Source: Alphaproteobacteria bacterium
Lineage (GTDB): Bacteria > Pseudomonadota > Alphaproteobacteria > Sphingomonadales > Sphingomonadaceae
Length of the DNA stretch: 40,098 bases
Direction: 5' to 3'
Assembly (NCBI GenBank): GCA_018823325.1
Contig: JAHJIJ010000013.1
Span: 1-40,098 of the forward strand
A model generated the notes under the pieces. It did not search any database and was not told the origin of the DNA. It saw nothing but the letters and a program-made list of their open reading frames with translations. The translations under genes and the position numbers were made by a program. Positions 1-40,098 of this stretch are shown one piece after another; within the stretch, counting starts at the first letter, position 1, and the number at the start of each line of letters is the position of its first letter.

Positions 1-563
1 AGATAGATGCCGAAGATGCCAAGCATGAAGCCGAGGTCGCCGACGCGGTTGACCACGAACGCCTTGATCGCCGCGGCGCCCGCCGAGGGCTTCTTGTACC
101 AGAAACCGATCAGCAGATAGGATGCCAGGCCCACGCCTTCCCAGCCGAAGAACATCTGCAGCAGGTTGTTGGCGGTCACGAGCATCAGCATCGCGAAGGT
201 GAACAGCGAGAGATAGGCGAAGAAGCGCGGCTGGTCCGGGTCCTCCTCCATATAGCCCCAGCTGTAGAGGTGAACGAGCGCCGAGACGCTGGTGATCACC
301 ACCAGCATGGTCGCGGTGAGCGAGTCCACCCGCAGCGCCCAGCTGACGTCGAGCGTGCCCGAGCGCATCCAGGTGAACAGCTCGACCACTTCCGGCTGCG
401 CATTGCCCATGAGATAGGAAATGAAGATCGGCCAGGAGAGCGCACAGGAAAGGAACAATGCGCCCGTCGTGATGATCTTGGACGGCACATTGCCGATAAC
501 GCGCTGACCCAGTCCCGCGATGATCGCGGCCAGCAGCGGACCGAAGACGATGATTGAGATCAC
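1..563 (-). CDS. nuoL: NADH-quinone oxidoreductase subunit L (N-terminal part)
   Basis: This is the N-terminal part (about 187 codons) of the proton-pumping, antiporter-like membrane subunit of complex I; the rest lies beyond the left edge. Reading from 563 gives GTG then [16 protein letters not shown], a first membrane helix, and later the conserved NuoL stretches [11 protein letters not shown] and [19 protein letters not shown], the latter including the WEGVG segment typical of the family. The GTG at 563 begins 4 nt after the nuoK stop (568-570), which fits translational coupling. It is the last nuo gene visible; nuoM and nuoN would be expected to follow outside the window. The family call is firm; the exact start is inferred from spacing, because no ATG lies nearby in frame. 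Confidence 0.93.
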
Positions 564-567
564 GCGA

Positions 568-873
568 TCAGCCCTTCATCTGGTTGACGTCATCGACAGC
601 GATGGTGCCACGCTGACGGAAGTAGATGACGAGGATCGCCAGACCGATCGCCGCTTCACCGGCGGCCACCGTCAGGACGAACATGGCGAAGACCTGCCCG
701 ACCAGATCGCCCAGATAGGCGCTGAACGCGACGAGATTGATGTTCACCGCCAGCAGGATCAGCTCGATCGCCATCAGGATGACGATGATGTTCTTGCGGT
801 TGATGAAGATGCCGAGCACGCCAAGCACGAACAGGATCGCGCTGACGACGACATAATGGCCCAGGCCGATCAC
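568..873 (-). CDS. nuoK: NADH-quinone oxidoreductase subunit K
   Basis: Small membrane subunit (101 aa, the usual length) of complex I, homologous to MrpC and to mitochondrial ND4L, acting in the proton-translocating arm. Three hydrophobic helices are visible, with the conserved acidic residues in the [15 protein letters not shown] segment and in the helix containing [11 protein letters not shown]. The start codon is GTG at 871-873 and overlaps the nuoJ stop as GTGA, so the two are probably translationally coupled. Its stop is 4 nt before nuoL. Confidence 0.96.
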
Positions 874-1484
874 AGCTCTACCCCCTTGCCCACCGGCTGA
901 TCGATATTGCGAACGGCATCCTGCGGACGACGGCGCACCTGCTTGCCGATATCCTGCGAGCGCACGCCGCCACGGGCGCGGTGCGTGAGGACGATCGCGC
1001 CGATCATGGCAACGAGCAGGATGAGGCCGGCTGCCTCAAACAGGAAGATGTAGCGGCTGTAAAGAATCTGGCCGATCGCCTCTATGTTGGGGACATCCTC
1101 AGGGGTCGGCGCAACGCGTTGCGCCAGGGTGATTTCACCGGCCTGCCAGATGGCGATGCCCAGCACCAGCTCGACCAGCAGGATCAGCGCAATCGCGCCT
1201 CCCAACGGGAAATAACTGACGAAGCCGGCACGCAACTCCGCGAAGTCGATGTCGAGCATCATCACCACGAAGAGGAAGAGCACGGCGACCGCGCCGACAT
1301 AAACGATCACCAGCAGCATCGCGACGAACTCGGCGCCAAGCAGCACCATGAGGCCCGCGGCGTTGAAGAACGCCAGGATGAGCCAGAGCACGCTGTGCAC
1401 CGGATTACGCGCGAGAATGACCATCACGGCCGAAGCCACGACGATGCTCGCGAACAAATAAAAGGCGAGAACTTGAACGGTCAA
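870..1484 (-). CDS. nuoJ: NADH-quinone oxidoreductase subunit J
   Basis: Membrane subunit (204 aa; ND6 homologue) of the complex I pump module. The sequence has about five hydrophobic helices and the conserved segment [20 protein letters not shown], which in this family forms the pi-bulge helix near the quinone/proton coupling axis. The start codon is TTG at 1482-1484, preceded by a strong GAGGGGGA ribosome binding site about 6 nt upstream; there is no in-frame ATG near. A soluble tail of about 40 residues follows the last helix. It starts 30 nt after nuoI and overlaps nuoK by 4 nt. Confidence 0.96.
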
Positions 1485-1514
1485 AACGTCCCCCTCTGGT
1501 CCCTGCGCGGCGCC

Positions 1515-1997
1515 TTAACGGTAGGGGGCATCGGCGGCAAGGTTTGCCGCGATCGCCCGCTCCCATTTGTCACCATTGGCGAGCAGTTTCGCCTTGTCGT
1601 AATAGAGTTCCTCACGCGTTTCCGTGGCGAACTCGAAATTCGGGCCTTCCACGATCGCATCGACCGGGCAGGCTTCCTGGCAGAAGCCGCAATAGATGCA
1701 CTTCACCATGTCGATGTCGTAGCGCGTCGTGCGGCGCGAGCCATCGTCGCGCGGCAGCGCCTCGATGGTGATCGCCTGCGCCGGGCAGACCGCCTCGCAC
1801 AGCTTGCACGCGATGCAGCGCTCTTCCCCATTGGGATAGCGGCGCAGCGCATGCTCGCCACGGAACCGCGGCGAGATCGGGTTCTTCTCATAGGGGTAAT
1901 TGATGGTCGCCTTGGGCTTGAAGAAATACTTCAAGGTCAGCCAGTGCGCCTTCAGAAACTCCCAGAGGGTGAAGGATTTGACGAGATGCGCAATCAT
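1515..1997 (-). CDS. nuoI: NADH-quinone oxidoreductase subunit I (2x[4Fe-4S])
   Basis: TYKY-type ferredoxin subunit (160 aa) that carries clusters N6a and N6b and passes electrons toward NuoB and the quinone site. Two complete CxxCxxCxxxCP motifs are visible: [12 protein letters not shown] and [12 protein letters not shown]. The N-terminal amphipathic stretch that anchors it to NuoH precedes them. The start ATG overlaps the nuoH stop as ATGA. Length and order are normal for alphaproteobacteria. Confidence 0.97.
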
Positions 1998-3040
1998 GCG
2001 CCGCCTCCATAGCGGGTCAACATCAGGAACCCGGACACGAGGAATACGAAGAAGAGCGAAAGCGGCAGGAAGACCTTCCAGCCCAGCCGCATGAGCTGGT
2101 CATAGCGGAAGCGGGGCACCGTCGCCTTCACCCACGAGAAGATGAAGAAGAAGACGAAGGTCTTGACCAGCAGCCAGATGATCCCCGGCACGTAATAGAG
2201 CGGCGCCCAGTCCACCGGCGGCAGATAGCCACCCCAGAAAAGCAGCGCATTGAGCAGGCACATCAAAATGACGTTGGCATATTCGCCGAGCCAGAAGAGT
2301 GCGAAACTCATCGACGAATATTCGGTCTGGTAACCGGCGACCAGCTCGGATTCCGCTTCGGTCAGGTCGAAGGGCGCGCGCGCCGTCTCGGCCATCGACG
2401 AGATGAGGAACACCACCGCCATGGGGAAGAGCAGCGGATTGAAGCCATGGCCATTGAGGAAGCCATAATAGCCGCGCTGCGTTTCGACGATGGTCGAGAG
2501 ATTGAAGCTGCCCGACCAGAGCACGACGCTGATCAGCACGAAGCCGATCGAGACCTCATAGGAGATCATCTGCGCACTGGCGCGCATGGCCGAGAAGAAC
2601 GGATATTTGGAGTTGGACGCCCAGCCGGAGATCACCACGCCGTAAACGCCGAGCGAGCTGATCGCGAGAATGTAGAGCAGGCCGACATTGATGTCCGCCA
2701 GCACCATGCCCGCATCGAATGGGACGACGGCCCAGGCCAGCAGCGCCACCGTGAAGGTGATGATCGGCGCGAGAATGAACAGCCCCTTGTTGGCCGCGCT
2801 CGGGATGATCGTTTCCTGCAGGAAGACCTTGAGACCGTCTGCGAAGGACTGGAGCAGACCGAAGGGGCCGACGACGTTGGGGCCGCGACGCAGCGCAATC
2901 GCCGCCCAGATCTTGCGGTCGGCGTAGATGATCATCGCCACGGCCAGCATCAGCGGCAGCGCGATGAGCAGGATGAGGATCAGGTTCGCGACGAACCAGC
3001 CAAAGCCCGTGCCGAGATAGGTCTGGAAAAACTCGGTCAT
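1994..3040 (-). CDS. nuoH: NADH-quinone oxidoreductase subunit H
   Basis: Membrane subunit (348 aa; ND1 homologue) that forms the quinone-access chamber where the peripheral arm meets the membrane arm. About eight hydrophobic helices are visible, with the family signatures [22 protein letters not shown] (residues about 45-66) and [21 protein letters not shown], whose acidic residues line the quinone/proton coupling path. The start overlaps the nuoG stop (AATGA). No unusual features. Confidence 0.97.
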
Positions 3041-5049
3041 TCCGCGGCCTCCGCGAAGTCTTCACCCAAGACCAGCTCCGCCGAGCAGCGCTTCATGGTC
3101 GGGCTGGCGCGGCAAATGGCGTTGGTGAGGTAGAAATCCTTGATCGGCAGATTGATTGCGCCGCCCGGATTGGCCGCCAGCGATGGGGCCGACCAGCCGA
3201 AATCAACGAGCCCTTCCTCGGCCAGCGCCGGAACCGCCGCATACATCGCGGCGCGCAGCTGCTCGAAGCTGTCGAACGGCAGCGGCTTGCCCAGCACATC
3301 GGAGAGCGCACGCAGTATCGTCCAGTCCTCGCGGGCATCGCCCGGCGCGAACACGGCCTTGTCGCCGCGCTGCACGCGGCCTTCCGTGTTCACATAAGTG
3401 CCGGCCTTCTCAGTGTAAGCCGCGCCGGGCAGGATCACGTCCGCCGCATGCGCGCCCTTGTCGCCATGATGGCCAACATAGACCTTGAAGCTTTTGCCGA
3501 AGAGATCGAACGGGACATCGTCCGCGCCCATCAGGAACAGCAGCTTGGGCTCGCTTTGCACAATGGCCTTCACCCCGCCCTGCGTTGCGTAGCCGAGCAT
3601 CAGCCCGCCCATGCGCGCCGCCGCCATGTGGACGACATTGAAGCCGTTCCAGCCATCGCGGATGAGATCCAACGGCTCCACGGCCGCCAGCGCGGCGCCA
3701 TGCACGCCCGGCGCGGCCAGCGCGCCGCCGCCCATGATAATGGCGGGGCGGTGCGAAGCGCGGAAATGGTCGACCAGATCCTTGGGCAGATTGGCGAGCA
3801 GCGCGGCATCATTGCCGAGCGAAGTGACCTTGTAAGTCAGGTCCACGTCCGGTCCGATGGTCCAGACCTTGGCGCCTTTCTTGATCGCCTTGCGGATGCG
3901 CGTGTTGATTAACGGCGCTTCCCAGCGCAGGTTCGTGCCGACGAGCAGGATGGCGTCAGCCGTCTCGATCCCCGCCAGCGTGGAATTGAAATTCACCGCC
4001 GAGAGGCTGGAAACGTCATAATCGAGACCACCCTGACGGCCTTCGAGCTGCGAACCGCCCAGTGCGTGCACCAGTTCGCGCGCCGCGAACATCGTCTCGC
4101 AATCGAGCTGATCACCGGCAATCGCAGCGACCGATCCCTTGGCGCCCTTCGCAACCTTGGCGATCGCGGCGAACGCCTCGTCCCACGTCGCGGGCACCAG
4201 CTTGCCATCCTTGCGGATGAAAGGCTTGTCGAGACGCTTGCGCATCAGGCCATCGACGGCGTGGCGGGTCTTGTCGCTCGCCCACTCCTCGTTCACGTCA
4301 TCATTGATGCGCGGCAGCACGCGCAGCACGGCGCGGCCGCGGCTATCGATGCGGATGTTGGTACCAACGGCATCCATCACGTCGATGCCGAGCGTTTTCT
4401 TCAGCTCCCAAGGCCGCGCCTCGAAGGCATAGGGCTTGGAGGTCAGCGCGCCGACCGGGCAAAGATCGACCACATTGCCGGAAAGCTCGCTCTTGGCGGC
4501 ATGTTCCAGATAGGTGGTGATCTGCATGTTCTCGCCGCGATAGATCGCGCCGATCTCCGGCACGCCGGCAATTTCCTCGGCAAAGCGCACACAGCGGGTG
4601 CACTGGATGCAGCGGGTCATCACCGTCTTGACGATGGGGCCCATATACTTCTCGGTGACCGCCCGCTTGTTCTCGTCATAGCGGCTCTGGCCACGGCCAT
4701 AGGCGATGGACTGGTCCTGCAGGTCGCACTCGCCGCCCTGATCGCAGATCGGGCAATCGAGCGGGTGATTGATGAGTAGAAACTCCATCACGCCCTCACG
4801 GGCCTTCTTCACCATCTCGCTGTCGGTGCGGATTTCCTGGCCGTCAGCGGCCGGCAGCGCGCAGCTGGCCTGCGGCTTGGGCGGCCCCGGCTTCACCTCG
4901 ACGAGGCACATGCGGCAATTGCCGGCGATGGACAGGCGCTCATGATAGCAGAAGCGCGGAATTTCCTTGCCCGCCAGCTCGCACGCCTGAAGCACGGTCG
5001 CTCCGGCGGGAACCTCGATGTCGATGCCGTCTACTTTGACTGTGGGCAT
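3037..5049 (-). CDS. nuoG: NADH-quinone oxidoreductase subunit G
   Basis: Large iron-sulfur subunit (670 aa; 75-kDa homologue) of the electron-input arm. The N-terminus ([16 protein letters not shown]) begins a plant-type [2Fe-2S] domain with the ligands [15 protein letters not shown]. It is followed by the His/Cys N5 motif [14 protein letters not shown], the [10 protein letters not shown] motif and CPVGAL, then a molybdopterin-oxidoreductase-like domain that is non-catalytic in complex I. The ATG at 5049 was chosen because it gives the canonical N-terminus; the open frame extends upstream but is then only shadow sequence of nuoF. It starts 2 nt after the nuoF stop. Confidence 0.97.
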
Positions 5050-5051
5050 GA

Positions 5052-6392
5052 TTACTCCGCTGCCTCCAGCACAGGGGCGCCGCCGCGCTTGGCCGCGATG
5101 CGGCGCTCGATCTCGGGGCGGAAATGGCGAATGAGGCCTTGGATCGGCCAGGCCGCCGCGTCGCCGAGCGCGCAGATGGTGTGGCCCTCGACCTGCTTGG
5201 TGACCTGGAAGAGCATGTCGATCTCTTCGGGATCGGCATCGCCCGTCACCAGGCGCTCCATCACGCGCCACATCCAGCCGGTGCCCTCGCGACAGGGCGT
5301 GCACTGGCCGCAACTCTCATGCTTGTAGAAGTAGGAGAGCCGCGCGATCGCCCGCACGATGTCGGTGGACTTGTCCATGACGATCACAGCTGCCGTGCCC
5401 AGACCCGAGCCCAGCGCGCGCAGGCCGTCAAAGTCCATCGGCGCGTCCATGATCTCGGCGGCCGGCACCAGTGGCACCGAGGAGCCGCCGGGGATGACCG
5501 CGAGCAGATTGTCCCAGCCGCCACGAATGCCGCCGCAATGGCGGTCGATCAGTTCGCGGAACGGGATGCTCATGCTCTCCTCGATCACGCACGGCTTGTT
5601 CACATGGCCGCTGACCTGGAAGAGCTTGGTGCCCCGATTGTTCTCGCGCCCGAAGCTCGAGAACCACGCCGCCCCGCGCCGCAGAATCGTCGGCGCGACG
5701 GCAATGCTCTCGACATTGTTGACCGTGGTCGGGCAGCCATAAAGCCCCGCGCCGGCCGGGAACGGCGGCTTGAGGCGCGGCTGACCCTTCTTGCCCTCGA
5801 GGCTCTCGATCTGCGCGGTTTCCTCGCCGCAGATATAAGCCCCGGCGCCGCGATGCACGAACACGTCGAAATCATAGCCAGAGCCGCAGGCATTCTTGCC
5901 GATGAAGCCCTTTGCATAGGCCTCTTCCACGGCGGCGAAGAGCACCTTCGCCTCGTAGATGAACTCGCCGCGGATGTAGATATAGGCCGCCCGCGCGCGC
6001 ATCGCGAAGCCCGCGACCAGCGCGCCCTCGATCAGCTTGTGCGGATCGTGGCGGATGATCTCGCGGTCCTTGCACGAGCCCGGCTCGGATTCGTCGGCAT
6101 TGATGACCAGGAAGCTCGGGCGTCCGTCCTTGCTTTCCTTGGGCATGAAGCTCCACTTCATGCCGGTCGGGAAGCCGGCGCCACCGCGACCGCGCAGGCC
6201 CGAGGCCTTCATGATGTCGATGATGCCGTCCTGCCCGATTTCGAGCAGCTTCTTGGTATTGTCCCAGTCGCCCCGTTGCATGGCCGCGTCGACGCGCCAG
6301 TCCTGATAGCCGTGGACGTTGGTGAAGATGCGGTCCTTGTCTTCCAGCGGGCCGACAAAGGGTGCGGGTGCGGCGGGCGTTTCGTCAGCCAT
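5052..6392 (-). CDS. nuoF: NADH-quinone oxidoreductase subunit F (FMN, NADH binding)
   Basis: Catalytic entry subunit (446 aa; 51-kDa homologue) that oxidises NADH with FMN and carries a [4Fe-4S] cluster. Visible are the NADH site [10 protein letters not shown] (residues 68-77), the FMN site [12 protein letters not shown] (182-193), and the cluster ligands SCGQCTPC with a later HTICALGD cysteine. Two in-frame ATGs exist. The one at 6392 forms TAATG with the nuoE stop and has a GGGGGGA ribosome binding site about 7 nt away, so it is preferred over 6398, where the same site would be adjacent to the codon. Confidence 0.96.
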
Positions 6393-7057
6393 TACCATTC
6401 CCCCCGATAATCATGATTTTCAGTGACCATCGCCTTCGTCGCCGTCGGGCCGCCCTCGGGCGCGCTGGTCTGGCGGTCGACCTGCGGGCCGATCTTGGGT
6501 TGCTTGCCCGCAGCGAGATCGTCGAGGATCGCGGACATGCTCTCGAAGGTGAGGTCTTCGTAATTGTCGTCGTTGATCTGCACCATCGGCGCATTAGCGC
6601 ACGCGCCCAGGCACTCGACCTCGGTGAGCGTGAAGAGCCCGTCCGCCGTGGTCGCGCCCTTCTTCAGGCCACGCTTGTAGCAGGCGTCCAGCACATCGTC
6701 GCTCCCACGCAGCATGCACGGCGTGGTGCCGCAAACCTGCACATGGAAGCGGCCGACCGGCGCAAGATTATACATGGTGTAGAAGGTCGCGACCTCATAG
6801 GCCCGCATGAACGGCATATCGAGCTGAGCCGCGACATATTCGATCACGGGGATCGGCAGCCAGCCCTGCGTGTTCGTCTCCGCGCCGACCTGCCGCTGGG
6901 CGAGATCGAGCAGCGGCATCACCGCCGATTGCTGGCGGCCTTCCGGATAACGCGCGATGACCTTCTTCGCCTGCTCGGCATTCTCCGCCGTCCATGCAAA
7001 GCCGCCCCAGCGGGCGCGGACTTCCGCTTCATCGGGGATCTGGGGTGCATCAGCCAT
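6392..7057 (-). CDS. nuoE: NADH-quinone oxidoreductase subunit E
   Basis: [2Fe-2S] thioredoxin-fold subunit (221 aa; 24-kDa homologue) that partners NuoF and carries cluster N1a. The four ligands are visible as CGTTPC and, about 40 residues on, CLGACAN, the expected arrangement. The N-terminal helical region (residues 1-80) matches the family. A tail of about 50 residues, rich in Pro, Thr and charged residues, follows the fold, as is common in alphaproteobacterial NuoE. The ATG at 7057 overlaps the preceding small membrane gene by 8 nt. Confidence 0.96.
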
Positions 7058-7241
7058 GCTGCTGGATCCGCTTGCTGAGAGCCGGCGCCCCGAAGGTCAG
7101 CCAGAAATAGACGGTGGCCGAGGCCAGGCCGGCGACCACGCCATCGGGCAGGTCGCCCATGCGCGCCAGCACGATCAGCACCATGCCGGCAAGGCTCAGC
7201 ACCAGGATGTGCAACCAGACGGGTGTTGCGTCGCCCCTCAT
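7050..7241 (-). CDS. Small two-helix membrane protein inside the nuo operon
   Basis: A 63-aa protein with two hydrophobic segments, WLHILVLSLAGMVLIVLA and VVAGLASATVYFWLTFG, separated by a short loop. Its ATG overlaps the stop of the NTF2-like gene as ATGA, and its own stop overlaps nuoE by 8 nt, so it is embedded in the operon and almost certainly translated by coupling. I do not recognise a named family. Position suggests a role linked to complex I assembly or membrane docking, but that is inference from context only. Confidence 0.7.
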   Translation of the reverse strand: MRGDATPVWLHILVLSLAGMVLIVLARMGDLPDGVVAGLASATVYFWLTFGAPALSKRIQQHG

Positions 7242-7615
7242 CGAATGAACTCCACGCGCGACACCTTGTCGCCCTCGAATGAATAAACAGCGATCACGTC
7301 GAACGGCTCGATCAGTTCCGAGCCGTCGCTGGCCGGTCCGCGCGTGACATGCTCGCGAAACAGCACGTAATTGCTGATCGCCTGCGCCTCGACGATCTCG
7401 GCATGGTTCTGCGGCCACTTGGCGAACGCGGCAGCGAGACCCGAACGGGTCCCTTCCATGCCCTCGCGCACCACAACGCCGCGATAGTTCGCCTCGCAGG
7501 CATCATCGGTCATGTACGAGACATAGGTGTCGACGTCCTGCGCGTTGTAGGCCGCGATCATCTCGCGCGCGATGGCGATGCGCGCGTCGGCGGTGAGCAT
7601 CGTCTCGACGCTCAC
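7238..7615 (-). CDS. NTF2/SnoaL-like protein inside the nuo operon
   Basis: A 125-aa protein whose pattern fits the NTF2/SnoaL cone-shaped alpha+beta fold: an N-terminal helix with [24 protein letters not shown], then [19 protein letters not shown], then beta strands ending in [19 protein letters not shown]. The start is probably the GTG at 7615, which overlaps the nuoD stop as GTGA and has GGGGAG about 8 nt upstream; an ATG at 7600 is the alternative. NTF2-like folds serve as enzymes or small-molecule binding proteins, and no catalytic residues can be assigned here. Its place between nuoD and nuoE is unusual for nuo operons in general. Confidence 0.82.
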
Positions 7616-8847
7616 CGGTCGCACTCCCCGAATACGATGTCCATCGCGCCAAGCACGGCGGTGGTGTCGGCGAGCATGTGGCCCTTCATCAGGAAGTCCA
7701 TCGCCTGCAAGTGGCTGAACGCCGTCGGGCGGATCTTGCACCGATAGGGCTTGTTGGTCCCGTCGCTCACCAGATACACGCCGAACTCGCCCTTCGGGCT
7801 CTCCGTCGCCACGTAAACCTCGCCCTCGGGCACATGGAAGCCCTCGGTGTAGAGCTTGAAGTGGTGGATCAGCGCTTCCATCGACTGCTTCATCTCGCCG
7901 CGCTTGGGCGGGACGACCTTGCGGTCGAGCGAAGCCACCGGTCCGTCCGGCATTTCGTTGAGGCACTGCTTCATGATCCGCGCCGACTGGCGGACCTCCT
8001 CTACGCGCACCATGAACCGGTCGTAGCAGTCATAGTTCGTGCCGACGGGGACGTCGAACTCCATGCGGTCATAGACGTCGTAAGGCTGCGCCTTGCGGAT
8101 GTCCCACGGAATGCCCGAACCGCGCAGCATCGGGCCGGAGAAGCCCCAGCGCAGCGCGTCTTCCTTGGAGCAGACCGCAATGTCGACATTGCGCTGCTTG
8201 AAGATGCGGTTGTCCGCCACCAGGCTGATCGCGTCCTCGAAGAGGCGCGGCAGGCGATTGTCGAGCCAGTCGCCGATGTCGGTGAGCAGCTTGAGCGGCA
8301 CGTCCTGATGCACGCCGCCGGGCCGGAAATAGGCCGAGTGCATGCGCGCGCCGGACGCGCGCTCGAAGAAGTTGAGGCAGTCCTCGCGGATCTCGAACAT
8401 CCACAGGTTGGGCGTCATCGCGCCGACGTCCATCACGTGCGAACCGAGGTTCAGCATGTGATTGCTGATCCGCGTCAGCTCCGCGAAGAACACGCGCAGA
8501 TATTGCGCGCGCAGTGGCACCTCGAGGTTGAGCAGCTTCTCGATCGCCAGCACATAGCTGTGCTCCATGCCGAGCGGCGAGCAATAGTCCAGCCGGTCGA
8601 AATAAGGCAGCGCCTGCAGATAGGTCTTGTACTCGATCAGCTTCTCGGTGCCGCGATGGAGCAGGCCGACATGCGGATCGCAGCGTTCAACGATCTCGCC
8701 TTCCAGCTCCATAACGAGGCGCAGCACGCCGTGCGCGGCCGGGTGCTGGGGCCCGAAGTTGATCGTGTAGTTCTGGATCGCCGTATCGCCGAGCGCGGGA
8801 TCCACCGCCTCAGAAACATGATCGAGCGTCTGGAAATGATCGGACAT
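7612..8847 (-). CDS. nuoD: NADH-quinone oxidoreductase subunit D
   Basis: Quinone-site subunit (411 aa; 49-kDa homologue) related to the large subunit of NiFe hydrogenases. The motif [20 protein letters not shown] near the N-terminus, the segment [18 protein letters not shown], and the C-terminal [17 protein letters not shown] followed by [16 protein letters not shown] are all diagnostic. The first ATG overlaps the nuoC stop by one base (TGATG). NuoC and NuoD are separate here rather than fused as in E. coli. Confidence 0.97.
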
Positions 8848-9761
8848 CAGGCGTCACCCTCGGGTGTCTTGGGCTTGCGCGTGCGCTTGGGCTTCGTCTC
8901 TGCGGTGTCGGAGCCCGCCGTGGCGCTTTTTGCACGAGCGGGCTTCACCGTCTCGGCTTCTACCGCCTCGGCATCGCCCTTCTTGGCCCGGCTGCGCTTG
9001 GTCGCGACCGCGTCGGCCGGCTTGCCGGCGCCGGTATCCTCGGGCTTCTCAGTCGTCTTGGGCGTCCTGGCTTCCGGAGAAGCAGCTGCCGGGGGAGCCG
9101 GCGGCGAAGGCGGTGGCGGCGTGGGCGCGCCCGGCGCCTCACCATGGGCCTTCTCGTCGCCCGGCAGCACATATTGCGCGCCTTCCCACGGGCTCATGAA
9201 ATCAAAGCTGCGGAAATCCTGGGCGAGCTGCACCGGCTCATAGACGACGCGCTTCTGCTCTTCCGAATAGCGGAGCTCGACATAGCCGGTGAGCGGGAAA
9301 TCCTTGCGGAACGGATAGCCCTTGAAGCCATAATCAGTGAGGATGCGGCGCAGGTCCGTATTTCCCTCGAACAGCACGCCATACATGTCGAACACTTCGC
9401 GCTCGAGCCAGCCGGCAACCGGCCAGAGATGCGTGACGGTCGGCACGGCATGATCCTCGTCCGTGCGCACTTTCACGCGCAGACGATGATTCTTCGTCAC
9501 CGAGAGCAGATGGTAGCAGATCTCGAAGCGCTCGGCGCGCTCGGGATAGTCGACCCCGGCGATCTCCATGAGCTGCTGATAGTCGAAGCGATCGCGCAGG
9601 GTCTGCAGCACTTCGGCCACACGCTCGCGCTCAACGCCGATGCTGAGCTCGAAATGCGCGTCCTTGACCGCGAACACAGCATCGCCAAGCGCAGACCGGA
9701 TCGCCTCGGCAAGGCCCTCGATCGGCTCGACCCGCGGGGCGGAATGAACGGCTGTCACCAT
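8847..9761 (-). CDS. nuoC: NADH-quinone oxidoreductase subunit C with long charged tail
   Basis: Peripheral-arm subunit (30-kDa homologue), 304 aa. Residues 1-200 are the normal domain, ending in the signature [27 protein letters not shown] and [12 protein letters not shown]. Residues 205-304 are an added low-complexity tail: a run [17 protein letters not shown] followed by Lys/Arg/Glu/Ala-rich sequence with KRSRAKK and KPKRTRKPK. The usual bacterial NuoC is about 200 aa, so the tail adds roughly half again; it is predicted disordered. It remains in frame right up to the overlap with nuoD. Confidence 0.95.
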
Positions 9762-9771
9762 GCCTGCCCCC

Positions 9772-10338
9772 TCAACGCTCTATCGTGCCGACCCGGCGGA
9801 TTTTCCGCTGGAGCTGCATGATGCCATAAAGCAACGCCTCGGCGGTCGGCGGGCAGCCGGGGACGTAGATGTCCACCGGCACGATCCGGTCGCAGCCGCG
9901 CACGACGCTGTAGCTATAATGATAATAGCCGCCGCCATTGGCGCACGAGCCCATGGAAATGACGTATTTCGGCTCGCTCATCTGGTCGTAGACCTTGCGC
10001 AGCGCCGGGGCCATCTTGTTGCAGAGCGTGCCGGCGACAATCATCACGTCGCTCTGGCGCGGGGACGCGCGCGGCGCAGCGCCGAAGCGCTCCATGTCGT
10101 AGCGCGGCATGTTCACGTGGATCATCTCGACCGCGCAGCAGGCGAGTCCGAAGGTCATCCACCAGAGCGAGCCGGTGCGCGCCCAGTTGAACAGGTCCTC
10201 TGTCGAGGTGACGAGAAAGCCCTTGTCGCTCACCTCGCTGGAGAGCGCCTTGAAGAATTCCGGATCTGGCTGCGTAGCCGGCGGGACCCCGATCAGCGGA
10301 GCGCCCAGCGTGCCCGGCCGTTCAAGTTCTACTCCCAA
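9772..10338 (-). CDS. nuoB: NADH-quinone oxidoreductase subunit B
   Basis: Subunit carrying cluster N2, the last iron-sulfur centre before quinone (PSST homologue), about 188 aa. Ligand motifs visible are [16 protein letters not shown] and [15 protein letters not shown]. No in-frame ATG precedes the conserved region. The best start is a TTG at 10338 (product beginning GVELERPG) with AAGGGAG about 7 nt upstream; it overlaps the 3' end of nuoA by 10 nt. The frame stays open further upstream but only as shadow of nuoA. The start is inferred; the family is certain. Confidence 0.94.
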
Positions 10339-10703
10339 TCGAGCGCTCCCTTCTTCCAGGCATAGACGAGACCGAGCACCAGCTCGAATATGAAGATCAT
10401 CATCGCGGTCCAGCCGGCCCAGCCGATCTCGCCGAGGCTCACAGCCCACGGGAAGAGGAACGCCGCTTCAAGGTCGAAGATGATGAACAGGATCGCGACC
10501 AGATAGAAGCGCACGTCGAACTGGCTGCGCGGGTCCTCGAACGCGGGGAATCCGCATTCATACTCGCTCAGCTTCTCCGGGTCCGGCTTGTGCGATCCCG
10601 TCAGCCGGCCGACGGCCATGGGCAGGAACACGAACGCGCACGACAAGCCCAAAGCGACAACCAGAAACAGCAGGATCGGCAGATATTGCGACAGATCGAC
10701 CAC
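10329..10703 (-). CDS. nuoA: NADH-quinone oxidoreductase subunit A
   Basis: First gene of the complex I operon: small membrane subunit (124 aa; ND3 homologue). It has three hydrophobic helices and the hallmark loop [40 protein letters not shown], whose Cys and acidic residues form the conformational loop at the quinone cavity. The start codon is GTG at 10701-10703 with AGGGGA just upstream. Confidence 0.96.
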
Positions 10704-10714
10704 TTGAATCCCCT

Positions 10715-10728
10715 AGGCTAAATAGCCT
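10715..10728. repeat. Short inverted repeat in the nuoA leader
   Basis: AGGCTA and TAGCCT separated by two bases form a perfect inverted repeat about 12 nt upstream of the nuoA GTG, next to its ribosome binding site. It could be a small RNA hairpin in the leader or an operator half-site pair; nothing else supports either reading. Confidence 0.4.
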
Positions 10729-10780
10729 TTGATCGGGGCGCTTTAGGACTGCTGCACTTGCGAGGCAACCCTTCGCCGGA

Positions 10781-10798
10781 TTGAGAATGAATCGCAAC
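10781..10798. promoter_or_regulatory. Putative iron-regulator (Fur-like) box, copy 1
   Basis: TTGAGAATGAATCGCAAC is a 6-5-6 imperfect palindrome (TTGAGA / TCGCAA, five of six positions complementary). A second copy lies about 100 bp away at 10884-10901 and matches at 14 of 18 positions. Both lie between divergent nuoA and bfd, so copy 1 could also affect the nuo promoter. The form resembles alphaproteobacterial Fur-type boxes, but assignment to Fur is inference. Confidence 0.45.
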
Positions 10799-10883
10799 AA
10801 ACAACGGGCTTTTCGGCGTGCCGAGTCAGCCTCCCCGGATGCCGAACCGGCAACCATTCGTCTCAATTTCTGCATGCGCGGGA

Positions 10884-10901
10884 TTGCAAATGCCTCGCAA
10901 C
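10884..10901. promoter_or_regulatory. Putative iron-regulator (Fur-like) box, copy 2
   Basis: TTGCAAATGCCTCGCAAC, a near-palindrome (TTGCAA / TCGCAA arms), lies 17 nt upstream of the bfd ATG and shares 14 of 18 bases with the copy at 10781-10798. Position over the likely promoter or leader of bfd fits iron-dependent repression of bacterioferritin-associated ferredoxin, which is known in other bacteria. Assigned by context and repetition only. Confidence 0.5.
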
Positions 10902-10918
10902 AACAGTATCAGCGAATC

Positions 10919-11149
10919 ATGCTTGTCTGTATCTGCAACGCGATAACGGAACAGGAACTGCGCAGTATCGCGCGGGAAGGCGTGACGTGCCCGGAGAGCG
11001 CATATCGTGCGCTGGGTAAAACCCCTCAGTGCCGCATCTGCCTGGATCACGCAGAAGATGTGATGCTGGAAGAGCGCTCCGGCTGCCGCCTTCGCTGCAA
11101 GAGCCAGGGCGCGCCCGCCCCGTCGAACAATGGCTGGGCAACAGCGTAA
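10919..11149 (+). CDS. bfd: Bacterioferritin-associated ferredoxin
   Basis: A 76-aa [2Fe-2S] protein of the BFD family. The N-terminus MLVCICNAITEQEL and the later CRICLDHA give the four cysteines in the C-x-C...C-x2-C pattern of the helix-turn-helix BFD fold. In known systems Bfd docks on bacterioferritin and donates electrons to release stored iron. The ATG at 10919 is chosen because the conserved domain begins there; the upstream open frame is not conserved-looking. No clear ribosome binding site is seen. It precedes bfr on the same strand. Confidence 0.92.
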   Translation: MLVCICNAITEQELRSIAREGVTCPESAYRALGKTPQCRICLDHAEDVMLEERSGCRLRCKSQGAPAPSNNGWATA

Positions 11150-11196
11150 CCCCTTAGGGCGCGGCTTCCCGGAAGCTCTTCATGACTGTCATTGGC

Positions 11197-11221
11197 AATA
11201 GCGAAGAAGTTCTACGCTATT
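11197..11221. promoter_or_regulatory. 25-bp near-perfect palindrome between bfd and bfr
   Basis: Arms AATAGCG (11197-11203) and CGCTATT (11215-11221) flank an inner AGAA-G-TTCT, so the whole 25 bp is palindromic with a single mismatched pair. It lies about 100 bp before bfr. No T tract follows it, so an operator is more likely than a terminator. The binding protein is unknown. Confidence 0.5.
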
Positions 11222-11320
11222 AAGAATAAGTCGCGCAACCAGCTGCGAGACGTTCGCGCGTGAAATTCCGTTCCTCCGCTGCTAGTAACCGTCCATCAAC
11301 TGACAGGACGGAGCAAGATC

Positions 11321-11800
11321 ATGAAGGGTGACGAAAAAGTCATCGAATTTCTCAATGTCGCACTCAAGAATGAGCTGACGGCGATCAATCAGTATTTCCT
11401 GCATTATCGCCTTCTCGATCATTGGGGCATCTCGAAGCTTGCCAAATTCGAATATGAGGAGTCGATTGACGAGATGAAGCACGCCGACAAGCTGGCGGAG
11501 CGCATCCTGTTTCTCGATGGGCTGCCCAATTTCCAGCTGCTTGGCCGCCTGCGGATCGGCTCGACTGTAGAGGAAGTGCTCAAGGCTGATCTTGAGACGG
11601 AAATGGAAGCCATCCCGCTCCTGCGCGACGCCATCCAGCATTGCGAGAGCGTGCGCGATTATGTGAGCCGCGATCTGTTTCAGCATATCCTCGATAATGA
11701 GGAAGAGCATGTCGACAAGCTCGAAACGCAGTTCGAGATGATCGAGCGCATGGGGCTGGCGAATTATATCCAGCTCAACAGCGAGGCTGTCGAGGGCTGA
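11321..11800 (+). CDS. bfr: Bacterioferritin
   Basis: Haem-containing 24-mer iron-storage ferritin (159 aa, the normal length). The di-iron ferroxidase ligands are all in place: E18, E51, H54, E94, E127 and H130. The axial haem ligand M52 is present, so this is a true haem-binding Bfr. A GGACGGAG ribosome binding site lies before the ATG. With bfd upstream, the pair handles iron storage and release. A rho-independent terminator follows it. Confidence 0.97.
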   Translation: MKGDEKVIEFLNVALKNELTAINQYFLHYRLLDHWGISKLAKFEYEESIDEMKHADKLAERILFLDGLPNFQLLGRLRIGSTVEEVLKADLETEMEAIPLLRDAIQHCESVRDYVSRDLFQHILDNEEEHVDKLETQFEMIERMGLANYIQLNSEAVEG

Positions 11801-11825
11801 CATACCCCATACCGAGACATTTCAG

Positions 11826-11862
11826 CGCCCGCTCCAGACCGACGGTTTGAGCGGGCGTTTCT
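11826..11862 (+). terminator. Rho-independent terminator after bfr
   Basis: Perfect 9-bp GC-rich stem, CGCCCGCTC (11826-11834) with GAGCGGGCG (11849-11857), followed by TTTCT, 26 nt beyond the bfr stop. The T tract is only on the plus-strand side, so it mainly serves bfr. Confidence 0.85.
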
Positions 11863-11891
11863 ATTGAGCAAGGCTTGGAACGCGCTCCGGC

Positions 11892-12716
11892 TCAGGCGTT
11901 CCGCAAGGCGCCAGCCACCAGCTTGTGCAGCTTGCTGTGGAGCACATCATTGGCCGCCAGCACCTGGCGCCGCTCCACAACCTCAGCCCCGCCACGGAAA
12001 TCGGTAACGAACCCACCGGCTTCGCGCACGAGCAGAATACCCGCCTGCACGTCCCAAGGGGAAAGGCCGCTTTCCCAGAAGCCATCATAGCGCCCGGAGG
12101 CAACCCATGCGAGATCCAGCGCGGCGGACCCGAAGCGGCGGATACCGGCAATGGACGGTGCAACCGCGCCAAAGATGCGGCTCCATTCGCTGAAATCGCC
12201 ATGCCCGATGAACGGAATACCGGTCGCGATCACAGCCTCGGTCAGGTCGCGACGGGCTGAAACGCGCAAACGCTGGTCATGACGCCATGCGCCGCGCGAT
12301 TTCTCGGCCCAGTAAGTTTCATCGAGAATGGGCTGATAGATAAGACCAGTCGTGACCTCTCCCCAGCCCTGCCCGGAGCGATGCGGCTCCTGCACCGCGA
12401 TGGAGATCGCGAAATGCGGGATGCCGTGAAGAAAGTTCGTCGTGCCGTCGAGCGGATCGATCACCCAGCGCGGCTTCATCGGATCGCCCTCGATCTCGCC
12501 GCCTTCCTCCAGCAGGAAACCCCAGTCTGGCCGGGCCTTGCGCAACTCGGCAACCAGCGTGTCCTCCGCCTTCTTGTCGGCGATGGTGACGAAATCCGCC
12601 GGCCCCTTGCGGCTGACCTGAAGATGCTGGACCTCGCCGAAGTCGCGGCGAAGCTGCGGTGCCACCTTGCGGGCGGCGCGCTCGATAACGGTCAGCAGGC
12701 CGGAATGGGATACCAT
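11892..12716 (-). CDS. Inositol monophosphatase family protein
   Basis: Mg2+-dependent phosphatase of the IMPase/SuhB family (274 aa). Metal-binding motifs are clear: LEE at residues 69-71, WVIDPLDGTTNFLHG (D87, D90) and the later SPWDVQAG. Members hydrolyse inositol-1-phosphate or related sugar phosphates; SuhB also acts in rRNA antitermination in some bacteria. Substrate cannot be fixed from sequence. A GGAGGAG site precedes the ATG. It is 49 nt downstream of the small periplasmic gene, in a likely efp-led operon. Confidence 0.92.
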   Translation of the reverse strand: MVSHSGLLTVIERAARKVAPQLRRDFGEVQHLQVSRKGPADFVTIADKKAEDTLVAELRKARPDWGFLLEEGGEIEGDPMKPRWVIDPLDGTTNFLHGIPHFAISIAVQEPHRSGQGWGEVTTGLIYQPILDETYWAEKSRGAWRHDQRLRVSARRDLTEAVIATGIPFIGHGDFSEWSRIFGAVAPSIAGIRRFGSAALDLAWVASGRYDGFWESGLSPWDVQAGILLVREAGGFVTDFRGGAEVVERRQVLAANDVLHSKLHKLVAGALRNA

Positions 12717-12765
12717 GTTAATTTGTCTCCTCCGGCGCGGAAGAGCGGCCGGTCAGGGAATGAAA

Positions 12766-13116
12766 TCACTTCTTCGGCGGATTCGCCATTTCGGGACGGA
12801 AGCCGCAAACTGCGGCCATGGCGCTCAGCACCTGCGTCGGGTTCTTCCGGTCCAGCTTCTTGTCGGCGATCAGCTTGTCCGTGCCTTCACTGATCTTGCT
12901 GAACGGGTTGCTGTAGCTGCAGGTGAAGAGGATGCTCTTCACCGCCTGCGGCACCTTGTCGGACTGCAGGGCGCTTACCATGATCCGGAAATTCTCCGCC
13001 GCGTGCTGAAGCTGGGCCTGCGTCGGCGCCGCCGGCTTTGCCTGCGCCAGCAGCGGCGCAGACCAGCAGAGACCGAGCGCCAGCACGGGAGCCGTTACGA
13101 GGCGGAACATCCGCAT
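12766..13116 (-). CDS. Small exported hypothetical protein
   Basis: 116-aa protein with a Sec signal peptide (basic MRMFR, hydrophobic LVTAPVLALGLCWSAPLL, likely cleavage after AQA). The mature part is about 90 residues, mostly helical in appearance, with two cysteines (FTCSY and AVCGF) that could pair. I do not recognise the family. Its ATG overlaps the efp stop (TGATG), indicating co-translation with efp, and suhB-like follows. Function unknown. Confidence 0.8.
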   Translation of the reverse strand: MRMFRLVTAPVLALGLCWSAPLLAQAKPAAPTQAQLQHAAENFRIMVSALQSDKVPQAVKSILFTCSYSNPFSKISEGTDKLIADKKLDRKNPTQVLSAMAAVCGFRPEMANPPKK

Positions 13117-13679
13117 CAGTCGGCCCGCTTCACATATTCGCGCTCGTAGACGTCAACGACGATCCGCGTACCGCTCACGATATGCGGCGGCACCATCACG
13201 CGCACGCCGTTGTCGAGAATGGCCGGCTTGTAGCTGGCCGAAGCCGTCTGACCCTTCACAACAGCGTCGGCCTCGACCACGGTCGCCTCGACCGTCTCGG
13301 GCAGCGCGACGCTGATCGGGCGCTCCTCATACATTTCGAGCTGGACCATCATGCCGTCCTGCAGGAACGCGGCAGCATCGCCGACGAGATCGGTCGGCAG
13401 GTTGATCTGGTCGTACGTCTCGACATCCATGAAGACGAGCATGTCGCCCTCAGGATAGAGATACTGGAAATCCTTGGTGTCGAGGCGAATGCGCTCGACC
13501 GTCTCGGCGGACCGGAAGCGAACGTTGTTCTTGCGCCCGTCGATCAGGTTCTTCAGCTCCACCTGCATATAGGCGCCGCCCTTGCCGGGCTGGGTGTGCT
13601 GAATCTTCACGGCGCGCCACAGGCCGCCTTCATATTCGATATTATTGCCGGGACGAATATCCACGCCGCTGATCTTCAT
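13116..13679 (-). CDS. efp: Elongation factor P
   Basis: Translation factor (187 aa) that relieves ribosome stalling at polyproline. The three-domain beta-barrel pattern is intact, with the tip loop TQPGKGGAY placing the modifiable Lys at residue 33. No modification enzyme (EpmA or EarP type) is in the window. The C-terminal domain has the [19 protein letters not shown] signature. It leads a short minus-strand group with the exported protein and the phosphatase. Confidence 0.97.
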
Positions 13680-13879
13680 GGGTCGCGCCTGTCTTCTTCA
13701 AGGATGGAAAGAGCCGGTGCGCCCTCTAGCCGTGTTGGCGCAGATCGGCAAGGGGCGCGGGCAATTGGCCGGTTCATGCGCCGGACCGCAGCGGCGAATT
13801 GATCTTGCGCAATGCGGCGCTCCCGATCCGGAGGACACACTCGCCCAATTGTCAAATCGACCAGAGCAAGGAGAGCATC

Positions 13880-14128
13880 ATGACCCTTGATACCCGCGAG
13901 ACGCTCGATGACCTTTTCCCCCATGACCGGGACGTGCTCCACGAGCTGAAAGTCCACCACGAGCATTTCCGCAATCTCGCTGAGCGCCACCATGTGCTCA
14001 CCCGTCAGATCTACCGGATCGAGACCGATATCGAACCGGCCAGCGACGAACGGCTGGAGGACCTGAAGAAGGAGCGCCTGGCGATCCTCGACGAGATGGC
14101 CGGTCTGATCACAAAGCAGCGCGGCTGA
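13880..14128 (+). CDS. DUF465 family protein
   Basis: 82-aa all-helical protein of the DUF465 type: a conserved HHEHFRNLAERHHVLTRQIYRIETDI stretch followed by LKKERLAILDEMAGLI, likely an antiparallel helical hairpin or coiled coil. Function of the family is unknown; it is widespread in proteobacteria. The ATG at 13880 follows CAAGGAGAG, a good ribosome binding site, and fits the usual length; the frame upstream of it is not part of the family. Divergent from efp. Confidence 0.88.
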   Translation: MTLDTRETLDDLFPHDRDVLHELKVHHEHFRNLAERHHVLTRQIYRIETDIEPASDERLEDLKKERLAILDEMAGLITKQRG

Positions 14129-14142
14129 CCCCTCATCAGAAC

Positions 14143-14172
14143 AAAAATCGGCAGCCCCGGCACGCGGCCGGG
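14143..14172 (-). terminator. Possible terminator downstream of the exosortase gene
   Basis: CCCGGC (14156-14161) and GCCGGG (14167-14172) form a 6-bp stem with a 5-nt loop between two converging genes. Read on the minus strand, a run of five T follows about 8 nt after the stem, further than in a classical terminator, so this is only a candidate. Confidence 0.35.
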
Positions 14173-14180
14173 CCGGTCGC

Positions 14181-15095
14181 TTACGGCGCCGCTCTTTCGG
14201 CCTGGTCCTTGCTGCGCTTGAGGCCAGGGAACAGCAGGCCGAAGAGATGATCGATCGCGAAGATGGTGATCAACGCGGTCATGAACATCGTCAGGCCGGC
14301 GAAATCATGCAGGAAGCCCTGCGCCGCCGCCTCGCCGCCATGATAAGTGAGCAGCACCAGCAGGATGATGCGCACGAAATTCGCGAACACGGCGACCGGT
14401 ACGATCGCCAGGATCATCAGCAGCGAATAGCGCAGATTGGCGTGGTGGCGCAGATACACGTAAAAGAGCGAGATCGCGGAGAGGGAGATCAGCGAGTTGA
14501 GCCCCGCACAGGCCTCCGCCACGAGAAGCTGATACTGGCCGACCTGAATGGTGACACCGGACGAAGCAATGGGATAGCCGAACAGATACAGGAAGCCGAC
14601 AGCTGATTCCGAGAGAATGATCTTCAGCGGATTGGTGACCATGGCCACCACCGTCTCCGGCGGCGGAAGCACGAACAGCAGGTAAAGCAGCGGAAACCAG
14701 AGCTTCTTGAGCGCATCCCAGCCGATGACGCTGAACAGCACGGCCACGATCAGGCCGTACATCAAATAGCCTTCAGTCTCGACGATGTTGCTCACCCGCG
14801 AGATGAAATAGAGTGGCAACATCACGGCGAACAGCAGCGCAACCGGCAGGCCGGGTGCCGGGCGGGCCAGCGGCGCAGCATTCTTCCACTCACGCCACAG
14901 CAGCCAAAGCCCGGTCGCCAGCACGATGGGGCCATGCGCGCCCTGTTCGGTCGACCAGCTCTCACGCGCCACCAGCAGCAGCGTCGGAATGAGGATCGCA
15001 AGAATACCGGCTCCGAGCACGGGATTCGCGATCATCCAGTTCACCAGATCGAACCTGGTCTTCTTTTCGGTCATCACGGATGCATCTGTCGCCAT
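14181..15095 (-). CDS. Exosortase (XrtV-like)
   Basis: Polytopic membrane transpeptidase (304 aa, about eight helices) that in this family cleaves PEP-CTERM-type sorting signals. The catalytic triad is visible: Cys196 in VAEACAGLNSL, Arg242 in ANFVRI, and His263 in GFLHDFAG. The overall form fits the sphingomonad type usually called exosortase V, but the subtype is my judgement. No EpsI domain is fused and no separate EpsI or PEP-CTERM substrate gene lies in the window, so its targets are elsewhere. A nested inverted repeat lies just before its ribosome binding site. Confidence 0.88.
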   Translation of the reverse strand: MATDASVMTEKKTRFDLVNWMIANPVLGAGILAILIPTLLLVARESWSTEQGAHGPIVLATGLWLLWREWKNAAPLARPAPGLPVALLFAVMLPLYFISRVSNIVETEGYLMYGLIVAVLFSVIGWDALKKLWFPLLYLLFVLPPPETVVAMVTNPLKIILSESAVGFLYLFGYPIASSGVTIQVGQYQLLVAEACAGLNSLISLSAISLFYVYLRHHANLRYSLLMILAIVPVAVFANFVRIILLVLLTYHGGEAAAQGFLHDFAGLTMFMTALITIFAIDHLFGLLFPGLKRSKDQAERAAP

Positions 15096-15104
15096 GTGTA
15101 CTCT

Positions 15105-15146
15105 CAGCTCTTTGTCCCGCGCCTAACCCCTTCAGGTTAAGAGCTG
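15105..15146 (-). promoter_or_regulatory. Inverted repeat in the exosortase leader
   Basis: CAGCTCTT (15105-15112) and AAGAGCTG (15139-15146) are perfect 8-bp complements, enclosing a second smaller repeat TAACC/GGTTA. On the minus strand the structure ends about 10 nt before the exosortase ATG and abuts the GAGAG ribosome binding site, so it could modulate translation or bind a regulator. Confidence 0.4.
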
Positions 15147-15180
15147 ATGATCATATCTCTGGTGACCAAGGTAAATTGCT

Positions 15181-16020
15181 TCAACCTTTTTTACCATTAA
15201 CCGCATCGCCGCCCTGCCGCCAGTATGCAATGGCCCGCGCTTCCACGCTGACCCGGGGCGGTGCGGTTTCGGGACAATCGGGATCATCGAATGCGACATG
15301 CGGCACGCAGCGGGCCACGTCCTCACGGCTGTCATGCGTCTTGAAGATGATGGCCTCGTCCGCCCCCATATCAGGGAACCACAGCCAGCGGTGCGCGGGG
15401 TCATGCGCCACGACATAGCCCTCGAAGCTCCAGTCGCCAGACGGGCTGTCGAAAATCGCATCAGCGGGAAGCAACTCCCGCCCGGTGACGGACCGGGCGT
15501 CGCACAAGGCAAGCGGCACATCCTGCGGCGCGGGAGAAAGGACGCGCCAGACATTGTAATGCGCGGCGCGGACGATGTCCTCCCCCTCCGGCTGACGCTG
15601 CTCCGAGAAGCCTCGCGCCGTCGCATCGCTGACATCGACATGAGCGAAGCGCGCGGGATAGCTGTTGTCACTGGTCCCCGCCTTGCCGGACCGTTCAGAA
15701 AATCGCAGGATAGGCGCGCCCGTGACGATCACGATGTCCGCGCCGGTTTCACGCAGCAGAAGCTGTTCGATTTCCGCAGCATAAACCGGATTGTTCGCCT
15801 TGTCCGTGAAGTCGCTCACGGACGTGGAGGCCTGAACCAGTTTCACGCCGGCACCATCCAGATCGAGCGCCTCATGCCGGGCGTCGCGCGCAGACATGCT
15901 ATGCTGCTCGATCACCACCGTGTCGCGGCTGTGATCATTCGCATAATAGCGCGGCCGCTCCGGCGTCCGGGCAACATAGTTGATTGTCACCGTCGGCCGA
16001 TCGGCCTGAGCCTTTTTCAT
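15181..16020 (-). CDS. CmcJ/NvfI-like oxidoreductase
   Basis: 279-aa protein resembling the CmcJ/NvfI family, which includes Fe(II)/2-oxoglutarate-type enzymes in fungal and streptomycete natural-product pathways. Features: N-terminal INYVARTPERPRYYAND, the HVDVSD stretch (candidate metal-binding HxD), HYNVWRVLSPAPQDVPLALCDARSV, and the C-terminal HRWLWFPDMGADEAIIFKTHDS with VPHVAFDDP. Start: ATG at 16020 with GGAGGA about 7 nt upstream; an ATG at 16047 is in frame but lacks a site. It precedes the exosortase gene with an 85-bp gap. Substrate unknown. Confidence 0.75.
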   Translation of the reverse strand: MKKAQADRPTVTINYVARTPERPRYYANDHSRDTVVIEQHSMSARDARHEALDLDGAGVKLVQASTSVSDFTDKANNPVYAAEIEQLLLRETGADIVIVTGAPILRFSERSGKAGTSDNSYPARFAHVDVSDATARGFSEQRQPEGEDIVRAAHYNVWRVLSPAPQDVPLALCDARSVTGRELLPADAIFDSPSGDWSFEGYVVAHDPAHRWLWFPDMGADEAIIFKTHDSREDVARCVPHVAFDDPDCPETAPPRVSVEARAIAYWRQGGDAVNGKKG

Positions 16021-16230
16021 CCTGTCCTCCACGCCTTGTTCGTTCAATCCTGCAACCCACCTTCGATTCCGCCAAATCGGCTTATTTTCAATGGCTTGTT
16101 AAAACGAAAGGTTACGAAGGTTACAGGGTAGACAAATTTCCTTCGAACAACTGGCACGGCATGACCGGCACGCGCAACCGCGTCTTTCTGCACAGGCTCA
16201 TGACATGGACAAGGGCCTGTAGGACAGCCT

Positions 16231-16261
16231 GAATAGCGGCGCCTCGGCAGGCGCGCTATTC
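16231..16261. repeat. Strong hairpin downstream of the thioesterase gene
   Basis: GAATAGCG (16231-16238) and CGCTATTC (16254-16261) enclose CGCCT-CGGC-AGGCG, giving a 13-bp stem with one bulged G and a 4-nt loop. It starts 9 nt beyond the thioesterase stop on the minus strand, as a terminator would, but no T tract follows. The AATAGCG/CGCTATT arms match those of the palindrome at 11197-11221. Confidence 0.6.
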
Positions 16262-16269
16262 GATCTTGC

Positions 16270-17169
16270 TCAATCGGAATCGCGGAAACGAATGAGCCCT
16301 TCCTGCGCCACGCTGGCGACCAGGCGCCCGTCCCGCGCATAGAAATGCCCGCGCGCAAAGCCGCGACCATGGGCCGCCCAAGGACTGTCCGTGACATAGA
16401 GCAGCCAGTCGCCGCATTCGACATCGTCGTGGAACCAGACGCTATGATCGATGCTCGCGCTGGTCACGCCCGCCGAACCGATATGCAAGCCGTGCGGGCG
16501 GTAGGCGGTGGCCAGCAGCAGCATGTCGCTGATGAAGCCCAGCATGGCGCGCTGCATGGGCTGGCCAAGGCCAAGCGGATCGCCGCCGCCAACCCGCATC
16601 CAGCACATTTGCGGCTCTCTGTCGTTCGGCACCACAATGCCCGACTGAATCGCACCGACAGGGCGAAAGCGGACCGGGCTGGAGCTCCCGGCGATCCACC
16701 GCAGCACCGGCCCTGCCGGCAGATCGAATTCCCGGATCAGGTCGCCCAGATCCTTGAGGCCATCCGGGTCCGCCACGGGCGGCACGTCGCTTTGATGCGC
16801 GGGGCCGCGCTCCGGGCGGTGGAAGGACGCGATCATGTTGAAGATCGCCTTGCCCTGCTGGCGCGCCACGATGCGCCGGTTTGAAAAAGCGCGCCCATCC
16901 ATGTCCGCCTCGACATGATAGTCGATCGGATAATCCTCACTGCCCGGTCGCATGAAATAGCAATGGAGTGAGTGAACGGGGCGATCCTCCGCTACGGTCT
17001 TGGCCGCCGCTGCCAGCGCCTGACCCACGACCTGACCGCCGTAAACGCGCCCCACGCCCCCCGGCTTGCGGTGGCCGAGGAAGTGTCCCGCCTCACCGGC
17101 GGGTTCCACGTCCAGCAGGCGAATGAGGCCTGCCGTGAGCATCTGAATATCCATGTCCGCGCTCGCCAT
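16270..17169 (-). CDS. tesB: Acyl-CoA thioesterase II
   Basis: Double-hotdog thioesterase (299 aa) hydrolysing acyl-CoA to free acid and CoA. Diagnostic segments are RVYGGQVVGQALAAAA and VHSLHCYFMRPG near the N-terminus, and SIDHSVWFHDD plus VASVAQEGLIR near the C-terminus, which carry the Asp and Gln of the TesB active site. The frame is open far upstream, but the conserved protein begins at MDIQMLTAGL; the ATG at 17169, with GGGAAA upstream, is preferred over that at 17154. Divergent from the DUF952 gene. Confidence 0.93.
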   Translation of the reverse strand: MASADMDIQMLTAGLIRLLDVEPAGEAGHFLGHRKPGGVGRVYGGQVVGQALAAAAKTVAEDRPVHSLHCYFMRPGSEDYPIDYHVEADMDGRAFSNRRIVARQQGKAIFNMIASFHRPERGPAHQSDVPPVADPDGLKDLGDLIREFDLPAGPVLRWIAGSSSPVRFRPVGAIQSGIVVPNDREPQMCWMRVGGGDPLGLGQPMQRAMLGFISDMLLLATAYRPHGLHIGSAGVTSASIDHSVWFHDDVECGDWLLYVTDSPWAAHGRGFARGHFYARDGRLVASVAQEGLIRFRDSD

Positions 17170-17280
17170 GAGCCAAGTGTTTCCCGCTTCTGTTCTGGCC
17201 GATCCTGCTGCCAGATGCGCGCATTTCCGCAAGCAAGGCAAGTGCTGGACGGCGCCCTGCCCATGCCGTAGCGTCGAAAG

Positions 17281-17631
17281 ATGACGGATCTCTTCGCTTT
17301 CAAACTGCTGCGCCCCGAGGAATGGACCGCGTGGCGCGAGTCGGGTGTTTTCGCCGGTGCGCCGGTGGACCTGGCCGATGGCTACATTCACCTCTCGGCG
17401 CGCGAGCAGGTGCGGGAAACCGCTGCCAAATGGTTCAGCGATGTCGATCCGGTCATTCTCGTGATGGTCGATCTGCCACCGCTGGGCGACACCGTGCGCT
17501 GGGAAGTCTCGCGTCGTGGCGCGCTCTTTCCCCATGTCTACGGCACCATCCCGATGAGCGCGGTTGCCGGCCACAGCAAGCTGCGGCTAGGGGCTGACGG
17601 AACACATGCATTTCCGGCAGGGTTCGAGTGA
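17281..17631 (+). CDS. DUF952 family protein
   Basis: 116-aa protein matching the DUF952 pattern: [41 protein letters not shown] with the conserved DGYIHLS and, later, [13 protein letters not shown]. The family is thought to be related to ADP-ribosyl transferase-like folds, but no activity is established to my knowledge. The stop is 1 nt before the trmFO ATG, so the two are probably co-translated. Confidence 0.88.
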
Positions 17632-17632
17632 G

Positions 17633-18991
17633 ATGACGCATCAGGTCCACATCATCGGCGGCGGTCTGGCCGGCAGCGAGGCCGCATGGCAGCTCGCGCA
17701 GGCGGGTGTGCGCGTGCGCCTCTCAGAGATGCGCGGCAGCGGCGAGATGACCCCGGCGCATGAAACCGACGCGCTGGCCGAAATGGTCTGCTCCAACAGC
17801 TTCCGCTCGGACGACGCCAACAGCAATGCCGTGGGCCTGCTGCATCAGGAAATGCGCGCGCTCGGCTCGCTGATCATGGCGCAGGCGGACAAGTGCAAGC
17901 TGCCGGCAGGGTCCGCGCTGGCGGTGGACCGCGACATTTTTGCGCAGGGCGTGACGACGGCGATCGAGGCGCATCCACTGATCGAACTGGTGCGCGAACG
18001 CGTCGACGGCATTCCGGCCGATGGCCCGACGATCATCGCCACCGGCCCGCTTACCGCCGCACCGCTCGCCGAGGCCATTGCGCGCACCACGGGCAAGGAC
18101 CAGCTCGCCTTCTTCGATGCCATCGCACCCATCGTCCATGGCGACAGCATCGACATGTCGATAGCCTGGAAAGCCAGCCGCTGGGACAAGGGTTCGCCCG
18201 ACGGCGACGGCAAGGATTACATCAACTGCCCGATGGACAAGGATCAGTATGATACCTTCGTTCAAGGCCTGCTGGACGGCCCCAAGACCGAGTTCAAGCA
18301 GTGGGAGAAGGACACACCTTACTTCGATGGCTGCATGCCCATCGAGGTGATGGCCGAGCGCGGACGCGAGACGCTGCGGCACGGGCCGATGAAGCCTGTC
18401 GGCCTCGACAATCCCCGCACCGGCCGCTGGCCCTATGCGGTGGTGCAGCTGCGGCAGGACAATGCGCTGGGCACGCTGTGGAACATGGTCGGCTTCCAGA
18501 CAAAACTGAAATATGAGGCGCAAGTCGCTCTGTTCAGGACCATTCCTGCACTTGAAAATGCGCAGTTCGCGCGGCTGGGCGGGCTGCATCGCAACACCTT
18601 CATCAAGAGCCCGGAACTGCTCGACGAGCGGCTGCGCCTGCGCGCCCTGCCCCATGTGCGCTTCGCCGGGCAGATCACCGGCTGCGAGGGCTATGTGGAA
18701 AGCGCGGCCGTGGGCATGCTCGCCGGCCTGCTCTGCGCTGCGGAGATTGCCGGGCGTGACATGCCCCTGCCCCCACCGCAAACCGCACTTGGCGCACTGC
18801 TCGGCCACATCACCGGCGGCGCCGATGCGGAGGGCTACCAGCCGATGAACGTCAACTTCGGCCTCTTCCCGCCCATCGAGGACGAGACCGTGCGCAAGAA
18901 GCAGCGCAAGCAGGCCTATACCGACCGCGCGCGCGAAGCGCTGGCGGCATGGAAGGCACGGGCCGGACTCGAAGCCGCAGTACCGGTCTGA
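17633..18991 (+). CDS. trmFO: Folate-dependent tRNA (uracil-54-C5)-methyltransferase
   Basis: FAD enzyme (452 aa) that uses methylene-tetrahydrofolate to make m5U54 in the T loop of tRNA. The N-terminal dinucleotide-binding motif [14 protein letters not shown] is at residues 5-18, the catalytic Cys53 is in [10 protein letters not shown], and the second conserved cysteine is Cys234 in [16 protein letters not shown]-terminal NVNFGLFPP and [13 protein letters not shown] are typical. Start chosen at 17633, where the canonical N-terminus begins, directly after the DUF952 stop. Confidence 0.97.
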
Positions 18992-19109
18992 GACGGCGCG
19001 AGCACGCAAATACCCTCCCCGCGGCCTGATTGGCGGTTGCCTGCCCCCTAATCTTTATTAAGCTGGTATCGGGGTTGGAGTGATGCGCCCCATCGCCTTT
19101 GGGGGGTAC

Positions 19110-21086
19110 ATGGGGACTACATATGGCTCGCGAGCCCGCGCCGCTGCATATCTGGCCGCCGGAGCAGTTCTGTTCACGATCATGATGCCGCAAATAGCGG
19201 TTAGCACGACGCCAGTAGCCTCTCCGCCTGTCAGCACAGCACTGCCCACGGAAGCCTTTGCCTCTCTCCCCTTTGTCGAGAAGGTCCAGCTGTCACCGGA
19301 TGGCGCGCATATGGCGGGCCTCTTTGCCATTGAGGGCAAGCAGATGATCGCCATCGTCCCCGTTCTGGGGGATCGTACCAAGGCAATCCGCTTCAGTGTT
19401 CCAGACCTTATGGACGTGTCCTCGATCCGCTGGGTCGGAAACGATAATATTCTGGTCAGCGTGGTCGCCCTCGCGCCTGTCCAAGGCGATAACTGGTATT
19501 TGAGCCGCCTCATCGCGGTAAACCGCTCAACCGGAAAAACCACGCAATTGCTGTGGGAAATGGGCGGCCAGCATGCTTCCGATGTCCTCTGGGTGCCTTC
19601 GGACGGCAGCACCAAAATCCTCGTAGCTGCGCAGAACAGCATCTATGGGAACGACCCGGATTTCTGGCCAGGCGTTTACAGCGTGGACGTGACCACCGGT
19701 CGCAAAAGCCTCGTCGAGAAAAGCCGCCACTTCGTGTCCAGCTGGGGGGCAGACCCGCAGGGGCGCGTCCGCATCGGCATCGGCTACAACGACCAGACTA
19801 CCAAATCGAACCTGCTTTTCCGGAGCATCAGCGAAAAGGCGCTCCGCACGATCGACACCGCGAAGCTGAGCGAGGATGAAGAGCTGACGGTGCCCTTCTA
19901 TTTCGTGCCGGACAGCGACCATGGCTATGTTCTCAAATCGAACGCCGAAGGGCGCGCAATCATCGCCGAGATAAATCTTACCAATGGCAAAGATGTGCGT
20001 ACCGTTTTCGATAAGGCGAATGTCGATGACGTGATTCTCGACTGGCAGACATCCGAGCTGCTGGGCGTGAGAACCAATGTCCGGGAGGCTCCCATTCATT
20101 GGTTCGACCCGGTTCTCCGGTCGCATCAGGCCGATCTTCAGAACGCGTCCCCCGGCTCCAATGTAGAAATTGTCAGCTTCAGCAGTGACCGGTCCAAGCT
20201 GCTGGTCCGGTTCAGCACGCCTGACAATCCCGGCCTGCTCTATTATCTCGATGCCCCGAGCGGCAGTCTCTCGAAGCTTGCGTCGCTCAATTCCCAGATC
20301 GAGGGCAAGCGGCTGTCTCGCGCGCGCTATGTCCAGTACAAGGCGCGAGACGGGCTGAACATCGAAGCCATCCTCACCGTGCCGCGCGGGCGGGCTGACA
20401 AGAACCTGCCCTTCATCGTGCTGCCCCATGGCGGCCCCTGGGCGCATGACACGCTGACCTATGACTATTGGGCGCAGTTCCTCGCCGAGCGCGGCTATGC
20501 CGTTCTGCAACCGAATTTCCGAGGATCGACCGGCTATGGCGAGGCCTTCGAGAAGGCCGGCGAGGGCCAGATGGGCCTCGCGATGCAGGATGATGTGACA
20601 GACGGGGTGCTCTGGGCCGTGGAGGAAGGCATCGCCGATCCCAAGCGACTCTGCATCGTTGGCGCCTCGTATGGCGGCTATGCGGCGATGTGGGGAATCG
20701 CGAAAGATCCCGATCTGTATCGCTGCGCCATTTCGATCAGCGGTGTCTCAAATGTCCGGCGCGATGTGAATGACTTCGGCGGGTCCACCCACGCACGTCT
20801 CTTCAAAGGTCAGTGGCAGCGGATGGCCGCTGATTTCGACGCGATCTCGCCCTTCAATGCCGTCGAGCGCATAAAGGCTCCGCTGCTGCTTATTCACGGC
20901 AAGAAGGACGTCCGCGTCGATCACAACCAGTCCACGCGCATGCATGCGGCCATGAATCGGGCCGGAAAGACGGTCGAGATGGTCTCCATCCCGCTGGCCG
21001 ACCATTATTTCACCCGCGAAGCCGACCGGCTGACATTGCTGAACGCGATGGAAAACTTCCTGGCCAAGCATAATCCTGCGGACTGA
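19110..21086 (+). CDS. Exported S9-family (prolyl oligopeptidase-like) peptidase
   Basis: Serine peptidase of the S9 family (about 658 aa). A signal-type hydrophobic stretch (AAAYLAAGAVLFTIMMPQIAV) is near the N-terminus, residues about 40-390 form the beta-propeller, and the C-terminal alpha/beta hydrolase domain has the nucleophile in GASYGGYAAMWG, the Asp in LIHGKKDVRVDHNQS and the His in LADHYFTRE. HGGPWAHD forms the oxyanion region. The ATG at 19110 has GGGGGG just before it; an ATG at 19083 with GGAG is the alternative and would add 9 residues. Likely periplasmic peptide degradation. It stands alone between trmFO and marR-like. Confidence 0.92.
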   Translation: MGTTYGSRARAAAYLAAGAVLFTIMMPQIAVSTTPVASPPVSTALPTEAFASLPFVEKVQLSPDGAHMAGLFAIEGKQMIAIVPVLGDRTKAIRFSVPDLMDVSSIRWVGNDNILVSVVALAPVQGDNWYLSRLIAVNRSTGKTTQLLWEMGGQHASDVLWVPSDGSTKILVAAQNSIYGNDPDFWPGVYSVDVTTGRKSLVEKSRHFVSSWGADPQGRVRIGIGYNDQTTKSNLLFRSISEKALRTIDTAKLSEDEELTVPFYFVPDSDHGYVLKSNAEGRAIIAEINLTNGKDVRTVFDKANVDDVILDWQTSELLGVRTNVREAPIHWFDPVLRSHQADLQNASPGSNVEIVSFSSDRSKLLVRFSTPDNPGLLYYLDAPSGSLSKLASLNSQIEGKRLSRARYVQYKARDGLNIEAILTVPRGRADKNLPFIVLPHGGPWAHDTLTYDYWAQFLAERGYAVLQPNFRGSTGYGEAFEKAGEGQMGLAMQDDVTDGVLWAVEEGIADPKRLCIVGASYGGYAAMWGIAKDPDLYRCAISISGVSNVRRDVNDFGGSTHARLFKGQWQRMAADFDAISPFNAVERIKAPLLLIHGKKDVRVDHNQSTRMHAAMNRAGKTVEMVSIPLADHYFTREADRLTLLNAMENFLAKHNPAD

Positions 21087-21146
21087 TCGCGACGGGGGCC
21101 TTATGCTCGCGCTTATGCCCGTTCCCTTGCAGCCCTGCCCCGACAG

Positions 21147-21737
21147 ATGACATCCAGGTCCACCCCGAAGGTGCCGGACACCCACCCCGCCCCGCAAAGC
21201 CTCGCGCAGTTGCGGGCGGTGAGCGAGGCGCATCGGCTGGATGCGGCGGTGGATGCGCTCGTGGGGGAATGGCAGTCGGTCATTCCGGCGCTCGATGAGG
21301 ATGTGCGGGCGATTGCGGCACGGATCGCGCGCATCGATGACCGGCTGCGGGCCGCGACGGCAGCGGTGCTGAAGGCCTCCGGGCTTTCCGACAATGAGTT
21401 TCGCCTGCTTGCCGGGCTGATGCGGATCGGCGCGCCGTATCGCGCGGCGCCGACCGATCTGGCAGGGCGTTATGTGCCGGTGACGTCCGGCGGGCTGACT
21501 GGCCTTGCGCGGCGGCTGGAGCAGCGTGGGCTCATTCGCCGTGTCTCACACGCCAGCGATCAGCGCTCGATGCTGATCGAACTCACGCCTGAGGGCATCG
21601 CACTGGCCGAGCGGACGATTGCGCAGTTCACCCACGCAGAGCAGGGCCTGATGGGCGGCCTCTCCGAGGCCGACCGCAAGCGCTGCAATGCGATTCTGCG
21701 CAAGCTGCTGCACTCGATCGAGGCCGCGCTGCCCTGA
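21147..21737 (+). CDS. MarR-family transcriptional regulator
   Basis: 196-aa regulator with a winged helix-turn-helix in the middle: LSDNEFRLLAGLMRIG, then AAPTDLAGRYVPVTSGGLTGLARRLEQRGLIRRVSHASDQRSMLIELT, the recognition helix and beta wing typical of MarR. The first 60 residues form a longer than usual helical N-terminal dimerisation region. It converges on the flavoprotein gene with a 21-bp gap and is the best local candidate to bind the perfect palindrome at 23446-23465. MarR proteins often respond to aromatic acids or their CoA esters, which suits the neighbouring catabolic genes. Confidence 0.9.
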   Translation: MTSRSTPKVPDTHPAPQSLAQLRAVSEAHRLDAAVDALVGEWQSVIPALDEDVRAIAARIARIDDRLRAATAAVLKASGLSDNEFRLLAGLMRIGAPYRAAPTDLAGRYVPVTSGGLTGLARRLEQRGLIRRVSHASDQRSMLIELTPEGIALAERTIAQFTHAEQGLMGGLSEADRKRCNAILRKLLHSIEAALP

Positions 21738-21758
21738 GCGTGGGCGGCGCGGCGCCGG

Positions 21759-23345
21759 TCAGGCGTCGGCGAGTTCCACCACAGGGATGCTGTCGACGGC
21801 CACCTGCCCATTGCCAGCATTGGCGAGGCGGACATGGCGCACCCAGGCCGGGTCTTCCTGCGGGAAGTCCGTGCGCCCATGGCCGCTGCGGGTTTCCTCG
21901 CGGGCCAGCTTGGCGGTCGCGACCAGTTCCGCCGTGAGCGCGAGATTGCGCAGTTCTTCCGCAGCCGTCAGATCGGACTGATCAATGTCACTCGCGGCAA
22001 TGCGCTGGATGTGCTGGAACTTGGCGATCGCATCGGTGAGCTGCGCCTGGTTCGAGACAACGCCGGCCTGCGCCCACATGATCTCGCGCACCTTCTCGAA
22101 CAGGGCAGCCGGATCCTGCGTGCCCGTGCTGCGCGCGAGACGCTCGGCCTCGGCGGTAACGGCAGCGGGATGGAGCGCCGGCAGGTCTACCGACCTTGCG
22201 CGCTGTGCCGCGCTTTGCCCGGCAATGCGGCCGAAGGTCTGCGTCTCGAGAAAGCCGCAGCCCTGCATGCGGTCGCCGCCATGAATGCCGCCCGAGGCCT
22301 CGCCGGCGGCAAACAGCCCCGGCACTGCCGTCGCGGCGTTTACGTCAATGCGCGCGCCGCCCATCAGGCGCTGGAACATGAGCGTGATCTCGACGATCTG
22401 CCCGCCCTCATAATTGCCGACCGGCGCGCGCGAGCGGGCGACCTGCCCTTCCTCGACATGCCAGACGACCGGGCCGCGCCCCTCGAAATTCTCGGTATAG
22501 ACCGCGCGCGCCATCATGTAGCGCGGGGCGCATTCCATGTTCTCGGGATCATATTTCTCCATGATCCGCTCGCCCAGTGCGTTCACATAAGCCGCGCCGT
22601 AGATCGGCCCGGCGGGCGGGGAATCGCGGAACTGGACGAACTCCATGTCGATGAGCGGCGCGCCGGCATGGAAAGCGAGACTGTAGGAATCACCCGTCGT
22701 GCGGCTGCCATGATCGACCACTTCGTCGCACAGCTTGGTGTAAAGCCGGTTCACGCCGCCCGATGCCAGCACCACCGCCTTGGCGCGGATGGTGAAATGC
22801 TCGCCGTCCGGTCCGACCGCATAAGCGCCGACGACGGCGCCATTGCTGAGCAGCAGGCGCGTGATCATCGTATTTTCCTGCAGCGTGACGCCGGCCTCGA
22901 TCAGCCCCTCACGCATCGGCGCGATGACATTGGCGTGCTTGCCCTTGCCGAGCCCCTGCGCCTGCAGCGTGCGGCGCACGGAATGGCCGGCGCGGCGCGA
23001 GATGAACCAGCTGCCATCCGCATTGCGAATGAAAGGCACGCCGCGCTTTTCCATGTCTTCGGCCAGAAAGCGGCCATGCTCGGCGCATTTCGCCACCAGA
23101 TCGCGGTCGCAGATGCCGCCGCTGGCTTTCGCCCAGTCCTCCACGAACAGCTCGGGACTGTCTGCCTCATCGAGCAGCGGAACGCTGAAGCCGACGAGCG
23201 CATGCGGGCTGGAGCCGCTATCGCCGACTTTGCCCTTGTCCACCAGCAGCACGCTCACGCCGGCCGCAGCCGCCTCCAGCGCTGCACGCGTGGCGGCAGA
23301 GCCGCCGCCGATCACCAGAACATCCGTCACGACTTCGCGGGGCAT
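21759..23345 (-). CDS. FAD flavoprotein, fumarate reductase/succinate dehydrogenase type
   Basis: 528-aa FAD protein of the succinate dehydrogenase/fumarate reductase flavoprotein superfamily. The dinucleotide motif VLVIGGGSAATRAALEAAAAGVSVLLVDKG begins at residue 8; RTTGDSYSLAFHAGAPLIDMEFVQF and GLFAAGEASGGIHGGDRMQGCGFLETQTFG mark the FAD and substrate domains, and a C-terminal helical domain is present. No haem or iron-sulfur motif. ATG at 23345 has AGGAG upstream; the longer open frame adds non-conserved residues. It is divergent from the ferredoxin gene. Could reduce or dehydrogenate an aromatic or enoate intermediate; substrate unknown. Confidence 0.87.
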   Translation of the reverse strand: MPREVVTDVLVIGGGSAATRAALEAAAAGVSVLLVDKGKVGDSGSSPHALVGFSVPLLDEADSPELFVEDWAKASGGICDRDLVAKCAEHGRFLAEDMEKRGVPFIRNADGSWFISRRAGHSVRRTLQAQGLGKGKHANVIAPMREGLIEAGVTLQENTMITRLLLSNGAVVGAYAVGPDGEHFTIRAKAVVLASGGVNRLYTKLCDEVVDHGSRTTGDSYSLAFHAGAPLIDMEFVQFRDSPPAGPIYGAAYVNALGERIMEKYDPENMECAPRYMMARAVYTENFEGRGPVVWHVEEGQVARSRAPVGNYEGGQIVEITLMFQRLMGGARIDVNAATAVPGLFAAGEASGGIHGGDRMQGCGFLETQTFGRIAGQSAAQRARSVDLPALHPAAVTAEAERLARSTGTQDPAALFEKVREIMWAQAGVVSNQAQLTDAIAKFQHIQRIAASDIDQSDLTAAEELRNLALTAELVATAKLAREETRSGHGRTDFPQEDPAWVRHVRLANAGNGQVAVDSIPVVELADA

Positions 23346-23445
23346 GCGCTTCTCCTGAAAACGATATGATGGAGCACCGGGGCACAGCACAGCGCGCGCC
23401 AGTTGATTGAGCTTGAGGGTATTTTTCCGACGGGTCGCTGTCAAT

Positions 23446-23465
23446 ATATCTTAGCGCTAAGATAT
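23446..23465. promoter_or_regulatory. Perfect 20-bp palindrome, likely regulator operator
   Basis: ATATCTTAGCGCTAAGATAT is a perfect palindrome between the divergent flavoprotein (start 23345) and ferredoxin (start 23511) genes. The length, symmetry and AT-rich outer arms fit a MarR-type operator, and a marR-like gene lies just beyond the flavoprotein gene. The link is inferred from position. Confidence 0.72.
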
Positions 23466-23510
23466 TTTTCGCTTATGCTGGCGCGATCCAAATCATGATA
23501 CAGGCGCGCA

Positions 23511-23807
23511 ATGGCGAGTGAAGAACAGCCCCTTCCGGATGGCACAATCATTGTCGAACTGGCGCGTTCGGGGATTGTGCTCACCGTGTCGCCCGGCCAG
23601 TCGATCCTCGATGCGGTGCGCGAGGCGGGCATTGCCGCGAGCTCGAGCTGCGAACAGGGGACATGCGGCGCCTGCGCGACCGAAGTGCTCGAGGGCACCC
23701 CGGATCATTTCGATGCCGTGCTCAGCCCGCAGGAGAAGCGGGAGGGCAAGGTGATGATGATCTGCTGCTCAGGCGCGCTGACCGACCGCCTCGTTCTGGA
23801 CCTTTAG
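23511..23807 (+). CDS. Plant-type [2Fe-2S] ferredoxin
   Basis: 98-aa stand-alone ferredoxin. Ligands are C47, C52, C55 and C85 in SCEQGTCGACATEV and MMICCSGAL, the C-x4-C-x2-C-x29-C spacing of plant-type ferredoxins. The sequence looks like the isolated C-terminal electron-transfer domain of the reductases of vanillate demethylase/phthalate dioxygenase systems. It probably donates electrons to the Rieske oxygenase 146 bp downstream. No flavin reductase domain is attached, so a separate reductase would be needed. Confidence 0.92.
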   Translation: MASEEQPLPDGTIIVELARSGIVLTVSPGQSILDAVREAGIAASSSCEQGTCGACATEVLEGTPDHFDAVLSPQEKREGKVMMICCSGALTDRLVLDL

Positions 23808-23846
23808 CCATGGAGCGACTTGGCGGATGACAGCTAGGACAGCACA

Positions 23847-23868
23847 TGGTATACACAATCGTCTACCA
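23847..23868. promoter_or_regulatory. Inverted repeat upstream of the Rieske oxygenase gene
   Basis: TGGTA and TACCA flank a 12-nt spacer starting with TAC, about 85 bp before the oxygenase start. The left arm includes GTATAC, which also occurs in the promoter region of the TAXI gene (25178-25187). Possible operator; the regulator is not identified. Confidence 0.4.
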
Positions 23869-23913
23869 ATGGATCAGGAGAGGTTTGCTGCGCCCGCATC
23901 CTGATCATATGCA

Positions 23914-23929
23914 GGCAACCCTGGTTGCC
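23914..23929. promoter_or_regulatory. GGCAACC-CT-GGTTGCC palindrome before the Rieske gene
   Basis: A perfect 7-bp inverted repeat with a 2-nt spacer ends 24 nt before the oxygenase start codon, inside its leader. It could be a repressor site or an RNA hairpin that stands just upstream of the ribosome binding site. Confidence 0.45.
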
Positions 23930-23953
23930 GATATCAAGTTGATGGAGTGGTGA

Positions 23954-25057
23954 GTGCTCTCGATCCTGAAAAACACCTGGTACGCCGCAGCCTATTCGCA
24001 TGAGCTTGGCGAAGGCACGCTGGCCCGCACGCTGATCGACCAGAAGGTCGTGCTGTTCCGCGACAGCAATGGCGACGCCGCGATGATCCTCAACCGTTGC
24101 CCGCACCGTTTTGCGCCGCTTTCGGCTGGCCGCATCATCGAGGATACGCTGGAGTGCCCCTATCATGGGCTGCGCTTCAACCGGGATGGCGAGTGCGTGC
24201 TCAATCCGCACAGCAAGACCAAGGCGGCGCTTCCTGCCGCCAATATTCGCGCATGGCCGCTCATGGAGCGCTACGGGATCATCTGGTTCTGGCCCGGCGA
24301 TGCCGCCAAGGCCGATCCGACCCTGCTACCCGCCATCGACTTCCTGGAGAAGCCGGACGAATATGCTGTCATCCATGGCCTGCTGAACGTGAAAGGCCAT
24401 TATGAGCTGGTCGTCGACAATCTGCTTGATCTGAGCCACGCCGCTTTCATCCACCCGCAATTCAGCGGCGGCAATTACACGCCCGAGGAACTGCTCGCCG
24501 CCACCACGCAGCGGCTGGAGCGCGGGGATCGCTGGATCACCAATCACCGCATCCGCAGCGGGCTTGGCCCCTCCTCGGCACATGTCCGCCTGTTCGGCAT
24601 GGACCCGAAGGTCGTGGTCGAGACCGACACGACGATGACCTGGCATCCGCCCGCCATGCTGGATTTCAAGCTCGGCAGCTGGGAGGTCGGCCAACCGCGC
24701 GAAAGTGGCGCGCATATCCCGCAATTGCATGTCATCACGCCGGAAACCGAGTTCACCTCGCACTATTTCTTCGTCAACGGCCGCAACCGTCGGCGCGACG
24801 AGCCGGAAGTGGATCAGGCCCTGCTCGATTTCTTCGACATGGCCTTCCGCCAGCAGGACGAGCCGATGATCGAAATGGTGCAGGAGAATATGGGCGATGT
24901 CAGCGACATCAATGAATTGAACCCCATTCTCCTGGCGACCGATACCGCACCTGTCTCAGCGCGCCGCATGCTCGCCGACCTGATCGCGCGCGAACGGGCC
25001 GAGGAACTGGCCGCGCCGCCAGAGCCCGCTCCGGCAAAAACGGCGCTGGTGGGTTGA
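23954..25057 (+). CDS. Rieske non-haem iron oxygenase (VanA-like)
   Basis: Terminal oxygenase component (367 aa) resembling vanillate O-demethylase VanA and related aromatic-acid oxygenases. The Rieske cluster ligands are C49, H51 (CPHRFAPLS) and C68, H71 (CPYHGLRF). The mononuclear iron site is seen in DNLLDLSHAAFIHPQ with H162 and H167 and the bridging D159. The start is GTG at 23954, with GGAG 6 nt upstream; an ATG a few codons earlier runs into a stop. An aromatic methoxy or ring oxidation is likely, but the substrate is unknown. The adjacent ferredoxin is its probable electron donor. Confidence 0.92.
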   Translation: MLSILKNTWYAAAYSHELGEGTLARTLIDQKVVLFRDSNGDAAMILNRCPHRFAPLSAGRIIEDTLECPYHGLRFNRDGECVLNPHSKTKAALPAANIRAWPLMERYGIIWFWPGDAAKADPTLLPAIDFLEKPDEYAVIHGLLNVKGHYELVVDNLLDLSHAAFIHPQFSGGNYTPEELLAATTQRLERGDRWITNHRIRSGLGPSSAHVRLFGMDPKVVVETDTTMTWHPPAMLDFKLGSWEVGQPRESGAHIPQLHVITPETEFTSHYFFVNGRNRRRDEPEVDQALLDFFDMAFRQQDEPMIEMVQENMGDVSDINELNPILLATDTAPVSARRMLADLIARERAEELAAPPEPAPAKTALVG

Positions 25058-25162
25058 TCGATAGCGAGCATATGACTGGGCTAGGACGCCACCACGGGTC
25101 TCAGCGCCATTCGCAACCCCCTTCATCATCTTGATAATTCAGCGGCCTTCCGCCGGAGGCAG

Positions 25163-25191
25163 TTGACGTCACCAGATTAGTATACTATTTT
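25163..25191 (+). promoter_or_regulatory. Candidate promoter of the TAXI-led operon, with overlapping palindrome
   Basis: TTGACG (25163-25168) and TATTTT (25186-25191) are spaced 17 bp apart, a plausible sigma-70-like promoter. The perfect palindrome TAGTATACTA (25178-25187) overlaps the spacer and -10 element, a position where a repressor would block transcription. The gene starts about 120 bp further on, leaving a long leader. The 253-bp gap 25058-25310 holds no gene. Confidence 0.45.
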
Positions 25192-25310
25192 TTATATTGT
25201 TTCGCTGGCCAGACGAAGCGCTCCGCAGAAGAGCGCAGGGGCAAGTCAGCGGCTGCCGTTCGTTCGCATGTCGCGACAGTCACGGGCGGACAGAGTGAGG
25301 GGAGACAATC

Positions 25311-26399
25311 TTGATTCGCAATTTGCTGTCCGCAATCGCCCTGAGCCTGGCGGGCCTCGCCTTTGCCGGGCCGGCCCATGCTGCCGAACAGGAGAAGATC
25401 GTCGACACCGGCTGGACCGATGTCGGCGAGACCGGATACGCCACGAAGCGCCTTGTCCTCGCCTCCGCCTGCCCGGAAGCCTGCCCTTGGGGCGAGCTGG
25501 GCGAGTTCGTGCGCGATGCGATGGCGCCCGAGGGCTATGAGATCATCCTGTGCCGCAATTGCAACCGCACCGAGGGCCCGCGCGTGGTCGCCAAGGCCTC
25601 GCTGCCGCCGCCGCTCAAGGAAGGCGACATTCGCCATGGCACGACGGAGCGGATCAACGCACCCATCGATTTCGGCATTACCGAAGCCTCGATGATGGCC
25701 TGGGCCTATCGCGGCGAGCATATCTACCAGAAGGACGGCCCTGCCCCGCATCTGCGCCTGATCGCGCGGATCGAGGACCCGACCTATCTGCTCGTGGCGA
25801 TCAAGCCTGAGCTGGGCATCACCAGCCTCGCGGAGATCCGCGAGCGCAAGCTGCCGGTGCGCATTCTCACGGACATGCAGCCGAGCGAGGCGCCGGTGCT
25901 CGAACATTACGGGCTGGACAAAGCCAGCGTGGAAAGCTGGGGCGGATCGATCGATCGCCCGCATGACGTGACCGCGGAAACGCCGTTCGACGTCGTCATT
26001 TCCAGCCTCGCAAGCCCCGCTAATAACCCTGAATCCTCCTTCTGGACGACGATCATGGTCGCCCATGACCTCAAGTTCCTCGATCTGCCGGAAGAACTGC
26101 TCGACCGGCTGGTGAAGGAGGCCGACATGGTCCGCACCACGGCGCGCTGGGGCGTGTTGCGCGGCGTCGATCGCTCGATCAAGACCGTCGGCCGCTCGGG
26201 CGAAGTCGTCTTCGCACGCGCCGACATGCCGGACGAGATCGCTTATGCCGCCGCCCGCGGCATCGACCGCGCCCGTGGCGAGCTCAAATGGTTCGTGCGG
26301 CCTTATTCCATCGATCCGCGCACGGTGGGCGATGGCAAGGGCGTGCCCCTGCATCCCGGCGCTGCCCGCTATTATCGGGAGATGGGCTACATCGATTGA
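25311..26399 (+). CDS. TAXI-type (NMT1-like) periplasmic solute-binding protein
   Basis: 362-aa exported protein with a clear signal peptide (MIRNLLSAIALSLAGLAFAGPAHA, cleavage after AHA). The mature part looks like the TAXI family of TRAP-transporter binding proteins; the closing VPLHPGAARYYREMGYI is characteristic. Start codon TTG at 25311 with GGGGAG upstream. No TRAP membrane subunits (DctQ/DctM type) are nearby; instead it is followed by a DoxX-like membrane protein and an MFS transporter. A pair of cysteine-rich motifs (ACPEACPW and LCRNCNR) early in the mature protein is notable for an exported protein. Confidence 0.82.
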   Translation: MIRNLLSAIALSLAGLAFAGPAHAAEQEKIVDTGWTDVGETGYATKRLVLASACPEACPWGELGEFVRDAMAPEGYEIILCRNCNRTEGPRVVAKASLPPPLKEGDIRHGTTERINAPIDFGITEASMMAWAYRGEHIYQKDGPAPHLRLIARIEDPTYLLVAIKPELGITSLAEIRERKLPVRILTDMQPSEAPVLEHYGLDKASVESWGGSIDRPHDVTAETPFDVVISSLASPANNPESSFWTTIMVAHDLKFLDLPEELLDRLVKEADMVRTTARWGVLRGVDRSIKTVGRSGEVVFARADMPDEIAYAAARGIDRARGELKWFVRPYSIDPRTVGDGKGVPLHPGAARYYREMGYID

Positions 26400-26460
26400 T
26401 TAGGCGGCTCGCAAGGGCCGGAGAATGCAAAACGCGCTCGCCAATCAGAAAGAACCAGTA

Positions 26461-27084
26461 ATGTCGTCGTCTCCCAAGCCGCTTAAAGCCGCGTTCCTTG
26501 TCCCGGCCGCCATCACGGGCGCGATCGCGATCTATCTCGCCCTCGGCCAGTTCGACACGTTCATGTTCTTCGGCTTCCCGATCCTGGCGGGCATTGCGGG
26601 TGCGCTCATTCTGAGACGCCTCGACCCGAAGCGCACGACGGCGGACCATGTGACCGACGCCATGCGCATCTATTTTGGCCTGCACCTCATCTGGTCGTCC
26701 TCGCGCTACTGGCTCACTGACATGCAGCCGGTCGTCCCTCACCCGATCGGCGGGCCGTTCATCCAGTCGTTGCTCGACATGGGCCTGTTCCCCGGCATCA
26801 AGGCAATGGAGGGCGTTGTCGGGATCATTCTGCTGACCAACCGGTTCGTGCCGCTGATGCTCGTGCTGCAGGTGCCGACCAGCTTCACGATCTTCTATCT
26901 CAACACCTTCATTACCGGCGCGCCGCGCCAGCTCATCACCGGGCCGCTGGAGATCGGCGTGAACTGCGCGCTGCTGCTCGCCTATTTCCGCTACTATCAG
27001 CCTTTCCTCACTGCGCGCGCTTATGCGGCGCCGCCCCGCTTCATGGGGGAAAGCGCCATCGACGCGCGCGACGCGACGTCCTGA
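26461..27084 (+). CDS. DoxX-like membrane protein A
   Basis: 207-aa protein with about five or six hydrophobic helices and the segments VTDAMRIYFGLHLIWSSSRYWLTDMQP, MEGVVGIILLTNRFVPLMLVLQVPTSFTIFYLNTFITG and LLLAYFRYYQPFL. It is a close paralogue of the protein at 34881-35510 and more distantly of that at 31298-31855. Function is not established; the helical pattern is DoxX-like. The ATG at 26461 aligns with the paralogue start; 26425 is an alternative. It lies between the TAXI and MFS genes, suggesting a transport or membrane redox role. Confidence 0.78.
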   Translation: MSSSPKPLKAAFLVPAAITGAIAIYLALGQFDTFMFFGFPILAGIAGALILRRLDPKRTTADHVTDAMRIYFGLHLIWSSSRYWLTDMQPVVPHPIGGPFIQSLLDMGLFPGIKAMEGVVGIILLTNRFVPLMLVLQVPTSFTIFYLNTFITGAPRQLITGPLEIGVNCALLLAYFRYYQPFLTARAYAAPPRFMGESAIDARDATS

Positions 27085-27157
27085 CCACGCAATCCTGAAC
27101 CCGCAAAAGCCGACACAAGATCGACAGAACGCCTGACTTACGGAGAGAGAGACCAGA

Positions 27158-28540
27158 ATGGCATCCTATACCGACGCAGCCGGAGCCGGCACGCCAGCGC
27201 AGGGCCCAGCACCGGGCACGGTCTCCACTGATCTCGGCACGGCGATCGACGATGCACCCTGGAGTCCGTTCCAGAAGCTGCTGCTCGGCTGCTTCGCTTT
27301 GGTCTTCGCGGTTGATGGCCTTGCCAATCAGTCGCTCGGCATCGTGCTGCCCGCTCTCATCGAGGATTGGGGCACGCCGCGCGCGTCTTTCGCGCCGGTC
27401 ACGGCGGCCAATCTCGCCGGCGTGGCATTCGGCTCCGTCATCGGCGGCATGCTGGGCGACAAGATCGGGCGGCGCTGGGCGTTGATCGCCGCGATCTTCC
27501 TCTTCGGCCTGATGACGGTGGCGGGCGGCCTGACGCAGGACGCGACGCAGCTGCTACTGGTGCGCTTCGTTGACGGCCTCGGCATCGGTGCGGCCATCCC
27601 CAACGGCGCAGCCCTGATCGCGGAATTCACGCCCGAGAAGCGGCGCGGCCGGGCCATCGCCATCGGCATGGTGTTCATCCCCATCGGCGGCATCATCGCC
27701 GGCGGCCTGGGGGCCACACTGCTGGAGCTGTTCGGCTGGCGCACCTTGTTCTTCGTCGCCGGCAGCCTGCCGATCCTTGTCGCGCTTGCCTTCGTCACCT
27801 TCCTGCCGGAATCGCCGAGCTTCCTGCTCCGTGCCGGCCGGCATGAAGAGCTGGCACGGCTGCTCAAGCGCTGCCGGATCTCCTACGATCCGGCCCATCG
27901 CTTCGATGCGCCGCCACCGGCCACCACCATGACCGCGCCGCTGCGCCTGCTGCTTTCACCTGCCCTGCGCCACCAGACGCTGCTGCTGTGGGGCGGCTTC
28001 TTCACCTGCCTGATGGCCTCCTACACGATCTTCAGCTGGGTGCCGACGATGCTGAGTACGCTCGGCTTCGACCTCACCATGACCAGCCTTGGCATTACCA
28101 CCTTCCACATGGGCGGCGTGGTCGGGGCGCTGATCAGCGGCATCATCCTTGATCGCGTCGGCTTCAGCCGCACGCACATGGCACTGGCAGGCGGGGCTGC
28201 CGTGCTGGCCGCCATATTGGCCATCATGCTGGGCAGCGATGTCGTGTCTGCGCTCATCATCCTGCCGGTGATGATGGCGCTCGGCTTCTGCATCGCCGGG
28301 CTGCACAACACGCTCTACACGCTGGCGGCGACATCCTACCCAACCGATGCGCGTGCGACCGGTGTCGGCGTCGCGTCGGCCACGGGGCGGCTGGGCGCAG
28401 TGCTCAGCTCCTTCACCGGCGTGATCTCGCTCGATCTGGGCGGTTCCTTCGCCTTCTTCGCGGTGGTTGCCGTGCTGCTCGCGCTCTGCGGCCTCGCCGG
28501 CTACGCCGCCCGCGCCAAACGCAAGGCCGCCCTCGCTTGA
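27158..28540 (+). CDS. MFS transporter, aromatic acid:H+ symporter type
   Basis: 460-aa, 12-helix transporter of the major facilitator superfamily. The loop GDKIGRRWA, DGLGIGAAIPNGAALIAEFTPEKRRGRA and DGLANQSLGIVLPALIEDW match the AAHS family (PcaK/BenK/MhpT-like), which imports aromatic acids with protons. GGAGAGAG precedes the ATG. The N-terminal 30 residues are Ala/Gly/Pro-rich and cytoplasmic. It likely imports the acid released by the neighbouring esterases. Confidence 0.92.
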   Translation: MASYTDAAGAGTPAQGPAPGTVSTDLGTAIDDAPWSPFQKLLLGCFALVFAVDGLANQSLGIVLPALIEDWGTPRASFAPVTAANLAGVAFGSVIGGMLGDKIGRRWALIAAIFLFGLMTVAGGLTQDATQLLLVRFVDGLGIGAAIPNGAALIAEFTPEKRRGRAIAIGMVFIPIGGIIAGGLGATLLELFGWRTLFFVAGSLPILVALAFVTFLPESPSFLLRAGRHEELARLLKRCRISYDPAHRFDAPPPATTMTAPLRLLLSPALRHQTLLLWGGFFTCLMASYTIFSWVPTMLSTLGFDLTMTSLGITTFHMGGVVGALISGIILDRVGFSRTHMALAGGAAVLAAILAIMLGSDVVSALIILPVMMALGFCIAGLHNTLYTLAATSYPTDARATGVGVASATGRLGAVLSSFTGVISLDLGGSFAFFAVVAVLLALCGLAGYAARAKRKAALA

Positions 28541-28580
28541 TCGGCCCGGAAACCTTGCCCATTCGACCAAGGAGGCTCGC

Positions 28581-30071
28581 ATGACATCGCTCACGAACAA
28601 AGGCCTGCGCCGCGTTATGCTGACCGCGCTGCTCCTCGCTGGCGCCACGCCGCTGGCGGCGCAGGGCAATGCTGCGCCTCAGGTCGAGATTGGCCAGGGA
28701 GCCTTGCGCGGTGTGCAAGAGGATGGCGTGCGCAAGTTCCTCAACATCCCGTTCGGCGCATCCACGGCCGGGGAGCGCCGCTGGAAAGCCCCTGCCCCCG
28801 CCTCCGGCTGGAGCGGCGTGCGCGATGCGACGCAGTTCGGCCCGATCTGCCCGCAATGGCGCCCGCCAGTCGATCAGCGACCGATGAGCGAGGACTGTCT
28901 TTCGGTGAACGTCTGGACGCCGGCGGACCGCAAAGGCCCACTGCCGGTGATGGTCTGGATCTATGGCGGCGGCTTTCTTGGCGGCTCCAACCGCGAGCCG
29001 GCCTATGACGGCACGGCGCTGGCAAAAATGGGCGTGGTGCTGGTGACGCTCAATTACCGCATCGGGCCGCTCGGCTTCATGGCGCATCCAGGGCTGACGG
29101 CCGAAGCGCCCTACAAGGCCTCGGGCAATTACGGCATTCTCGACCAGATCGAGGGGCTGAAATGGGTGCGGGACAATATCGCGGCCTTCGGCGGCGATCC
29201 GGGCAATGTGACCGTATTCGGCGAGTCCGCCGGCAGCACCGCGATCAGCATTCTTCAGGCCTCGCCACTCGCGAAGGGTCTGTTCCACCGCGCAATTGGC
29301 GAGAGCACCTCGCAATTCGATCCGGATGGCGGCCTCGTCGGGCGCAAGGATATGCGCGAAGCGGAAACCTATGGCGCGGACTATGGCAAGAAGCTCGGTG
29401 CGGAAACAGTCGCCCAGCTTCGCGCCCTGCCGATGGACGCCTTCACCAAGGAACTGACCTTCTTCTGGCCCACCGAGCGCGACGGCCATGTTCTGCCGGA
29501 CATCGTCTACAACATCTTCGCAGCAGGAAAGCAGAATGACGTGCCGACGCTGGTCGGCGCCAATTCGATGGAAGGCTCCACGATCCGCAAGGACTGGGTC
29601 AAGCGGACCGACGAGAACGCCGCCGATTATGACCGCATCTATGGCGGCTTCGAGGATCAGCTGCGCCAGTCATCCACCGATGCCGTCCAGTGGCAGATGC
29701 GCAGCTGGGCCAAGCTGCAGGCGGAGACCGGCAAGGCAGGCGCGTGGCTCTACTGGTTCGACCAGCCCTGGCCGGGCAAGCCGGAGCTGGGCGCTTTTCA
29801 CGGCAATGAGATCGTCTATGTGTTCCGCAACCTGCAGGTCGAGGATCAGCCCTGGCAGGCTGAAGACCACAGGCTTTCGGAACTGGTGGCGAACTACTGG
29901 GTGAATTTTGCCCGCAACGGCAATCCCAATGGCCCCGGCCTGCCGGAATGGCCGCGCTATGATGATGCTGATCCCAAGGTCATGCGCCTATCGCCTGAGC
30001 CGGCGGTCATCGGCACCCCGCGCGCAGAGGCGCAGGCCTTTCTCGACGACTATTTCGACAAGCGTCGCTGA
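28581..30071 (+). CDS. Exported carboxylesterase, type B
   Basis: 496-aa serine esterase of the carboxylesterase type-B family. Signal peptide MTSLTNKGLRRVMLTALLLAGATPLAAQ. Catalytic features: the nucleophile in VTVFGESAGSTAIS, the acid residue in GANSMEGSTI, the His in FHGNEIVYVF, and the oxyanion loop YGGGFLGGS. ATG at 28581 has AAGGAGG upstream. It ends the plus-strand operon and likely acts in the periplasm on esters; the released acid would be a substrate for the MFS importer just upstream. Confidence 0.95.
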   Translation: MTSLTNKGLRRVMLTALLLAGATPLAAQGNAAPQVEIGQGALRGVQEDGVRKFLNIPFGASTAGERRWKAPAPASGWSGVRDATQFGPICPQWRPPVDQRPMSEDCLSVNVWTPADRKGPLPVMVWIYGGGFLGGSNREPAYDGTALAKMGVVLVTLNYRIGPLGFMAHPGLTAEAPYKASGNYGILDQIEGLKWVRDNIAAFGGDPGNVTVFGESAGSTAISILQASPLAKGLFHRAIGESTSQFDPDGGLVGRKDMREAETYGADYGKKLGAETVAQLRALPMDAFTKELTFFWPTERDGHVLPDIVYNIFAAGKQNDVPTLVGANSMEGSTIRKDWVKRTDENAADYDRIYGGFEDQLRQSSTDAVQWQMRSWAKLQAETGKAGAWLYWFDQPWPGKPELGAFHGNEIVYVFRNLQVEDQPWQAEDHRLSELVANYWVNFARNGNPNGPGLPEWPRYDDADPKVMRLSPEPAVIGTPRAEAQAFLDDYFDKRR

Positions 30072-30078
30072 AATTATC

Positions 30079-30104
30079 GGGCGGCGCGCCGAAGTACGCC
30101 GCCC
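30079..30104. terminator. Hairpin between convergent esterase genes
   Basis: GGGCGGCG (30079-30086) and CGCCGCCC (30097-30104) form a perfect 8-bp stem with a 10-nt loop, 7 nt after the carboxylesterase stop and before the converging hydrolase stop. There is no T tract on the plus side and only a weak ATAATTT on the minus side, so termination is plausible but not certain. Confidence 0.5.
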
Positions 30105-30117
30105 ACCCCCCTCCCAA

Positions 30118-31290
30118 CTAGAAGTCGCGTTCCGCCAGCCACCGGGCGATGAAATCGGCGATCAGATGATTGTTCGTCTCGGTCGGGAAGCCGTGCGTAT
30201 TGCCGACGAAGCCATGCTCATCGAGCGGCACGAGATCGACGGGCACGCCCGCGCGCTCAAGGAATTGCGCGGTGCAGTGATCGTAGCTTGAATGATAGGA
30301 CGCGCCGCCGACCAGCACCATCACCGGCACCCGCGCCAGATTGACGAGGCGGGGCATCTCGCCCTTCACGGTCCAGCAGCCGACCTTGTGCGCATCCTGC
30401 GGCGGTTGCTGCTCGATCGGCCCGAAATCGCGCAGGCGCGAGACCGGCGGATCGAATTGCAGGCCCTCATAGGTGATTCCGAAGGGACGAACCACGGGAT
30501 CGCCCGGTGCGCCCATCGGCGGGGCGTTGTAGAAGGGCGGCCCGTTCGGCTCTGCCGCGATGATCGCCTTGACGAGATCTGGCCTTGCGTCCGCGATCTG
30601 CCAACCGCTTGTTCCTGCACGGGAATGCGTAACCAGAATGGCTGGGCCGATCCGGTCCAGCAGCGCCGCGCCGGCCTCACGGTCCAGCCGATCCACATAG
30701 ATGCTTGTCGCCAGCGCATCATCCGGGGCGCCAAAGGGTACCTCGATGCTCGATTGGCGGGCGCGCCGCATATGCTCATAGGCCGGATCGCCGGGCTGAT
30801 TGGTGCCCGGCAGATGCGCCGGCTGGCTCGTCGCAGGCGGCGGCGCGGCCTCGCCTTCCCGCTTGGGCAGGCTGGTTGGCGGCATCAGCTTCGCGCCGTC
30901 CACAACCTCATAATGCGGCGAGCGCCCGAGGGTCGGCCGATCCACGACATAGACGGCATAGCCCTTGCGCAGGAACATCGTGGCCCAGCCCTCGCGTCCG
31001 TCCGGCGTGCTCCAGAAGCTTGCCCCGCTCGAGGCGCCGCCATGGAAGAAGACCAAGGGATAGGGATGCTTCTGCTCGGCCGGGATCTGGAATTCGACGT
31101 ACATCGCCCCGGAGATCACCGGGCCGGATGGCGTTGCCGCTTCCCGCCCGCCGACATAGAAATTGCCCTGCTTCGCAATGACGAGCGGCGCGCGCGATGC
31201 TGCCGATTCTCCCTCACTCGCCCATGCAGTCGGGCAAAGCGAAACCACCGCGGTTGCCAGCGCAAGCGCCGAGAGAAATCTCGCCTTCAT
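30118..31290 (-). CDS. Exported alpha/beta hydrolase, esterase 713-like
   Basis: 390-aa exported hydrolase. Signal peptide MKARFLSALALATAVVSLCPTAWA. The fold is seen in PLVFFHGGASSGASFW (oxyanion HGG), the nucleophile Ser in VTHSRAGTSGW (SxAG variant rather than GxSxG) and the final His in DEHGFVGNTHGF. The arrangement resembles bacterial esterase 713 (PDB 1QLW). An insertion with Pro/Ala-rich sequence lies at residues about 140-170. Last gene of the minus-strand operon, 7 nt after the third DoxX-like gene. Substrate unknown. Confidence 0.85.
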   Translation of the reverse strand: MKARFLSALALATAVVSLCPTAWASEGESAASRAPLVIAKQGNFYVGGREAATPSGPVISGAMYVEFQIPAEQKHPYPLVFFHGGASSGASFWSTPDGREGWATMFLRKGYAVYVVDRPTLGRSPHYEVVDGAKLMPPTSLPKREGEAAPPPATSQPAHLPGTNQPGDPAYEHMRRARQSSIEVPFGAPDDALATSIYVDRLDREAGAALLDRIGPAILVTHSRAGTSGWQIADARPDLVKAIIAAEPNGPPFYNAPPMGAPGDPVVRPFGITYEGLQFDPPVSRLRDFGPIEQQPPQDAHKVGCWTVKGEMPRLVNLARVPVMVLVGGASYHSSYDHCTAQFLERAGVPVDLVPLDEHGFVGNTHGFPTETNNHLIADFIARWLAERDF

Positions 31291-31297
31291 CGTGCCG

Positions 31298-31855
31298 TCA
31301 GCTCCGCAAATAGACTGTGAGATAAGTGATGCCGATCGCCGCAGCCGTCCCCGCGAGTGCCGCGATCCCGTGGATCGTCGGCCGCAAGCGGACGGGCGTC
31401 GGCACGGATGACGCTATGGTTCCGCCCGGCGGACCGGCACTCCAGACCAGCATCGGCCGGTAGCGGTCGAGATAGCCCAGGGACATGATTGCGTTCAGCC
31501 CAATGATCACCGCCGCTACGCCCATGCCGAAGGGCCTGCCATGCGATGCTGTCACGAAGGCGATCATCAGCGTGATCGGCCAGGCCGCGACCACGGCGAG
31601 CGCTGCAAAGAGATCGAGCAACAGTGCCAGGCCAATGACGACCTCGAGCGCCTTCACCATGGCCATCACGCCGGATTCAGCCAGCGCGGGCACAAGGCCC
31701 GGACCCGGCTGGATCGAGCGGTCGAAGTAGAATTCAAACCAGTAATTGAGGCCATGGAACAGGAACCAGCCGCCATAAAGGAACTGGCAGGCATACACGA
31801 AACCGGCAAACGCCGTGCGCTCGCCGGTATGCGGATCGCTTCTGCTCAGCTGCAT
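31298..31855 (-). CDS. DoxX-like membrane protein C
   Basis: 185-aa membrane protein with four to five helices: FAGFVYACQFLYGGWFLFHGLNYWF, MVKALEVVIGLALLLDLFAALAVVAAWPITLMIAFV, GMGVAAVIIGLNAIMSL and a C-terminal helix. It aligns loosely with DoxX-like proteins A and B in the same cluster (shared HGLNYWF/KALEVVIG layout), so it is probably a more distant member. The ATG at 31855 gives a start near the conserved region; the longer frame is shadow of the TonB gene. Function unknown. Confidence 0.72.
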   Translation of the reverse strand: MQLSRSDPHTGERTAFAGFVYACQFLYGGWFLFHGLNYWFEFYFDRSIQPGPGLVPALAESGVMAMVKALEVVIGLALLLDLFAALAVVAAWPITLMIAFVTASHGRPFGMGVAAVIIGLNAIMSLGYLDRYRPMLVWSAGPPGGTIASSVPTPVRLRPTIHGIAALAGTAAAIGITYLTVYLRS

Positions 31856-31884
31856 GTCAGCCCCGTCCGTATTGTCGGCCAAGA

Positions 31885-31915
31885 CGCCGGGCGGAGCCTG
31901 TTGCCCCGCCCGGCG
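31885..31915 (-). terminator. Strong hairpin between the TonB receptor and DoxX-like C genes
   Basis: CGCCGGGCGG (31885-31894) and CCGCCCGGCG (31906-31915) form a perfect 10-bp GC stem with an 11-nt loop, 10 nt after the receptor stop. Only TCTT follows on the minus strand. It could partly terminate transcription or protect the receptor mRNA 3' end, giving higher receptor than downstream expression. Confidence 0.6.
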
Positions 31916-31925
31916 ATGGATATCC

Positions 31926-34796
31926 TCAGAACTTCTTGGAGATCTGGAAGGAGATGTACCGCCCCATCGAGCTGGAATAGCTCGAGTCAAACCGGATCGG
32001 TGTCGCACCGCCCGCATTGACGACCAGCGGCGGCTCGGCATCGAACAGGTTGAGCACGTTCAGCGACATGGCCAGCCCATCGGTGATCATCGATCCGTTC
32101 TCGCCGAAATTGTAGCGCAGGCTGAGATCGAACGTCGTGATCGCATCGATGTCGGTATACTGATCCGGCACGGCAGCGGGCAGGAAGTCCCGCGTAATCG
32201 TGCGCGAATTCACATAGTTGAGGATGCCGGTGCCCGAGAAGCCGCCGATGTCCACCCCTGCTTCCAGTCTGCCGGTGAAGCGCGCGGGATAGCCGAAGTG
32301 GTTCACTTCATCCTTGAGCGCCACACCCGGAACCGGCGAGGTCTTGTAGTGGAGAACATAGTTGGCCCGCGCGCCGAAGCGGAAGTCCACGCCATCGCCG
32401 TAGAGCGTATAATCGAGCGAGATGTCGAACCCGTCCGTCTCCACAATACCGCTGTTGTTGCGGCGGGCATCGACGATGGCGATCATCGTCGTCGGATCGA
32501 CGAGGCCGAGCACCGGCAGCTGTGGGTCCGCCGTGATCTGGTTCCAGTAGGCAACATATTCGGGAAGCGTGAGCGTCGCCTTGTCCGGGAAGTAGACCGG
32601 GTTGAAGACGATGAAGTCGTCATAATTACCCGAGTTCAGCACCGCACCGATCGGCGCGTTATAAGCCGCCGTGTCGACCTTATCCTCATAGACGATGTTG
32701 TAATAAGTGACACTGAAGTTGAGCCCACGCACCAACTCCGGCGTCACGTCAAAACCGACGGACCAGGTCGTGGCGGTTTCCGGCTTGAGGTCCGGGTTAC
32801 CCCCAATCGGATAGACATATTGGAACGAACCGTCGGCAGGCGAGAGGCCAACCGCAGAGCCGCTGCCCGTGCGCGGCAGGAAACCGGCCGTGGCATATTT
32901 GTTCACGTCCACGAGCGAGGGGGCACGGAACGATGTGCCGTAGCTGCCGCGGAACTGGAGCCCCATCATCGGCGCATAAGTGAGGCCGAAGCGAGGGTTC
33001 GTGGTCGATCCCACATCGCTGTACCGATCGTAGCGGACAGCGGCGTTGAACTCGAGCCGTTCGAGGCCGGGACGCGCGTTATCTCCACCGAACAGCGGTA
33101 TATAAGCCTCGGCGTAGACCGAGCGGACGTCTCGCTCGTTCGAGGTCGGGATACCCCCGAAGACGTTCACGTTCGCAGTGCGCGTATTGGAAAGCTGGCC
33201 GTTGCCGAAGAGATAGTCGAAGCGAACTTCGCCACCGACCGAGACGCGCACGTCGCCACCAGGCAGTGAGAAGAGCGAACCGCCTATGTTCGCCGAACCG
33301 CCATAGGTCTGGTTAAACACCTCAAGTTCGGTCTGGGCACGGAATAAGGCCAGCGTGGCCTCCGAATTGCAGTTGAACTGCTCCCCGTCGCAGAAGGGAT
33401 TGAAGAACGGCACGTCCGCAGGCTTCGTTGTGCCCGCGACGGTCGCGCCCAACGCCCGGTTGAGACCGTTGGTGTTGAGCTGGTTCGTCGCGAGGCTGTA
33501 GCCCTTGTTCTCGCTGTAATAAGCATTGACGTTGGCGTTCCAGTTGCTGCTCAACTCCATCTCCAGGCCACCGGAAATGGCCCAGATCTGCTCATAGCCT
33601 TTAATGGTCAGCGGCCCCAGATCCTCAAGGAAGCTGTAGGGCACCGTCAGCGTACCGCTTTCCGGGCAATCGAGCGTGGCGCTGTCATCTACCTTGCCTG
33701 GCGCGCAAGGACTGAACGGGTTGGTGTTCGGGACGGACAGCGTCGCCGTGGAGGCAATGCCGCGATTGGTCAGCTCGCGCCGCGAGAACAGACCGTCGGC
33801 GACGAAGGTCACCGAATCGTCGAAATCCTGACGGAACGTACCGACAACCGTGTGGCGCTCGCCGGACGGAATGGCATCCGCACCGATCCACGCATTCTCG
33901 CGATTGGCTGTGGACGTCAGATCGCCGAGCGTAACGGAGGTGCCGTCCTGCCCTGCCGGGATGCCGAAGATGGAACCGGGCGCGAACTGGACATTGCCCG
34001 GATTGGTGAGCACCGGATTGGGCGCGCCACCATAAGGCGAGAGATCGCTGTTGTAGAGATTGGGGCGATCCGCCGCCTCCAGCGCCGTGCGGTTCTGATA
34101 TTCATAGGCCAGGAAGAAGCCGCCTGTGGACCAGCGACGCCCCAGCGCCACCGAGCCGATATATTCCTCAACGGAATCGGCAAAGCCGGCGCGCGCCTGA
34201 ACTTCAAAGACATTCTCGGGCCGCCGCATGATGAAGTTGACGACGCCGCCGACCGCATCCGAGCCGTAAATTGCCGAGCCGCCGTCGGCGACGACCTCGA
34301 TCCGCTCAAGGGCGATGGACGGAATGTTGTCCGCATCGAACAGCTGGCCGTTGGCACCCTGCGGCGCAACGCGATGGCCGTTCACCAGGCTGAGCGTGGA
34401 TGCGGTGCCGAGACCGCGCAGGTTGATCGACTTCGCAGCGAAGGAATTGAGCGAGGTATTCTGGATGATCGAGCCGCCTTGCTGCTCGTTATTGCCGCCG
34501 AAGTTCACAACCTGGGGCAGCTTGCGCAGCGCGTCATTCGTGGTGCTGACGCCGAGCTTCTCGATCTCCGCGCGCCCGACCGGGATAACCGGCGAACCCA
34601 CCGGAGCGACGCCCTTGATGCGCGTGCCGGTGATGATGATTGCTGCATCATCAGCCTCTTCGGACTGCTGCGGGGCTTCCGCCTCCTGCGCCATCGCGGG
34701 CGAAACACTCGCGATACCCAGGACCAAAGCAGACACCGAAACCGCCAGTTTCGTGCCGAGCCGTTCCCGGACAGACAAAATCCTCGTGTTCATCAT
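31926..34796 (-). CDS. TonB-dependent outer-membrane receptor
   Basis: 956-aa receptor with signal peptide (ending SPAMAQEA), an acidic linker containing AAIIITGTRIKG as likely TonB-box region, a plug domain with SINLRGLGTASTLSLVNGHRVA and IERIEVVADGGSAIYGSDAVGGVVNFIMRR, and a long 22-strand barrel ending in the terminal Phe of SFQISKKF. ATG at 34796 follows GGGGAGGGAGAG; the adjacent in-frame ATG at 34793 is equally possible. Such receptors import siderophores, sugars or, in sphingomonads, many aromatic and lipophilic compounds. Its place among ester hydrolase and oxygenase genes suggests uptake of their substrate. Confidence 0.96.
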   Translation of the reverse strand: MMNTRILSVRERLGTKLAVSVSALVLGIASVSPAMAQEAEAPQQSEEADDAAIIITGTRIKGVAPVGSPVIPVGRAEIEKLGVSTTNDALRKLPQVVNFGGNNEQQGGSIIQNTSLNSFAAKSINLRGLGTASTLSLVNGHRVAPQGANGQLFDADNIPSIALERIEVVADGGSAIYGSDAVGGVVNFIMRRPENVFEVQARAGFADSVEEYIGSVALGRRWSTGGFFLAYEYQNRTALEAADRPNLYNSDLSPYGGAPNPVLTNPGNVQFAPGSIFGIPAGQDGTSVTLGDLTSTANRENAWIGADAIPSGERHTVVGTFRQDFDDSVTFVADGLFSRRELTNRGIASTATLSVPNTNPFSPCAPGKVDDSATLDCPESGTLTVPYSFLEDLGPLTIKGYEQIWAISGGLEMELSSNWNANVNAYYSENKGYSLATNQLNTNGLNRALGATVAGTTKPADVPFFNPFCDGEQFNCNSEATLALFRAQTELEVFNQTYGGSANIGGSLFSLPGGDVRVSVGGEVRFDYLFGNGQLSNTRTANVNVFGGIPTSNERDVRSVYAEAYIPLFGGDNARPGLERLEFNAAVRYDRYSDVGSTTNPRFGLTYAPMMGLQFRGSYGTSFRAPSLVDVNKYATAGFLPRTGSGSAVGLSPADGSFQYVYPIGGNPDLKPETATTWSVGFDVTPELVRGLNFSVTYYNIVYEDKVDTAAYNAPIGAVLNSGNYDDFIVFNPVYFPDKATLTLPEYVAYWNQITADPQLPVLGLVDPTTMIAIVDARRNNSGIVETDGFDISLDYTLYGDGVDFRFGARANYVLHYKTSPVPGVALKDEVNHFGYPARFTGRLEAGVDIGGFSGTGILNYVNSRTITRDFLPAAVPDQYTDIDAITTFDLSLRYNFGENGSMITDGLAMSLNVLNLFDAEPPLVVNAGGATPIRFDSSYSSSMGRYISFQISKKF

Positions 34797-34880
34797 CTCT
34801 CCCTCCCCTTGCGTCCGGATCATTGGCCGGAAACTTGAGCGACCGGCACCTCGCCAGATCGCTGAAAAACCATAGGTATA

Positions 34881-35510
34881 TTAAATGTTATTTGATTTTG
34901 TATAACCATATCGAAAATTGTCGTCAAGGTGATCCTGCCGCTCCCAGGGCGGAGCAGCACGCACCTTGCCGCGCAACATCGGCCGGTAATGGTGGAAATA
35001 GGCCAGCATCAGCAGCACATTGACGCCAAGCTCGGTCGGCCCGGTCAGCAAGCCGCTCAGCCGCGCCGTCACGAACGTGTTGAGATAGAAGATCGTGACG
35101 CTGGTCGGCACTTCCAGCACGAGCGCCAGCGGCACGAAGCGATTGCTGAGCAGCAGCACGCCCACGATACCTTCCACCACCTTGACCGCAGGGAAGATAC
35201 CCGTCGCGAAGAGCGATTCCAGAAACGGCCCGGCAATGGGGTGCTGCGGCGCGCCCGAGGGCTGCATTTCGGTGAACCAGAAGCGGATGCACGACCAGAG
35301 CAGATGCCCGCCGAAATAAATGCGCATCACATCCGTGGCTTGATCGATGGTCCGCCAATCGGGGTTGTTGCGCGTATTCACGACCGCGACCGCGACGCCC
35401 GCAACCATCGGCAGCCCGAAGAAGAGGAAAGAATCGAAACTCAACAGATTGAACGAAACGCCCGCGATGCAGATCAGCACCGCTGCCATGATCTTGGCAC
35501 TGCCACTCAT
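34881..35510 (-). CDS. DoxX-like membrane protein B
   Basis: 209-aa membrane protein, close paralogue of protein A (26461-27084): shared are VMRIYFGGHLLWSCIRFWFTEMQP, VKVVEGIVGVLLLSNRFVPLALVLEVPTSVTIFYLNTFVT and MLAYFHHYRPML. Five or six hydrophobic helices. ATG at 35510 with GGGGGGAGAG upstream. It lies 26 nt after the LLM gene and 84 bp before the TonB gene. The last ten codons are notably AT-rich and may hold part of the receptor promoter. Confidence 0.78.
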   Translation of the reverse strand: MSGSAKIMAAVLICIAGVSFNLLSFDSFLFFGLPMVAGVAVAVVNTRNNPDWRTIDQATDVMRIYFGGHLLWSCIRFWFTEMQPSGAPQHPIAGPFLESLFATGIFPAVKVVEGIVGVLLLSNRFVPLALVLEVPTSVTIFYLNTFVTARLSGLLTGPTELGVNVLLMLAYFHHYRPMLRGKVRAAPPWERQDHLDDNFRYGYTKSNNI

Positions 35511-35536
35511 TCGTCTCTCCCCCCTGCGCTTGCGGC

Positions 35537-36613
35537 TCAGACGCTTCTCAAGCCCGCCTGCACCATCAGCGGGGCGACATCGCGCATCCACGTCGCCAGC
35601 CCCTCCTCGTAATTGACGAACGTGAGCACCACGCCGTCCGCACCAGCCGCCGAGAACTCCGCGAGGCGATCCACGATCTGCGCCGGCGTGCCCACCAGAT
35701 GGACACCACCAAAGCCGCCCAGCACCTTCTGCCGGGCGAGCCGGGATGCCGGATCGTCACCGCGCGGCACCAGATTGGGCGGCATGGCATCCAGCACCGC
35801 CAGATCGCCCTGCTCCTCCAGCACATAATCGCGGAAGCGATTGGCCTCCGCCTCGGTCGGGCGGCAGATCACCCAGGCCGCCAGCCAGATCTCGAAGCTG
35901 CGGCCGAATTCCTCACGCCCCAATTTGCGCAGATCGGCAAAGCGCCGGCGGATGTCCTCCATCGGCTCGCCCTCGCTCACGCTCTGGAAGGCCATGTCGG
36001 CATATTTGGCGGCGAAGCGCGCGCCGGTGCCGGACTGGCCCGCCTGCATAATGGGTGGATGGGGTTTGCCAAGCGGCTTGGGGTTGGACTCGCCCTTCTC
36101 GATGCGGAAGAAATCGCCCTCGAAGTCGAACGGCTCATCGCGCGTCCACAGCAGCTTCACGATGTCCAGCCACTCGGCAGCGTAGCGATAGCGGCTGTCA
36201 TGATCCATCATCGGCGAGCCGAACATGGCGAACTCGGGCGGAAACCAGCCGCACACGAGGTTAAGGCCAAAGCGCCCGCCGGAGACATGATCGGCGGTGA
36301 CCATCTGCTTGGCCGCGACGATCGGATGGATGACGGGCACATGCACGGTCGCGAAGATCTGCGCCCGCTCGGTCACCGCGCCCACGCCGGTGGCCCAGCT
36401 CAGCCCTTCATAATTGGTGCCGCAATAATCGGTCACGCCGCCGAGGCCCTTCCAGCGGGCCAGCGGCACCTGAATCTCAAAGCCCGCCTGTTCGGCCAGT
36501 CCAGCGACCCGCTTGACCGTGGGCCAATCAAGGCGATGGCGCTCGGGCGCGGTGGTGGCGGTGAAGCCGCCATCCAGGTTTGAGCCGAAGATGCCGAGCT
36601 TGAGCCGGTTCAT
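35537..36613 (-). CDS. LLM-class flavin-dependent monooxygenase
   Basis: 358-aa protein of the luciferase-like monooxygenase family, close in pattern to RutA and alkanesulfonate/dimethylsulfone monooxygenases: KLGIFGSNLDGGFTATTAPERH at the N-terminus, VTADHVSGGRFGLNLVCGWFPPEFAMFG, and GARFAAKYADMAF. Such enzymes use reduced FMN supplied by a separate reductase. The ATG at 36613 forms an ATGA overlap with the preceding gene and is preferred to 36622. Substrate unknown; Baeyer-Villiger, N-C or S-C bond cleavage are possible within the family. Confidence 0.92.
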   Translation of the reverse strand: MNRLKLGIFGSNLDGGFTATTAPERHRLDWPTVKRVAGLAEQAGFEIQVPLARWKGLGGVTDYCGTNYEGLSWATGVGAVTERAQIFATVHVPVIHPIVAAKQMVTADHVSGGRFGLNLVCGWFPPEFAMFGSPMMDHDSRYRYAAEWLDIVKLLWTRDEPFDFEGDFFRIEKGESNPKPLGKPHPPIMQAGQSGTGARFAAKYADMAFQSVSEGEPMEDIRRRFADLRKLGREEFGRSFEIWLAAWVICRPTEAEANRFRDYVLEEQGDLAVLDAMPPNLVPRGDDPASRLARQKVLGGFGGVHLVGTPAQIVDRLAEFSAAGADGVVLTFVNYEEGLATWMRDVAPLMVQAGLRSV

Positions 36614-38154
36614 GCGAGCCATTCCCGCAGGGCCGCCCAGTGCCGCGCCGCGCCTTCCTCATGATAGGAGGCATCCGCGATGGCGAAGCCATGATAGGTG
36701 CCGGGATAGACCTCGATACGGTAATCGAGCCCGGCTTCCTCCAGCGACGCCTTGAGCGTGGCGATGTGATCGTCGGTCATGAAGGCGTCCGTCTCCGCAC
36801 AGCCGAAATAATAGCGCGCCTTGCTCGCGGCGAGGCTGCGGTGCGGACTGTCGGGCCGCCCCATGACGAGATGCCCGCCATGGAACACGGCGACGGCGCC
36901 AACGCGATCGGGATGTGCCGCTGCCGTCCACACCGCCATTGGGCCGCTCATGCAATAGCCGACGCAGGACGCCGGACCGGGCGCCACGTCCGGCCGGGCC
37001 GCCAAAGCCGCCAGCCAAGCCCCGGAATCACGCTCGATCGTCTCACGCGTGAGCGTTCCGGCCATGCTGAGCAGCCTGCCGAAGTCAGCAGAGTTCTTGA
37101 CTGACAAGGGCGGATCAAGCGGCGGCCCGAGCCGGTGAAAGAGATTGGGCAGCAGCACCGCATGGCCCTCATCCGCCAGCCGCTGCGCCATCGCCTTGAA
37201 CAGCGGGCGCACTCCCATGATGTCGGTATAGAGCAGCACCGCCGGATGCGGCCCGGCACTACCGCGTGGCGTGAACAGCCAGGCGTCCGATGGCCCGTCC
37301 GGCGTACCGATCCGCAGATGCTCGCCTTCGGCCGCCGGGAGATCAGCCGCCTGAGGTGCCGCAACGCTCGGCGCCTCCCCGAAAGACATGCCGATACCCA
37401 GTGTCTGCCCGCCATCAACGACGATGTTGGCGCCGGTGATGTAGCCGGATTCGTCCGAGGCAAGGAACACTGCGAGCGGCGCGACATCCTCCGGTCGGCC
37501 GACACGTCCGAGCGGCGACGTGCGCACCTGCTTTTGCATATTGTCATTGGGGTCGCGCAGCAGATCAGCAAAGGTTTCGTTGGAAATGAGGCCGGGGCTG
37601 ATGCAGTTCGCGCGAATGCCCAGCGGCCCGCCTTCCAGCGCCAGATGCGCAGTGAGGCCAATGACGCCCGCCTTGGCTGCACCATGCGCCGCCATGGGCA
37701 TGTCGCTGCCCCGCGCGCCGATGATCGAACCGGTATTGATGATCGAGCCACCGCCCCGCGCCACCAGATGCGGCCAGGCCGCGCGCGTGACGTAGAAGAT
37801 GATGTCCAGTTCGTTGCGCATATTGGCATGCCAGGTCGCCGTGCTCATCGAGCTGAGCGGGCCGATCCGGCCATGCGAGGCATTGTTGTAGAGGATGTCG
37901 ATGCCGCCATAGACCTGCGCCGCCTGCGCGACCCAGCGCTCGGCCTCTTCCTCGACGGAGAGATCGACGGGCGCCATGGAGGTCATCTCGCCCCCAGCCG
38001 CGCGCACCATGGCAACGGTCTCGTCAGCCTTTGCGCTATTCAGATCGCAACCGACTACCCGGGCGCCTTCACGCGCGAAGGCCAGCGCGGCGGCACGCCC
38101 TTGCCCTCCGGCCGTCCCGGTAATCAGGGCAATCTTGCCCTCCAGCCTCCCCAT
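36610..38154 (-). CDS. SDR-dienelactone hydrolase fusion protein
   Basis: 514-aa two-domain protein. Residues 1-260 are a short-chain dehydrogenase/reductase: ITGTAGGQGR cofactor motif, NNAS at 90-93, Ser143 in NTGSIIG and Lys161, but the catalytic Tyr position is His157 (MAAHGAAK). Residues 275-514 are a dienelactone hydrolase: Cys401 in GYCMSG, Asp456 and His488 form its Cys-Asp-His triad. The linker is Ala/Pro-rich. ATG at 38154 has AGGAGGG upstream. It is the first gene of the minus-strand operon and may act on a ring-cleavage or lactone intermediate. Confidence 0.92.
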   Translation of the reverse strand: MGRLEGKIALITGTAGGQGRAAALAFAREGARVVGCDLNSAKADETVAMVRAAGGEMTSMAPVDLSVEEEAERWVAQAAQVYGGIDILYNNASHGRIGPLSSMSTATWHANMRNELDIIFYVTRAAWPHLVARGGGSIINTGSIIGARGSDMPMAAHGAAKAGVIGLTAHLALEGGPLGIRANCISPGLISNETFADLLRDPNDNMQKQVRTSPLGRVGRPEDVAPLAVFLASDESGYITGANIVVDGGQTLGIGMSFGEAPSVAAPQAADLPAAEGEHLRIGTPDGPSDAWLFTPRGSAGPHPAVLLYTDIMGVRPLFKAMAQRLADEGHAVLLPNLFHRLGPPLDPPLSVKNSADFGRLLSMAGTLTRETIERDSGAWLAALAARPDVAPGPASCVGYCMSGPMAVWTAAAHPDRVGAVAVFHGGHLVMGRPDSPHRSLAASKARYYFGCAETDAFMTDDHIATLKASLEEAGLDYRIEVYPGTYHGFAIADASYHEEGAARHWAALREWLA

Positions 38155-38255
38155 GCATTCCCTCCTGCGGGCCCTCAGGACGCAAGGCGCGCACATGCAC
38201 CCGCCGGAACCCTCTCGCTGGTCACGATGCTAGGGCGGGCAACAACATCGTGTCA

Positions 38256-38290
38256 ACATTTTGAATGCAGTTTTGACTAAACATTTTGAA
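38256..38290 (-). promoter_or_regulatory. Direct repeats upstream of the SDR-DLH operon
   Basis: ACATTTTGAA occurs at 38256-38265 and 38281-38290, exactly 25 bp apart, with a partial copy (TTTTGA at 38271-38276) between. On the minus strand they lie just upstream of a TTGACA-like -35 (about 38249-38254). Tandem sites immediately before a -35 are typical for an activator. The binding protein is not identified. Confidence 0.5.
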
Positions 38291-38309
38291 CGAGAGGGGG
38301 TCGAACGGA

Positions 38310-39737
38310 TCAGCGCTCCGGCAAGAGCTGCGCCAGCGGCACCCGCGCGTAGAGCACTTGCCCCGCCTCCCCTTCGCGCCAACCCGTCCACGCAGCATGG
38401 AAGGCATCGGTCCCGGCACCCAGGCTGCTGATGAAGTCACCGCCCGAAGAATAATCCTTCGTCAGTTCTTCGGGGACCAGCGAGGACGCTTCCAAGATAC
38501 GCCGCGCCGCGCCGAACCGCTCGCCGTCAGTCGAGGCGGCCATGTACATGTCGTAGCTGCCATCGGCATGATAGCCGCGCCAGAGCAGTGCGAGCGTGCC
38601 GTCCGGCGCATAGGCCAGCGCGGGCCGGGAGGACCGGACGACGCCATCGGGCGCGACGAGGCCGCCCATCTCCCGCCAGCTTTTGCCCCCGTCGCTCGTG
38701 ACGCGCACGGATGGATAACCCAGCTTGTCCGATGCGAGCGCCAGCACATAGGCGCCCTTGCGCGCGGGATGGGCAGCAATCGGCGGATAGTGGACAAGCC
38801 GGTCGAAAAAATCGACCTGCGCCACCAGATGCCGCTCGACCGTGGCGCCGCCGTCCGGGCTGCTCGCAAAGACCACGCACAGGCACTTGGCGCCCTCCAC
38901 CGGCACCGCCTCGGCCAGATAGCTGAACGCCAGCACGCCGTGCGCGACCACATAATGTCCGTCCCACCGCTGCGGCCAGCCCGGCGCGCCGAAGGCCCGG
39001 ATCGGACCCCAGCTTTGGCCGCGATCCGGCGAGACCGTGTAGAAGCGCTGGGAGCGAAGGTCCTCGCCCGGCGGCGCCGGATAGCCGCCGGACAGGATGA
39101 TCGCGCCGCTGGACGCGTCGATGACCCCGCGCCCACCGTCCCAAGGCACATGCGTCGCTTCGGCGGGAACGGTCGGATTGGCTTCAAACCGTTCTTCATC
39201 GCCGGTCGCAATCCCGCTCGAAATTGGCGACCAGCTTGCGCCCCAATCGGTCGAGAGGCGCATCACCACCCGGCCCGCAGCATGCTCACCCTCAGGCGCA
39301 TTCTGCGGCAAAACGCCGGCAAGCGTGGCGCCCATCAGCAGTTCGCCATCGGGGCCGATATCCACATAAGGCGAATTGCACACCGGCGTGTCCGGCATGT
39401 TCCATTCCAGCTTGCGCGTCGTGAAGCTGCGCCCGCCATCCTCGGAGAGCGAGAGATGGCAACTCATCCCGCGCTCGCCGGCAGGCTCGCCGGGCCGGGT
39501 CATTGCCAGATCGCGCCAGATGATGGCGACCCTCTGCGAATTGGAAGGATCAACCGCGATCTCCGGGACCGAGGCCGAGAAGGCCGTGCCGCCTGTACTC
39601 AGCGCCTGCACCGCCACGGCATCTGCTTGTGGTTCGGGCTGCACTTCATCCCCGGGCTGGCAAGCTGACAGCAGGGCGAAAGCCGATGCGCAAACCAGCC
39701 ACGCGCCTGTTCGGCAATTTCCGGGACTTAATGGCAT
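38310..39737 (-). CDS. Sialidase-like (Asp-box beta-propeller) lipoprotein
   Basis: 475-aa protein with a lipoprotein signal (WLVCASAFALLSAC, lipobox Cys) followed by an acidic linker and a beta-propeller. Asp-box-like repeats are visible: LSEDGGRSFT, STDWGASWS, SPDRGQSWG, TSDGGKSWR and STDGERFG. The fold is that of sialidases and other BNR-repeat proteins, but the catalytic Arg triad and Tyr/Glu of true sialidases cannot be confirmed by eye, so it may be a non-enzymatic or different glycan-acting propeller. ATG at 39737 with AAGGAGAG upstream. Separate promoter from the operon that follows. Confidence 0.82.
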   Translation of the reverse strand: MPLSPGNCRTGAWLVCASAFALLSACQPGDEVQPEPQADAVAVQALSTGGTAFSASVPEIAVDPSNSQRVAIIWRDLAMTRPGEPAGERGMSCHLSLSEDGGRSFTTRKLEWNMPDTPVCNSPYVDIGPDGELLMGATLAGVLPQNAPEGEHAAGRVVMRLSTDWGASWSPISSGIATGDEERFEANPTVPAEATHVPWDGGRGVIDASSGAIILSGGYPAPPGEDLRSQRFYTVSPDRGQSWGPIRAFGAPGWPQRWDGHYVVAHGVLAFSYLAEAVPVEGAKCLCVVFASSPDGGATVERHLVAQVDFFDRLVHYPPIAAHPARKGAYVLALASDKLGYPSVRVTSDGGKSWREMGGLVAPDGVVRSSRPALAYAPDGTLALLWRGYHADGSYDMYMAASTDGERFGAARRILEASSLVPEELTKDYSSGGDFISSLGAGTDAFHAAWTGWREGEAGQVLYARVPLAQLLPER

Positions 39738-39788
39738 GCTCGCACTCTCCTTCCACACTCGGGAATCAAGGGCAATCAGCACCCTATT

Positions 39789-39802
39789 TACAATCGATTG
39801 TA
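39789..39802. promoter_or_regulatory. TACAATCGATTGTA palindrome between divergent genes
   Basis: Perfect 14-bp palindrome in the 140-bp divergent space between the sialidase-like gene (start 39737) and the exported protein gene at 39878. Its size and TACAAT-ATTGTA arms resemble operators of MarR/OhrR or GntR-type regulators. The regulator is unknown. Confidence 0.55.
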
Positions 39803-39877
39803 TTCATGTGAGTCTAACAATTCTAGATGCCAATTTGCGATGCGGCACAGAAAATCGCCTAAAAACGAGAGGTTTAC

Positions 39878-40098
39878 ATGAAAGAATCACGCACCCCGCG
39901 CGCCGCGAAGAGCCTGTTCCCGCGGCTGGGCATGATCGCGGGCACGTCGCTCATGGCGCTGGTCCTCCCCGCCACAGCCCTCGCGCAGGCAGAGGAAAAG
40001 CCCGACGCCAATCCGGTGCAGATCGATGCCGACGGCACCGTTCACGTGCCCGCCATGAGCGTGCCCGTCTCCAGCTTCCTCACCGATGAAGCCAAGAA
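39878..40098 (+). CDS. Exported protein, N-terminal fragment (possible alpha/beta hydrolase)
   Basis: First 73 codons of a gene that runs off the right edge. After a basic N-terminus (MKESRTPRAAKSLFPR) comes a signal-type hydrophobic stretch LGMIAGTSLMALVLPATALAQA, then NPVQIDADGTVHVPAMSVPVSSFLTDEAK. The start of the mature part looks like exported alpha/beta hydrolases of sphingomonads, but this is a weak guess from a short fragment. ATG with AGAGG upstream. The 14-bp palindrome lies about 75 nt before it. Confidence 0.6.
   Translation, partial: MKESRTPRAAKSLFPRLGMIAGTSLMALVLPATALAQAEEKPDANPVQIDADGTVHVPAMSVPVSSFLTDEAK

Follow-up and report, generated by a model that had tools for sequence, protein, structure and literature searches.

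A sphingomonad gene cluster for the possible uptake, hydrolysis and O-demethylation of ester-linked methoxylated aromatics

Introduction

DdmC and GdmA are aryl-ether O-demethylases acting on dicamba and guaiacol, respectively. The system of Sphingobium sp. SYK-6 comprising ddvT, ddvK, ddvR, ligXa, ligZ and ligY is experimentally established for DDVA (PMC6874591), and its MarR-controlled DdvT/DdvK/LigXa/LigZ set is the closest known system to the cluster reported here. The cluster lies in a stretch of 40,098 nucleotides, hereafter the window, for which a first-pass annotation had proposed a candidate ester uptake and degradation system that it did not recognise as a known pathway. This proposal held in part: among the papers listed in a literature search, judged by titles and abstract openings, none describes the cluster, but the DDVA system is a close analogue of its uptake-plus-O-demethylation half.

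The window shares with the DDVA system a MarR regulator, a TonB receptor, an MFS importer (below the NCBIfam cut-off in the window) and a Rieske O-demethylase, the latter predicted in the window, and SYK-6 belongs to the same genus group. LigB-family and LigXa-like homologues are also indicated by sequence on contig C29, which belongs to the same genome as the window. The window cluster differs from the DDVA system by adding six esterase-family hydrolases, an orphan TAXI protein and DoxX-like proteins, as well as an SdhA-like flavoprotein and an LLM/SDR-DLH pair.

Sequence comparison established the gene families, a synteny across three genera, a continuation in G685 into tannase/feruloyl-esterase-family, LigB-family and LigXa-like genes, and a palindrome confined to the cluster. 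Our preferred reading, with a probability of about one half, is that the cluster takes up an ester-linked methoxylated aromatic, cleaves it with exported esterases, imports the acid and demethylates and oxygenates it inside the cell. The released acids are probably opened by an unusual two-gene oxygenase module.

Results and Discussion

Pfam, NCBIfam and PDB comparisons recovered every gene named in the first-pass annotation, and the set proved both real and wider than described. The two convergent operons were confirmed. The TAXI operon, with intergenic gaps of 25-73 bases, is on the forward strand and encodes, in this order, an orphan TAXI-type periplasmic binding protein with a TTG start (25311..26399), the DoxX-like membrane protein A (26425..27084), an MFS importer (27158..28540) and an exported type-B carboxylesterase (28581..30071; PF00135, 352 bits). 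The facing operon, with gaps of -13 to 70 bases, is on the reverse strand and encodes an SDR-dienelactone hydrolase (DLH) fusion (36610..38154), an LLM flavin monooxygenase (35537..36622), DoxX-like protein B (34881..35510), a TonB-dependent receptor (31926..34823; Plug and TonB_dep_Rec_b-barrel domains), DoxX-like protein C (31298..31855) and an exported alpha/beta hydrolase resembling SulE and 1qlw (30118..31290). Signal peptides of the TAXI protein and of both hydrolases were assessed by eye.

Both operons are adjoined by a MarR-family regulator (21147..21737, forward; Pfam MarR_2, 28.9 bits), an SdhA/FrdA-like FAD flavoprotein (21759..23345, reverse; FAD_binding_2, 153 bits, and Succ_DH_flav_C), a stand-alone [2Fe-2S] ferredoxin (23511..23807, forward; Fer2, PF00111, 56 bits) and a Rieske oxygenase with a GTG start (23954..25057, forward). 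The flavoprotein start, an ATG at 23345, was picked by eye, the longest open reading frame reaching 23444. Beyond the SDR-DLH gene lie a BNR-like protein (38310..39782, reverse), which had no Pfam match and is 78% and 62% identical to homologues in G685 and Sphingomonas canadensis, and a gene for an exported alpha/beta hydrolase that runs off the contig, leaving its 5' part (39878..40098, forward; 66% to G685 residues 1-73).

The Rieske oxygenase returned DdmC (7.9e-62) and then GdmA (8.2e-59) as its best PDB matches, both near full length, and it carries a VanA_C domain. It would thus be an aryl-methyl-ether O-demethylase, stripping an O-methyl group from the imported acid. The window differs from the DdmC and GdmA systems in its electron carrier, a stand-alone Fer2 protein whose neighbour is an SdhA-like flavoprotein. 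No gene for a reductase was recognised in the window; the ferredoxin homologue of S. canadensis forms the C-terminal domain of a 359-residue VanB-like reductase-like frame, which carries the same Fer2 domain. As a relative of that VanB-type domain, the ferredoxin may serve as electron carrier of the oxygenase, while the flavoprotein could act as a substrate dehydrogenase or reductase within the same pathway.

Flavoprotein and ferredoxin are part of the system in all six genomes compared, the flavoprotein being 67-89% identical in G685, Novosphingobium sp. MD-1, S. canadensis, G138 and the Hyphomonadaceae MAG G401. The MarR gene adjoins them in four of the six (the window, G685, MD-1 and G138); the Rieske oxygenase does so in three, with 95% identity in G685 and 77% in MD-1. 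Neither the Rieske oxygenase nor the SulE-like esterase was found in those parts of S. canadensis, G138 and G401 that were read, and G138 has only 45-49% identical oxygenases some 10-20 kb away. The SulE-like esterase gene is present in G685 and MD-1.

The uptake and hydrolysis module is syntenic in the congener G685, in MD-1 and in S. canadensis, that is, in three named genera, and the order DoxB-TBDR-DoxC facing carboxylesterase-MFS-DoxA-TAXI is common to G000, G685, MD-1 and S. canadensis. The grouping is more than chance, as further genera have it in this order too. The TonB receptor, 67-89% identical in MD-1, S. canadensis and G685, would import the ester across the outer membrane; none was recognised in the G401 region. 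The carboxylesterase and the SulE-like esterase would then act in the periplasm, releasing an acid moiety and an alcohol moiety, the latter perhaps a sugar. The MFS protein is nearest to the aromatic acid/H+ symport family (AAHS-like), scoring 294 bits against TIGR00895, under the cut-off of 418.55.

In G685 the cluster runs on into genes for a tannase (PF07519), LigB and LigXa-like proteins, which match the LigB and LigXa_C models, and further esterases. Contig C29 begins with homologues of these continuation genes; it carries 96% identical homologues of the G685 LigXa_C-type and LigB proteins. It also holds homologues of four esterase-family hydrolases, with two more esterases in the window. 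MD-1 has tannase, LigB and LigXa_C genes in the neighbourhood of the cluster, S. canadensis has a tannase gene there, and the LigXa-like oxygenase was found in 5/5 genomes searched (57-96%). Its SYK-6 homologues are a 75% identical protein at 2.105 Mb and a 39% identical one at 0.80 Mb, where, judging from locus tags, the ddv/lig locus presumably lies. As the closer homologue sits away from ddv/lig, the LigXa-like protein is probably a paralogue of the SYK-6 ligXa product.

The nearest solved relatives of the exported hydrolases raise another explanation, that the cluster detoxifies or consumes an ester-bearing secondary metabolite or agrochemical of the mycotoxin or sulfonylurea type instead of plant or lignin aromatics. 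The best PDB match of the carboxylesterase is the fumonisin B1 esterase (8s6d, 6.9e-74), and the second hydrolase matches 1qlw (3.7e-23) and entries of the sulfonylurea esterase SulE (from 5.7e-23). The fumonisin cluster also has a TonB receptor beside a carboxylesterase. However, FumD and SulE are only distantly related to the window hydrolases and imply no substrate for them, PDB relatives mirroring what has been crystallised. Moreover, the tannase, LigB and LigXa-like neighbours and the DdmC/GdmA-like oxygenase speak for methoxylated phenolic acids, and we regard a mycotoxin or agrochemical substrate as rather unlikely. Sterols and polyketide lactones, which the first-pass annotation listed among the compounds to test, found no support here beyond the enzyme families.

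Like the binding proteins of TRAP-TAXI transporters, the TAXI protein carries an NMT1_3 domain (70 bits, cut-off 27), and it scored 60.9 bits against NCBIfam TRAP_TAXI, under the cut-off of 84.35. It differs from those transporters in having no DctM partner within the cluster. Among six draft assemblies, no protein with a DctM domain (the TRAP membrane subunit) was found in G398 and G138, and the other four have one each, outside the cluster. In G195 a relative of the TAXI protein is fused to a carboxylesterase, on account of which we place the TAXI protein next to the esterase: it would keep the freed acid there and pass it to the MFS importer.

The DoxX-like proteins perhaps assist this hand-over. 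They are called DoxX-like only on account of distant homologues of that name and of a structural model of protein B: none of the three matched a Pfam or NCBIfam family, including the DoxX model, apart from one chance-level match (E 0.27). Protein A is homologous to B, which has distant DoxX-named homologues and whose AlphaFold2 model (mean pLDDT 79) suggests NACHO/TMEM35A as best structural match. Protein C has homologues in G685 (80%) and in MD-1 and S. canadensis (about 78%, tblastn). One DoxB relative (L010, 71%) occurs alone.

A perfect palindrome, TATCTTAGCGCTAAGATA, was located by pattern search between the flavoprotein and ferredoxin genes (23447..23464, no strand assigned) and is a predicted MarR operator; if up to 3 mismatches are tolerated, chance would yield 0.02 matches in the window. 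The six genomes, searched in full, contain the pattern TATCTTAGCNNTAAGATA 7 times, always within this cluster: five copies separate flavoprotein from ferredoxin, and two lie upstream of the LLM/SDR-DLH operon, the latter only in G138 and S. canadensis. It is present in five of the six genomes, the whole-genome search of G401 returning none, and the reversed-pattern control matched in 0/6. S. canadensis has the palindrome, with an alpha-L-rhamnosidase gene and not MarR adjoining the flavoprotein. MarR may keep the genes for flavoprotein and ferredoxin silent as long as no acid is present.

These data bear on whether the uptake module, the Rieske and flavoprotein genes and the LLM module are independent functions joined by chance or in a catabolic hot spot. 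Module presence does differ among genomes, and the window's two convergent operons have no significant promoter element in common (an equal or higher score was reached by 198 of 300 shuffles). A search of the window revealed no palindrome upstream of its own SDR-DLH operon, whose promoter region (38197..38285, reverse) contains ATTCAAAATGTTGACACGATG, a sequence that directly precedes doxB in G685 too. On the other hand, sphingomonads have many of these parts in clustered form, as does, in a different order, G401, which groups flavoprotein, ferredoxin, MFS, TAXI, carboxylesterase, LLM, SDR-DLH and one DoxX protein; and in G138 and S. canadensis a single palindrome marks both the flavoprotein/ferredoxin promoter and the LLM operon. 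Mere juxtaposition is therefore, in our judgement, very improbable. On the co-regulation that the first-pass annotation had set as a test, the outcome is mixed, with a shared palindrome in these two genomes and no significant common element in the window's two operons.

The idea of a single coherent set needs to be qualified accordingly. Uptake and hydrolysis recur with oxygenases in several genera, but as two separable modules, and since the presence of the Rieske oxygenase, SulE-like esterase, TonB receptor, LLM and SDR-DLH varies, no single pathway uses all the genes. The LLM was not found in G685 (nearest 30%) or MD-1, nor the SDR-DLH fusion in MD-1; the pair is missing at this locus in both genomes and is best described as an optional two-gene module.

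The LLM protein (Bac_luciferase, 184 bits) is SfnG/RutA-like. Its scores against the RutA (145.8 of 498.3 bits) and SfnG (195.3 of 382.95 bits) models are far below both cut-offs. The RutA oxygen pocket comprises Thr105, Asn134, Val136 and Phe224 (PMC7662398). Among the 120 best LLM homologues listed, the equivalent Thr and Asn are kept in 120, Val and Phe in 119 each, and the pocket Trp likewise in 120, the equivalent of RutA Leu65 being Val in most. The window LLM thus resembles the RutA/DszA flavin-N5-peroxide monooxygenases in its pocket and differs from them in those scores and in having SDR-DLH as operon partner. No flavin reductase was detected among the window proteins scanned.

Both domains of the fusion exceed their Pfam cut-offs (adh_short_C2, 183 bits; DLH, 132.6 bits against 21). 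The Cys/Asp/His triad of DLH is intact in 52/52 fusions. In the SDR domain the Tyr of YxxxK is present in 0/52 (43 His, 6 Arg, 3 Asn) and the Lys in 52/52, so that the domain lacks the catalytic Tyr of classical SDR dehydrogenases.

SDR, LLM and DLH would be the textbook order for an alcohol-ketone-lactone-acid route. The pair could accordingly be a type II Baeyer-Villiger monooxygenase and a dehydrogenase-lactonase converting a cyclic or aryl alcohol of the steroid, terpene or aryl-ethanol kind through ketone and lactone into a hydroxy acid. The two genes are adjacent in all six genomes read, among them G270, where they lie with P450s, TauD, PhyH and a Rieske oxygenase; in G300 they lie with PhyH and sulfatases. 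The company of P450s and other oxygenases would suit such a route. Nevertheless, a plain alcohol dehydrogenase is doubtful because the catalytic Tyr is absent, the 28 PDB matches of the LLM include no diketocamphane monooxygenase, and its pocket is RutA-like, making a Baeyer-Villiger route improbable. Alternatively, and tentatively, the pair may be an undescribed oxygenolytic module for RutA-type cleavage of an ester, lactone or aryl-ketone carbonyl, in which the Tyr-to-His SDR binds NAD and feeds the lactonase, with the TAXI protein as product-binding subunit of the esterase. In our preferred reading of the cluster, in genomes with this second module, LLM would attack an electrophilic carbonyl with flavin-N5-peroxide in the RutA fashion, and the DLH domain would hydrolyse the lactone or ester formed.

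Conclusions

If this reading of LLM and SDR-DLH is true, they would represent a new cleavage module that relies on flavin-N5-peroxides, with SDRs forming a subfamily able to work although the catalytic tyrosine is gone. The fusion of TAXI and esterase would be a case of an enzyme having gained a transporter's binding protein as a subunit. Ester-linked methoxylated aromatics make up a large share of the carbon derived from plants and lignin, and their uptake and opening by sphingomonads is known for few compounds. With its defined genes, its predicted operator and the sequenced genomes of its relatives, the cluster lends itself to studying these steps.

Gene Content, Location and Distribution of the Cluster

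The window, which takes up all of contig C9 (40,098 bases) in a sphingomonad genome of 3.88 Mb, has in its left part a nuo operon and housekeeping genes, among which an exosortase gene (PF09721, 14181-15095) also lies. That genome falls into one genus group with G144, in which the DoxX match has coordinates identical to those of the SYK-6 locus L012. All the genes named in the first-pass annotation were borne out by sequence or profile matches. In order, the cluster has genes coding for a MarR regulator (+, 21147..21737), a flavoprotein (FAD, -), a ferredoxin (Fer2, +), a Rieske oxygenase (RO, +), a TAXI protein (+), DoxX-like protein A (DoxA, +), an MFS transporter (+) and a carboxylesterase (COest, +). 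Leftward from 38154, the minus strand encodes the SDR-dienelactone hydrolase fusion (SDR-DLH, 36610..38154), a luciferase-like flavin monooxygenase (LLM, 35537..36622), DoxX-like B (DoxB), a TonB receptor (TBDR), DoxX-like C (DoxC) and a SulE-like hydrolase. Beyond SDR-DLH come a BNR-like gene (38310..39782, -) and, running to the contig end, the first part of a gene for an exported hydrolase.

The congener G685 carries on one contig the arrays DoxB-TBDR-DoxC-SulE and COest-MFS-DoxA-TAXI-RO-Fer2 / FAD-MarR with 80-95% identity, and the same set occurs in Novosphingobium sp. MD-1 at 64-79%. Since homologues of the window's nuo and housekeeping genes flank the cluster in G685, it occupies one chromosomal place in both genomes. 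Between the SulE-like and carboxylesterase genes of G685 (contig C1, L095:7817-10627) lies a gene for a protein of 936 residues containing Ig-like and serralysin (Peptidase_M10) domains, which the window lacks at the corresponding place. Sphingomonas canadensis showed the arrangement BNR-SDRDLH-LLM-DoxB-TBDR-DoxC / COest-MFS-DoxA-TAXI, followed about 4 kb past TAXI by the flavoprotein gene and a 359-residue frame ending in a Fer2 domain; RO and SulE were not found within the regions read. MarR, FAD, Fer2, LLM, SDR-DLH and a TonB receptor matching at 39-40% were detected in genome G138. The Hyphomonadaceae MAG G401 has, within about 11 kb, FAD, MFS, TAXI, Fer2, COest, LLM, SDR-DLH and a DoxX protein; no TonB receptor was recognised in this region, the one large frame checked there (882 residues) being of the CoA-ligase type.

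Among these six genomes, window included, the flavoprotein and a Fer2 domain were present in all, LLM with SDR-DLH in four and RO beside Fer2 in three. As a counter-example, a fifth DoxB relative (L010, 71%) occurred without the surrounding cluster. A search of 397 family genomes with a cut-off of 1e-100 detected SDR-DLH in 4 (own genome counted), and 2 of 398 phylum genomes matched it at 1e-55 (own again counted), the other match (41%) covering query residues 9-278, i.e., the SDR part only. Among the papers listed in the literature searches, no title or beginning of an abstract described the gene set. A plasmid origin was discarded, as none of 72,556 plasmid records matched SDR-DLH at 1e-60, a single weak DoxX match was returned, and 57 records partially matched the TBDR-to-SDR stretch with none holding 80% of it.

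Homologues indicate that the cluster extends beyond the window. Past the BNR-like gene, G685 encodes an alpha/beta hydrolase, a tannase/feruloyl-esterase-family protein, a second carboxylesterase, a DLH-like esterase, a sugar-type MFS transporter, a metallo-beta-lactamase-fold protein, a LigXa_C-type Rieske oxygenase, a LigB-family protein, an acyl-CoA-dehydrogenase-like flavoprotein and further DoxX-like proteins. Homologues of this continuation (69-96%) were located in the window's own genome at C29:901-19896, and the window's last residues and contig C29 have a segment of the truncated hydrolase gene in common. The first 850 bases or so of C29 (G000:C29:1-900, L122) are phage-like and unrelated to the cluster, and the same hydrolase gene follows; one frame at this start resembles a phage HK97-gp10-like protein. 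The foreign start may reflect an insertion or a chimera at the end of the contig, and because of it a direct join between C9 and C29 is likely rather than proven.

Regulatory Elements

A palindrome, TATCTTAGCGCTAAGATA, was detected at 23447-23464 between the flavoprotein and ferredoxin genes. Searching six whole genomes with two free bases and at most one mismatch returned seven distinct places, one each in the window's genome, G685 and MD-1, two each in G138 and S. canadensis and none in G401, while the reversed pattern used as a control gave no match in the six genomes. The sites in the window, G685 and G138 were known before the search, and those in MD-1 and S. canadensis were new. According to the gene maps, five of the seven lie between the flavoprotein and Fer2-domain genes; of the remaining two, that of G138 immediately precedes SDR-DLH-LLM and that of S. 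canadensis is located upstream of BNR-SDRDLH-LLM-DoxB-TBDR. As the MarR gene adjoins the flavoprotein gene in four of the five palindrome-bearing genomes, we infer that MarR binds the predicted operator TATCTTAGCNNTAAGATA; in S. canadensis no MarR gene adjoins the flavoprotein gene, though the palindrome is there.

A promoter element common to the two convergent operons (TAXI-DoxA-MFS-COest and SDR-DLH to SulE-like) was sought by local alignment against dinucleotide shuffles (n = 300) and was unsupported. In the window, where 198 of 300 shuffles reached the score, nothing significant was common to the promoters of TAXI and SDR-DLH, and MD-1 gave 79/300; in G685 the figure was 7/300, the match being a GC-rich stretch near the gene starts. 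For the co-regulation raised in the first-pass annotation the outcome is mixed: the window's convergent operons lack a shared element, but the palindrome occurs both at flavoprotein/Fer2 and at the LLM operon in G138 and S. canadensis. In place of the palindrome, the SDR-DLH operon of the window has ahead of it the promoter stretch that in G685 directly precedes DoxB, an arrangement suggestive of gain or loss of the LLM/SDR-DLH pair behind a single promoter.

Rieske Oxygenase, Ferredoxin and Flavoprotein

The best PDB matches of the Rieske oxygenase were DdmC and 7qwt, the latter being GdmA of Rhizorhabdus wittichii (PMC12445004), and O-demethylation is therefore its predicted activity. The C-terminal domain of VanB-type reductases is similar to the ferredoxin, whose S. 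canadensis homologue (L112:10096-11175) is indeed the C-terminal domain of the 359-residue VanB-like frame, with Fer2 scoring 48.4 bits at 279-348 and NAD_binding_1 20.3 bits, below the cut-off of 22. On these grounds, the ferredoxin most likely serves Rieske oxygenases, either the neighbouring one or a LigXa-like one, which is encoded in all five genomes searched, and in the other genomes the ferredoxins that stand alone may be truncated reductases. The same S. canadensis reductase led us to drop an SdhAB-like pairing of flavoprotein and ferredoxin.

SdhA, FrdA and L-aspartate oxidase are the closest solved relatives of the flavoprotein. In the alignments the HGxxR motif retains its Arg, but the VQ(Y/F)HPT motif lacks its histidine (both residues being those of fumarate reductase), and the protein is thus probably not a succinate dehydrogenase. 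In S. canadensis an alpha-L-rhamnosidase gene adjoins the flavoprotein gene (L112:4981-7761), a neighbour that may hint at glycosylated phenolic substrates.

Exported Hydrolases, TAXI and DoxX-like Proteins

One exported hydrolase has FumD as its closest solved relative, and the other 4q34, 1qlw and the SulE entries (SulE: PMC10356948). A DctM-domain protein was absent from genomes G398 and G138 and present once in each of the other four searched, in no case inside the cluster, and an 883-residue frame of genome G195 (L102:10356-13007) joins NMT1_3 (121-361) to COesterase (375-862). From this fusion and the DctM results we read TAXI as a binding protein acting with the carboxylesterase.

Across 16 loci, which had been picked for other reasons and partly overlap, 9 of 39 DoxX frames were adjacent to an MFS gene and one was fused to it in frame, too weak a basis to claim DoxX proteins as MFS subunits. 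The fused MFS-DoxX frame, 650 residues long in Sphingobium sp. SYK-6 (L012:8498-10450), has in its vicinity two TonB receptors and a Rieske oxygenase with 65% identity to that of the window. DoxX-like genes also stand in twos to fours beside TonB receptors of 831-851 residues (L097, L098, L099, L100), with a Rieske oxygenase nearby at L097 and L100. Foldseek returned nothing for DoxB at E 0.001, and the VKOR and rhodopsin rows were rejected as structural relatives since they fall in the tied background.

The LLM/SDR-DLH Pair

Alignment of LLM with RutA, with residue correspondence counted by hand off the pairwise alignment, indicated that Thr105, Asn134, Val136 and Phe224 of the RutA pocket (residues as named in PMC7662398) are kept and Leu65 is replaced by Val. 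The best 120 LLM homologues all carry T, N and the Trp that follows, while V is found in 119 and F likewise in 119; in SfnG the RutA Thr is replaced by Ala. Assignment to the type II BVMOs was unsupported by the PDB sequence matches.

SDR-DLH retains the Gly-rich motif, the NAD-type Asp, the Ser/Thr and the Lys. The SDR catalytic Tyr is replaced in all 52 fusions (His in 43, Arg in 6, Asn in 3), each of which has the DLH Cys, Asp and His. Among the matches listed, 68 non-fusion relatives showed His (61) or a gap (7) at the Tyr position, and in more distant SDRs Tyr is possible. Among the papers listed in the literature search, no mention of this Tyr being replaced with histidine, or of an HXXXK motif, was found.

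LLM and SDR-DLH were adjacent in all six genomes read, G270 and G300 among them, and comparison of protein listings indicated that at least 16 of the 52 fusions apparently share a genome with one of the best 120 LLMs, one of them in Pseudonocardia lutea. In G270 (L058) the neighbours of the pair are a Rieske oxygenase, oxygenases of the TauD and PhyH types and two P450s, and in G300 (L059) a PhyH-type gene and two sulfatases; neither a TonB receptor nor TAXI was recognised at these two loci. Judged from such differing neighbours, the pair is portable. An RND efflux operon lies on its other side at both loci. A small glyoxalase-fold protein is encoded near the pair in G138 (L057:12413-13455) and S. 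canadensis (L008:3152-3586), the two being 72% identical, and in G138 a nitroreductase gene comes next, echoing the rut operon.

With the LLM query at 1e-5, no match was found in the 20-kb regions around stand-alone SDRs of MD-1 (L110, His motif) and G928 (L111, Tyr motif) or in the short MD-1 locus L065 (His motif). Adjacency to LLM is therefore established for the fusions only and is not general in the SDR subfamily. P0072 unites an LLM piece and a His-SDR within a single record, but its linker appears frameshifted, and P0188 and P0189 look like assembly chimeras; all three were left unused as fusion evidence.

Comparison with the DDVA System and Possible Substrates

The experimentally known DDVA system of SYK-6 comprises the TonB receptor DdvT, the inner-membrane transporter DdvK, the MarR-type DdvR, LigXa, LigZ and LigY (PMC6874591). 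For uptake and demethylation the cluster would work on the same plan, and it is set apart by its ester hydrolases, the LLM module, TAXI and the DoxX-like proteins. In the text covered of the review PMC12997858, no word starts with "ester", "lactone" or "luciferase". Substrates that fit the tannase, the esterases, the sugar-type MFS (G685 and C29), the rhamnosidase beside the S. canadensis flavoprotein and the LigXa and LigB types would, as a guess, be esters of vanillate-, gallate- or biphenyl-type acids, with sugar esters perhaps among them.
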